Below, piece after piece: positions 1 through 64,000 of a DNA stretch of 64,000 nt (position 1 is its first letter; every line of letters begins with the position of its first letter). The notes under the pieces were generated by a model. That model was not told where the DNA came from, did no database searches, and saw only the letters and a list, made by a program, of their open reading frames with translations. The stretch comes from Malus domestica (lineage: Eukaryota > Streptophyta > Magnoliopsida > Rosales > Rosaceae): NCBI RefSeq assembly GCF_042453785.1, contig NC_091671.1, positions 33,991,001 through 34,055,000 of the forward strand. Direction: 5' to 3'. The position numbers and the translations under genes were made by a program.

Positions 1-1580
1 TCAAACTTCCAAGTAAGCAACCCAGGATCAGAAGTTTGACTTCGGCTTCCGGTTGATTGTTCTCATTCTCCTTGTCTCTCATTCAACTGCCAGGATAAGG
101 AGAAGCAAATGGATAAGAGATGATATGAGATACTTTTGCTTTTGAAGAAGTAACTTTCCACAGGCTTATTCTTGAACTGTGCTGGAGGGTTTTCTGGTGC
201 CCTTCAGAGTATAAGGCCGACTCAAAAATTTGAGGGTCAAAACAAGTCCATCAAATCTAGAGTACGTTCGACCTTGATGATATGGGATACTTTTGCTGTT
301 GACGGAATAATGAATGTGGTATGGAAAGGTGTCATGCTGTAGTGATCTGTTTCAGCTCACCGTTGAACCTTCTGCTTCAATCTTTTGCATGGCAGAAGTG
401 GTGTGCAACCTTTGCATTTAAATGGTCCTTCAGAACATTCCTTCATAGTGACTCATCCACGCTTGGCAGCTTCAGTGTAAAGAGCCAATATCTGATCAAC
501 TGTCATGAGGTATTTGCCGGTGGAATTCGTGACCTTGACAGCAGTTGAGGATGAGTACTCGAGAGCAATGCTAAGTAAGCAACCAGGCAAAGGCTCCAGG
601 CAGTCAGTTCCAAATTGGAGGTTTGATTTCAGGTTCCGACTGACTGCTCTCTTTCTCCTTGTCCTGCAGGTGTGGACAAGGACAAAGACAAAGATAGGGA
701 GAAAGCATGATATGGGATACTCTTGCTTTCGACCCTGATGATATGAGATACTCTTGTTCTTGGTGTGGCTTATTTGCTGAGGTATTATCGGGGGGAAATA
801 AAGCTGAGTATTTCGAGAGGTTATGTTGAGGGTGCCTTTTCGAATGCGAGAAAGGGTTGAGCATTTTTGCAGGTTTGCCTGTCCGTTGAGGAGGGAGGTC
901 AATGTATATAGGGATTTCCCAATAACAAGTAGTAATGCTATTCCTTTACCCTTCTTGGTCACAGCAATGTAGTGGGAGCTGCCAGCTTCACGTGTTTTAA
1001 TTTTGTCAGAGCACTTTGAAAAAGTGGTATGTGGTATCTGGAAAGCTGATGTTACGTGTGAAGATTACAGACAAGCTTTATCTAAGGAAATCTGGCTCTC
1101 GAAGTTCTGAGAGTTGTGCCTCTTCGGTTTTCGAACAAGCAATCCCGTCGAGGATCTGACTCTCGAGATTCGGAAAGCGGTGCTACTCCGGTTTTTTAGA
1201 AAGTAATTATGTTGGGAGTCTTTTCTCGAATGTGAGTAAAGGTTGGACGTTCTTGCCAACCTGTCTTGCCGCAAAACCCGGAGGTCGACATACATAGGGA
1301 CTTTCCAGTTGTCAAGCAGTGGTGCTGTTCCTTTACCCTTATGGGTAATAGTAGGGTAGCTGGAACTTCGAAATTCTCGTGCCTAAACTTTGTCAGAGAT
1401 CTTTGACAAAGTTATATGTGGTACCCGAGGAGTTGATGGTGCATATGGAGAGCGGTGATTGAACAGTAAGATTCACGTGCTTTCTACTTCACCAGAAATC
1501 TTCGACAGATTGCCCGTAATTTCCGCAAAGCTGAGTGTGCATGTGACAGGTGCTGACGAGGCTGAAAAAGCAGGTGCTTC

Positions 1581-1720
1581 TTCGATTTCTGAGATCGGCC
1601 CTCGTGGTCTCTGAGCAGCCCAGCTTTTGAGAAAGCAAACGCCTCTTCGATTTCTGAGATCGGCCCTCGTGGTCTCTGAGCAGCCCAGCTTTTGAGAAAG
1701 CAAACGCCTCTTCGATTTCT
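1581..1720. repeat. 65-bp direct repeat in Tat non-coding region
   Basis: A unit beginning ttcgatttctgagatcgg recurs at 1581, 1646 and (partial) 1711, a 65-bp period. The related fragment at 40441-40672 carries more units of about 64-65 bp, so the repeat number varies between copies of the element. Confidence 0.85.
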
Positions 1721-1855
1721 GAAGCTCCGTCGAGTGCAGATTTTTATAGAGGCTGGCATTAAGTTCCACAGCACACTTGAATCTCTACCAGTAGAAGCTC
1801 ATTTCTTGCACTTCTAAGATCTTGATTTGTCTGACCTCTTCCTTCTTCAACACAT

Positions 1856-2536
1856 TTGAAAATGTCTGGACCCTCCGACCGTCGTTTTGACTTGAACCTT
1901 GGAGAAGAGACAGCCACGCCTTCTCCAAACAACATATGGCGCCCATCCTTCATATCCCCTACTGGTCCTCTTACCGTTGGGGATTCTGTGATGAAGAATG
2001 ATATGACCGCTGCAGTGGTGGCCAGGAACCTTCTCACTCCCAAAGATAATAGACTACTTTCCAAACGGTCTGATGAGTTGGCTGTTAAGGACTCTCTGGC
2101 TCTTAGTGTTCAGTGTGCAGGTTCTGTGTCTAATATGGCCCAACGCCTATTTGCTAGAACCCGCCAAGTTGAATCATTGGCTGCTGAAGTGATGAGTCTC
2201 AAACAGGAGATTAGAGGGCTCAAGCATGAGAATAAGCAGTTGCACCGGCTCGCCCATGACTATGCTACAAACATGAAGAGGAAGCTTGACCAGATGAAGG
2301 AATCTGATGGTAAGGTTTTACTTGATCATCAGCGGTTTGTGGGTTTGTTCCAAAGGCATTTATTGCCTTCGTCCTCTAGGGTTGTACCTGGTAATGAAGC
2401 TTCAAATGATGAACCTCCAATGCCTCCTCCTTCTGGGGTTTTGTCAAGTACTGAGGCTCCGGATAACCACCCTCCGGTGCTTTCTCTTTCTGGGGCTCTA
2501 CCGACTGCTGAGACTTCCCCTAAGCAACCTTTGTGA
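1856..2536 (+). CDS. Antisense ORF (aORF) of Tat-like element, uncharacterised 226-aa protein
   Basis: This ORF of 226 codons runs opposite to gag/pol. I do not know its function. The N-terminus (starting MKMSGPSDRR) carries FDLNL at about residues 11-15, which resembles plant EAR repression motifs (LxLxL/DLNxx). A conserved segment about IWRPSF and NDMTAAVVARNLLTPK follows. Residues about 100-150 are rich in heptad-like L/E/K/Q and should form a coiled coil. The last 55 residues are a Pro/Ser-rich tail. The minus-strand copy at 40306-39626 has the same length, with about 17 amino-acid differences by eye and no indels. An upstream ATG context with a pyrimidine-rich leader (ctctagtctgacctcttcc-like, around 1830) is visible, but no sure TATA box. 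It could encode an accessory nuclear protein of the element. The frame is certain; expression is not shown. Confidence 0.75.
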   Translation: MKMSGPSDRRFDLNLGEETATPSPNNIWRPSFISPTGPLTVGDSVMKNDMTAAVVARNLLTPKDNRLLSKRSDELAVKDSLALSVQCAGSVSNMAQRLFARTRQVESLAAEVMSLKQEIRGLKHENKQLHRLAHDYATNMKRKLDQMKESDGKVLLDHQRFVGLFQRHLLPSSSRVVPGNEASNDEPPMPPPSGVLSSTEAPDNHPPVLSLSGALPTAETSPKQPL

Positions 2537-3149
2537 AGGCTCCCTTTTGTTTGTTTATTTTGACTCATGTATATGTACATATTTGTGGCTTATCGAAAAT
2601 ATTAATAAATAAGCTTTGCTTCATTTCAACATATTGTGTTAAATACACCAAAGCCTTCTTCATAAAGTTCTTTGAATTTTTGCTTTTGTTGAAACCTGTA
2701 TTGTTGAAGCTTTGTGAGTGAAGCATGTAGTTTGAGGTAGTGTTCCCTTAATTTCCCGAGTGAGGAAACTTCTCGGTTGGAGACTTGAAAAATCCAAGTC
2801 ACTGAGTGGTTGTGAGACTGCCGAGTATCAAGGTGCAGTAGCATATGGTGGGAGTCCCCCAAGTCTTCAGGCGAAGAGAGTTGCCGAATGAGGTGTCTCG
2901 CGTGTTACTAATTTGTCAAAGTAACGAATCCTTGTTTCGATGTCACACATTCGTATATGCTTTATCTAAAAATATTTCCAACTTTTGTGTGTTTGATGCT
3001 GCATGCTATTGACTAGACAAGATCAAGTGCAATTAGTAGCTTTTCTCTCTTTTTCATCTTTTCTTTGGTGGAATTGCTTTTCGTTTCCACTAATCAGCCT
3101 GAGTGGATGCAAGATAACACCATTCTCTATAGCTCAGATTGCAAAGTCG
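2537..3149. other. Non-coding Tat sequence between aORF and 181-bp array
   Basis: No coding potential is seen. Bases 2537-2803 are the 3' flank of the aORF and match 39360-39625 in reverse; the similarity stops at about 2803. The rest is unassigned element sequence. Confidence 0.5.
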
Positions 3150-4130
3150 TCTTCATGAAAGTTTTTCCTTATCTTGTGAACTACAACATATCCAAATTTG
3201 AGATCCATCGGAGTAGTACAACTTCAGAAATTCAAGTATGATGAGTAACTGTTCATCAATGTTCTGTTAATCCGTCAGACTTGTTGTGAGCTTCGAAACT
3301 CCATTTTCTCTTGTTCATATCAACATACTTTCTTCATCGAAGTTGTTCCTTAACTTGTGAACTACAACATATCCAAATTTGAGGTCCCTCGGAGCAGTAT
3401 AACTCCAGAAATCCAGGTATGATGAGTGACTGTTTATCATTTGTCTGTCAACCCGTCAGATTTGTTGTGAGCTTTGAAACTCTATTTTCTCTTGCTCAGA
3501 TCAGCATGCTTTCTTCATTGAAGTTGTTCCTCAGCTTGTGAACTACAACATATCCAAATTTGAGATCCCTCGGAGCAGTATGACTCCAGAAATCCAGGTA
3601 TGATGAATGACTGGTTATTATTTTTCTGTCAACCCGTCAGATTTGTTGTGAGCTTCGAAACTCCATTTTCTCTTGTTCAGATCGGTATGCTTTCTTCATT
3701 GAAGTTGTTCCTCAGCTCGTGAAATACAACATATCCAAATTTGAGATCCCTCGGAGCAGTATAACTCCAGAAATCCAGGTATGATGAATGACTGGTTATT
3801 ATTTTTCTGTCAACCCGTCAGATTTGTTGTGAGCTTCGAAACTCCATTTTCTCTTGTTCAGATCGGTATGCTTTCTTCATTGAAGTTGTTCCTCATCGAC
3901 TCTTTCATAACATATCAAAAATTCAGGATGAACTAACGGTTAAATATTTCCAGATCTTCGAAACATCACAACAGCTTCGAAATCTGCAAGAAGCCGACTA
4001 TCATGTTTGGAGCTTCAACACTTTAATTTCCGTCGCTCAAACAGAAATGGTTCCTTCTTGAAAGTTGTTCATATGCTCAAGAACTATAGGGTGTCCAAAA
4101 TTCAGCTCCATTGGAGAAGAGCAGAGGTTG
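3150..4130. repeat. 181-bp tandem array inside Tat element
   Basis: The marker tacaacatatccaaatttga recurs near 3182, 3363, 3544 and 3724, giving a period of about 181 bp. Each unit also holds ccgtcagatttgttgtgagc, ctccattttctcttgttcag and ttcttcattgaagttgttcc. Degenerate units follow to about 4130. Units 2-4 are very similar; the outer ones are diverged. Tandem repeats in this position of Tat/Ogre-type elements are known seeds of satellites, and 181 bp is in the usual plant satellite range. Confidence 0.9.
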
Positions 4131-4469
4131 CAGAAATTTGATAGATGAAAGGAGGCGGAAGAGGGAGAGAGAGAAAAAGTCTCTTGGGTTGGATTTCTAT
4201 TTTGGGGCAGATTCCAATTTTTGTAGCACCTTCATTATTGATGAATTGCTTGTACTTTTGTCCATTATGAAACTTGGGACTTTGGCTTGTTGTTGGATCT
4301 ATTATAATATGTTTGGGAACATATATAAGTGAATAAATAAGAAGGAAATTTTTGGGCCCTTGTGGGTGTAAAACAAAAAATGTTTATGTTTACCCAAGTG
4401 TTTTTGTACAAGTTCAAGGGCATCTTGGGTTTTGTGAACAAAATTTGTTTATTTGGAGCAAGGTTTTGT

Positions 4470-4870
4470 GTTGAAGCTTTGTAGGTGAAGCTTTGGTGTT
4501 GAAGCTTTCTAGGTGAAGCTTTGATGGTGAAGCTTTGTGGGTGAAGCTTTTTAGGTGAAGCTTTGTGGGTGAAGCTTTGGAGGTGAAGCTTTTCGGGTGA
4601 AGCTTGTTGGGTGAAGCTTTTTAGGTGAAGCTTTGTGGGTGAAGCTTTTTAGGTGAAGCTTTGTGGGTGAAGCTTTGGAGGTGAAGCTTTTCGGGTGAAG
4701 CTTTTTGGGTGAAGCTTTGTGGGTGAAGCTTTTTAGGTGAAGCTTTGTGGGTGAAGCTTTGGAGGTGAAGCTTTTCGGGTGAAGCTTTTTGGGTGAAGCT
4801 TTTTAGGTGAAGCTTTGTGGGTGAAGCTTTGGAGGTGAAGCTTTTCGGGTGAAGTTTTTTGGATGAAGCT
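4470..4870. repeat. 14-bp minisatellite with higher-order order, next to poly-T
   Basis: About 28 units of gtgaagcttt plus four variable bases (tgtgg, ggag, tcgg, ttgg, ttag classes). The variants recur in a near-fixed order (ttag, tgtgg, ggag, tcgg, ttgg), so there is a higher-order repeat of roughly 56-70 bp. Each unit has a HindIII site (aagctt). A 27-base T tract follows at 4872-4898, which is poly-A on the element's coding strand. Confidence 0.95.
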
Positions 4871-5110
4871 GTTTTTTTTTTTTTTTTTTTTTTTTTTTGG
4901 CGCTTGACACGGTCTTCATTTGCTTGTTTTGTAGTGACTGTGGAAGACGGATTGCTTTCTGATTGAGAAGGGTTCTGGCATCGCTTGCTATGAATGTAAA
5001 AGAGTGAGGGTTGAGTTGGCTAAATTACCTCTTTATTGAATTCATTGCCAAATGGCCTTCATTACATAGGATGCCGAACGGCTATAGCTCAACACTTGTA
5101 CATCGTGAGT

Positions 5111-6210
5111 CTATTTGTAGTAGTACTTCAAGTGATCAGCGTTCCATGGATGGCCAAGGGTCTTGCCATCAGAGCTTCTAAGTGTGTAAGAGCCAGGGCG
5201 ACTGATGCCAATGACTTCATACGGTCCATCCCAGTTTGGACTAAGTGTGCCTTCACTCGGGACTCTGTCGCAGAGTAATCTTTTCTTTAAGACCCAGTCT
5301 CCTATTTTGAAAGAACGAGGCTTGACCCTAGAGTCATAATAGTTGGAGATGCGCTGCTTGTAGGCGACATTCCTCAAGTGAGCTTGGTTTCTGTGTTCCT
5401 CGACTAAATCCAAGTTGAGGGTGAGTTGTTTGTCATTTTCACTTTGAATGTAGTTCTGGACTCGGAATGTTGCTTGCTCGAGCTCAACAGGGACAACCGC
5501 CTCTGTGCCAAAGGCAAGTGAGAATGGAGTTTCTCCTGTTGAAGTCCGATATGAAGTGCGATATGACCAAAGAACTTGGGGTACAAATTCTGGCCAACAG
5601 CCTTTAGCTTTGTCCAAGCTGGTTTTCAAAGTGCGCTTGATTATTTTGTTGATGGCCTCAACTTGTCATTAGACTGGGGATGAGCTGGAGAGGCAAAGCA
5701 TAAGTTGATGTTGAACTTAGAGCAGAACAACCTGAACTTCTTGTTGTCAAACTGTCGCCCATTGTCAGTGACTATCGCATTGGGAATGCCGAATCTACAA
5801 AGGATGTTCTTCCACACGAAGTCTTCTATCTTTGCCTCAGTAATGGTTGCCAAGGGTTCTACTTCGGCCCACTTTGTGAAGTAGTCCACTGCAACGACTG
5901 CGTAACAGACTTTGCCCTTCCCTGCCGGCATTGGGCTGATCAAATCAAGTCCCCACTGGGCGAAGGGCCAAGGGCTGATCATAGGAGTAAGAGGCTCTGG
6001 AGGGGAATGAGGAATAGTTGCATATCGTTGACATTTGTCACATGAGCGGGATACTTTGATGGCATCCTGGTGGAGTATTGGCCAGTAATATCCTTGGCGA
6101 AAAGTCTTGTGTGCTAGGGACCGAGATCCAGCATGATCTCCACAGACTCCCTCATGTATTTCCCGAAGGACGATTTCCGCCTCGGCAGGCGTAAGACACC
6201 TTAAGTATGG
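5111..6210 (-). pseudogene. Pol remnant: zinc-binding and integrase of Tat-like element
   Basis: On the minus strand, from about 6200, come an H2C2-like zinc-binding segment (ending SCDKCQRYA) and the integrase core. GLDLISP carries the first Asp and VTDNGRQF the second. AHPQSN leads into a frameshift near 5680, apparently one missing base, just before the catalytic Glu region. The other frame (5629-5111) continues with integrase C-terminal sequence including WSYRTSYRTSTGETPF, the typical gypsy FGTEAVVPVE region and a closing chromatin-proximal part (WDGPYEVI, HPWNADHLK). No protease, RT or RNase H motif lies upstream. The protein is broken and the element would need help in trans. Confidence 0.85.
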
Positions 6211-6214
6211 CAGG

Positions 6215-7909
6215 CTAAAACCTCGCTATTGTGGTGATACCCTTGACGCGGGTTTGACCCACTGCATTGACTGCCTGGGGACGAGCGCTATTGTGGCGAT
6301 ACCCTTGGTTATCGGGATAGTGTCCCTTACTCTTTTTACTGAAATGAGAGTGGTGAGGATGGAAATCCTTCCTCTTGCCTTGAAATTGATATGTCTGTTG
6401 ATTCGGTGAAGCATTATGCAAGGCATGGGGAGGTGCCACTGCTGTTTGGAAAGTCGAGGTCTTCTCATTTAGGTGAGTCTGGCTTCCACCTCCCACTTGT
6501 TGATAAAGGATGGTTGTAGGGGGTTTCTCCTGATATGTCTTTGCCTCGGCGGAGGCATGGTTATAAGCCTGCGCCATCACCTCAGAGTAAGTCTTCCAAG
6601 TATTGGCATTGATCATGTATTTAAAGAAACAATCACGTAGGCCTGCCGTGAAGGCTTTGAGGGCAGTCTTGTCGTCTGCCTCGGCACACCGGGAGTATTC
6701 ATGGCTGAAGCGGCCAACATACATACGTAATGACTCGTCTGGCTTCTGGCGGATAGTGTACAAGTCATCTGCAGAGTGCAAGCGATCGGTTTGGAAAATG
6801 TGTTGGGAAACAAATAGTTTCCTCAATTCCTCAAATGAGTCTACCGTCTCAGGTGTAAGACGACAATACCAATTTAGAGCTCCACTAAAGAGGGTAGAGG
6901 GGAAGAGAAGACATCGCTCTTCGTCGGTGTGCATCCGGTATGCCATGGTGGACTCAAAGAGGTTAAGGTGCTCAATCGGGTCCTCTTTTCCAGTATAAAG
7001 TTGCAAGCCAAGCTTTTGCTTTGTCTTTGCTTGAAGGGGGGTGTTGAGGATCCTCCTTGTAAGAGGGCCAGGCCTGGGTTGGTTCCAGTCAGGTATTTCA
7101 GCCTGACGTTCAGCCTTCAACTTGTTTACTTCCTCAAGAAGTTGTAGGACAAGGGGGTCCTGAGCGGAGTTATGTGCCACTGGAGCTTTCCTTCGTAAAT
7201 CTCCATCTCCTCTTGGAATTAGGAAGGTTTGATCAAGGGCATGTGATTTTTCCCTGGACTCGCTGTACTGGCTTCCAGGGTATGTCTGTCGGAACACCTC
7301 TGAGTCCCCTGTACCCTCATGTCTCTCTAGGACTTGTTGCCCCTTCCCCAAATTGGTGGCCGGCTCGGGCCGTGGCAGGGGACCGAGTCTCTCAGAAATC
7401 CTTGGGTCATTGATCTTTGAGCTTATATGGATGGAATTCTCTCGACGTTGCTTTAGGAAATCCCGACAATCGCGAAAGACGGCTTTCGATCCTTCTGCCC
7501 CTTCAGCAAAGAGGTGTCTCCCTCCACTTCTCATGGTTCGGGTCGAAGCAACTGGGTTAAGAGAAGCCTCATGTTGATTATCAAGTCGAGGGGTAATCTG
7601 TTCCCTATCAGGGATATCTATGTCGAATGCATGTGACCCTCCATGTTGGAGGGCACCCAGTTGATGGTTGACTTCCACGGGGGCAACAAGCTCGCGTGTC
7701 TGAGCTTGCCTAGCTTCGTGGAGTGTCTCGAAGAGCTTCTCATATTGCTCCTGGAGGACCTCATTCCTCATTGCTATCTTGTTGTTCTGAGCTTCCAACT
7801 CATCGACTTTAGCTTGAAGAAGAACTCGTTTTCCTTCCTTCTTTCGTTGTTTCGCACTATGTGCAAGGGGGGTGTCATTCTGTGTGCTGTGGCTTCCTTC
7901 GCTTCCCAT
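6215..7909 (-). CDS. Gag polyprotein of Tat-like Ty3/gypsy element
   Basis: The open frame extends to 8029, but the first 40 codons lie over the LTR/PBS junction. I take the Met at 7909 (MGSEGSHSTQ) as the start, giving about 564 residues. The N-terminal third is charged with a coiled-coil stretch (KVDELEAQNNKIAMRNEVLQ). The retrotransposon gag domain is about residues 320-450 (LFESTMAYRMHTDEERC, ALNWYCRLTPETVDSFEEL, LRMYVGRFSHEYSRC, ALKAFTAGLRDCFFKYM). The basic C-terminus (KRKDFHPHHSHFSKKSKG) has no clear CCHC knuckle. Gag forms the particle and packages the RNA. The frame is intact, and the stop precedes pol remnants directly, with protease and RT deleted. Confidence 0.85.
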   Translation of the reverse strand: MGSEGSHSTQNDTPLAHSAKQRKKEGKRVLLQAKVDELEAQNNKIAMRNEVLQEQYEKLFETLHEARQAQTRELVAPVEVNHQLGALQHGGSHAFDIDIPDREQITPRLDNQHEASLNPVASTRTMRSGGRHLFAEGAEGSKAVFRDCRDFLKQRRENSIHISSKINDPRISERLGPLPRPEPATNLGKGQQVLERHEGTGDSEVFRQTYPGSQYSESREKSHALDQTFLIPRGDGDLRRKAPVAHNSAQDPLVLQLLEEVNKLKAERQAEIPDWNQPRPGPLTRRILNTPLQAKTKQKLGLQLYTGKEDPIEHLNLFESTMAYRMHTDEERCLLFPSTLFSGALNWYCRLTPETVDSFEELRKLFVSQHIFQTDRLHSADDLYTIRQKPDESLRMYVGRFSHEYSRCAEADDKTALKAFTAGLRDCFFKYMINANTWKTYSEVMAQAYNHASAEAKTYQEKPPTTILYQQVGGGSQTHLNEKTSTFQTAVAPPHALHNASPNQQTYQFQGKRKDFHPHHSHFSKKSKGHYPDNQGYRHNSARPQAVNAVGQTRVKGITTIARF

Positions 7910-7996
7910 GCTGGAGAGGGATGCCTGATCAAAAGAAAGTGTACGAATGATAGAAACCAGCTTGACACAGCTGAAGAGAGTAGGAATAAGTGTCGT

Positions 7997-8015
7997 TTCC
8001 CACAGACGGCGCCAA
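7997..8015 (-). other. Primer binding site (PBS)
   Basis: Read on the minus strand, ttggcgccgtctgtgggaa begins one or two bases inside the LTR end. The tggcgcc start is the usual form in plant Ty3/gypsy elements. It fixes the inner LTR border at 8017. Confidence 0.85.
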
Positions 8016-8016
8016 A

Positions 8017-8537
8017 TGTTGATGCACAAAATCAGCGAAGACTTTGGTACAACAGAAAGTCTCAGGTTTTGTGACCTTCGCTTGGTTGCTTGGTTGCTTC
8101 AGTCACTAGTGAGGATAAGTACGTAAATGAATAGAGACAGAGAAGCAAACACAGGATGTACGTGGTTCACCCAGATTGGCTACGTCCACGGAGTAGAGGA
8201 GTTCTTATTAGTAGTGAAGGGCTTACACAAGTACAAAGGATCAAGCTCTCAATTTAGTGAGTTCTTGTGAATGATTTAACACAAAATGGCATTAGGCCAT
8301 ATTGTGGGGGAATGACCCCTATTTATAGAAAAACTTGTAGCTTTGTCACATTGACATGTGTCATGTTATGATTGGTTCTTGATGTTGACACGTGTTGCGC
8401 TCTGATTGGCTTCTAATCTTGACACGTGTCGAGTAGTGATTGGCCTCCTGGTCGGAGGGGAACTCTTCTGGGTCCTTGACAGTATAGCGTTGGCCGGTGC
8501 TCGGTAGTTTCGGGATTGGTCAAGTATGGTACAAACA
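8017..8537 (-). repeat. 5' LTR of Tat-like element (521 bp)
   Basis: On the minus strand the LTR starts tgtttgtacc and ends gcatcaaca, followed at once by the PBS. A TATA motif (tataaat, plus 8321-8327) marks the promoter, and transcription would run into gag. The stretch around cgtggacgtagccaatctgg is shared with the partial LTR at 42803-43254. The matching second LTR is outside the window, so the TSD cannot be tested. Confidence 0.88.
8351..8445 (-). promoter_or_regulatory. Three 34-bp repeats with G-box/E-box and CCAAT box in LTR U3
   Basis: ttgaca(c/t)gtgt...gattgg recurs at 8351, 8385 and 8419, exactly 34 bp apart. Each unit has a CATGTG or CACGTG core and an inverted CCAAT box (gattgg). 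They lie just upstream of the LTR TATA box, the place of an enhancer. Response to bZIP/bHLH and NF-Y factors is inference. Confidence 0.7.
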
Positions 8538-9722
8538 GACCATATGACGTGGTTTTTTATAATTAGATTATTACTTAAGTATTAATTAACGTGCTTATTT
8601 CATGTTATTTTTTATTTAAGATGTGCAGTCCAACCTGTCAACTTATCAATTCAAAACACACTGGTCTGCTACTGGTAGGGCAACTACTCATTTCTTGAGT
8701 CTCAAAATAATCAGGCCGCTGATAATTAATCAGCAGCTAATTCCACCTGGCATGTATAGAAACTACCTAAGACTAATTAGAGTTAATTTATTTATTTATT
8801 TGTTAAAATGACTAATTAAAGATAAAGACGGTTGCAGGTAACGGTCTAGTCAGCATAACCTCCAACATCCAACCCTATTTTTATCATTAAAATATAATTA
8901 CTTAGCAAGTCGCATTCTTCTGGATGGTCAATGTCCAAAAGTAAAATCTCCATCGACTCCCTGAATCTTCATCAACTTCAATTTTTCCCTTGCTTAGTTA
9001 TAACCAATGAAAACCCTAATCAGCTTTTGCTTACTTACCTGCCAAATATTTTTCTTTGGTCAAGAAAATGAGGTTTCGTTTTCACTGGTTTAGTCGTAGT
9101 TTCTAGTTGATTCTTCTAAATTCATAGCTAGGAACCAGGAAGGTTCCTTTGTTGTTGCTGGCCGTTGCCAAACACCAATAGCAAGGCTGCACAGATTTTT
9201 GACCTAAATGTGAATTTATTGGTGCATGTGATGTAGCTATGAACGTAAGGAGGTACGTGGATCATATTTTGTTCTAATCCAATTTAATGATCCAGTTCAT
9301 AACAGATAATTCAGTTCAAGAAAAGCGACCTCCTAAACATTTGAGTGTGAAACTCTTTTCTCGTAAATTACAATAATTTAAAAATAAAACATTGTCTTGT
9401 TAATGTGGATGGAGTATTTTTCATCCTTAAAAAATAAATTTAGAGATTTGTATAGACTATATTCAAGATCTTTAATCAAATACACAAAAAGTGATTGTGA
9501 CAAGACCAATTAAAACTGAGCTAATATATTGACAAAAAAAAAAAAAAAAAAAGAGCTAAGAAACTGATTTTATAAGGTTACCAAAAAATAAGTGGTTTAC
9601 TTTTTACACAAAGAATTTTAGATCTTATAAGCTTAAACACTTTAAGCTCGTTCTAATTTACCTTCTTGCCGCATCAATCACACTTCACACGTGGCAAGAA
9701 AACTCATTTCTAATCTCGGATC
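8538..9722. other. Intergenic, AT-rich, no gene seen
   Basis: No ORF with recognisable similarity and no clear repeat borders; an 18-20 base A tract lies at 9533-9552. It may contain old unassigned repeats. Confidence 0.5.
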
Positions 9723-9912
9723 AGGATCCTCTCCTGAGCTAAGGGTGAGGATCCTCATGAGCAAGCCCATCAGACCGTTGAAATTTTATACAACGGTTAC
9801 AATTATTATAACTTTTAGAGGGGCTCCTTGTTTGTAACCATTGGATAAAATTTCAACGGCCCCATAGGTTTGCTCATGAGGATCCTCACCCTTAGCTCAG
9901 GAGAGGATCCTA
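9723..9912. mobile_element. Fold-back MITE with 42-bp perfect terminal arms
   Basis: The left arm 9723-9764 (aggatcctctcctgagctaa...) and right arm 9871-9912 are exact reverse complements. The inner parts (ccgttgaaattttata and ataaaatttcaacgg) extend the pairing, so nearly the whole 190 bp folds into one hairpin. No clear TSD was found. The perfect arms suggest a young insertion or continuing gene conversion. Confidence 0.88.
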
Positions 9913-10639
9913 ATCCTCTAACCTCAATCAAACTCAGGTTTTTTACTGTATTAGGAGATATTTTGCATGGTGCAATAAATATGGCTCAGTATACCGAGTG
10001 TAATAATACAGTTGATTGAAAATTGAAAAAAGTTTCAACCAATTATATTATTACACTCAATGTACCAGAATGTGTTTATGGCACACTGAAAAATTTATCC
10101 TCTATTAGAAGACAAGCGATACACCATGTGTAATAATAAAGTGGAAGGACAATGAGAAAGCAAAGAACAACTTATATGACACACGTACATCGCAAATGGC
10201 GTCCCTTGCCAACAAACCAAGGGCATGTGAATGCTAAGGAGACTCTCCACAGACTCTCTATGACCTCACTGTTTACGTTAATTCACATGTCAACATTATA
10301 AAATGTTGTGCAAAAAATATGAGGTGACAGAGAATTTATGAAGAGACCCACTTTTTTTAGAGTCTCTTAACATTTCTCTTATTTCAACGCTACAGAACAT
10401 TACCATAACAATATGTTTATGTCACGTAAGTGTATATCATCTTGTACTCCGAATACATACAAAAATTCGTCCAAGCAAACAAAGAAAATAAAAGAGGGGT
10501 AAAGTAAAAAATGGGGTCATGGCGTTGAATTGAACCACCATAATAACTCCATTCATACGTTGATTCATTGAAGACCCGACGCGGTTGAACTCGTTGTAAA
10601 TATATATTCACATCTTGCATGACACTTGAGACCGAAAAC
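9913..10639. other. Upstream region of RING ligase gene
   Basis: An AT-rich stretch with a short inverted pair about ttacactc/gagtgtaa near 10000-10060 (tgtaataatacagttgatt against aattatattattacactca), perhaps another small decayed MITE. No gene seen. Confidence 0.45.
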
Positions 10640-12637
10640 AACTTTACACCAAAATACAATACTCAAAGATCTCTTTCTTGTTTTGTATTTATACAACCTT
10701 CACCTCCATCCTTTCGCTCTCAACCATTCCACCTCTTCTCTCTGTCGCCAACAATCAAACCCACCACCTCTCTCTCTCTCTCTTCTCTTCTCTCTTTCTT
10801 AACCTGTAAGATTCGGAGCTTGTTTTTGATAGCCACCTCGATCCCTTCCAGCTTTTTCTCTTCCTCGGTATGCATTATCTCTCCCTCTCCCTCTCTCTTA
10901 ATTTTCTTTTTCATATTATTTGTTTCTGGACTTTGTCTGTGAAAGTTCTTGAATTTGTTGGTTTTATTTGATGGGTTTCTCTTTAATTTTGCTTTCACTT
11001 TTAGAACAATGATGGGTTGGTTCCTTTTCGCCTCCTTTTTTCTGTGTTGGGGTTTCAATTGCCATGTTTTAATGTGATTTTATTATGTCTGAGATTTCTA
11101 ATCCCTTGAAAATATAACCGTTTCATGTAGTCCTGGATAATTAGGAGTTTTTGTTTTATTTTTTCCCCATCTTCTGAGTTCTGTTTGCTTGGGAGAAGTT
11201 GTTTCTGGAACCTAAAGTGTATATCTTTGAATGTGATTTTCCATAGAGGAAATTTATTAATGGAAGTGATTGGTGGTGGCAATTTCTGCCATTGTCTCTG
11301 TTCATGTAGGGAAAACCTTGTTTGTAATTCTCCCACTGGCGATTTTTCGGTTTCAACTGATTTACTTCCTATATAAAAACATGTTTCAATTGCTAAACAT
11401 TAGCTGTTAGTGGGTTGATTGATCAATATTACAAAGAACTGGGAATTTTCCTTGAAGGAATATGTAAATTTTTTGTTAGGCTTAATTTTGCTGCCCAGAA
11501 TCCGAAAAATTGAGCATCTTACACTATAGTTCTTATGAAGGCCATTGATCATCTTCACAAATGATTAGGCATCCTCATGGTTCTAATTTGTTCTCTTGAA
11601 ATTAAATTGTCCTCTAGAATTCCCTCTGAATAAATATAAACCTGTTCTGTTTTGGAGACTAAGCTTTTGAGTTTTCCTATGCTTGCAATCTTAGAAGCCT
11701 TCACCTTGCACCCAAGGTCCCGACTTCAATTCCCCCCTCCCCGGTATCGTTTGTGGAAAAAAGAAAGTTTTTGCTATTCTTTTCGCTTTGATTTGGCATA
11801 TGCGATTTCTAATTAATTTTGTGATCGTAAATCCCTCATAATTTCATAGTCCACTCTTGCAACATTGTTTCTTCTTCCAAAACATTTTTTTTGTGTGGAT
11901 ACTTTTGGCTTGATTTGAAGTCTTGAATCAAGATCTGTAGGTTTTGGAACCTGGATTACTGAAATCTTTAATCTTGTAATCCTCTGGGGTTCTTGAGATC
12001 TATTCTTGAGAGTTATTTTATTTATTTACTGAATCGTCAAGAAACCGAAATTAAACATTGTTGTCTTAACATAGAGTTGTTTTGGAGGTGAGAGATAAAA
12101 AAGAGGGGAAAACATGATGCTGGCATGTTAGTCATACTCATCTTTCCAATTGTTTAGGATTAAGATAGGTAGAGGCCATTTATATTCTTCTTATACATGA
12201 TTAGTGGGTTTAAAACCCTTGTTCTTTTCGTTCTCCAATTAAAAAATACGGGGCCAGTGCTAATTGATATTTCTGTATCTTCGTCTTTGTTACCTTAAAG
12301 TTAACTATACCATATTTTCTATTGGTTCCTTTGTTTGATTCATTTGTGGTTTTTATAGATGCTTAGTGTCTATTTAGATAGAAATCGGGTTGAGGAAGTT
12401 GTCAGTGGCATTGTTGAGATTGATTATAAAAGCTTTTAGTCGAGGTCGTAAGATTTAGGGACAGTTTCTTTTTGTACTATCGAATTTCCTTGCTTGTAGT
12501 ATTTATTAACGGAATCTCACTTCTTTCTGTCAAATGCGCAAACATTCGCACGCACTTGAATTGTTTTGTTTTACTGGTGTGTAATGGCAGTTTATGCTTA
12601 CTAATAAACAAAACCTTTTGTAACAGAACATATCGCT
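10640..12637 (+). promoter_or_regulatory. Probable 5' UTR and long leader intron of RMA-like gene
   Basis: A CT-rich leader (ctctctctctctctcttctc, about 10763-10800) is followed by possible donors at 10806 (gtaag) or 10868 (gtatgc). The acceptor at 12625-12626 (tttgtaacag) lies 11 bases before the ATG. That gives a leader intron of about 1.76 kb with T-rich intron composition. A possible TATA (tatttata) is near 10686. Leader introns of this kind often raise expression in plants; here that is inference. Confidence 0.55.
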
Positions 12638-13408
12638 ATGGAACAGAACTTGTATGAGCCTGAGACACACTTTGTTTCCGTTGGAGATGTTTCAGTCAAG
12701 AAGTGGAATTCAATCTCATCCCCAACTACAGTCTCGGACAACGACACTGGCAGCTTTGAATGCAACATATGCTTAGATTCAGCACATGAACCTGTGGTGA
12801 CTCTCTGCGGTCACCTGTACTGCTGGCCGTGCATTTACAAGTGGCTTCAGGTCCCAACCGCCTCTGATGAACAATCCCACCCGCAGCAGACTTGTCCTGT
12901 CTGTAAGGCTAACATCACCCCTTCTTCAGTGGTTCCCCTCTATGGTCGGGGCTTATCCTCTACAGATTCTGATGGAAAGAAACCTCAGTTGGATCTGGTC
13001 GTACCACATAGACCCCCACCGATGTTGAACACTTCGATTACTGCTACAACTGCCACATCAGTGCCAAGACAGCAACTTCATCCAAATTTTTTGCAAAGGC
13101 ATTCAGAGTCTGTTCACGATCAGTACTACCCCGCTTATGGTGGTTATGCTACAAACTCAGAACCAGCATATCTCGGGGGTACAGCGTTGACAAATTTATC
13201 CAATCCAACGATTGGAATGGTTGGAGAGTTTGTGTTTGAAAGGATGTTTGGGAGCTCAAACACTAATTTGTTTACTTACCCGTATCCGAATTCGTACACC
13301 CAAAGTAGTCATAGGATGAGAAGGCAGGAAGTAGAGCTGGACAGATCTCTCAATAGAGTAACCATCTTTCTTTTCTGCTGTTTTATGCTGTGCCTTCTCT
13401 TGTTCTGA
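12638..13408 (+). CDS. RMA-type RING E3 ubiquitin ligase, membrane anchored
   Basis: A single coding exon of 256 residues. The RING is C3HC4: C42-x2-C45-x11-C57-x-H59-x2-C62-x2-C65-x20-C86-x2-C89 (FECNICLDSAHEPVVTLCGH). The C-terminus (about 240-256) is a hydrophobic tail anchor, FLFCCFMLCLLLF. A short RING at the N-terminus plus a C-terminal anchor is the plan of plant RMA1-3 ligases. Those sit in the ER membrane and ubiquitinate membrane cargo such as aquaporins with an E2 partner. The middle (90-235) is Ser/Thr/Pro/Tyr rich and low in conservation. The start follows the leader-intron acceptor. The family is sure; the exact RMA orthologue is not. Confidence 0.92.
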   Translation: MEQNLYEPETHFVSVGDVSVKKWNSISSPTTVSDNDTGSFECNICLDSAHEPVVTLCGHLYCWPCIYKWLQVPTASDEQSHPQQTCPVCKANITPSSVVPLYGRGLSSTDSDGKKPQLDLVVPHRPPPMLNTSITATTATSVPRQQLHPNFLQRHSESVHDQYYPAYGGYATNSEPAYLGGTALTNLSNPTIGMVGEFVFERMFGSSNTNLFTYPYPNSYTQSSHRMRRQEVELDRSLNRVTIFLFCCFMLCLLLF

Positions 13409-13961
13409 GCATATTCTTTATATAGCTTCACTCTTGTACAGTTGTAAGAAATTACCATCATACAGAATATATACACCATATGCTGGTAGAGATTTTGTAT
13501 TTTGCTAGTATTATGCAGGATATAGCCTTTTTGTTTTTTGGGTGCGTCTAGGGGGCCAGGCCCAAAACATCTAAGAGCTCTTTGGAAGTACTTTAATAAA
13601 AAGCACTTTTGCTAGAAAGCGCTTTCAATAAATACAGTTTCATTAGAAGAACATAGCGTGTCTTGTATAAGGCACTACAGTGGCTCTTTTTTAATATGTA
13701 ATCACTTTAAAAGATGGTTAAAAACACTTTTGGTGATCTGTAATCATTTTTAGTCATTTTAAAAAAGTAATTTTAACCAAACTTGCTAAATCAAACCGGG
13801 CGTAGAAACTAAATATATCTTCAATAAGCGCGTAATCAACCAGTTAAGCTTATATACTAAGTGGTTGACAATAAGGGAGTTATGTGCGGGCTGGTTTTGT
13901 AGTTGTCCAACTTGATCGTATGGTTAAGGTTCAAAATTGGTGTTGTGTTACAACTTACAAG
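13409..13961 (+). other. 3' UTR of RING gene and likely decayed hAT-like MITE
   Basis: 13409 to about 13530 is the probable 3' UTR. About 13575-13805 resembles the Rosaceae hAT-MITE type: it opens agctctttggaagtacttt, contains aaaagcacttttgctagaaa, and closes with ccaaacttgctaaatcaaa/ccgggc. No gene seen. Confidence 0.4.
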
Positions 13962-14197
13962 TGGGTCGAAATGGGAGAAGGATTGTCTGCCCTCCTCTTT
14001 CCATACTCTCCCCATGCCCTCCTGTTTTGTGCGGTCACGGTTAAGCCACATCAACATTTTATATTAATTTTTATATAAAAATAATAAGACAAAAAGCAAA
14101 TGTTGACGTGGCTTAACCGTAACCGCACAAAACAGGAGGGTATGAGGAGGGTATGGAGAAAGGAGGGCAGACAATCCATCTCCGTCGAAATGACCCA
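13962..14197. mobile_element. Fold-back MITE, copy 1 of a side-by-side pair
   Basis: The left half (tgggtcgaaatgggagaagg, ctgccctcc, cctgttttgtgcggtcacgg, ttaagccacatcaacatttt) pairs with the right half (aaatgttgacgtggcttaac to gaaatgaccca). The loop is AT-rich. The whole 236 bp forms an imperfect hairpin. Confidence 0.85.
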
Positions 14198-14205
14198 TGA
14201 GACTA

Positions 14206-14430
14206 CTCAAAATGGGAGGCAGATTCTCTGCCCTCCCACTTCCCGTGCCCTCTTGTTTGTGTGGTCATGGTTAAGCCACGTCAACATTTTATATTACTAT
14301 TCATTTTTGTCTTATTATCTCTATAAATATATATATATATAAAATGTTGACATTACTTAATCGTGATCATATAAAACAGGAGGGTACGGAAAGTAAAAGG
14401 ACAGAGAATCTGCCTCCCTCAAAATGACTC
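14206..14430. mobile_element. Fold-back MITE, copy 2 of the pair
   Basis: Same family as the preceding hairpin: tgggaggcagattctctgcc, gccctcttgtttgtgtggtc, ggttaagccacgtcaacatt, then the inverted half ending in cagagaatctgcctccctca. It starts about 10 bp after copy 1. The two differ enough to be separate insertions. Confidence 0.83.
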
Positions 14431-15871
14431 GAACGATGGTATTGGTACTATTATTTTTATTTTTTTTTTTTGTCAAGTGGTAGAGAACGTTTATAAAAGA
14501 AAGTCCAAACAGGACAAAATACAACATATGCAGTCCTCGAATGGTTGGAATACAAAAAGAAGAGCCACTTATACAAACAAAGCATGAGTAATGATTCTTC
14601 TCTACAGCAATTACAAAGAGTACATAAAAGAAATAACATAAAAGAGTTTTACCCAGAAAAAAAGACTATCCACAAGGTCTCAAACAGTAGAGACCCAAAA
14701 GTGGCTAATAAAGAGAAATTTAGAAGCCTAGATGAGGGATGACTTGTCCCAGCTACCCGAAATCAGAAGTAGCCGACAACCTACATTGTCAATTCCACAC
14801 CATAAAATTATCCATCCATACATCGTACCACATACAAACCTTCAATTGCCCCAAAAAAAAATCTATGGCAAACCACATACCAATAGCATCATAAAACCCA
14901 AAGCAAAACTGACAATTATCACCAACTAACTTGCAAGCCAAAAGAAGCAACCAAACCTCACTATATCCACCGCCCAGAAATCAGCAAGAACATAGTTCCA
15001 ACTTCGGCAAAGTAGGACATGAATCCAGAACCATAGAAGGAGGCAGGGCAAAACTTCGGGCCGAACTCAAATGCTTTTCGCGCACCTTCAACTGAATAAG
15101 CAGCGATTCGCTCTAGGGTGGGCAATGGGCACAGGAATTCGGTCAGCCTTCTCAATTGAAAACTGGTAAATTGATGGCAAAAGAAAGTCTTGAGGCTTGG
15201 ATCTGTAGTATGGGTTAGGAAATTGAGGTTCATTTGGGGCTAAATGAAATTTGGCACATGTTGGAACCAAATTCGCACCACCGTGAGTGGTGGTAGTGCA
15301 CAAACATCGAGCAATCTGTAAAATAGTAAACAACCATGAGCAAGCTTGAGATCGGGGGATGGGGTGTCAGCTAAAGGCTCTCTGACGGTCAAGTTAGTGA
15401 ATAGTTTTAGACTCAAGCAGTGGACAAGAGAATTGAAGTGTTTAGATTGCGTTACCAGATATGAATCCAAAATGAGTGTATTTATATTGTGTGAGAGAGA
15501 GCTTTTTTAGGATAGAATCTTTGTTCTGAGCTAAGAGAATCTTAGATGATATCTAGAAGTAGATATTGCACTCTCTTAGAAGTTTGTGATTACGTGCAGC
15601 GCACGCCAATTCCAGGAACTCCAAGACTTATTGGATCTGATTTAGTCCATATCAAGATCAGCTCACGTGTCTTACGGAACAAGCATAATTATCAGACAGA
15701 ATTACTTGGACTCCGTCTATGGCCCTGGAATAGGGTGATAGTGTCCCCGGTACTATCCAGCTCCACTCGAGTGAATCCACGACCCTCGTTGAAAGAATTT
15801 ATGACTCCGCCACATAGTTAAAATGAGAGTTCCAGTAATTACAAAGATCAATACGAAAAACAATGAGCAAA
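14431..15871 (-). other. Unassigned repeat debris, possibly a LINE 3' end
   Basis: A T tract at 14459-14472 followed by sequence without long ORFs could be the poly-A end of a minus-strand LINE, reaching perhaps 15.1 kb. Overlapping minus-strand frames at 14961-15470 are open for 60-90 codons but resemble nothing I know. Bases 15546-15821 hold a 91-codon plus frame that I also do not recognise. No confident gene. Confidence 0.35.
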
Positions 15872-16424
15872 ATATTAACACATATTAATTAACCCAACTC
15901 ATTTGAAGTCGCCACCACCAAAACATGTTCATATTGTTCGGTTTAGTAGTAGATCGATCGTGCCCATATTCGAGTTTGTATTAATTAATAATGGTAAACT
16001 CATATTTGCTAGCTTCATGCATGTTTCGTATCACTGAATTTGATCACCGACCAACTCACCGACATGTTACTCTGAAAAAACAGAAGATCGCACAACTAGT
16101 TGTGATCACATGTATTTGCTCTATCATGTCTCAAAACACGTCATTCCCTTACCGTACACTGTCTTTCCGTACATCATAGGACGTGGGAAAACGCGTTTTG
16201 CAAATACTAATTTTATAAAGTAAATACATATATACACGATACCATGCATGCATTAATGCTAATTTTCATTTTATTTTAATTTATTCACCGACGATCCTGT
16301 TTTGATCAGTCTATAAAATACTAAATGGAAGCCTGCTTCTTCAAGAAAGTGAAAGAACTTGAGAGTTTGTCCGGTAACAAGTACAGAAAAATTGATCTGC
16401 GGTTTAATTTACAGAGAAATTATA

Positions 16425-18301
16425 ATGGTGCCTCTTTTCTGGCATCTTTTCTTGTTCGTTTGTATAGTTTTGGAGGGCATTATCCTCACCAATGTTGAAG
16501 CCAATGGATGGCTTAGTGGTCATGCAACTTTCTACGGGACCAACCAAGACCCAGCCACCCTTGGTAACTCACTTCTATTTTGATGAGAAAATAATGTTCT
16601 TTAACTTGTGTAACTTTACTACTTATTTCTTTAATATTTTTTTTAAAGTTATTTGTTGACGCTTTTAAAAAAGTGATCATGCACTCCTCCATGAATGTTC
16701 TCTTTCATGCTTTCACAAATGAAGAGTGCAAGATAACTTTTCTAGTGTGCCAATAATATGTTTTCTTATTAATTTCTAATTATGTTTTCTAAAAATGTCA
16801 TTCTGCCTCACATCTTTTCTTCTATATCCGTTCATATACCTAATATGTTTTAGGACTGTTAATAACAAAGGCGCAAATTTTAGCGTGTGTTATACTTTTT
16901 CGCATTAACTTTTGCGTACTTGACATATGCTCGAATTGGTTGATACGGGCGCCACCGTTTTCCTTTTGTTTGTGCAATACGCGGTGATCATCACTAAAAA
17001 AAATTAATTATAAAATTGAACATTAATAACATTCTCAATGATTGCTGGTCTAGTGACATGCAATCTTGCTTCACTTCGTTGTAAGAGATTTTGATTCAAA
17101 TCTCATATACTATAGTTCTAAGTTTTAAAGAAACGAAATCTTAAGAACAATATTGTTGATTTACATCATGTGTACGTAGGTGGTGCTTGTGGTTACGAAA
17201 GTACCATCCATTCGGGGTTTGGAGTGAACACAGCTGCCGTGAGTAGCACACTTTTCAGAGGAGGTGAGGCCTGTGGGGCGTGTTACCAAGTAATGTGTAA
17301 CTACAACACAGATCCAAAGTGGTGCCTTCGAGGTCGTTCTGTGACGGTTTCCGCCACCAATTTCTGCCCCCCAAACAACAACGGAGGGTGGTGCAATTTT
17401 CCTCACCAACACTTCGACATGTCCATGCCTGCTTTTCTTCGCATTGCCCGACAAGGCAATGAAGGCATAGTTCCTGTCATTTACAGAAGGTATCAACAAT
17501 ATTATATGGCTAAAATAGATTATTACACAACATAACAATTCACGAGTTTATAGCCAGTGCCCATTCAAAAGTCCTAATATAATAAATCCCAACATGCATG
17601 CACCATCTTTCCGGCCCGAACATCTACTTGAGGTCTAATAAAGAAAATTAAATATTTATGGAAAAGGAGACTCAAACTTGTGCAGTCTTAATTGTTGAAT
17701 TATAATCAAATTTAATTTACATTTGATCGATGTGTTGAATTGATATATTATGAAATCTGCTATTGGTAGTCCAAAAATGTTATTATGTTGCACTTCTCTT
17801 TTATCAAAGCTTAAGAGAGAAAATATACATGAATTCACGCATGATGACATTTTTAGACTATTAATAATTGATCCCTATGTTATACATATTGTAACTTTCA
17901 AGTAATTTTTGGTGTGACGGTAGTCTGAAACATTATAACGAACCTTGGTCATCCTCTTTGCAATTAATGTGTGTATGGACTAAAGAGTGTCCTGCAAAAG
18001 AAGAGGCGGAGTCCGATTCACCTTGAAGGGACAGTCGAGCTTCAACATGGTGATGATCTCCAACGTCGGCGGAAGCGGGGACGTGAAGGCTGCATGGATT
18101 AGGGGGTCGAGGATGAGAAGAGGAACGTGGCTGGCCATGCACAGGAATTGGGGGGCAAATTGGCAAAGCAGCGTTGACCTTCGAAACCAGAGACTCTCTT
18201 TTAAGCTCACACTGGTTGATGGAAGAGCACTTGTATTTTCTAATGTGGTTCCATCCACTTGGGGATTTGGACAAACATTTTCATCCCTCAACCAGTTCTG
18301 A
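16425..18301 (+). CDS. Alpha-expansin, copy 1
   Basis: Three exons: 16425-16563, 17180-17489 and 17986-18301; 765 nt, 254 residues, all introns GT-AG. A TATA box (ctataaaata) lies at 16311-16320. Residues 1-26 form a signal peptide and the mature protein starts about [12 protein letters not shown]. The GH45-like domain has the expansin cysteines (C50, C78, C81, C86, C95, C109, C118) and HFD at 124-126 (HFDMSMPAF). The C-terminal carbohydrate-binding domain has NWGANWQ and WGFGQTF. Expansins loosen cell walls at acid pH without hydrolysis. The usual VPC before the second domain is VSC here. The acceptor at 17984-17985 (taaag) is weak but keeps the frame. The exact expansin-A subgroup is uncertain. 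Confidence 0.9.
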
Positions 18302-19860
18302 TCTTACGTACGAATAATTAACTAATTCATCAAAACAAGTTGGGAAACATTGTTGTATTTGTATGTTTATTCAACCATAGATATTAATAAATATATTATT
18401 ACAATTACATTTCTTCTTTTGAATTTTTATGTTCAAAGTTGCAACATCAATGTTCACCTGGTTGTGGTTAACTATTTTTCCATACAAATGTCATAAAATC
18501 GTACCCTATAAGTTGAATTTATATATGGAAAGCAATAAACAATAGATATTTAGAGTTATCACATTCCATTTTAGCCTAAATACGGTAGTTATTACAACAA
18601 TCATGACTTATATGTTAAGCATGAATCTGAACCATATCGCTTCGTCGAATGTCTTTGAAATATGAATACAGTGTATGGATCCTACTTAAAACTGGCCACC
18701 AAACCTCTTCCTTTTCAAAAAGACAACATTCTACAAGGGGCATTGCCAAAAATAAAAATTCTAAAAATTGTCGTATTGTTGTTACTTCGATCCATTAGGC
18801 TCTCTAGATGGGAATTGGCTCCACTTGGCATACCTTGCCCACAATTATTTGATCCCCTACAAGGAAGTGCTAAAATTTTACATGGTAGTTTGTTCAATGC
18901 TAGAACAAATTAGTGGAGGGACTTACGAAAAAATGAAACATTTTTTTAACAAGAAAAAATTAAAATTGTATACAACAAAACTCGAGCTCTATTCAGTTTG
19001 GAATCTGGCATATGAAATTGTTGCGAAATATACATATTCTGCTTTTAAAAGAGAAATTCTTAATTAAGTACAGCGGTAAACGCAAAAATTATCTACCTCT
19101 CAATTAGTTTGTATTTGTAAATTTCATTTTCAAGTTTTGTGGATGCAGATATGCGCTAAACAACATACTAAGTCTAAGATTTGGGAATAAGGATCGGATG
19201 TAATTAAGTTTGTTTGATAATAGTTGCATCTAGTTATGTTGGTTCTAAGTCTTTTGAGTTTAGTGACACCTATTGTTTTTTATTTATAATTTGCTTGTGT
19301 TTTTGTGACAAGGTACAAACTTTAAAGAAATCCTTAAACCAAAAATTAAGACTCAATAGAAAAAATCAAGGCCAACCTCGCTATTCTAATAGCTATCATA
19401 TTGACAGATTTGTATGTGTGACAAGTAGGAGAAGCAACAAAAGAACGCAACCATGTAATTCCAAAGTCAAAAGAACTTCAATTATGACAACTAGAAATTG
19501 AATTGGTTCATAACTCGATACATGGGGATAACGCACAAAACCGCAACATAACTAATTAAGGATAACTCTTTGAATACAAGTGATGACCATCGAGTACTAT
19601 ATGAGTTGGATCTAATAATTAAGTTGGTGGTAATTGCTGAAAATTTATTGACACTCAATGTAAAAATTAAATATTTATTTAAATTGATACGAAAAAATCA
19701 ACACTAAAGTATAATATGACCTTCATTAGTGAATAGAAACTTAGGTAAGTTTAGGAGAGAGAAGACTAGAAGAAAAGATAAGATCAATTTTTGGACGAAA
19801 ATTTCTATTTTTATACTATTATTTATACTATCTTTTTAAAAGTACAACAATTTTTTTTTT
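18302..19860. other. 3' flank of expansin copy 1, no gene seen
   Basis: AT-rich DNA shared with copy 2 and only slightly rearranged. At about 18650 it gives the empty site for the hAT transposase fragment in copy 2, and at 19530 the empty site for the nested hATs (tggggataacgcac). Confidence 0.6.
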
Positions 19861-19871
19861 CCTAATGGATA

Positions 19872-20065
19872 CAAGTGATATTAATGTGGATCCTAGGAAT
19901 CCTCAAATCGTGTCCATTCATCGTACATCGTACAACTATAAATTATTTAAATATTTTTTTATTTAAAATTAAACATGAACACTATCTGACAAAAAATGAT
20001 CGCACGATATACGATGAATGGACACAATTTGAGGATCCTCGGGATCCTCATTCCAAGTGATATTA
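19872..20065. mobile_element. MITE flanked by 12-bp direct repeat
   Basis: caagtgatatta occurs at 19872-19883 and 20054-20065. Between them, aatcctcaaatcgtgtccat (left) pairs with atggacacaatttgaggatc (right), with tcgtacatcgta/cacgatatacga inside. The terminal inverted repeats suggest a MULE- or fold-back-type MITE. It lies at the very breakpoint side of the interval missing from copy 2. Confidence 0.8.
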
Positions 20066-20289
20066 GAGAATAAGAAAATAAAACGCAAACGTTGACTCTT
20101 CATTGGGAACTTCTTTCACATAAAATTTATACGCCATAGTTGGATGAGCACCATGTTGAACTGATCCACTCGAAGCACTTGTGCTCCCAGTGGGGAATCG
20201 AATGGGGTAGGGCTTGGACAACTAGCACTCACAGTAAAGGGATTGTCTGTCCAAGAAGACGAGTTACTCTCAAACGTACGAATATTAAC

Positions 20290-21310
20290 CAAGTCAAGAC
20301 CTGTAGTCTAAAGGCTTGAATCTTTTCTCAAGATTTGTTGCTTCTTCCAGTTTCCTTTTTCTTGTATTGGACCTCATATGCCCCGCATGGCACTCCAGCT
20401 TGCAAGCGTCTTGCCACACTCCGAAACACTTACGCTTGCTCTCGAGTTGGGCCCGTGGTGATACCATTTTTATTGTTGTTGCTGTCTTCTTGTTATTGTT
20501 GCTGTCTTTTGCTGTTGTTGTCTTCTGCTGTTGTTGCTGTCTTTTGTTGTTATTGTTGATGTCGTCATTGTCGTTGTAGTGTTGCTCTCCTTAGCAGCAG
20601 TACGAGGGTTGAGGCTGATGATGATCTTCAGCTTGGTTGGTAGCAATTGTTGGCCTTCTTCCAAAATTTATATTGGATGAGATCAATGATGGAAGTCTAA
20701 ATCCAGTACTAGTCCTAGACACGACATGATTAGGACTAGTATTTGGAAGATGATTGGTTAGCGATGAACTTTGTGGTCTGCTTAGGGTTGGTGATTGAAA
20801 TGTTAAAGGATTCTGATTTAGTGGTGTTGTATGGAAATAATGGGCGGGTTGATGGTACTTGAATTGGATTCGATGGATTTTGAGTTCCCCCTCCCAAGTG
20901 TTGAGGCAGCCCACGACCATCGAATATTCCAAAACCTGGAAAATGAGATGTGGTTGAAATATCATCGTGGGGAGCACTGGTCTATATGGGTAGACCAGTA
21001 CACCCCGACGTACATTTTTATTGATCGATGGTATCTCCGAAAGACACATTTTTGCTGGCATGATCTCACTGCAAGTTGATTGACGAGGCTAGCAGCTGGT
21101 TGTTGGTATTGAGTCCGTCGAGCATAGATGAGAGGGTTGTCATGGTACTAGTACTGAATGGGGAATGGCTAAGTGGAGATTGGTAAGGAGTTGGGTGAAA
21201 GAGACTTGAAAGAATGCGACTATGAAAGCATTAGCTACTAGCTATATGTGAGTATGAGGGTATTGTGTGGCTAATGGTTTGTGCTATGAAGGTTTATATA
21301 GACTTGTGAT
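20290..21310 (-). pseudogene. Possible degraded gene with poly-Gln/Asn tract, unrecognised
   Basis: On the minus strand a TATA (tatataaac, about 21292-21300) precedes an ATG at 21143 whose frame stops after 25 codons. A 156-codon frame follows (21061-20591), then a CAA/CAG/AAC-rich tract (20580-20464) and a basic stretch (NTRKRKLEEA near 20350). Stops break the order and I recognise no domain. It may be a decayed regulatory protein gene or chance. The CAG/CAA run is a microsatellite in any case. Confidence 0.3.
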
Positions 21311-22878
21311 GGGCCCGTAGAGTTTTTTTCACGGGCTACGTGAACATAAAATAACGCTCAAATGTATGAAAAAAATCTGGTTATATTTTATAACTTAAGG
21401 TAATTTTTACTGTAGAGGAAATAGCTTTTGGCACAGCTCAAATGCATGTACGCGAATTTCATTTTCTTTGTGATGTTACCATCTATGCCCATATTTTTCA
21501 CCGTAATTGGCAGATAAATATCCAAATAATAGATATTTCAACATTGAGCTTGTTTTGGCAAAAACAGTTTACATGCTTGGTAATGTTACCTTTTATGCAC
21601 AAATTTAATTGTCTTTTTCGTGATTATTAAAGTTTACGTAAAGTACTGACCGGTTAATAAGTTATATATAACGGTACTAACTACTTGTTGGAACTCATTT
21701 TACAGAGTTGTCTTATGATCCAAAGCGTTTTTTTTAGAACATCATTCTAAGATAACCTTTGAAAAAAAAAAAAAGTAGTCACACCACAAACCGTATGACC
21801 ATTCAGTTGTTCTTTTGAAATTTTTTACCTATACAAGATATTTGTATTCATAATTTGATTATCCTTGCATGACTAAATGTGTAGCTTGATATATAATATG
21901 GATATATACAAAGCGATTTTAGTTTCATTTAAAAAAAAAATTTACTGTCATAGAGAGGGAAAGAAAATTCGAAACTATTACAATAATTTAGGAAGAAAGG
22001 ATTTTGAACTCGTAACGCATAAATAAAAACTCAATACTTTGTCTACTAAGATATTGGACCACGCCATTTTTTGTTACATTCCATTTGAGGCTAGATACGA
22101 TAACTATTACGACAATCATATGTACCTAGACGCTATTTCAATTAATCAAAAAACCATTTCAATTAATTTAGAAACCATTTCAATTACATTCCATTCAAGA
22201 CTAGATAAGATAATTATTACGGCAACCATGAAATTGTCCATTTTTCTAAGAGTGCTACCAGATCCATTCCAATGTCTTATTTTCCCATCACACCCACCAC
22301 ATTAAAAACTTGAAATGTTATCTTCCCTCCAACTATTATTCCTAAAATAACCTTGATATTGAAATTCTTTTTATTTTTAGTTTTATTGAGTAAAACAAAA
22401 TCTAAAAAGACACGATTCAATTAATCAAGATGCACAACGAGGATCGCATCTATACAATACATTTTACACAATTTCAGGCGTCTTCTCTATCCTCCAGCAC
22501 ACCACCCACCCCGAGAACACCGTGTTCCACTTCATCTGCGCCTGCCACAATAATCGGTATATGGATTGTGGACAGACAAGCCTTTATCTTAGTTTTCAAG
22601 GCTATTTGCTGGTACTGACAACAAAAGCAAATAGATCAAACTAAAATAGCTAAAGGTACTGGGGACTTGATTTTTTGAAGATTTAGAGAGGTGGGTTGTT
22701 CTAGAAGATGGGGAAGAACAAATCTGTCAACCTAGAGAGCAGGGGTTTTTCTTTTCTTTGGTCTAAGATGTCATTTTACAAGAGAGTAAATTTGGTATTA
22801 ATTTTTTTTATTAAAAGGTAGGTGGGGAAATAAGACAATGGATGGGTTTATCACCACTCTTTTCTAAACACATAAAAA
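21311..22878. other. Intergenic, AT-rich, no gene seen
   Basis: No recognisable ORF. A phrase like acattccatt...gataattattacg(a/g)caa at 22075-22120 and 22188-22225 also occurs near 18560, pointing to an old shared repeat. Short aaccatttcaatta repeats are at 22150-22190. Confidence 0.45.
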
Positions 22879-22993
22879 TGGGAATTGCTATTAACACTCT
22901 AAAAATCTCATTTTACATTCCAAACTTTCCATAATTAGAAAGAAAAATACAAGAGTACAAAATGAAATTTTTAGAATGCTAATAACGGTTCCC
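22879..22993. mobile_element. Small fold-back MITE (115 bp)
   Basis: tgggaattgctattaacact...aaaatctcatttta pairs with aaaatgaaatttttagaatg...ctaataacggttccc. ataaaaa flanks both ends (22872-22878 and 22994-23000), a candidate TSD. Confidence 0.75.
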
Positions 22994-24506
22994 ATAAAAA
23001 TACAACCTACCTATGCACTTCAATTACATTCCAAATACATTGTTTCAATTTGACAGCCTAATCTTGCTCGTCAAATTGAACCAAGAACATGATATATCTA
23101 GACATCAAAACTCTGACATATTCTTCGACATGAGATCAAACTCTCAATACAAAGAGACACCAACCCGACATTGGCGGAGGAAGAGAACTAGCACTCACAC
23201 GTTTTGACTCAAATTGCACGTTTACGTGGGCATATAACTCCTTCAATCAATGTTTCTTACAGAATTACATGAACACATTGTTCTTAATGTCGAAACATTC
23301 CCAATGGAACACCGAACTGAACCAAAGAACATATGGACTATTAAGTTAGACAATTCAATAAAAGTTTCATCATGAATTTGATTTTAATTCTCCAACAATT
23401 GACACCTAACCAAATACTCAGTATTTAAGATTACTTACCCTTTCGGATGAATGTTGGTTGCAGCCGGGAGCACCTCCAGTACCATGTTTGGCTCTTTGTT
23501 GTGACCGAATGTGTCAACGATGAAGGCTGAGGTTATTTGTTGTGCATGAAAACCCCTTCCAAATTCACTTGAGAAAAGTATTAACTACACAAGATGTTTA
23601 CATTATACGACAAGCGTAAAACAGGGAGAAAACTTCTATTGTCTCCAATACTCTACCTAGCTATGCATGCTGTTCAGTTCCATACTCTCAGTCCGCCACC
23701 TTTTCCCTCTGTTTTTTGGGAAAATGAAGGACGTTGGAAACTTGATCTACAATCATTTAGCAATGAAATGTTTGTTTTTTACACGAGCAGTGAAGTTTCT
23801 GCAACTGTTTTACAATATTTACTTATGCAGCATTGTTATTAAGAACAATTGAATTAAATCTTTGGGGAAGAAGAACTATTACTTAAAACCAATTACTACC
23901 AAGATACTAAGTCTTGGCTCTTCTTTTCTATAATTCCCTGTAACGGGAGATTTTCCAAGTACCAGACTAGGTATACAAGCGATACTCCACATGTCATAAT
24001 ACAAATGGAGGAAATGATACATGTTTCCGTGTCCCTCCACTTATTTTATGACACGTGGAGTACCCACTTGAATACCGGGTACTTCGAAGACTTTTTCTTC
24101 CGTTACCATCAAATCAATAGCATTGCTTAAACAATTATTATGCCGTCGACTAGCCTTGGTATCTCTTTACCTATGAATTAAGAGGTAACCGGACTAAGTT
24201 ATTTATGATCACTTCGTGTGCAATATACATACTGATGATAGTGTCTTCAAAGGTGAAGGAATAAGTTATTTTCCAATGCATTTACTTTGTTCGTAAGCCT
24301 ATATTATGCATTTTGATACTGTTATGTATCACTAATATTTCCAGAGACTAACTGAGATTATCTATTAGTCTTTATCAATTTTACTCAGATACATGCTCAA
24401 CAACATGCTAAATGTAAGAGTTGCATTCAAATTCAAGTTCTACTTTTACAAAATAGTATAGATGAGGGAAACTGAAAAGTACCCATAAAAAAAGCCTCAT
24501 GTCGTT
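22994..24506. other. Intergenic, no gene seen
   Basis: AT-rich. It includes the probable 3' region of the PPR gene (24300-24506). Nothing else was recognised. Confidence 0.45.
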
Positions 24507-26421
24507 TCAGCATTGCGTCTGTCTTAACCTATCGATTTCCTCATCGGCCTCTATTTGATCTTCTTTCATGCTCTGTAATAGCCCTTCTACTTCTTTCCCG
24601 CTTCTGATGTATGCCTTCATTAAGGCATGGTACATTTCACTATTTACTGGAATCACAGTCTTCATTAAGGTCACAAAAGCTTCTACTTGTTCAATGTCTC
24701 CGTTATCTCCAATCCAATTCAATACATTCGAAACCAAACCAGATTTCAGATTCCATCCTGTGTTATTTGCCCGTACATGCACAGCTTCCATCATGCACTC
24801 AAAAGCCTTCTGCATCTTCTGCTTGTCCACATACCCTGCAGCAAGAATAGACCAGCTATTTGGGATTGGAGTCTTGCCTCTTTTGACAATGTCTCGAAGA
24901 GTTTCTTCAGCTTGTTCAACCAATCCCTTCTGACAATATCCGATCAGGAGGACATTTGGCACTCGAAAATCATAACAGTGACAAGATGATTCCCACTCCT
25001 CTAGCAATTTTTTAGTTTCTTCAAGCTCACCAAGCTTCACAAGAGAACCAAGCATGGTTATATAGTCCCGGTTGATTTGCTTTTTGCACTTGGCTTTTTC
25101 AAGGTTCCACAACCTCATCATGTCATCTTTATATCCAAGGCTTGCATAAAGAGTAATCAGATGGTTGTATCCAAGTGCATCTCTATTCACCTTCTCTTCA
25201 CTCTTTCCCAGGTAGACCAACGCTTTGTCGGGCAGACCTGCTTTTATGTATAAATTGGCTACCATAGCATAAGTAATCCAATCCATGGAGATGTGCGGTT
25301 GGCTCTCCATTTTTTCCAAAACTTTCTCCACGCTGCTTAGATCAGACCTCACCCCATAAGAGCTCATGCAAATCCTGTAGCTAAAACTGTCAGGAGAAAC
25401 ACCCTTCTCCTTCATCTCAAACATTACATCAGGGATTTTCTCGGGCTGGCCTGTATGCATATAAAGACACATAATGTCATTGTAGGTGAGAGTGGAAACA
25501 TAGCCCAACTCTTCCATCTTCTGCATATGAGAAATAGATTTATCGACCAGGCCTTCTCTGACATAACAATTTAGAAGTGCACCATAAACTTTGTCACTTT
25601 TTTCCTCATCGCTCAAGCTATTAAAGCGGCTCTCTGCAGCATCCAGACCGTGAACGTGACCAATGAGATCAAGCTGCACGGCGCAATCCCCGGGTAAAAA
25701 TTGGCACAAACCTTTAGTACTCATCCATTCAGAAACCTGCTCTACAATGCAAGGCAGAAATTTGAGTTACAAACCAACTGAAAACTGTGGACAATATTAA
25801 ATCTGCTTTATTGATCCTAAATTTCAAGGGAAAAAAGAACACATATTTCGAGTATCGAAACCTGAGCAATGAATTCTGTCAATTAGTCTCAACAAAGACC
25901 AAAAAAACAAAAGTAATACTCGTTTTGTGTCTGTATTATTCAAAATTTCTTTCACATCTGTCTCTTTCTCAGCAACCAAACAGGGCATTGCAGGTAAAAC
26001 AATCACCCAATTGAAATTAATAAGCTCTTTCAAGTAAATTATAGGAAACCCAACAAAAAAAAAAACACAAGGAAAATAACCCCAAAACAGTTTACTTTCA
26101 TGCATTTTCTGAGCAACCAAAAGGGGAGCAGGGACCTTGCTCCTGGAATTGACTCACATCAAGGGCGTGCCGGAACCGCTTTCGGGCGCGGAGGTCCCGG
26201 ACGATGCGGTGGAGCTCGAAGTAATTGACTTTCCGGCCCTGTTGAACCCACTCGTCGAGGACTGGGGCAACGCTGAGAGAAGGGTCACCCAGAGGACTGA
26301 TTCTGGAGTAGAGGTTTCTTGTACTGGCAGTGTGCCTTAATCTGGAGAAATATTTTGTTGGGGTTGAATTTGCAGTGAGACTTTGGTGGCTCTTCAGGAG
26401 TCTGAAGACTGCAGAAGCCAT
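24507..26421 (-). CDS. P-class pentatricopeptide repeat protein, probably mitochondrial
   Basis: Two exons on the minus strand: 26421-26158 (88 codons) and 25736-24507. The donor is gtgagt and the acceptor gcag before VSEWMST. The product is 497 residues. The Arg/Ser-rich, acid-poor N-terminus (MASAVFRLLKSHQS) fits a mitochondrial presequence. Repeats of about 35 residues follow, for example VYGALLNCYVREGLVDKSI, TYNDIMCLYMHTGQPEKIP, TYAMVANLYIKAGLPDKAL, GYNHLITLYASLGYKDDMM and NVLLIGYCQKGLVEQAEE. No E, DYW or SMR domain is present. Length and layout match the At4g21705/At2g20710-like group, RNA-binding organelle proteins of mostly unknown target. It lies in the 7.4 kb absent from copy 2 of the duplication, so it has no paralogue there. 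Confidence 0.9.
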
Positions 26422-27005
26422 GGGAGGAACAAGTCAAGTGATGGAAGGGAATTTGGGGGGTTTAAGCGGGGGTTGGAGATGGCAGTGGAAGTGTCGAGTT
26501 GTCAGTGCGGCACACCCATCCTATCTCTCAACGCACCCAATTCTCAAAATTTCCAAGTACAAAATATATTGAGCTGTTTGATTATGAGATTGATCAAACT
26601 TATTATTTTAGTTAAGGTTTTAAAAGTTGCTAGGCGCTAGTTGGGCGGCGGGCTGAAGCCTAGCGCTTAGGCGGCTAGGCGGGCGTCTAGGCGGACTAAG
26701 CGGATTTAAGTAAATCTATCATATTTCAAGTAAATAAGTGTCTGCTTCTACTTGAAATATATATAATTTCATCATAAACTACAAAATAGAATGCATATAT
26801 ATCATGAAGTATTGGAACATAATGAAAACATATGAAATAAGGATATAATGTTTGTTTATTCAAGTATGCAACAAGTCCCTTACAATCTATTGGAAAAAAA
26901 AACAAAATGCAAAATGAAAGTTGTGTATTTTCTGTCTAAGTGAGTTGCAACCTAGGCAGGTCTAAGCGGGTTAGGTGAGTGCCTAGGTGGTTTAGGCGGT
27001 GGGTT

Positions 27006-27037
<32 letters not shown>

Positions 27038-27284
27038 GCTAGGCGGGGATTTTTAGAACAATGATTTTAGTTCTTCACTTTTAAAATTACTTAATCTCGT
27101 TTTTGGAATTCATTAACACATATCAATTTAGTCATTTTGTTTAGATTCCGTCAACTATTATGTTTGTTTATATGAGGGACACACAAAATAAGGGTTTTTA
27201 TCACAAATGATTCTTGACATTAACCCAACTCCTTATTTTGGTCTTTGAGTTTCAAAAATTGATAAATTGGTCTCTTGCTTTCAC
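26422..27284. mobile_element. PPR 5' flank and GC-rich TIR element (about 26613-27055)
   Basis: About 26613-27055 begins ttttaaaagttgctaggcgc and ends ggcgctaggcggggattttt. Both ends are dense in ggcgcctaggcgg-like words and are roughly inverted (ttctaaaaatccccgcctag against ttttaaaagttgctaggcgc). The middle is AT-rich. This is a familiar non-autonomous DNA-transposon type in Rosaceae. No gene seen in the rest. Confidence 0.6.
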
Positions 27285-29000
27285 AACATTAATTTAGTCA
27301 TTGCGTTAAAATCGTCAATATTTTTATTAGTGTGCTGATGTGGTCCCACTAATCCAATCTTCAAATTTTTTTTTATTAAACGATAGATTTGTTAGATTAG
27401 ATGCTAGATTAGAGAGCCGATACATTTGTTCTACAAATTCTATTTGTTTACGATAATTTGAAGTGTAAAATTTATTAATCAAAGCTTGCCCACTGGATTT
27501 TAACTTAGAGTGGGCTGCAGATCCGTAATATTGGGCCTGTAAGCCCATGTAAATCTCATCACACATCAGAAGAAAACACAGAAACGTAACCACTGTATTA
27601 GCTCTCCACCTCCATCATCGTCTAAATTCGCTTCTTTCCCTCTCTCTCCCTGAACAGCAAAATGGGTAAAGATCGAAACGGCAGCGTTTCAGAGAGACGA
27701 AGCAGGAGCTCGGAGAAAGAGGAGAGACGAAGCAGAAGCTCCGAGAAAGAGGAAGAAACCGAAAGAAAATCCGAGAAAGCGCGAGAAATTTCGGATTCCG
27801 AGACCGACGAAGACAGGAAGCGAAGTAAATCCAGGAGAAAAGCGCGGGAAAGCTCGGAGTCCAGCGATGAAAAGCACGTGAAAAGAAGGAGGAGGAGTTC
27901 GCGGAGGCGGTACAGTAGCGAGGAGGATACGGATTCGGAGTCCGAGTTGGAATCGGAGGAGAGCGGCTCGGATTCGGAGTCGGAGAGTGATAGTGGTAGC
28001 GAGAGCGACGGCGACAGGAGACGGAAGAGGAGGAAAATGAGAGAGAAAGATGATGATAGAGAAAGGAAGAGGAGGAAGAGAGAGAAGGAGAAGGAGAAGG
28101 AGAGGAAGAGGAGGAGGAGAGAGAAAGAGGAAGAGAGGAAGAAGAAGAAGGAGAAGAGAAAGAAGAAGAGGAAGGAAAAGAAGGAGAAAGGAAAGGTAGG
28201 AGCGGTAACGAATTCGTGGGGGAAGTATGGGATCATTAGAGAAACTGACATGTGGTATGTTTGCTGAATTTTATACTGTTTTAGGGTTTTAAGTTTCTGT
28301 TTGGCTGCTGAGAAAATGTAGGAAAAAGAAGTTTACTTCTCCCACTTGAATTTGATGATCACTGTTGTGTATAGGAACAAACGACCAGAGTTTACAGCAT
28401 GGTTACAGGAAGTAAAACAGGTAATTCCTTTTCCGACTATTTTACCACCCCATGAAACCATTAATTTGCAGAGTGGTTTATTTCAGTCGTAAAGTTTCTA
28501 AGATTTGTATGTGTTTCGAAGCCGTGTGTTGATCCGTTTCCAAATTGCAGTCGTCGATATGATAGTTCTAATGGTAATTGAGTTATCTTTCATTAGGTGA
28601 ACCTGGAACATCTGGCAAATTGGGAAGAGAAGCAAATGTTCAAACAGTAAGTGGGTGTGTGGATGTGTGGATGCATTTAGTTTATTTTCTCCGAAAGCAT
28701 CTATAAAATGAAGATAACAGGAATTTGGTAGGTATTTTCCTTCTAACTTTTGTATCTTACAATCTGAGTAGAGATTTGTTTCCATTTTAATAGGTTCATG
28801 GAAGATCACAATACAGCTACCTTCCCTTCGAAAAAGTAAGCTTCTATTCTATTAGCTTGGGTCATTTCAATTTATTTGTCCGAAAAGAAAAAGTTACAAA
28901 GCTTTGTTCCTGCTGTTGTGGTGAGGTTGTGGTGCTCACCTTTTAGGTAGAAATTTTATCTCAATGTGCTCAAGCACCTGAATTACGCTAGGCCTAATGA
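27285..29000 (+). repeat. Segmental duplication, block B, copy 1 (SCI1-like segment)
   Basis: It matches 62132-64000 from attaatttagtcatt(g/c)cg onward. Copy 2 differs by one 154-bp MITE and by point changes. The true right end lies beyond the window in copy 2; in copy 1 the match can be followed to about 29000. Confidence 0.92.
27511..27547 (+). promoter_or_regulatory. Site II (TGGGCC/T) cluster of SCI1-like promoter
   Basis: TGGGCT at 27511-27516, TGGGCC at 27532-27537 and AGCCCA at 27542-27547, 115-150 bp before the ATG. Site II elements bind TCP factors and mark proliferation-linked plant genes. The cluster is kept in copy 2 (62540-62555). No TATA box was seen. Confidence 0.65.
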
Positions 29001-30375
29001 AATGATATGCTATTTTATATAGATCTGTCTTGATATTTTTGAACCTGCGGTTGTGGTGTGGACACTTTTCTCTTAGGATTTAGAGGAGAATGCAATGTGT
29101 TTTTTATTTAATTTTATTGAAATATCTTTCTTGATTTGCCAGATTCTTTCAAGTGTTGTTATCATAAATGTGTGATTAATCATAGTGTATAACCAATTTA
29201 CTAGACAGCCATTGTGTTGCCAGATTTTGAATCAATATGCGTGATTAGTTTTACTTGTGTCTGAATGTGCGATTTTGGCTCACAATTTGGCAGCAGAACA
29301 TGCCAGTTTTTTGTTAATTAGAGATGGAAACAATGGGGAGATATTATCTGAAATTAAAAAGAATTGTGTGCTTTTAATTTTACACGCGTAACCTTTTCTC
29401 TGTTGGTTGTAAGGGTTCGTAAGGGTGAGAATGATTGTATGTTCTCACTTTTTCTGTTTTTTTTTTTTTACTTGTTAGATTCATCTTCAAGTAATACCAC
29501 AGAATGACAAGTAATTACTTTAACCTTTGTGGTTGCAGGTACTACAGCCTTGATAATTATTACAGGAATAAGATGGAAAAGGAAATTAAAAGAGGTTTTA
29601 AGAAGGTTGCGCCAACAGAACGTATTGTATTCAACGATGAGGAACAGAAAAGGTAGTGTTTTTATTGCTATCTGATTTCATTTTATGGACTAGTTTTGGC
29701 AACATTCAGTTTTAGTACATTCATATGATTTCCATTGATAGCTAACGTGTCAACCACTCACTCCTCATTTTGTCTAATAACTATACTATGTACAATGAGA
29801 AAAAATTATATTTCACCTGGCTGTACTTATTTAATAGTATTTTGGAGACAAAAGGAAATAATGTTCAGGCAACTTTTTATATAGAAGATAGGAGAAACAT
29901 AATACCATTTTGGATCTGTTAAACCATTTACATTCTTGGGTTTGGCTAATAATATAATATTATATTATATATTGCTATTCAGACAAGAAATGATGCGAGT
30001 GCGTGAAAAGCAAAAGGAAGAAGAAGTAGAGGCTCTGAAGCGCTCTATGCAGAGTGGACTGGTACATTTCTGTTTCATTACTCATATGAAAACGTTCAAT
30101 TTGTTTATTGTACATAAACTCCGTCTGAAGTCGAAGTTGCACTTTGTCATCGTTTGATTCCATTAAAATTTCCAGGCACAAGCAATGAAAGAACAAGCTC
30201 AACTCCGAGAAGAGATGGCTTACCAGTACAAGATTGGAAACATGGAGGTGAGGATAAGTAACTGAGCTGTCTTGGTGTAATTCTTAAAGTCATTTCTGGA
30301 TTTTTGTTTACGGCCTCTTATTTTCAGGCTGCCGCTGCTATTCAGAGAAGGTTGGACCCTGATGCTGCTGTGTGA
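27662..30375 (+). CDS. SCI1-like protein (style cell-cycle inhibitor 1 family), copy 1
   Basis: Eight exons: 27662-28254, 28375-28420, 28597-28646, 28794-28835, 29539-29652, 29983-30061, 30176-30247 and 30328-30375. All have GT-AG borders; 1044 nt, 347 residues. Residues 1-175 are Arg/Ser/Glu/Lys-rich (RS-like and long Lys/Arg/Glu runs), fitting a nuclear protein. The C-terminal part is the family core: WGKYGIIRETDMWNKRPEF, VNLEHLANWEEKQMFKQFM, EDHNTATFPSKKYYSLDNYY, VREKQKEEEVEALKRSM, AQAMKEQAQLREEMAYQYK and AAAAIQRRLDPDAAV at the end. The tobacco member is a nuclear inhibitor of cell proliferation in the style; this role may or may not hold here. It lies about 1.2 kb downstream of and divergent from the PPR gene. 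Confidence 0.9.
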
Positions 30376-31130
30376 AAAAGGTTCAGTGTAATTCTGGCAT
30401 TTAATTCCGTTATTCCCCTAGTTTAAGAATCTTAAGTGCATACAGATTCATAGTTAGACTGAGCAACTAAGGGTAGCCTTCTGTTTCTGTTGTCCACTTT
30501 AGCCTCATTGTCATACATTCTAGGCTGTAATATTTCCTGTCGTTTGTTCTCCTCAGCGGTTTAGCCATTTTTGCAGATGCATAGAAAAGGATGTATTTTG
30601 TTGACTGATTTCGTAGCAAATTGATTGATCATGAATCTAGAACGCTACTGTGCTTGGTTTTGCACTAAGTCTTCCCTGTTAGCTCCAATTACTTCATATC
30701 TAGTCTCTTTCAAAGTCTTCCTAGGTGTTCTTCTACCCCTTTTGTCTTGAGCCTTCGTCTCATAGTCGCATATTCTAACCGGATCATTTGTAGGTCTTCG
30801 GTTCATGTGTCCAAACAATCTTAGCCGATCTCTCATCTTATCTTCAATTGCCACTCATACCCTCGTTCTTAATCCTATCATTTCTCATGTGCCCACACAT
30901 CTAACGAACATTCTTATCTCCGCTACCCTTATTTTTTGCATGTGTTGTTATGACCGTCCAACATTCCGTGCTATAAAACATTATTGACTTTATTACCGTC
31001 CTATAGAACTTTCCCTTGAGTTTTAGTGAAATGTGATGAACCATCCTATAGAACTTTCCCTTGAGTTTTAGTGGAATGCGACGAATGCAGAACGCATAAC
31101 ATGCCTGATGCACTCTTTCACTTCATTCAT
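30376..31130 (-). mobile_element. SCI1 3' UTR, then decayed RTE LINE 3' end (30640-31130)
   Basis: 30376 to about 30600 is the probable 3' UTR. On the minus strand, frames at 31113-30901 and 30854-30645 hold RTE C-terminal words (LKLKGKFYR, FYSTECWTV, LRLFGHMNRRP, RRTPRKTLKETR). These align to the end of the LINE at 38895-39300. Stops and a local 48-bp duplication (about 31000-31080) show it is old. It is an independent, more diverged insertion than the LINE at 36 kb. Confidence 0.85.
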
Positions 31131-32270
31131 CTAGCTTGTATTTTGTGGCTGAGATAATAAAATTACAATTTTGATCTCCTATATGGCTAGGGCTGTAAAA
31201 GACTCGGATCCAAACTTGGTGCAAGTTCGAGCTGTTTCAAGCCGATTTACAGCCTTATATGTAACATACTTGGAATTTGAGGAGTCGACAGATGAGCATG
31301 AATTTGAAAGATAATTTAACTTCAAATTTTCATTTTTTTAAGTTTAAATTATCTCCGCTAAACATGCTTCTGAAGCTCTTGGATATTCCAACGCTTCTCT
31401 GAGCCTCATCTCTGGTGTTGCTTCTTCTTGGACATGAATCGTAATTTTATGCGTGCAGAAAAATGAGCTCCAAACGCGTAAGGAAAGCAAACTTTCAAAA
31501 CTAACGAACATCGTTAGTTACTAAATATTGCATAAAAGGGGCCTCACGCCCTCACAGGGCGAGCATTGGCGTAACGGAAATGTTGTTCTTTTATGATCGA
31601 AAGATCACGAGTTCAAGTTGTAGACACCTACATTAAATCAAATAGGTTTAGGCTCATACACGCTGTTTAGTACGGAAAGGTTGCACATTAGTAGCCGAAA
31701 GGTCACTGATTTGAGGTTTAGGCTCTTACATTAAATCAAATGGTAAATAGAACGTAATTATGACTAAGTTTTGGTAATTTGGACCTCATATTTAGGCAAC
31801 TCAATCGTCTAAATTCATGGTCTAAAATTTTTATTCACAGGAGCTGGCAAGAGACTATTTTCATAATTCAATTAACTCATACAAATACGAATAATATACA
31901 GTTAACAAAAACTCGAAAGCACGACTTGGGCGGTTTACCTCGAAATAAATCTCTAAGTTCACCATAATCTGCTGAAGGTTTTCCGATACGAATCTTCACA
32001 TGATCAAGAACTTCAAATTCGCAGCGATTTTATACTTGGCCAAGAAACCATTGCAGAGCTCGAGGTTTTTATGGTTCGGGCAAATCAACCACAAAGCTAT
32101 AATCGATATCGCCATTAAAATTAAAGACAAAATAAAGGGTAAAGTGGATAGTACAATGATTGACTTTTTAATGTAAAAATGTGGTTTTTCGTTAAAGTGA
32201 ACAGTACTGGAAGCTTTTCATTAAAGTTCCCTTAAAATTTTGCACCAGACATTCAATCTCTAACTCTTGA
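31131..32270. other. Intergenic with SINE-like and MITE remnants
   Basis: 31559-31640 has tRNA-promoter-like words (tggcgtaacgg, then cgagttcaagt), suggesting a SINE remnant. 32114-32233 is a partial copy of the 154-bp MITE family (see 50348 and 62320): aaataaagggtaaagtg, aaaatgtggtttttcgttaa, ttaaagttccc. No gene seen. Confidence 0.5.
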
Positions 32271-32279
32271 GTGTATTAG

Positions 32280-32900
32280 ATTTCACCTTTAAACCACTTC
32301 CCTTTTCTTGTTCAATATGTCGCCCTCTATGAACAAATCTTCAAGTACACGGCAGATGTGGAAAAAGCCTCTCCTTAAAACTAATACCATCTTCTCTACA
32401 AACCTTTATCCAGAGAACATTGAGGCTCGGAAACCACATTTTATCCGGAGGAAAATCCAGCCGTAAGTTCCCATTTAGGTTTAATACGAGAAACGAAGTG
32501 CTGACATACAAAATTTGAGGAAATTCAATCGGGTTTTCTGTGTACAAAATACCGATCTCTACCGCAACTGTATTGGATGTGCATGCACCAAGCAACCAAG
32601 AATTTATGCAATTCAGGTTGTTGGAGTCGGAGACTTGGGGCAAACGAATGCGAGTTTTCGCATGCATGGAAAATTGATGAGGCGGGGCACGTTGATAACG
32701 AAGGTGCCAAATAGGGAGGCGTAGTTGTAAATGGTTTTGGAGCTTTTGTGGCGAAGCAGCAACCGGTCATCAAGCTTTAGGTTTGTGAAGGAAGCAAAAG
32801 GTGCTATCTTTCAAATACTCTATCACCTCGGGATGTGTAATTGGCAAGAATGTGAGAATATGGCAGCAAATATCCTCCGGTAATCTCTGGTGATCATGTC
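32280..32900 (-). pseudogene. Degraded F-box/LRR (FBD-type) gene
   Basis: On the minus strand, near 32885, a frame reads LPEDICCHILTFLPI, an F-box start. Further on in other frames come LLLRHKSSKTIYNYASLFGT, LYVSTSFLVLNLNGNLRLDF and WFPSLNVLWIKVC, and after another shift LEDLFIEGDIL near 32330. This is the layout of plant F-box/LRR/FBD proteins, which are SCF substrate adaptors, but it is broken by at least two frame changes and stops. The FBD part is missing. A pseudogene. Confidence 0.65.
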
Positions 32901-34184
32901 TTCTTCTTCCAACTGGATGAGAAATTTGAGTTCTTACCCAATAGGAATCATGGAAAATACTTTAGGGTTCCTTCCCCAATAGGAACTGCGGCGTTAAAAG
33001 TTGGTTAGCAAGTAATTACCTTTTAAGGGACTTTTAGTTTAATTCGTTTGTTGCCTGAATGAGGCTAGAATTTCCTCTGCTTACATGTTCCATATATTCG
33101 TAATCCTTATGTGTGATTGTTTGTTAGATTACTCCTAATTTTTTTGTAATTATCTATGTGATTGTAGCCTATATTATAAGAATGTAATTACCAATTGTAA
33201 TTAGTATAGGATTCCTACCTAAATATGAATTAATGTAAATATTGCAATATTTTCCACACGTTAGGAGTCATAATTCTATCATAGTTAATTTAGAATCCTC
33301 TCCGTATTGTAGACGTATTATAGGAATGTAATTTCCAGTTGTAATTAGTGCAACATTCCAATCTAGATAGGGATTAATATAGCCCTCTATATATTGTAAT
33401 ACATTAACCCAAGAAGCCATAATTCTACAGTTTCCAGCTCAACCGTTGCAAAACTCATATAAATTGAGTCTTGTGCCAATAGTGAACACAAATTCAATCT
33501 ATACTAAAACTGAAAAACACACTGAACACTGTTCATAAGCACAGTGCACTGACGATTTTGCCCCTGTTTAATTTTTGTTATTGCATGTTTGCCACTGTCT
33601 GAGAAAATATATAAAGACTTTATTTTTTTCCATTTCTTTTTCTCCTATTTTCACCCTTAAATCTGTAGTTGCTGCCGTGGTCTAAAATATCCATAATATC
33701 TCGATATTTCTATCGAAATTTCCATGTTTTTGGACTACCGATATTTTTTTGGACTACCGATATTTCCGATATCATCGATATTTTAGACCTTGCTAAGTCA
33801 CTCATATATCTTACCATGCAATGTATAAAGTGTAAAATATTGTACTAATTTATTATATATAAATGATTATGGTGTGTTTAAACTTCTTTCATTAATTATT
33901 ACATATTTTCTACACTCACAATGTTTGCCAGCTCACTATATAATCAACTTAAATCAGTTATATGTATCATGCAATGCATTTCCTTCTAATTTTTTGTGAT
34001 AAACTAATAGATAATTGACTAAATAAATATCCTGCAAAGTTTCAATAAAAATTTCCACGTTTTTCTTACAATTTCCGTGGTTTTTATTCATTTTTTATCG
34101 ATATCGATAATATCCCGATATTTCCATCGAAATTTCCTTGTTTTTGGACTACCGATATTTCTGATATAATCCATATTTTATACC
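32901..34184. repeat. Intergenic with repeated cgatatttc/gaaatttcc modules
   Basis: Two modules in the same orientation, about 33680-33800 and 34095-34190, share tcgatatt-like words, atcgaaatttcc(a/t)tgttttt and ggactaccgatattt. Between them is AT-rich DNA. It looks like a dispersed repeat with subterminal repeats; borders are not resolved. 33100-33420 also repeats ttgtaattagt(a/g)(t/c)a words twice. No gene seen. Confidence 0.45.
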
Positions 34185-35661
34185 TTGGTTGCTGCTTCTG
34201 TTCGACACAGTCCTAAGCCTTCTCGAATCACACCTGAGCTCTTCTCTACGACTTCTGAAAACTCTCAAACCTCAAACCAACCAAAACGAAATGTTCTCCT
34301 TATATTCTTCCTTCTCCCTTCTATCTCTTCTCCCTCACTCTTCTCTCCACGACTCGCTGGATACACAGTTGCGCCCAGCGATGATTTCAACGATTCCATT
34401 GTTCTGAAACGGCTCCTCATCACCTCAGGTACTTTCTACACCTATTGCATGTCAAGCTATGCTTCGAATTTGTAGTTTCCACTTCAAACCCTAACTGCTC
34501 TGTTTCCAGCGAATTTACAGAGAACTGGCAATCCCGCTTCCGACTCCTCTCTAATCCAATCCGTCCATCTCTCTCTGCATCTCATCATTTTCCTACTTTC
34601 TGTTTGTTTCCTCAGAAAAATAATTAAAAAGCAAGGAAACCTAGAAACTGAGCATAATTGTTTTTAATTTTTTTTTAATTTAAAGAGGAAAAAGTTGGTT
34701 CTTTCGTTACATGCATGATTGGGTGGTATTATTTTATTAAAGATCGTATTTTTATTGATGGGTTATCAGGTCATAGGCCACGAAGCTTCGAACTCAGGGC
34801 AGTACCCTGTGGTGGTGAGCACATGGCCCTTCGTAAAGGCTGTCAGAGCATCCTGGCGGGCTGTGGATAATGGATTCTCCATCGTGGATTCCGTCGTTGA
34901 GGGTTGCTGGACTTGCGAGGAACTTAGATGTGATGGTAAAAGTAGAGGTAGTTCTTGGATTGTTGGATTTAGTTGATTTTATCTTCATATAAGAACAATG
35001 TTACTAGGAAATTGATATTTGCATTATCTGTATGAATTGATTGGTTAGTCAGTGTTTGTGTGCATTGGAATTACACATTAGGCAGGGAGAAAGTCAATTT
35101 TTTTGAGTCGAAAGTTCATGGTATAGAAGATGAAAATGGCAAAAAAATTGTTGCTTCTCGGCTTGGCCGCGAAATTTATGATAAAAACGAATTAATGAAT
35201 TACCAACCATGGTCTAATTGTTAGGATCTTAGTTCTTGGTGTGCTTGGAAAACCAGGCCAAATAGTTTCTTACCAATGGCAATCGTAGTATGTAGCTTAT
35301 TTTAGTATCACTGCTTATGGGAGTGGAAATCTCAAATGATATTAGAATGTATGTATGAATTGAGTTTTTAAATTGTGTGATCCTAATGAATTGAGCTTTT
35401 AAGGGACGTAATCATAACTAAAAGTAAGTTTTGTTTTCTTTGCATGCTAAAACCTTCTCCTGAATTATGTAATTAATTTTGTGATTTTGTGCCTTGGAAT
35501 GTTGATGGGTTTGATAGCTACTATAAGAAATAATAATATATAATGTTATTGGGACAGTTGGGCCTGGTGGGAGTTCAGATGAGAATGGAGAAACTACTTC
35601 GATGCTTGGTCATGGATGGAGTGAGTAGTATTCGCGTCACACATGTGATCAACAAGAAGCA
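34185..35661 (+). pseudogene. L-asparaginase 3-like (isoaspartyl peptidase) gene fragment
   Basis: Exon-like 34770-34935 reads EASNSGQYPVVVSTWPFV, AVRASWRAVDNGFSIVDSVV and GCWTCEELRCDG, characteristic of the N-terminal part of plant N4-glucosaminyl-asparaginase/asparaginase-3-type Ntn hydrolases. A second exon-like block at about 35556-35661 reads TVGPGGSSDENGETT, then goes out of frame (about two bases lost before the expected VMDGV). The acceptor before it appears mutated (ttg where ag is expected). The catalytic Thr region is absent. A first exon with a hydrophobic leader may lie at 34185-34440. It is a truncated pseudogene. The LINE unit at 36078 starts about 400 bp downstream and may have split it. 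Confidence 0.75.
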
Positions 35662-36097
35662 GGTAAGCATCATCCTCTTCCTTCTTTTGTTATGATTGAT
35701 TGTATAGAGAATTGAGAAAAAGGTTGAAGACAATTATGCGTTTTTGAGTTAGAGCATTTAGTAAATATATAATGACATCGATTAGTTCACTTAAGAGTTG
35801 AATCCTTTGTTGGTTTATTTGTACTGTGTGCTTGAGAATGAAAGCAATGGACACATTGTTGAATTGATGTTCCTTTTAATATCCATATAGATAAGGAATT
35901 GTTCCGTTTATTAGCAATTATATGAAGTAGGCATATTATGCAATACAAGTTCTACATTCATTTAGTAAATATTGAGTTTATTTTTATCGAATAGTGATAT
36001 TTGATTCAAGTTTAAGCATCTTAGATGTTTGTATTTTGAAAATTGATTTCAATGGTCTTTTATGATTTTTTTTCTTTTTTCTTTTTTGCTTACATAA

Positions 36098-39000
36098 CTC
36101 CGCCGTGTAAGTTTATCTTACATTGCCGGTCCCAAGCCCGGATAAAGGAGGAAGGGGAGGGCGTCAGGTAGTCGACAGCCGGCACTCCATGATCACGTCG
36201 AATCCTTATGAAAATGAATCCAGAACGAAATCGCGCTAAAGCTAGGGCGTCACCCGTAAGTGGCGCGCTGTGTGGCCTGAGCACAGTGATAAGTGAGCAA
36301 GGGTCGCTGTATCTCCATCGGCACCCGGATGCAGTGTTAAATGAGCAAGGGGGCTATAGAAACTTCTTTTCGAACGACTCCACTCAAAGTTGTTTGGGAG
36401 CATATGCTCCTATCAACTTTACACGGGACACACAAAAGAAGTACTTTGATCATATTAGACGGGGAAGGGTGAAGAAGCTAGGACAGAAGGGTAGAGTTCA
36501 AGAGAGCAAAATGCGTTTAGGAACGTGGAATATAGGAACCTTGACGGGAAAATCTATGGAAGTAGTAGAAGTTATGGTGAGGAGAAGGATAAATATTATG
36601 TGCCTACAAGAAACTAAGTGGGTTGGTCGTAAGGCAAAGGATCTAGAAAACTCAGGGTTTAAACTATGGTATTCGGGCACAAATAAAACGAGAAACGGTG
36701 TTGGCATCATCGTGGACAAGACCTTGACACAAGATGTTGTAGATGTCAAGAGGGTAGAAGATAGAATCATGGCAATCAAGATTGTAATAGGACAAGAACT
36801 TATCAATGTGATTAGTGCGTACGCACCTCAAGTAGGGTTGGATACGAGTTCGAAGGAGAAATTTTGGGAAGACCTTGGAGACTTGGTGCAAGGAATTGCT
36901 CAGACGGAGAAGTTATTTATAGGAGGAGATTTAAATGGACACGTGGGCAGGGAGACAGGCAACTATGGAGGTTTTCATGGTGGCCATGGTTTTGGGGAGA
37001 GAAACGAGGATGGGGAAGCTATCTTGGATTTTGCAATGGCATATGATCTCTTCTTAGCCAACACCTTCTTTAAGAAGAGAGAAGAACATGTGATCACCTA
37101 CAAGAGTGGGTCGTCAAAAACACAAATAGATTTTCTTCTAATGAGGAAAGGGGATCGTATAACTTGTAAGGATTGCAAAGTTATACCAGGAGAGAGCGTG
37201 GCTAATCAACATCGCTTGTTGGTGATGGATGTACATATCAAAAGAGTGAGAAAAAAGAACAAGACTTGGAAGTGCCCAAGGACTAGATGGTGGAATCTAA
37301 AAGAAGAAAAACAAGCAATTTTCAAAGAGAAAGTAATCACCCAGTGTGTGTGGGATAGAGAGGGGGAAGCTAACCAAATGTGGGATTCCATGGCTAGTTG
37401 TATCCGAAAAGTAGCAAAAGAGGTATTAGGAGAGTCCAAGGGCTTTGCCCCACATCAAAAGGAATCTTGGTGGTGGAATGAGGAGGTACAAACAAAGGTG
37501 AAGGCTAAGAAGGAATGTTGTAAAGCCTTATACAAGGATAGGACCGATGAAAATGGTGAAAGGTATAGAAAAGCGAAGCAAGAGGCGAAGAAAGCTGTGA
37601 GAGAAGCTAAGTTAGCGGCTTATAACGATATGTATAAGCGACTAGATACCAAAGAAGGAGAGTTGGATATCTATAAACTAGCTAGAGCAAGGGAAAAAAG
37701 ACAAGGGACCTAAACCAAGTGAGGTGCATCAAGGATGAGGATGGAAATGTTCTTGCTACAGAGAACGCGGTTAAAGACAGATGGAAAGGTTATTTTCATA
37801 ATCTTTTCAATGAAAGACATGAAAGGAGTGCTTCTTTAGGGGAGTTGAGTAACTCAGAAGAGTGTAGAAACTACTCTTTTTATCGTAGAATCCGGAAGGA
37901 AGAAGTGGTTGTAGCTTTGAAGAAGATGAAGCATAGAAAAGCAGTAGGCCCAGACGATATACCAATCGAAGTGTGGAAAGTTTTGGGAGAGACAGGTATA
38001 ACATGGCTCACTGACCTTTTCAATAGGATTTTGAAAACGAAGAAGATGCCAAATGAGTGGCGAATGAGCACTTTGGTGCCTATCTACAAGAATAAGGGCG
38101 ATGTACAAAATTGCATGAACTATAGGGGTATTAAGCTAATGAGTCATACAATGAAGCTTTGGGAGAGAGTCATTGAGCATAGATTGAGGCAAGAGACACG
38201 GGTTTCGGACAACCAATTCGGGTTCATGCCAGGGCGCTCAACCATGGAGGCAATCTATATCTTACGAAGATTGATGGAAAGATATAGAGATGGGAAAAAG
38301 GATTTACACATGGTCTTTATAGATTTGGAAAAAGCGTATGATAGGGTCCCAAGAGACATTCTTTGGAGGATTTTAGAGAAGAAAGGAGTACGAGTAGCAT
38401 ATATCCAAGCTATACAGGATATGTATGAAGGAGCAAAGACTGCCGTAAGAACTCATGAAGGACAAACCGAAAGCTTTCCCATAACTGTAGGATTACATCA
38501 AGGCTCATCCTTAAGTCCTTACCTTTTTGCGTTGGTAATGGATGAGTTAACAGGACATATTCAAGATGATATTCCTTGGTGTATGCTTTTCGCAGACGAT
38601 ATAGTGTTGATAGATGAAACTCAGGAAGGGGTAAATGCAAAGCTTAACCTTTGGAGAGAAGTGTTGGAATCTAAAGGTCTTCGCCTAAGCCGATCAAAGA
38701 CAGAATATATGGAGTGCAAGTTCAGTGCAAATGGAGGCCAAAACGAGTTAGGGGTGAGGATCGGAGATCAAGAAATACCAAAGAGCGACCGTTTTCGTTA
38801 CCTAGGATCTATCTTGCAAAAGAACGGAGAATTAGATGGAGATCTCAACCATAGAATACAAGCTGGATGGATGAAGTGAAAGAGTGCATCCGGCGTGTTG
38901 TGTGACCGCTGTATGCCACTGAAGCTCAAGGGAAAATTTTATAGGACGGCAATAAGGCCGGCGATGCTGTATGGCACAGAATGTTGGGCGGTGAAGCATC

Positions 39001-39362
39001 AACACGTACACAAAATGGGTGTAGCGGAGATGAGGATGCTTCGTTGGATGTGTGGGCACACGAGAAAGGATAAGATTAGGAATGAGGATATTCGGGGTAA
39101 AGTAGGAGTAGCCGAAATTGAAGGAAAGATGAGAGAAAATCGGTTACGGTGGTTTGGACATGTGCAAAGAAGGCCTACTGACGCTCCGATTAGAAGATGC
39201 GACTATAGGACAGAGGTTCAGGGCCGAAGAGGTAGAGGAAGACCTAGGAAAACACTGGAAGAGACCCTAAGAAAAGACTTAGAGTACTTGGATCTAACGG
39301 AGGACATGACACAGGATAGAACACAATGGCGTTCTAAGATTCATATAGCCGATCCCACTCAG
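36098..39362 (+). mobile_element. RTE-clade LINE, near full length, ORF broken
   Basis: The 5' region (gcccggataaaggaggaa near 36135) is typical of plant RTE elements. The ORF has an APE endonuclease (MRLGTWNIGTLTGKSMEV, IMCLQETKW, VISAYAPQ, GGDLNGHVG, KTQIDFLLM) and a reverse transcriptase ([46 protein letters not shown]). A frameshift near 37699, apparently one base lost in an A run, separates the endonuclease (36208-37713) from the RT (37719-38879). A TGA at 38877-38879 replaces a Cys codon that is intact in the second 3' end (43350). The frame then continues to 39365. The (TTG)n tail is missing here because the Tat fragment joins at cccactcagtg. Not autonomous now. Confidence 0.93.
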
Positions 39363-39625
39363 TGACTTGGATTTTCCAAGTCTCCAACCGAGAAGTTTTC
39401 CTCACTTGGGAAATTAAGGGAACACTACCTCAACCTACATGCTCCACTCACAAAGCTTCAACATACAAGCTTCAACAAAAGAAAATTCAAAGAACTTAGC
39501 GAAGAAGGCTTTGGTGTATTTAACACAATACGTTGAAATGAAGGAAATCTTATTTATTGATATCCCCGATAAGTTACAAATATGTACATATACTTGAGTC
39601 AAAATAAACAAACAAGAGGGAGCCT

Positions 39626-40306
39626 TCACAAAGGTTGCTTAGGAGAAGTCTCAGCAGTCGGTAGAGCCCCAGAAAGAGAAGGCACCGGAGGGGGATTATT
39701 CGGAGCCTCAGTACTGGACAAAACCCTAGAAGGAGGAGGCATCAGAGGTTGATCATTTGGAGCTTCATTACGCGGTACAGCCCTAGAAGACGAAGGCAAT
39801 AAATGCCTTTGGAACAAACCCACAAATCTCTGATGATCAAGTAAAACCTGACCATCAGATTCCTTCATCTGGTCAAGCTTCCTCTTCATGTTTGTAGCAT
39901 AGTCATGTGCGAGCCGGTGCAATTGTTTATTCTCATGCTTGAGCCCTCTAATCTCCTGTTTGAGACTCATCACTTCAGCCGCCAATGATTCAACTTGGCG
40001 GGTTCGAGCAAATAGGCGTTGGGCCATATTAGACACAGAACCTGCACACTGAACACTGAGAGCCAGAGAATCCTTAACAGCCAACTCATCAGACCGTTTG
40101 GAAAGTAGTTTGTTATCTTTGGGAGTGAGAAGGTTCCTGGCCACTACCGCAGCGGTCATATCATTCTTCATCACGGAATCCCCAACGGTAAGAGGACCAG
40201 TAGGGGAGACGAAGGATGGGCGCCATATGTTGTCTGGAGAATGCGGGGCTGCCTCTTCAACAAGGTTCAAGTCAAAACGACGGTCGGAGGGGCCAGACAT
40301 TTTCAA
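39626..40306 (-). CDS. Second copy of Tat antisense ORF (226 aa)
   Basis: Same length and start as the ORF at 1856-2536. FDLNL at 11-15, the coiled coil (RTRQVESLAAEVMSLKQEI) and the C-terminus TAETSPKQPL are all kept. Changes cluster at residues 16-33 and in the Pro/Ser-rich tail, while the middle is nearly identical. It remains open although its element is a fragment inside a LINE. Function unknown. Confidence 0.72.
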   Translation of the reverse strand: MKMSGPSDRRFDLNLVEEAAPHSPDNIWRPSFVSPTGPLTVGDSVMKNDMTAAVVARNLLTPKDNKLLSKRSDELAVKDSLALSVQCAGSVSNMAQRLFARTRQVESLAAEVMSLKQEIRGLKHENKQLHRLAHDYATNMKRKLDQMKESDGQVLLDHQRFVGLFQRHLLPSSSRAVPRNEAPNDQPLMPPPSRVLSSTEAPNNPPPVPSLSGALPTAETSPKQPL

Positions 40307-40440
40307 AGGTGTTGAAGAGAGAAGAGGTCGGACAAATCAAGATCTTAGAAGTGCAAGAATGGAGCTTCTACTGGTGGATATTCAAGTGTGCTTTGGAACT
40401 TAATGTCAGCCCTTATAAAAATCTGCACTCGACCAAGCTT

Positions 40441-40672
40441 CAGAAATCGAAGAGGCGCCTGCTCAGAAATCGAAGAGGCGTTTGCTTTCTCAAAAGCTGG
40501 GCTGCTCAGAGACCACGAGGGTCGATCTCAGAAATCGAAGAGGCGTTTGCTTTCTCAAAAGCTGGGCTGCTCAAAGACCACGAAGGCCGATATCAGAAAT
40601 CGAAGAGGCTTGCTTTCTCAAAAGCTGGGCTGCTAAGAGACCACGAAGGCCGATCTCAGAAATCGAAGAGGC
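40441..40672. repeat. Tandem 64-65-bp units upstream of the aORF copy
   Basis: cagaaatcgaagaggc recurs near 40441, 40464, 40529, 40593 and 40657. It is the same unit as at 1581-1720, in larger number. Confidence 0.85.
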
Positions 40673-41094
40673 ACCTACTTTTCCAGCCTTGTCAGCACCT
40701 GTCACACGCACACTCAGCTTTGCGGAAATTATGGGCATTCTGTCGAAGATTTCTGGCGAAGTAGAAAGCACATGAATCGTACTGTTCAATCACCCACTTC
40801 CCATACGCAACAGTAACTCATGGGTACCACAGATAACTTTGCCAAAGTTCTCTGACAAAGTTGAGACACATGAAGCTTGCAGCTCCCGCTACATCGCTCT
40901 GACCAAGAAGGGTAAAAGAATTGCAAAGAAACAACACTAACAAAGTTTAGACACATAAATTTTGAAGGTCTAGCTACCATATTATTAACCACAAGGGTAA
41001 AGGAACAGTACCACTGCTGGATAATTGGAAAGTCCCGGTGTGTCAACCTCTGTGCTTCGTGGCAAGGTAGACTAGCAAACATGCTAACCTTTAC

Positions 41095-41660
41095 TCACAT
41101 TTAAGAAAACACTCCCAACAGGATTGCTTGCTCCAAAATCGAAGAGGCACCGCCCTCCGAATCTCGAGAGCCAGACTCCCAACATGATTACTTTCTCAAA
41201 AATCGAAGAGAGGGTAAAGGAACAGTACCACTGCTGGATAATTGGAAAGTCCCTGTGTGTCAACCTTTGTGCTTCGTGGCAAGGTAGACTAGCAAACATG
41301 CCCAACCTTTACTCACATTCGAGAAAATACTCCCAACAAGATTGCTTGCTCCAAAATCGAAGAGGCACCGCCCTCCGAATCTCGAGAGCCAGACTCCCAA
41401 CATGATTACTTTCTTAAAAATCGAAGAGAGGGTAAAGGAACAGTACCACTGCTGGATAATTGGAAAGTCCCTGTGTGTCAACCTCTGTGCTTCGTGGCAA
41501 GGTAGACTAGCAAATATGCCCAACCTTTACTCACATTCGAGAAAACACTCCCAACAAGATTGCTTGCTCCAAAATCGAAGAGGCACCGCCCTCCGAATCT
41601 CGAGAGCCAGACTCCCAACATGATTACTTTCTCAAAAATCGAAGAGACACCGCTCTCCGA
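41095..41660. repeat. 218-bp tandem repeat in Tat fragment
   Basis: ctccaaaatcgaagaggcac starts at 41131, 41349 and 41567, an exact 218-bp period. Each unit holds ggtaaaggaacagtaccact and the cttcgtggcaaggtagacta word. The copy at 1-2803 has this region once only, so the array expanded in this lineage. Confidence 0.92.
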
Positions 41661-42802
41661 ATCTCGAGAGCCAGACCCCCAGCAGGATTGCTTTCTCAAA
41701 AATCGAAGAGGCATCGTTCTCCGAATCTCGAGAGCCAGATCCCCGACAGGATTGCTTGTTCGAAAACCGAAGAGGCACCACTTTCCCAACTTCAAGAGCT
41801 GGATCTCCTTGGATAAAGCTTGTCTGTAATCTTCACACGCAACATCAGCTTTCCAGATACCACAGACCACTTTTTCAAAGTGCTCTGACAGAGTTAAAAC
41901 ATGTGAAGCTGGCAGCTCCCACTACCGTGTTATGACCAAGCAGGGTAAAGGAATAGCATTATTACTTGATGTTAGGGAGACTCCTATATATGTCGACCTC
42001 CATCCCTAACGGACAGGCAGACCTGCAAAAATGCTCAACCCTTTCTCTTATCTGAGAGGGCACTCCCAACTAAGACTTTCGAAATATTCAGCTTTCTTTC
42101 CCCCCGATAATACCTCTGTAAACAAGCTATACTAGAGCAAGAATATCTCATATCATCAGGGTTAAAAGCAAGAGTATCCCATATCATGCTTTTTCTCTGT
42201 CTTTTCCTTTGGCCTTGTTCTTACCTGCAAGACAAGGAGAACGAGAGCAATCAGTCAGCACTTGGAATCAAGCTCCCAGCCAGGAACTGACTGCCTGGAA
42301 CCCCTTACCTGATTACTTACCTGGCATTGCTCTCGAGTACTCATCTTCAACATCTTATGTTTCCAGGGAAGATACCGCATCTGCCTGAGGAACAGATAGG
42401 GCAAGTGAGAAGGATACAAGGAAGCATGTGGAGACAAGCGTAACAGCACACGTGCCGATACATCCACTACTCTGTCAAAAGCAAAAGTATCCCATATCAG
42501 CAGGGTCGAACGTACTCTAGATTTGATGGACTTGTTTTGACCCTCAAATTCTTCAGTCGGCCTTATACTCTGGAGGAAACCAGAAAACCCTGCAACCCGG
42601 TTCAAGAATAAGCTTGTGGAAAGTTACTTCTTCAAAAGCAAAAGTATCCCATATCATCTCTTCTCATTTTTCTTCTCTTTATCCTTCATGCTGCTTGCAA
42701 GATAGGGAGAATGTGAACAATCAGCTGAAGCTCTGATTGCTTACCTTGTCTGTCACCTCTTTCAGCAGATCCCCTAGCCCGGCGACTTGGGGGACTCCTA
42801 CT

Positions 42803-43254
42803 ACATGGTTTGTATCGTGCTTGACCAAGCCTGAAACTACAAGTAAGCTTCAAGTGAAATTGATACATTACCTTGTGCATCTCCACCAGTTATAGATACC
42901 ACCCCTGGATGGAGGAAGAGTACTTCCAGAGAAAATGCCACATCTACCTATGAGACAGATAAGGCAAGTCAAGACGATACCACACTCCGGTACTTAGAAG
43001 TTTCGTGGTTACGAGATCATTCTCCCACAATATTTCCTAATGTCATTTGTACTAAATCATTCACTTGTACTCACTAAAGGAGAGCTTGAACCTATGTACT
43101 TGTGTAAACCCTTCACAATTAATTAGAACTCCTCTATTCCGTGGACGTAGCCAATCTGGGTGAACCACGTACATCTTGTGTTTGCTTTCCTAATTCCATC
43201 CATTTATATACTTATCCACACTAATGACCGGAGCAATCTAGCGAAGATCACAAA
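42803..43254 (+). repeat. Partial LTR of Tat fragment
   Basis: It starts tggtttgtatcgtgcttgac, matching the LTR start tgtttgtaccatacttgacc of 8537-8017. It shares ccgtggacgtagccaatctg and gggtgaaccacgtacatc, and stops at gcgaagatcacaaaa, about 55 bp before the LTR end. The U3 G-box repeats are not present, so it is internally diverged or deleted. Confidence 0.75.
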
Positions 43255-43257
43255 AAG

Positions 43258-43869
43258 TGACCGTTTTCGCTATCTAGGATCTATCTTGCAAGAGAACGGA
43301 GAATTAGATGGAGATCTCAACCATAGAATACAAGCTGGATGGATGAAATGTAAGAGTGCATCTGGCGTGTTGTGTGACCGTCGTAGGCCACTGAAGCTCA
43401 AGGGAAAATTTTATAGGACGGCAATGAGGCCAGCGATGTTGTATGGCACAGAATGTTGGGCGGTGAAGCATCAACACGTACACAAAATGGGTGTAGCGGA
43501 GATGAGGATGCTTCGTGGGATGTATGGGCACACGATAAAGGATAAGATTGGGAATGAGGATATCCGAGGTAAAGTAAGAGTAGCCAAAATTGAAGGAAAT
43601 ATGAGAGAAAATCGGTTCCGGTGGTTTGGACATGTGCAAATAAGGCCTACTGACGCTCCGGTTCGAAAATGTGACTACGGGACAGAGGTTCAGGGCCGAA
43701 GGGGTAGAGGAAGACCTAGGAAAACTTTGGAAAAGACCCTAAGAAAAGACTTGAGTACTTGGATCTAACGGAGGACATGACACAAAACCGAGCGCAATGA
43801 CGTTCTAGGATTCATATAGCCGACCCCACTTAGTGGGAAAAGGCTTTGTTGTTGTTGTTGTTGTCGTTG
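43258..43869 (+). mobile_element. RTE LINE 3' end with (TTG)n tail
   Basis: The C-terminal part of an RTE ORF (LKLKGKFYRTAMRPAMLYGT, RRGRGRPRKTLE) starts at gtgaccgttttcgctatcta (equal to 38783 in the first LINE). It ends gaccccacttagtgggaaaa, gg, cttt and (GTT)n. Stops occur near the end, but the Cys codon lost in the first LINE is present here. The 3' TSD follows directly. Confidence 0.9.
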
Positions 43870-43889
43870 TTTCTTTTTTGCTTACATAA

Positions 43890-44366
43890 TTATGTGCTAC
43901 TTCAGGGACACCTACTGCAGCTGGGCACATCTTATGAGACTAAGAATGAATGATGACTGCTCCTTTCACTTCCAGCTGATCCCTTACTTAATGATCGTGA
44001 GTTTGAAAATCTTTGGCAATGATTTCAAAACAAAGAATATTTTTGTTGTTCGTATTCCATCCATAGTTAATGAAGGTTTGTTGTAATTTTTTTTTTCCTC
44101 TGTTGGATGTGTTCCAATGCTATGTTTTCCATTGCACAACTGATGAATTGTTCTCTTATCACTCAAATTTTCAATTTGAATATCAGATGGGTTGGAAAGC
44201 TTCTTTTCACAATTTAATAAATATATTAATTTTTTATGACACAATCTTTCATATCTTTCAAACATAATTTTCCATACAATTTTCAATCCAGCAGCGTCCG
44301 GGTTGAAGTTTCTAGTACAAACTATTAGTCATGCATTAAGAACAATACTCATGGGCCATTTTAAAC
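43890..44366. other. Intergenic between LINE unit and RALF-like pseudogene
   Basis: AT-rich; probably part of the promoter of the RALF-like gene. No sure TATA; ttaataaatatatt near 44215 is a candidate. Confidence 0.4.
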
Positions 44367-44642
44367 ATGAAGTTATTCGTCCTCTGTTTGCTCCTCGTCG
44401 GCATGGTAGTGCTAAACTCCAAAGTCAACGCTGAAAGGAACCGCATTCACCCCGGAATCCTCGACACATGCAAAAGACCAGGAGGGCCACATCCTGTTGT
44501 AACGGTGACGTCAAAAGTCCAACTCAACCCGCGAACCCCTATAACTGCGGTTGCTCAAAGATTTATCGGTGTCGCGGTGGTCATGATAAGGTTCATACTC
44601 ACAAGGGTTAATGACGATAAAGAAGCTGAGTTAGGTGGATGA
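44367..44642 (+). pseudogene. RALF-like secreted peptide gene with frameshift
   Basis: The ORF starts with a clear signal peptide (MKLFVLCLLLVGMVVL) and continues to DTCKRPGGPHP. After codon CCT (44493-44495) the annotated frame runs on without cysteines to 44642. The +2 frame from 44498 reads CNGDVKSPTQPANPYNCGC, then SKIYRCRGG, and stops at 44609-44611. That is the RALF pattern of four or more cysteines with a YxxGCS-like box. So about one base appears lost between the Pro and the second Cys. RALF peptides bind FERONIA-type receptor kinases and raise apoplastic pH. A canonical YISY motif is not seen, fitting the divergent RALF-like clade with the LDxC.RP start. Sequencing error is the alternative. 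Confidence 0.72.
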
Positions 44643-44667
44643 AGATTGTGGGAAAACATTTATATAT

Positions 44668-45723
44668 AGGTAAATTACACAGTAACATCTCAGGTTTGAG
44701 GTCTTGCACAAACTCATACAACATCTTTAAAACATTTTACTTTCATACCTCACATACCATTTTATTTTAAAATAACATCTCTGTTACATTTTTCATCCAT
44801 TAATCTGTTAAGTGCTGACATGCCTGCCAAATGGGTACCACTTGGCAAAAAAAAAATTTAATTTTTTTTAAAAACTAAATCTTATAAATAAATAAATATA
44901 TATAACTGAAATAAACCACCCCCGTACCCCCCCCCCACCCCACCCGCGTCCCCCCCAAACCAGAAGCCTATCAATGATAACCCCCAACACCCCCCACCCC
45001 AAAACCAGACATCCAGAACACAACCCAACTCGCGACCCTTCCTCCCCAGATCCCCATTCTTGCAAACAGTTCGTCTTTTCCCCGCACCCGCACTCACCCT
45101 CTCTCCCCCTTCTCCTTCCCCTTCTCCTTCCTCCATGTTCATATTCTTCCCCCGAAACCCCTTCCTGCAACCCGTTAAAAAAAAAAAAAAACAACCTAGT
45201 TCGTCTTCCCCCCGCACCCACCCTCGCACCCGATTCCACCTCACGAACTCGGTGATGGTGGCGTAGAAGTGATATGGGTTTTTTTTTTCCCTTCCCTTTC
45301 TTTTTTGGGTTGCAGGGGGAAGAAGATGAAGATGGGGGAGAAGAGAGGAGGAGTGGGGGAAAGACGAACTGAAGGGGTTTTTTTTTTTTTTTTTTTCTTT
45401 CTGGGTTGCAGGGAAGAAGATGAAGATGGGGGGATATGGGTTTTGGGGTTGTGGGGAGAAGAAAGGAGGATGAGGGAAGGTTTCAGTTTTTCTTTTTTAA
45501 TATTTATTTAGAAGATTTAAGTTTTTTTAAATTTTTTTTTTTTTGTCATGTGGCACACATTTGGCAGCCACGTCAGCACTTAACGGATTAATGGATGAAA
45601 AACGTAACGGAGGTATTATTTTGAAATAAAATGGTATGTGAGGTATGAAAGTGAAATGTTTTAAAGATGTTGTATGGGTTTGTGCAAGACCTCAAACCTG
45701 CAGGGTTACTGTGTAATTTACCC
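44668..45723. mobile_element. Long-TIR MULE-like element with 9-bp TSD
   Basis: tttatatat flanks it at 44659-44667 and 45724-45732. Inverted ends of about 190 bp run from ggtaaattacacagtaac to the tggcacaca region and back (gttactgtgtaatttaccc). The interior (about 44900-45480) is strongly strand-biased: C-rich tracts (ccccccccaccccacccgcg), CTT-rich and then GGG/GAA-rich, including two similar gggttgcaggg(gg)aagaag stretches. No transposase. Frames in it are low-complexity only. Confidence 0.88.
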
Positions 45724-45732
45724 TTTATATAT

Positions 45733-46965
45733 TTATTTTGCAACTATTACCTACTTTGTTTCTATTCTGTAGTGAGAATAAGGGTGATAAGTCTTTTAGG
45801 GTATATTACTATTATGTGTATCGTATAACAAAATATTGATCAAAGTATTTTAATTTTTACATTGCCAGTAATATTTTTACTTATAAATTATTTATTAGGC
45901 TAATATCTAATTACTTAGTCCAATTTATGCATTATCTTTTTAGGAAAAATTACACTTAGAGTATACTTTCAATACTTAATTATATATTGAGACAACACTT
46001 TTTAAACATTTTAAGAAAGGACATTTTTTAAACCTGCATAAGATGACGTCATGTCAGGTTTTTCCGTTAGAAACTGAGTTACATATTTTGTTAAATAGCG
46101 ATTGACGGTGATTCGAATCATTCAAATTACATTTTCATTTCTCTGCTGTTTTTCTTTCTCTCTGAAGTTTATCTGTTCCGATTTATATTTTGTCATGTCC
46201 CTCAATTATCTCTCGCCATAATTTGTATTGGAATCATTCAAGTTTTCTTCGAAGGTAAATGTTTCTCTCAAGTTTATCTCTCTGAATTTTATATGTTTCG
46301 ATTTAGATTTTCGAAGTGTTGTGTGCTGTGTGTTTTTTAATTTATTTCTGTTTAGATTTTGAAAGAGTGTCTGATTTTTCATTTTTTATTGGTCGCATTG
46401 AGTTTTTTTGGACTGTTCTTGTTTTTTGCAGTCACGGTTTTTTAGTTTTAAAGATTTTGATTCGGTTTGACCATATTTGATCGAGTGTATGGCAAAGGTG
46501 ATTTTTAGTTGTGCTACTTTGTTTTTCATTGAAGTTCCTTTTGTGTTTTTGCAATATAGTTATCATATATATTTGTTAGAATTGGAATGTATTATGAGTT
46601 AGTTTAGTATTTGGTGAAGTTTATTAATATTTATGCAGCATCAGTTCATAGAATCGTGCAGAATCAGTTGACATAAGTTTTTGAAGGTGGTGGGGGAGGT
46701 TGGGGGGACCCCCCACATAAACATTTAATAATTTTCAGTGCTACTTGTGTATCATCAGTGTGCAGCATCAGTTTTATATAAATAATAATGTTCAACGTAA
46801 TACTTGTGCAACATAAGCTCATAGAATGTCATTCTGTGGTCAATAAGCAAACATAAGCAATAAAAGGCAACACTAAATATGAAAATAAGATAAATCCCTG
46901 GTCAATAAAAGCATATTTGATAGTTCATGAAAAGGCACCAAACGTGTTCCTCATTCTGTAGCAAT
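45733..46965. other. Intergenic, 3' side of UGT gene, no gene seen
   Basis: AT-rich; T-rich stretches at 46260-46560. The UGT 3' UTR probably covers about 46750-46965. Nothing else was recognised. Confidence 0.45.
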
Positions 46966-49194
46966 TCATTCACCAAGTTGGAGTACCTCCTTAAACAATC
47001 TCTCAAAATTATTGTACGATGATCCTCCAACATCAGTAGCTTCAACAGCTTTTTTCTTCCATTCCTTTGCCTTTTCCCTCATCTTTATCCCTCCTTTTCC
47101 TTCCATCATTTCCTTAACAAGTGCTTCTATTTCGTCGCGCTTCACGTCGGGGCTCACCTCCATTCCAATCTCCCACGTTGTGCATGAGTACCGACAATTA
47201 GTTTGTTGCTCCGCAAAGAAAGGCCAGCAAATTACAGGCACACCGTGAGATATACTTTCAATGGTAGAATTCCAACCACTGTGTGTTAGGAAAACCCCAA
47301 CAGATGGATGAGCTAACACTTGGTCCTGTGCACACCAACCTGCAATATAACCCCTATCCTTAATCTCCTCAAAAAATTCATCAGGTAAAATTGGTGAGTC
47401 ACCCTTTACCACGTCAGCCCTAACTATCCATAAAAATGGTTGCTTGCTATTTGCCAGCCCCCATGCAAACTCGATCAAATGTTGGTCTGTCATCATCGTT
47501 ATGCTGCCATAATTTACATACACAACTGAATTGGGTTTCTTTTTATCAAGCCATTCCGAACATTTTATGTCTTCTTTCCATAAGCTTGAGTTAAGTGACT
47601 TGCTTTCGGGGAAATGTCTGCCCAACAAATTAAAGGGGCCAATGGTGTAAATGTTGGGAAACATTATCGATATTACCTCTAACACTTCGTGTTCAAATTC
47701 GTCAAATGTGTTGAAGAGGATTGCAAAAGAGTTCAAACAGTTTCGTGCTTCGGATCCCAAGTAATTAAACATTATGTCTCTGAGATCAGTAACTCTAATG
47801 AAACTTGGGATGTCCTTGAGTCGAACATTTTTCATGCCTGGGATCCAATCAATTGGTGTATCGAGTGTGCCATCATGCATGAAATTCTCATCTGAAATCC
47901 ACAGAAGGTGAAGCACGTGTGATGATATTTAATCATGTTCATGGTTATAAGAGTAAATTTCAAGGTCTCAAATATCTACTTTATTTTGCAGTTGATAAAA
48001 AAAAAAATGAGATCTCATATTTTTACAGGTGCATGGTGCAAAATCCCTTGATAATTTATTCAACATTTATTTCAACTCGGTCAAGAGTCAAGACCAACTC
48101 TTACAAAATGGAGACTGATTTTATTAAAACCAAGTGATCACTACAAATAGATTAATCTTCCCCAATAACATAGAAGAAATTTTTTCTAAATAAAAAAAAT
48201 TAATAGAAAAGTCTAATTCCATTTAACACATCCAAAATATCAAAATGCAAATTTCTTTCTCTTTCACATCTTTAATTACAAACGCTAGTAGTGGAACAAA
48301 ATATACTTTTATGTGATGTTGGACTGGATCCAATGACACAGGAAAGACAAAAGAGTCCAAACTGGGTTATCTTATCATTTGAACATGCTGGAGTGCTGGA
48401 GTGCTGGAGTGCTGAGAGGGTAGGAGGGGAACAATAGAAAGACTAAAGGGTCAAATATGTCATGATAATTTATGTAAACAAAGGAATATATACTTGGAAG
48501 GGAAGTGCATGATTTAATTCAAGCGTGTCATGATAATTTATGCATACAAAAATGTTCATATACATAATAAAGAAACGGATTAATTATATATGCGACCAAA
48601 GCGTAAAAAACAAAATCATCCAGAAATTAAAGAAGTACCTTTGAACGGAATGATGCCACGTTTGACGAGTTCGTTGTATTGCAAGTACCCCATGAAACCA
48701 CAAGCAGAGGCAGTCCATAACACAACCTCCGGAATGCCTAATTCTCTAGCAGCTTTGCACCCAAAGGTCATGATACCATCTGCAACTATGCAAGTAACTT
48801 GTGGCACTTGAGATGAGGAATTGATCTTAGCCACCAGCTCTTTAAATGGACCAAAACAAGTCTTCTTAATGGAGTCACATAAAGCTGGAATATCTTGGGT
48901 CCCATCCTTATCCGAAGGAGGCAACCCGTCCGGTATGGTCTCGAACACAAAGTCCGGTAGACCCTTAACGGAGTCGGGACCGTTTGACCGGATTAAACGG
49001 TTGTGGTTGAACTCGGTGTTGACAAAGGTTATGTGGAAGCCCCTTGAGTGAAGAAGCTTGGCTAGCTGCATCATGGGGTTAACATGGCCTTGTGCTGGGT
49101 ATGGGACAAAAACTGCATGCCCTTTTTTGGTTGCTTGTTCTACTGAACTCATCATCTCTCTTTCGTATTTGCCAAAAACTTGGAAAGAGCTCAT
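46966..49194 (-). CDS. UGT85-type UDP-glycosyltransferase
   Basis: Two exons on the minus strand: 49194-48639 and 47891-46966, with a 747-bp phase-1 intron (donor gtacttc, acceptor tttcag). 493 residues from the first ATG, or 479 from M15, which is nearer the usual start. A TATA box (ctataaatag, about 49239-49248) lies some 45 bp upstream, so the first ATG is possible. Catalytic His is in PYPAQGH (H37) and VADG lies later. The PSPG box covers about 371-414, WCAQDQV...HSGWNS...FFAEQQTN, with all sugar-contact positions present. HSGWNS in place of HCGWNS is a known variant in this group. The UGT85 type glucosylates small molecules such as cyanohydrins, terpenols and phenolics; the substrate cannot be read from the sequence. 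Confidence 0.92.
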
Positions 49195-49309
49195 CAGTTT
49201 TGAAGTCTTTAGTCTTTGTGTAGTGAAAGCTAACTTGACCTTGTGCTATTTATAGAAAATGCGGGGCAACCTTCTCGGAGAGAACTCAATTCAGTGTTTT
49301 TTTTGCTTT

Positions 49310-49753
49310 GGGTAAATTACATAGTAACCCCTCAGGTTTGATGTTTATTACAACCCCATACAACATCTTTAAAACATTTCACTTTCATACCTCAAGTACT
49401 ACTTTATTTCAATATAATACATCCGTTAGATTTTCTATCCATTAATCTGTTAAATGCTGACGTGGCTGCCAAATGTGTGCCACGTGGCAAAAAAAAACAG
49501 CAAATTTTTTTTAAGATTCAGGTTTTCAAAAAAAATAAAAATTATTTTGTTGGCCACGTGGCACACATTTGGCCACCACGTGGCACACATTTGGCAGCCA
49601 CGTCAGCATTTAACGGATTAATGGATGGAAAATCTAACGGATGTATTATATTGAAATAAAATAGTACTTGAGGTATGAAAATGAAATGTTTTAAAGATGT
49701 TGTATGGGGTTGTAATAGACATCAAACCTAAGGAGTTACTATGTAATTTACCC
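49310..49753. mobile_element. Short long-TIR MULE-MITE at the UGT promoter
   Basis: It is the same family as 44668-45723 (gggtaaattacatagtaacc ... ggagttactatgtaatttaccc) with about 195-bp arms and almost no interior. The arms meet in repeated ccacgtggcacacatttgg words. T-rich flanks hide an exact TSD. The near end is about 60 bp upstream of the UGT TATA box, so it now forms the distal promoter. Confidence 0.87.
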
Positions 49754-50201
49754 TTTTTCGTTTCACTTTATAGTATTCAAATTAAAAAATGATAAATATA
49801 TTCATTTTTTTCCGCACTCTTCAATTTGATAGTTATAAATAAAGAAAAGCACGTAAAAAAAAGTGGTGATAAATTCACCCTATTTTTTAATAAAAAATTT
49901 AGAGATGTCGGGTCAAATTATCTCTACATCACGTGAATTTGATAATTGAATAAACTTTGATTGGAAAGAACCGAACAGAGCATATTCCCAAAATTTTGTT
50001 CTGAAGCTCCATTTTCAAACTTGGAAAAAAAGTGAAACCGAAAAGACAAGAGGTGTAAAAGAATCTGCTTTGGCTTGTCTCTAATCACGCTAGTTGTCCT
50101 TTTCTTCCCTCCCCTTTATTTTATCTCCCTGAACTTTTCTCTACCTCTGTGTCACTTCTTTCTTCCTCCATCTATAACACCACCATTTCATTTATGTTCA
50201 T

Positions 50202-50242
<41 letters not shown>

Positions 50243-51985
50243 TCACACTCCGTTTTTGAAGGTGTCTAATCATTTGATTTTAGATTTTTGCAAGTGCAAG
50301 CAGAGGAGGAAGGGAGGATGGAGGGATATATTGTAGCATATATATTAAGGAAAACTAATAAAAATGGCTTGAAAACTTTGAGTTTTAATGATAAGGACAA
50401 AATAAAGGGTAAAGTGAATAGTATCAGGATTGACTTTTTAGTGTAAAAATGTGGTTTTTCGTTAAAATGAACAGTACCGAATGCTTTTCGTTAAAGTTCC
50501 CGGGTGAGATTATAATGTGGATGGAAAGATAAGACATTAGGTGGGTTTAGTCAACTCCTTTTTCAAATGTCATAACAAGAAACTTTTGTCAAATGTCCAA
50601 TGTTTGCTGGAAATTATTTTATTCACACACCTTTCTATTAGTCTAATTATCCAAAAAAGAGTGTTAAACATGTTGCTTGCGGGAGAGTATTTTGGAATTG
50701 GCATGGTCGATTTCTTGGTCGTTGCGTGCTCGGATGACTTTGTCCCTCTTTGGTTGGAATATGGTTCTTTCCTTGTTTGTACCCTTGGCCTCTTAATTTG
50801 TACACACTTGTTAAAAGTTGCTTGGCAACTATTTTCTGTTTTAATTTTATATGAAACTTTGAAATGAATTTTTTTTAAAGCTGATGTTGTCAAATTGAGG
50901 TTATAGAATGAAATGGCATGTGCTTTGGTGAATTTTGAGATGATAGGTCATGAGGCTAGTTTCATGGTTTGAGGGCTCGGATCGGATCCATTGTCATTGC
51001 AAGAGTCGAGTGACCGTGTCCATATCGGAATGCCCCATATACAAGGTTTTGATATGGAAGTGCAGTGCATGTTTTGTTACGTATGATTGATTAATGAGAA
51101 AGAAGAGGGAGAAACAATAAAAACAAAAACTAAAGGACGTGAATGTAGAGATTTAAAATTTGACATGATTTTAAAATTAGAAAAAAGAAGACTTAAAATG
51201 GCTACAAAACAAGTTTCCTTTTAGCACAAGGGAAATTCAAAATAAAAAAGTCGAAATAAAAAGATTTAAACGGTTGTCACTCAGTACTACCGTCTTGTGG
51301 TAGTCTTTTTCATTTTGAAGTGAGAGGTCTTAGGTTCAAATCATGTGAATGGCGAATTCGATACCAAATTAGGCTACCTATAGTGTGACTTAGCTAAACT
51401 TCATCTCCTCTTAGTGTAAAAATATCGATGTAATAAAAAAAAAAGATTATTAAATGTTTGGATAGCTATATCAGGAATAACTAACAATCCTAACGGTCAA
51501 AACTCATCTCTGCTTTTCTCTTATGTACTAACTAAAAATGTTTTGAAATTAAGAACTCCATTCATCTCATCCTCTTGTCTTCTTCTTGTCTTCCTATTCG
51601 CATAAGCCAACTTCCGGACCATCTCATCAATATTCATACCATTATTGGTATATCGCTTTTCTCTTTTGTTTTTTTTGTACCCAAGATAATTATTGAATAC
51701 AAACAATGAGAAATTCTATTCAAACTTATGTGTTCCTCATTGACGTTACGCAGCTTTAGCACAACTGGAATCGATCCTCACCCCAGCTTCACGTATTCGC
51801 CTCTCTTTCTTAATACTGAAACTACCCACTCTAAGTCTGCCCGAGTCCAGCAGACTCTAAAAAAGTAAAGGCAGGCGAATGTAGAATGATTAGTGGGAGA
51901 GGCTTTGGCTAGAGTGCGGGCATAAGCTACTCCTTCCAAGAACTCCAGGTTGGGTGCCCAAAGCTTGGGGAAGTACCATGGCAGC
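49754..51985. other. Intergenic with MITE, SINE and (CT)n microsatellite
   Basis: (CT)n lies at 50204-50237, followed by atttcacactccg; the pyrimidine-rich stretch 50080-50270 resembles a lost 5' UTR. 50348-50501 is a 154-bp MITE (aggaaaactaataaaaatgg ... ttaaagttccc). 51278-51437 looks like a tRNA-derived SINE: gttgtcactcagtactaccg, B box ggttcaaatc, A-rich end at 51427-51444. aaaaagatt is found on both sides. No gene was recognised; the 108-codon frame at 50541-50867 has no known domain. Confidence 0.55.
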
Positions 51986-53030
51986 TATAGCTGGACCATT
52001 CAGGTTGGCTTGTTGAGGTTGGTTTCGAAAGGAGTGCCTCGGGTCATCTCATAAAGAAAGGGGCTTGTGGCCACATCATCAGAATTGTGTAGAGCTTCCA
52101 CCAAAGGGGTCCATTTAACTTTTACTCCCTTGGACTTATTAGGGAAGACGTGCTTGTTGAGCCAGTACAACAAGAAGTACATATGTTCTTGGTTGTTGTT
52201 GGCGTTGAAAGAGGAAGAGCTAAAATTCTTCTTGACAAACGGGATAAAACTCGTGAAGGAAATCCCATAACTCTTGAAAGTATAAAAGTTGTAATCCACG
52301 GGAAGGAGGAGACCAGTCGTGAGTGACATTTATGACTCTACTCGAAGGCCTCAGCCCAAAGACTTGGGCCATGTCGAGGATAGTCGGGGACATGGGACCC
52401 ATCCTGAAATTGAAGGTATTGGTGCCCGAATTCTAGAAAATGAGAGTTGTGGTCAGCAGTTCAGGCTTGGCAATTACAGTAGTCTTGGATAACATAATTA
52501 GCTCGTATATGCCGTTGTTCATCCACTTCTGCTTGAAGGTAGGCTCGAGCTCGTTTATCCATTGCGTCCAGCCTTCATCCTTCATTGAAGGAAAGCTGCG
52601 ACAGTGGTTCGACCACTTGGTTGTCGAAATGCCAGCCTTGGCAAAAAATGGGTTTGGGGTGAACCAATTCGCCTTGGGCATGTTGCTTTCCACGGCAATG
52701 GGTATCTTGGAGGTCCATGCAAGCCCCAAGGAGTGCACTCCTCCCTCTTCAAAGAAAAGTGAGGTCTGAAGGCCAGCCCGAGGGTGATGAAGGCCGTTGA
52801 GCAAACAAGCATAGTGGCAATCCCCTCACTAGTCTCGCAGGAATGAGTTCAAGTAACTTTGGGTGCCATTGGATGATTTTAGGAAAGATAGAAGAAATTC
52901 GAAGGCATAAAGCAAGAAGGAGTAGAGAATAAGAGAGTACTAAGAAAGTTGGAAAATCTGGGAAGTTCTAGAAATTTGAAGGTTTAAGATTTCTAAGGTA
53001 CTTGGCCGAAGGGTTTAAGTGAGGATTATA
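51986..53030 (-). pseudogene. Degraded plant-mobile-domain (aminotransferase-like) gene, antisense in an LTR element
   Basis: On the minus strand the frames read WINELEPTFKQKWMNNGIYE, LIMLSKTTVIAKPELLTTTL, then (after a stop) MGPMSPTILDMAQVFGLRP and further HEFYPVCQEEF. This is the N-terminal signature of the plant mobile domain (MAIN-like) family. A TATA (tatataat, about 53024-53031) and an ATG near 52865 precede it. Early stops and frame changes break it. It lies upstream of an LTR on the other strand, so it was an antisense passenger of that element. MAIN-like proteins keep genome stability and silencing in Arabidopsis; mobile copies are common in plants. Confidence 0.65.
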
Positions 53031-53193
53031 TAGTAGACGATTATTTAACGTTTAAAATTGTGGGTTAGTGCAAAGGTTTAGTTAACAAACGATTGTTTTA
53101 AAATGGTGCAAGTCCCGAGTAAAAGTATGTGACGGTTGTTTAATCATCATTAACGCCTCGATTTACAGACTCAATAATGATTAAAGGGGGCAC

Positions 53194-53955
53194 TGTTTGA
53201 GTTAATATTTGAATATTGGGCTTGAAAGAAATAAAGCCCAAAGATGCCAATTCAAGGAGACTTGCCTGAAACCCAGCATTGAGCCTAGAGATAAATTAAA
53301 GCCTTCTCAGCCAGGATACAAGTTGTGTGTCTATAATTGAAGTGACGAGTGATGAAGACTAACCTACTATTAGCCAAATAACACTTTTCAGTGGCATTGC
53401 TAGTAAAAAGTTGATGACTCACTACCCTCCAAGGGCTTTCGGGCAAGAGTAAAAGCTACAGCAGTCGGGCCAAATTGTCTATAAAAGTGAAGACAGGCCC
53501 CAGAGACAAGGACACTCAACCAATCAAACATACAAACTCTGCTCTTAAGCCAGATATGCATTTAAATCTGAAATCAACCCAGATTCAGTCATTTTAGCGA
53601 TAGTTCTTTAGAAAAGCTATCTCTTGTTTAGTTTAAAAGCTCTGTTATCCCCCTCAGTGGTGTAGTATAGATTCCCTCGTGCAAACTTGTTTACCATCCA
53701 TCATTTTTTTAGCATATACACCCCTGTAAATTCAAAGAGAAGTAACTGCAAGAGGTTCAAACTTGCCAGACAAGGTGAAATTTTGCCCGAGTCTCTTTGT
53801 TTGTTCTCTAAATTAGTAGATCTAGTGCTTAATGTACTTTTCAACATATATTCAAGTCATTTCCACTTGTTTTGCTATTTTGAGAGTCCTATTTGCATCT
53901 GGATCTGGTTAGCTTAAAGGATATGTCATCATTAACAGTGATCTGGGACCAAACA
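53194..53955 (+). repeat. 3' LTR of a second LTR element with polypurine tract
   Basis: A polypurine tract (taaagggggca, 53182-53192) is followed by tgtttgagttaatatttgaa. The LTR ends gggaccaaaca at 53955, giving matched TGTTTG...CAAACA ends. A TATA (ctataaaagtg, about 53480) is in the expected place. The 5' LTR, gag and pol are not in the window. 762 bp. Confidence 0.68.
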
Positions 53956-54920
53956 AATTACTTAAGGGGCTCTGGACTCCCTCCATTCGAACATACAAGA
54001 TCATGAACTAAAAGTCCTTGTTTACAAGGCAAGAAAAAGAACTTAATACAAACTTAACTCATCTATGACAATCCTTTGATAACAAGAAGTTTGAGTAACT
54101 TGGGGCGCAAGTAATCAACTTAAAACACACTTGTTCTACATCTACTATACTGAGATAGCAGTGGCATGCCTTACACTTAGTTAGTTTTGATTGTGAGCCT
54201 CAAGACCTACACCTAAGGCCCCACAAAGACACCTTTCAGAATTAATTTTGTTCTCTTATTGTAGCATCTCAACAAGTAAGAGTCCGACTACACATTCAAA
54301 GTGCCAATCTCTTGGGAAGCTGTGCTGAGATCCAAGGAGCCTTCTCCAAAGAAATCTTTGCCTTAACACACATATTAATTAACCCAACTCATTTGAAGTC
54401 GCCACCACCAAAACATGTTCATATTGTTCGGTTTAGTAGTAGATCGATCGTGCCCATATTCGAGTTTGTATTAATTAATAATGGTAAACTCATATTTGCT
54501 AGCTTCATGCATGTTTCGTATCATTGAATTTGATTACCGACAAAATCACCGACATGCTACACTGAAAAAACAGAAGATCGCACAACTAGTTGTGATCACA
54601 TGTATTTGCTCTATCATGTCTTAAAAAACACCATTCCCTTACCGTACACTGTCTTTCCGTACTTCATAGGACGTGGGAAAACGCGTTTTGCAAATACTAA
54701 TTTTGTAAAGTAAATACATATATATACGATATGATACCGTGCATGCATTAATGCTAATTTTCATTTTATTTTAATTTAGTCACCGACGATCCTGTTTTGA
54801 TCAGTCTATAAAATACTAAATGGAAGCCTGCTTATTCAAGAAAGTGAAAGAACTTGAGAGTTTGTCTGGTAACAAGTATAGAAAAATCGATCCGAGGGTT
54901 TAATTTACAGAGAAATTATA

Positions 54921-56126
54921 ATGGTGCCTCTTTTCTGGCATCGTTTCTTGTTCGTTTGTATAGTTTTGGAGGGTATTATCCTCACCAATGTTGAAGCCAA
55001 TGGATGGATTAGTGGTCATGCAACTTTCTACGGGACCAACCAAGACCCAGCCACCCTTGGTAACTCACTTTTATTTTGATGAGAAAATAATGTTTTTAAC
55101 TTGTGTAACTCTACTACTTATTTCTTTATTATTTTGCCAGAGTTGTTTGTCGACGCTTTAAAAAAGTGATAATGCACTCCTCCATGAATGTTCTCTTTCA
55201 TGCTTTCACAAATGAGGAGTGCAATATAACTTTTCGAGTGTGCCAATAATATGTTTTCTTATTAATTTCTAATTATGTATTCTAAAAATGTCATTCTGCC
55301 CCACATCTTTTCTTTTATATCCGTTTATATACCTAATATGTTATAGGACTGTTAATAACAAAGGTGCAAATTTTAGCGCGAGTTATAATTTTTTTATTAA
55401 CTTTTGCGTACTTGACATATGCTCGAATTGGTTGATATGGGCACACCATTTTCCTTTTGTTTGTGCAATACGCAGTGACCATCACTTAAAATTTTCAATT
55501 AAAATTGAATATTAATAATATTGTCAATGATTGCTGGTCTAGTGACATGCAGTCTTGCTTCACTTTGTTGTAAGAGATTTTGATTCAAATCTCATATGCT
55601 ATAGTTCAAAGTTTAAAGAAACGAAATCTTAAGAACAATATTGTTGATTTACATCAAGTCTACGTAGGTGGTGCTTGTGGTTACGATAATACCATACATT
55701 CGGGGTTTGGAGTGAACACAGCCGCCGTGAGTAGCACACTTTTCAGAGGAGGTGAGGCGTGTGGGGCTTGTTACCAAGTAATGTGCAACTACAACACAGA
55801 TCCAAAGTGGTGCATTCGAGGTCGTTCTGCGATGGTTTCCGCCACCAATTTCTGCCCCCCAAACAACAACGGAGGGTGGTGCAATTTTCCCCACAACCAC
55901 TTTGACATGTCCATGCCTGCTTTTCTTCGCATTGCCCGACAAGGCAATGAAGGCATAGTTCCTGTCATTTACAGAAGGTAGCAACAATATTTTATGGCTA
56001 AAATACATTATTAGACAACATAACAATTCACGAGTTTATAGCCAGTGCCCATTCAAAAGTCCTAATATAATAAATCCCAACATGCATGCACTATTTCCGG
56101 CGAACATATGCTTGAGGTCTAATAAA

Positions 56127-56181
<55 letters not shown>

Positions 56182-56820
56182 AAGGAGACTCGAACTTGTG
56201 CAATCTTAATTGTTGAGTTATAATCCAATTTAATTTACATTATTGATCGATGTGTTGAATTGATATATTATGAAATCTGCTGTTGGTAGTCCAAAAATAT
56301 TATTATACCGCACTTCTCTTTTATCAAAGCATAAGAGAGAAAATATACATGAATAACGCATGATGACATTTTTAGACTATTAATAATTGCTCCCTATGTT
56401 ATAGATATTGTAACTTTCAAGTAATTTTTGGTGTGACGGTAGTCTGAAACATTATAACGAACCTTGATCATCCTCTTTGCAATTAATGTGTGTATGGACT
56501 AAAGAGTGTCCTGCAAAAGAAGAGGCGGAGTCCGATTCACCTTGAAGGGACAGTCGAGCTTCAACATGGTGATGATCTCCAACGTCGGCGGAAGCGGGGA
56601 CGTGAAGGCTGCGTGGATTAGGGGGTCGAGGATGAGAAGAGGAACGTGGCTGGCGATGCACAGGAATTGGGGTGCAAATTGGCAAAGCAGCGTTGACCTT
56701 CGAAGCCAGAGACTCTCTTTTAAGCTCACACTGGTTGATGGAAGAGCACTTGTATTTTCTAATGTGGTTCCTTCCACTTGGGGATTTGGACAAACATTTT
56801 CATCCCGCAACCAGGCTTGA
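54921..56820 (+). CDS. Alpha-expansin, copy 2
   Basis: Exons 54921-55059, 55668-55977 and 56505-56820; 254 residues, exon lengths identical to copy 1. TATA at about 54804-54813. All cysteines and the HFD motif are kept. By eye there are about ten amino-acid changes (for example L30I, E53D, S54N, L96I, V101A, T102M, Q123N; the end is RNQA instead of LNQF). The donor of intron 2 is gtagca rather than gtatca and might splice less well; reading on would stop at once (tag). Both expansins therefore look functional. Role as for copy 1: secreted wall-loosening protein. Confidence 0.88.
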
Positions 56821-57155
56821 TCTTATGTACGAATAATTAACTAATTCATCAAAACAAGTTGGGAAACATTATTGTATTTGTATGTTTATTCAACCTTAGA
56901 TATTAATAATTATATTATTACAACTGCATTTCTTCTTTTGAATTTTTATGTACAAAGTTGCAACATCAATGTTCACCTGGTTGTGGTTTACTATACAAAT
57001 GTCATAAAATCTTATCCTATAAGTTGAATTTATATATGGAAAACAATAAACAATAAATACTTAGAGTTATCACGTTCCATTTTAGCCTAAATATGGTAGT
57101 TATTACGACATTCATGACTTATCTGTTATGCATGAATCTGAAGCATATCGCTTCG

Positions 57156-57910
57156 TCCACATGGAGGATTTGCATTTTGTACCTGGAAAATCAAGGTGTA
57201 AAGCTCCAAGACTCACAAACTTCCATTACTATCATATGGACCTCTATGTTCAAGTCCTTGATACACAATTAAAGGAATTGAATGATCGCTTCAAGGAGGT
57301 AAACACCGAGTTGCTTCTTTGTATGGCATGTTTGAGTCCCGTGAATAATTTTGCATCTTTTGCCAAAGCAAAAATTGTTCGTCTAGCTCAACTTTATCCT
57401 CAAGATTTTGATCGTATAGACCTCATGAATCTTCCAATTCAACTTGACAATTACATTCACAATATAAAGATGCATAGTGAGTTTTCATCATTAAGAGGAA
57501 TTGGTGATCTTGCAAAGGAGTTGGTGAAGACCGGGAGGTGTGCAAACTACATATTAGTGTATAAGCTTCTTACATTGGTTTTGGTGTTACCGGTTGCAAC
57601 CGCTTCAGTGGAGAGAGCTTTTTCTGCTATGAAGATTGTGAAAACACCATTGTGTAACAAAATGGGAGATCAATGGTTGAGTGATAGTATGCTTGTTTAC
57701 ATTGAGAGAGATGTATTTGCTTTTATTGATAATGAGCCTATTATGCGACGATTTCATGATATGAAACCTCGTCGGCAACAATTGTAATTTGTTTATATTG
57801 ATAAATTATGGAAGACATTACTATATAAAATGATTTGGTTGTTGCTATTATTTTGAACCTTGCACTCTTTTAACTTTGCCCCTTCTCCCGTCAATTTTTG
57901 GCTTTGCCAC
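57156..57910 (+). mobile_element. Inserted 3' fragment of a hAT-type transposase gene (hATC domain)
   Basis: The reading frame (open 57128-57787) has the hAT dimerisation domain: LLTLVLVLPVATASVERAFS, AMKIVKTPLCNKMGDQWL, DSMLVYIERDVF. It belongs to the zinc-finger MYM/TTF-type hAT group. Copy 1 of the duplication lacks it: gcatatcgcttcgtc joins directly to gaatgtctttg there. Sequence after the stop ends tttggctttgccactg. The N-terminal half, catalytic Asp region and zinc finger are absent. About 25 bp of target were lost at the insertion. Confidence 0.85.
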
Positions 57911-58770
57911 TGTATGGATCCTACTTAAAACTGGCCACCAAACCTCTTACTTTTCAAAAAAGACAACATTCTATAAGAGGTATTGCCAAAAATAAAAATT
58001 CTAAAAATTGTTGTATTGTTGTTACTTCGATCCATTAGGCTCGCTAGATGAGAATTGGCTCCACTTTTCATACCTTGCCCACAATTATTTGATCCCCTAC
58101 AAAGTAAGTGCTAAAAAATTTCATGGTAGTTTGTTCAATGCTAGAAAAAATTAGTGGAGGGACTTACGAAAAAATGAAACATTGTTTTTAACAAGAAAAT
58201 TTTAAGATTATATACAACAAAACTTGGGCTCTATTCAGTTTGGAATCTGCCGTATGACATTGTTGCGAAATATACATATTCCGCTTTTAAAAGAGAAAGT
58301 CTTAATTACAGCGGCAAACGCAAAAAAATTATCTACCTCTCAATTAGTTTGTATTTGTAAATTTCATTTTCAAGTTTTGTGGATGCAGATATGCACTAAA
58401 CAACATACTAAGTCTAATATTTGGGAATAAGAATCGGATGTAATTAAGTTTGTTTGATAATAGTTACATCTAGTCATGTTGGTGGTAAGTCTTTTGAGTT
58501 TAGTGACACCTATTGTTTTTTATTTATAATTTGCTTGTGTTTTTGTGACAAGGTACAAACTTTAAAGAAATCCTTAAACCAAAAATTAAGACTCAATAAA
58601 AAAAATCAAGGCCAACTTCGTTAATCTAATAGCTATCATATTGACAGATTTATATGTGTGACAAGTAGGAGAAGAAACAAAAGAACCCAACCATATAATT
58701 CCAAAGCCAAAAGAACTTCAATTATGACAACTAGAAATTGAATTGGTTCATCTCGATACATGGGGATAAC

Positions 58771-61700
58771 TAAGGGTGGAAAAAAAATACCGAATATCCC
58801 AAACCAAACCGAAAAATTCCCAAAACCAAACCGAAAATCCCGAAACGTTCGGTACTCAATACCAAACCAAATCGAAATTTTTGGTACGGAATTGGTTTCA
58901 AGTTTTTGGTTTTTCGGTATTCCCAAACCGAACCGAAATAAAAAATATATATATTATTTAATTTTTAAATATATATTTGAAATTGTAACAGCCATCGGAT
59001 TCAGTTGAGATTTAATCTCAATCGTTCAATAGAAATCAAACCCTACACTTACACTCTATCTCTCCCGTCTCTCTCGACACTCAGTTCTCACTCACTTTCT
59101 CTTGCGGCTCGCCTCAAACTTAAACCCTCACCTCACCACCCTCGTTGCCGAATTGTCTTTCCGTTTTCGAATCCTGCCACACAAGTGACTCACCTAAGTC
59201 ACATCTCTCTCAACTATCACCTTTCTAATCTCTCTCTCAGTCTCTCTCGACTTCTCATCCCTCACAGAGTCACAGTGGAGAAGCCTTCCTTCACGAATCA
59301 CGGCCACCGGCCCCGTTCTTCTTCTCAATCTCTCAGTCTCTCAGTCTCTCTCGATTCCAGTTATCCAGTGTACTGTGCAATTCTCCTCCAATTCAGGTAA
59401 AGTTCACAAGCTAATTTAGGGTTGGAATTCGAGATTAGGGTTTGTGAAATTTAGCACTTAGAAGATCGAGTAGACTGCATACTGAGGGTTTAGGGGTTGA
59501 ATTGGTGATTGAAAGTCGAGATTAGGGGTTCCCTTTTGTCACATACTCACAATTGAAGCATAAATTTGTTACAGGTTGATAGTTGATAGTTCATAGTTGT
59601 AGCAATAATTGCAGCTGCTGAAATGAATTTCGAGAGTTGGAGTAAATTGATGAATTAAGTTCAGAATTAACCTTGGGATTTTGGGATGTTTGTAATGCAA
59701 CACCATAAATGTATTTACAGTTTGTTTAGTTGTTCTTTTATATATGAAGATGTAGTTGTTCTTTTATATATGAAGATGTAGTTGTTCTTTTATATATGAA
59801 GATGTTGAACTGATGAACTGTCAAATACCCACATAATTGCACGTCATTAGGTTAAGGAATCTTCAATTGCAATGCTAGATCATATATCTTTCCTCAGTTG
59901 TTTTGTTGTTATTTTTGGCCAGGCAAAATTGGGAGTCTGGTAGAAAACGTCTCTGCCCCATCGAATTCAACACTTCACTTCTTTTAAGTGCCTCATCGAA
60001 CGTCTCTGCCTATATAAACAGTACGGTTGCAACAGTTGCTTTGATAATACTATTTCTTAGTTTTCTTTCTTAAAAACATTAGTTAGATATGAATAATATG
60101 AATTCTCCTTATGAATAGATGGCTCTTTAATTACGTTTCCTCTTTATATATATGAAGCTAGTCCTACACTTAAGGAGAAAAGAAAATTTTCGATTACATT
60201 TTGTACTGTCCTAGTCCTACTTTATTAATGGAATCCTTGTAATAGGAATACACGCCCTTTTCTTTTGATGTTGTTGGCTACCTTGTGTATATAACGTTTG
60301 CAAATTGACACTAGGAGGTCTTTCACTAACAAGTAGGGAGCAACCACAACCATCAGCAAGATCAAGGGCCGAAGGGGCCGAAGATGCCAACAATCTTCAT
60401 AAACTTTGAGCTTTTCATTTTGCTTTTGGTTTGTAACGTAATTTATTTTGAAACTTTGGTTTGTAACTAATTTTTTTGCTTTTGGGTTTGTTACTTAATT
60501 TATTTTGAAACCTTGGCTTGTAATTAAGTATTTTGCTTTTGGATTTTTTACTTAATTTTTTGTTGTTGCATGCATGTGTAGTAGAATAGGCAGATTAGAT
60601 TGGATATTGTGAGTATGGGATATGTGCAAGATTTTGGTTTGATTTTATTTCTATAGAATAACTTGATCACTTCCTTCATTCATGCTTGGGAACTATAGAT
60701 ATGCAGATTGGCAGCACACTACACAGCAGCACAAGCAAGTTATTATAGCCCAAAAACTGAAAAGCCCAAAATTATTTCTGGATTCTCGATTTGTCCCGAA
60801 ATCCTGAAACTATTTTGGGAATCCCGAAAATTTGGTTTGGGATTGGTCTTGAAATTGGGAATCCCGAAAATTTCGGTTTTGGAATCGGCACAATGTTTTT
60901 GGTTTGGTATCCCATACCGAACTAGCCCCAGGGCCGGCCCAGGCCCAATGATGGCAGGGCAACCGTCCGGAGCTCAAAGTAATTGGGGGCACCAAAATTA
61001 TTAGGGTAGTATATTTATATATGTTTTCATTAGAGTATAAATTTTTAAAATTTATGGTTCAATGACAAAGAAATTTAACTAGAATTGGTGGTTTTGTTGT
61101 TTGAATTTAATGAGAGGTCTTGGGTTCAAAACACCATGTGTGCTTATTTACTTTTCAATTTTTACAAATTTCTTTTCATAAGGGTATAAATATATAAAAT
61201 TTGGCTAAATGATCAAGATGTTTAATTAGAATCAATGTTTTTTTTTTGTTTAAAATTAACGAGAAGTCCTAAGTTCGAAATGCTAAATGCATGTTTATTC
61301 TTTTCAATTTTTACGAATTTTTGTTTGGTTGTTAATTTATTTTTAATTAGTAGCTAGTAGCTATGTGGGTTGTTATTTTTAAACATTTGTTCCAATTCAA
61401 GTCTAATATTCAACGAAGAGTAATGCGTTGACCAAATTTTTAGACTAAATTTTCAAATTATATAACGTGTCATCAAAAAGTTTAATTTAATACGCATTTA
61501 ATACTTATACATATCAATTAAACACTCAAAAACATAATTATTTTTTTAGTCCCATATTGACAAAGTTAGTAAATAAGAAAAAAAGACCTCACGATTTATA
61601 CAAAAACACTTTAAAAATTCAGATTGAAAACAAAACTCATATCTATCTACTTGTAAACCCAGAGTTTTTTTGTTTGTTTCTCACGATACAAAATAAATTA

Positions 61701-61862
61701 GTTTTTCTGTGTTTCTAATTTATTAAGTTTGAAGTGTTTTTCTAAATATAATTTTATCGATGTTTTACGTGTGAAAACAAATATTTTTCTTATATAAAAT
61801 GAGGACACAATTTTTGACGTCATCCCTGACCTCAAAAATCTCTAGACCGGCTCTAAGCCCTA
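58771..61862. mobile_element. Non-autonomous hAT element with 8-bp TSD, carrying gene-like DNA
   Basis: gggataac is at 58763-58770 and 61863-61870; copy 1 has it once (about 19527). The ends are taagggtgg and, inverted, tagggctta. Subterminal regions are packed with aaccgaa/ttcggt words (58790-58940 and 60770-60930), typical hAT transposase-binding repeats. The interior 59030-59400 is CT-rich with an open frame and a donor-like aggtaaag at 59396, resembling a captured 5' UTR/first exon; I do not recognise the gene. A 26-bp repeat (tgtagttgttcttttatata...) occurs three times at 59750-59806. Confidence 0.8.
60930..61854. mobile_element. Second hAT-like element nested at the end of the first
   Basis: The ends are cagggccggccc and, inverted, agagccggtctaga, the common plant hAT terminus. 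It sits about 8 bp from the right end of the outer hAT; tagcccc and aagccct(a) on its two sides look like a decayed 8-bp TSD made from the outer terminus. The interior is AT-rich with tRNA-like phrases (aatgagaggtcttgggttca near 61110 and gagaagtcctaagttcgaaa near 61262). No transposase. Confidence 0.65.
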
Positions 61863-62319
61863 GGGATAACGCACAAAACCGCAACATAACTAATTAAGGA
61901 ACACTCTTTGAATACAAGTGATGACCATCGAGTGTATGACACTTAATGTAAAAATTAAATATTTATTTAAATTGGTACGGAAAAATCAACACTAAAGTAT
62001 AATGTGACCTTCAGTGAATAGAACTTAGGTAAGTTTAGGAGGGAGAAGACTAGAAGAAAAGATAAGATCAATTTATTATATTTTTATCATCTATTTGTAC
62101 TCTTATTTATAAAGTACGATAATTGTTTTTTCGTTAATTTAGTCATTCCGTTAAAATTTTCAATATTTTTTGTTAGTGTGCTGAAGTGGTCCCAATAATC
62201 CAATCTTCAAATTCTTTTTCATTTTTGTTAAATGATAGATTTGTTAGATTAGGTGTTGGATTAGAGAGATTTGTTAGTCAAATTCTATTTGTTTACGATA
62301 ATTTGAAGAGTAAAATTTA

Positions 62320-62473
62320 GGGAACTTTAACGAAAAGCACCCGGTACTGTTCACTTTAACGAAAAACCACATTTTTACACTAAAAAGTCAATCCTGTTAC
62401 TATTCACTTTACCCTTTATTTTGTCCTTATCATTAAAACTCAAAGTTTTCAAGCCATTTTCATTAGTTTTCCT
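62320..62473. mobile_element. 154-bp MITE with 9-bp TSD, absent from copy 1
   Basis: taaaattta is at 62311-62319 and 62474-62482 and occurs once at the matching place in copy 1 (about 27469). It starts gggaactttaacgaaaagca and ends ttttcattagttttcct. A same-length copy lies at 50348-50501 in the other orientation and a part-copy at 32114-32233. Confidence 0.92.
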
Positions 62474-62539
62474 TAAAATTTATTAATCAAAGCTTGCCCA
62501 CTGGAATTTAACTTAGAGTGGGCTGCAGATCCGTAGTAT

Positions 62540-62555
62540 TGGGCCTGTAAGCCCA
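62540..62555 (+). promoter_or_regulatory. Site II pair of SCI1-like copy 2
   Basis: TGGGCC (62540-62545) and AGCCCA (62550-62555), the same spacing as copy 1. The promoter core is thus kept even though the coding region has a stop; the MITE lies 67 bp upstream. Confidence 0.6.
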
Positions 62556-62669
62556 TGTAAATCTTATCACTCATCAGAAGAAAATACAGAAACGTAACCA
62601 CTGTATTAGCTCTCCGCCTCCATCATCGTCTAAATTCGCTTCTTTCCCTCTCTCTCCCTGAACAGCAAA

Positions 62670-64000
62670 ATGGGTAAAGATCGAAACGGCAGCGTTTCAG
62701 AGGGACGAAGTAGGAGCTCGGAGAAAGAGGAGAGACGAAGCAGAAGCTGCGAGAAAGCGGAAGAAACCGAAAGAAAATCCGAGAAAGCGCGAGAAATTTC
62801 GGATTCCGAGTCCGGAGAAGACAGGTAGCGCAGTAAATACAGGAGAAAAGCGCGGGAAAGCTCTGAGTCCGGCGATGAAAAGCACGTGAAAAGGAGGAGG
62901 AGGCCGCGGAGGCGGTACAGTAGCGAGGAGGATACGGATTCGGAGTCCGAGTCGGAATCGGAGGAGAGCGGCTCGGATTCGGAGTCGGAGTGTGATAGTG
63001 GTAGTGAGAGCGACGGCGACAGGAGACGGAAGAGGAGGAAAAGGAGAGAGAAAGCTGATGATAGAGAAAGGAAGAGGAGGAAGAGAGAGAAGGAGAAGGG
63101 GAGGAAAAGGAGGAGGAGAGAGAAAGAGGAAGAGAGGAAGAAGAAGGAGAAGAGAAAGAAGAAGAGGAAGGAGAAGAAGGAGAAAGGAAAGGCAGGAGTG
63201 GTGACGAATTCGTGGGGTAAGTATGGGATTATCAGAGAAACTGACATGTGGTATGTTTGCTGAATTTTATACTGTTTTAGGGTTTTAAGTTTCTGTTTGG
63301 CTGCTGAGAAAATGTAGGAAAAAGAAGTTTACTTCTCCCACTTGAATTTGATGATTACTGTTGTGTATAGGAACAAACGACCAAAGTTCACAGCATGGTT
63401 ACAGGAAGTAAAACAGGTAATTCCTTTTCCAACTATTTTACCACCCCATGAAACCATTAATTTGCGTAGTGGTTTATTTCAGTCGTAAAGTTTCTAAGAT
63501 TATAGAGTTTACCTTTTGATTTGTATGTGTTTCGAAGCCGTGTGTTGATCCGTTTCCAAATTGCAGTCGTCGATAGTTCTAATGGTAATTGTGTCATCTT
63601 TCATTAGGTGAACCTGGAACATCTTGCAAATTGGGAAGAGAAGCAAATGTTCAAACAGTTAGTGCGTGTGGATGTGCGGATGCATTTAGTTTATTTTCTC
63701 CCAAAGCATCTATATAATGAATTTAACAGGAATTTGCTAGGTATTTTCCTTCTAACTTTTGTATCTTACAATCTGAGTAGAAATTTGTTTCCATTTTAAT
63801 AGGTTCATGGAAGATCACAATACAGCCACCTTTCCTTCAAAAAAGTAAGCTTCTATTCTATTAGCTTGGGTCATTTCAATTTATTTGTCTGAAAAGAAAA
63901 AGTTACAAAGCTTTGTTCTTGCTGTTGTGGTGAGGTTGTGGAACTCACCTTTTAGGTAGAAATTTTATCTTAATGTGCTTAACCACCTGAATTACGCTAG
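62670..64000 (+). pseudogene. SCI1-like copy 2 with premature stop, 3' end outside window
   Basis: Exons seen: 62670-63250, 63371-63416, 63608-63657 and 63803-63844; later exons lie beyond the edge. TAG at 62826-62828 (codon 53) replaces a Lys codon of copy 1 (aag to tag). Downstream the frame is open again; an in-frame ATG at 62886 could start a protein lacking 72 residues of the RS-like region but keeping the conserved core. The intron-3 donor is gttagt instead of gtaagt. A Glu to Lys change sits in the family core (RPEF to RPKF). It is probably a decaying paralogue; an N-terminally shortened product remains possible. Confidence 0.8.

What the first reader, a model, noticed from the sequence alone, without database searches (positions are those of the whole stretch)
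36078..43889. LINE/LTR chimera with one target-site duplication around the whole 7.8 kb
A 20-bp perfect direct repeat abuts the 5' end of an RTE LINE and the (TTG)n tail of a second RTE 3' end. Between them is an inverted Tat LTR-element fragment with no proper ends. An ordinary nested LTR insertion would leave two LTRs and a short TSD, and would not duplicate 580 bp of LINE. Two routes are possible: (a) retrotransposition of a chimeric RNA or template switching by the LINE RT; (b) repair or gene conversion inside an older LINE that brought in a Tat-plus-LINE junction from elsewhere.
Basis: partly seen in the sequence, partly recalled or inferred. Interest (0 to 1): 0.75.

Follow-up and report, generated by a model that had tools for sequence, protein, structure and literature searches.

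The report
Hybrid jumping gene in many copies
The 7.8 kb oddity is one copy of a plant jumping gene (a LINE) that long ago fused with the tail of an unrelated LTR retrotransposon and has since copied itself, hybrid and all, to about two thousand places in this genome.

Summary
The sequence observation holds: an 18-20 bp perfect target-site duplication flanks LINE + Tat fragment + second LINE 3' end. The reading as one event at this locus does not. In the window's own genome (unnamed, 651 Mb, apple-like) junction 1 occurs at 2381 places and junction 2 at 2192 (controls 0). Of 20 other copies fetched, 8 hold the full 7.77 kb unit and 12 align only from a later start; 19 of 20 reach the same 3' end, and all 8 full-length copies have their own 14-19 bp duplication. 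So the composite is a chimeric LINE family that moves as a unit by target-primed reverse transcription.

Its history is partly preserved. 396 places keep an intact Tat 3' LTR end joined to LINE position 2410, so Tat first integrated normally into a LINE. A join at a 9-of-10 microhomology then attached a full LINE upstream; a later deletion made the window form. The LINE ORF shows purifying selection inside the composite lineage (2 old copies compared); the second LINE end decays as non-coding. LINE chimeras are known; an autonomous LINE-LTR composite family of this size appears to be a new variant.

The parts
36078..36097 (+). left target-site duplication (18-20 bp; the last AA may be the element's first two bases)
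   Evidence: exact match to 43870-43889; other full-length copies start AACTCCGCC
36098..39364 (+). complete RTE-like LINE (c1) up to the end of the microhomology; ORF broken in this copy by a frameshift near 37.7 kb and a stop at 38877-38879
   Evidence: eight other copies start at the same base
36520..36990 (+). apurinic-type endonuclease domain (PF03372)
   Evidence: E 2.5e-10
38097..38813 (+). reverse transcriptase domain (PF00078)
   Evidence: E 1.1e-36
39355..39364 (+). junction 1: microhomology CCACTCAGTG between the LINE 3' hairpin and Tat
   Evidence: 2381 genome places
39365..43256 (+). Tat-type LTR retrotransposon fragment, sense strand on +: 3' third plus truncated 3' LTR
   Evidence: mostly 84-91% (tandem-repeat part 77-79%) to window 54-2809 and 84.6% to the LTR part, read on the minus strand
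39626..40300 (-). Tat antisense ORF, open in this copy; no Pfam match
40994..41808 (+). tandem repeats (217-218 bp and 64 bp units) of the Tat non-coding region
42784..42805 (+). G-rich PPT-like tract before the 3' LTR
   Evidence: read from the sequence; PPT name recalled
42806..43256 (+). Tat 3' LTR lacking about its last 50 bp
   Evidence: an intact end is present in L032, L034, L038, L045
43250..43260 (+). junction 2: LTR ...CACAAA joined to LINE position about 2682, a derived deletion form
   Evidence: 2192 genome places, intact form at 396
43257..43835 (+). second LINE 3' end (c2), now 3'UTR of the composite, decaying as non-coding sequence
43818..43845 (+). terminal RNA hairpin AGCC..CCCAC/GUGGG..GGCU, probable RT recognition end
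   Evidence: fold -12.6 kcal/mol, no shuffle control; role inferred
43846..43869 (+). (TTG)n tail
   Evidence: same kind of tail in the 8 full-length copies
43870..43889 (+). right target-site duplication
1..8542 (-). ordinary Tat-type relative in the same window, used as reference: LTR 8017-8542, gag and integrase on the minus strand, other LTR off-window

Best explanation
The feature is one insertion of an autonomous composite retrotransposon family. SHOWN: the unit LINE(full) - Tat 3' part - LINE 3' end - (TTG)n is a repeat family with each junction at about 2200-2400 places; partial copies mostly lack only their 5' side; and full-length copies have their own target-site duplications, so it moves as a unit by target-primed reverse transcription. 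SHOWN: older members keep the exact Tat LTR terminus joined to LINE position 2410. INFERRED history: (1) a Tat element integrated normally into a LINE copy; (2) an RNA reading from Tat through its 3' LTR into the LINE 3' end was reverse-transcribed by the LINE machinery, which at Tat CCACTCAGTG jumped to the matching hairpin at the 3' end of a full-length LINE RNA and copied it to its start, giving a composite that still encodes the LINE protein; (3) a deletion across the LTR end and 272 bp of LINE gave the window form, which then amplified. The Tat part rides as a 3.9 kb 3'UTR insert; the terminal LINE hairpin and tail supply the RT start (inferred).
For: J1 at 2381 and J2 at 2192 places with reversed-pattern controls of 0. 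The unit recurs in other loci; the longest aligned piece of each of 20 is 96.3-98.5% identical. Own duplications of 14-19 bp in 8 of 8 full-length copies against a maximum of 7 in 56 cross-pairs; the old-form full-length copy L051/L032 has 14 bp. Intact LTR/LINE 2410 form at 396 places. Four old or intermediate loci followed upstream all have LINE 3267 joined to Tat, 2 at the original point and 2 with a 129 bp Tat deletion. RT pN/pS between standard copies and the two old copies that hold RT is 0.27 and 0.31 in frame, against 0.51-1.71 in its other frames and 0.36-1.36 in non-coding Tat (pooled 0.29), so the ORF was selected within the composite lineage. In this copy c2-derived changes are N16:S5 and c1-derived N3:S10, Fisher p 0.004 (8 unresolved substitutions and 1 indel dropped). 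Tat occurs without LINE at the J1 site at 1326 places, and LINE ends of no known composite form exist (L033, L049).
Against: The predicted left border of the nested Tat precursor was not found with two patterns (0 hits), so step 1 rests on the right border alone. Whether step 2 was an RNA template switch or a DNA deletion at the same microhomology cannot be told from sequence. Ten of 12 copies lacking the 5' side gave no convincing duplication, nor did 3 of 4 old or intermediate copies; one full-length duplication (L011) is simple-repeat sequence. At junction 1 some places read T, the LINE letter, instead of C (19 of the 100 rows listed, whose pattern favours T). No transcript or retrotransposition data. 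The 20 copies come from the 40 best junction-1 hits and so favour young copies.
Confidence: 0.8

Rival explanations
1. Same family, but junction 1 arose in DNA: a full-length LINE lay upstream of a LINE carrying a nested Tat, and a deletion between CCACTTAGTG in the LINE end and CCACTCAGTG in Tat (microhomology end joining) fused them; the fused locus was then transcribed and amplified.
For: The same 5-10 bp microhomology and the intact LTR border fit equally well.
Against: Needs two same-strand LINEs side by side. Tat has a predicted hairpin just 3' of the junction and the LINE partner site is a hairpin too, which suits RT pausing, though this is suggestive only.
Confidence: 0.25
2. One reading: the chimera was made and inserted here in one event with two template switches.
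For: One 18-20 bp duplication surrounds the whole unit; a precedent exists (PMC2104539).
Against: Both junctions are at about 2200-2400 places, and the whole unit sits elsewhere with other duplications.
Confidence: 0.01
3. One reading: gene conversion or repair placed a Tat-LINE junction inside an older LINE at this locus.
For: c2 looks older than c1 here.
Against: c2 is non-coding in the composite family (pN/pS 1.02 among 15 standard copies), which explains the asymmetry; the complete unit is found elsewhere in full length with exact ends.
Confidence: 0.02
4. The composite spreads as an LTR retrotransposon that captured LINE pieces.
For: It contains most of one LTR and a PPT-like tract.
Against: No match to a 5' LTR or to the primer-site region of the reference in the unit; missing 5' sides, (TTG)n tails and 14-19 bp duplications. 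The 8 standard and 1 old full-length copies end in LINE sequence on both sides.
Confidence: 0.02

Closest known systems
Tripartite chimeric retroelement WEIRD-MgSINE-MGL in Magnaporthe (Gogvadze 2007, PMC2104539; abstract, passages and section 9 read)
   Same: Pieces of different RNAs fused around a LINE 3' end, one 14 bp direct repeat around all, explained by LINE template switching with predicted hairpins near switch sites.
   Different: There one tripartite locus (besides 33 bipartite elements) with a 5'-truncated LINE, and no microhomology found; here the LINE is complete, the partner is an LTR element, a microhomology is present, and the chimera is a family of about 2000 copies with a selected ORF.
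SVA/LAVA composite retrotransposons of hominoids (PMC7353768, search listing only)
   Same: Multi-copy composites mobilised by LINE machinery; SVA contains an LTR-derived part (passage in PMC13174262).
   Different: They are non-autonomous; this composite carries the LINE's own endonuclease-RT ORF.
L1 chimeras with diverse RNAs in mammals (PMC13174262; abstract, section 22 and passages read)
   Same: LINE RT joins other RNAs to LINE sequence; the authors speculate that such chimeras drive LINE-1 evolution through new 5' UTRs.
   Different: What I read concerns candidate chimeric insertions with adjacent sequence at individual loci; here 3.9 kb of LTR element lies downstream of the ORF and was inherited by a multiplying lineage.
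Template-switched LTR retrotransposon insertions in Triticeae (PMC1950507, search listing only)
   Same: Complex retrotransposon insertions in plants attributed to template switching.
   Different: By its title and listed abstract start it concerns LTR elements; no LINE part is mentioned there.

Membership tests
RTE-type LINE | single ORF with APE-like endonuclease followed by RT | tested here: met
   PF03372 and PF00078 in order; the ORF is interrupted in this copy
RTE-type LINE | clade placement by an RT tree | not tested
   RTE name is recalled from the (TTG)n tail and 3' end; no reference set used
RTE-type LINE | 5' truncation, repeat tail and target-site duplications (TPRT) | tested here: met
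   duplications in 8 of 8 full-length but only 2 of 12 other copies
Tat-type Ty3/gypsy LTR retrotransposon | LTRs, gag and integrase with primer-binding site and polypurine tract | tested here: inconclusive
   the insert alone fails (no 5' LTR, no gag-pol); the window relative has gag and rve and a GGCGCC primer-like site; Tat label recalled
Chimeric retroelement from LINE template switching | fused sense-strand pieces inside one target-site duplication | tested here: met
Chimeric retroelement from LINE template switching | the join was made at RNA level during reverse transcription | not testable with these tools
   a DNA deletion at the same microhomology gives the same product
SVA-like non-autonomous composite | no coding capacity for its own mobilisation | tested here: not met
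   the LINE ORF is present and was selected between standard and 2 old copies

The most novel reading that the evidence does not exclude
The composite is a LINE that gained a useful cargo: the Tat-derived antisense ORF (without an in-frame stop in 12 of 15 standard copies, the window's included, and in 2 of 4 old or intermediate ones) is expressed from the other strand and kept because it helps the composite, making this a two-gene LINE built by assembly with an LTR element.
Probability: 0.1. Interest if true: 0.85.

Novelty: new variant of a known kind. Interest (0 to 1): 0.6.

Why it matters
The LINE chimeras described in what I read are single insertions or non-autonomous passengers. Here a chimera kept its own enzyme, stayed under selection and became a large LINE lineage, with older and intermediate forms still in the genome. 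That makes the speculation that such joins drive LINE evolution testable step by step in a plant. It also warns annotators: such elements are easily split into LINE and LTR pieces. A published repeat table gives LINE/RTE-BovB 11.0 Mb in apple against 2.2 and 4.4 Mb in two pears (PMC3974708 section 21), which would fit an apple-side expansion if this genome is apple.

Tried and rejected
Single event at this locus: rejected. Insert boundaries as LTR TG...CA ends: rejected, because the reference Tat continues through the 39364 side. Dating the two LINE ends as two insertions: replaced by coding versus non-coding decay. Selection on the antisense ORF: singleton ratios within the family match other frames and non-coding Tat; against the four old or intermediate copies the in-frame ratios are 0.31-0.47, within the range of non-coding Tat, 0.36-1.36, except the lowest, so inconclusive. 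Nested precursor left border: two patterns, 0 hits. Viral contigs, queried with a 161 aa piece: 4 stretches matched, none a relative. The RT piece in bacterial genome contigs and in plasmids gave one and the same record, a plant-like LINE on what looks like a BAC; Tat in plasmids gave no match. Ten paper searches listed no description of this composite by title or abstract start; the library is open-licence PMC only, long lists were capped, and Repbase was not searched.

Weak points of my own counts: c1 and c2 picks in the 21-copy sets may mix the two ends in truncated copies (c2 ratio 0.75 there against 1.02 in the 15-copy set). In one search polarity rests on one distant outgroup, so synonymous polarity is noisy; with two outgroups one search gave 19 c2-derived, 13 c1-derived and 18 unresolved of 50 differences, uneven but not decisive. 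Shifted-frame ratios are not neutral yardsticks in a selected gene; non-coding Tat is the better one. The 20 loci are from the 40 best junction-1 hits.
Full report
Observation. The 20 bp direct repeat is real, exact and without another match of 16 or more bases in the window. It abuts the start of a complete LINE and the (TTG)n tail of a second LINE 3' end. The LINE has endonuclease and RT domains; in this copy its ORF is interrupted by a frameshift near 37.7 kb and a stop at 38877. The two 3' ends are 92% identical over about 585 bp.

What lies between. The window happens to hold a relative of the middle piece at 1-8542, with gag and integrase on its minus strand and an LTR at 8017-8542. Aligning it shows that the insert's plus strand is the Tat sense strand: reference 2809 down to 54, then an LTR matching 8315 down to about 8069. 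The left joint lies in CCACTCAGTG, which Tat contains and which matches the LINE end CCACTTAGTG at 9 of 10 bases. All 20 fetched standard copies and all 4 old or intermediate ones carry the Tat letter C, so at least CCACT is shared exactly; but T-bearing junctions exist (19 of the 100 rows listed, whose pattern asked for T), and their share was not counted. Random LINE-Tat joints reach 5 exact bases in 0.6%, and 10 bases with at most one mismatch in 0.03%, of 200,000 trials.

It is a family. When the genome search answered, a 200 base query across junction 1 gave 40 full-length hits, all that were scored, among 2047 candidates. Pattern counts with up to 3 mismatches gave 2381 for junction 1, 2192 for junction 2 and 3982 for the LINE 3' end, with reversed-pattern controls of 0. 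Of 20 loci fetched at 10 kb each, 8 hold the complete 7.77 kb unit; 12 align only from a later start, and one of these (L016) is also cut on the 3' side. All 8 full-length copies start at the same base and have perfect, different duplications of 14-19 bp (that of L011 is simple-repeat sequence), while 56 cross-pairings never exceed 7. Among the other 12 only 2 gave duplications (16 and 12 bp, with 6 and 10 bases to the start). Mean length in this biased sample is 6.5 kb, reckoned from the 5' starts alone, so the family may occupy of the order of 10-15 Mb (extrapolation).

History. Twenty LINE 3' ends taken from the rows listed split as follows: 8 window-form composites; 4 with an intact Tat LTR end joined to LINE position 2410 (L032, L034, L038, L045); L047 and L048 with an intermediate cut; 6 without visible Tat, of which L033 and L049 are LINE throughout the 1.3 kb fetched. 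The intact form occurs at 396 places. Four old or intermediate loci followed 7.6 kb upstream all have LINE 3267 joined to Tat: L052 and L054 at the original point, L051 and L053 with Tat 1-129 missing. A full-length old form (L051/L032) has a 14 bp duplication; the other three, which lack the 5' side, gave none. An exact LTR terminus joined to LINE is what integrase leaves in DNA, whereas the 3' end of an LTR-element RNA lies inside the LTR (established LTR biology). So Tat was first integrated in a LINE copy. The window's junction 2 is a later deletion of about 50 bp of LTR plus LINE 2410-2682.

Junction 1. The likeliest step is a template switch during reverse transcription of a Tat-LINE read-through RNA onto a full LINE RNA at its terminal hairpin (folds, without shuffles). 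The equivalent DNA deletion is a live rival. The predicted nested precursor was not found.

Selection. In this copy, polarised against one distant LINE, c1 changes are mostly synonymous (10:3) and c2 changes mostly not (5:16), p 0.004, with 8 unresolved substitutions and 1 indel set aside. Among standard copies pN/pS is 1.02 for c2 (15 copies) and 0.61 for RT (14 copies); the latter is not below non-coding Tat (0.54-0.68), as expected for recent dead copies. Between standard copies and the two old copies with RT it is 0.27 and 0.31, below all 12 non-coding Tat values (0.36-1.36). So the composites' LINE protein was used while they evolved as composites. Full-length copies are 97.9-99.3% identical in the RT region (36 pairs of 9 copies), against a c1-c2 synonymous difference of about 0.105 (0.090 in the larger, noisier set). 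Birth is therefore several times older than the recent burst. With a recalled rate of 1.3e-8 per site per year this is roughly 4 against 0.5 million years, and more with slower tree rates.

Comparison. A tripartite LINE chimera with one duplication is published (PMC2104539), as are L1 chimeras with many RNAs (PMC13174262) and non-autonomous composites with LTR parts (SVA; listing and one passage only). None of the ten paper searches listed an autonomous LINE-LTR composite family like this one. The species is inferred only: 651 Mb in 19 contigs fits apple (recalled), and the published excess of RTE in apple over pear (PMC3974708) would fit.

Noticed in passing
NZ_CP104070.1 (L001, L002): The 39.8 kb 'Alicyclobacillus fastidiosus plasmid unnamed3' carries a plant-like RTE LINE with catA1 and an IncFIA replicon; it looks like a plant BAC clone deposited as a bacterial plasmid.
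   Followed up: partly
window 15878-19532 vs 54368-58770 and 27289-28991 vs 62134-64000: Direct duplication in pieces, mostly about 93% identical, about 35-39 kb apart; a paralogous empty site might lie beyond the window end.
   Followed up: no
window 46966-47928 (-): UDP-glycosyltransferase gene piece just downstream of the composite (PF00201); a further ORF at 48616-49245 was not tested.
   Followed up: partly
window 1-8542: Tat-type relative with gag and integrase matches but no RT match in the ORFs tested, plus a conserved antisense ORF of unknown function.
   Followed up: partly
L051, L053; L032, L034, L045: A composite subfamily lacking Tat 1-129 right at junction 1; L032, L034 and L045 also share a LINE deletion of about 130 bp in the second 3' end.
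   Followed up: no
window 30631-31155 (-): Old LINE 3' fragment, about 72% identical, on the opposite strand.
   Followed up: no
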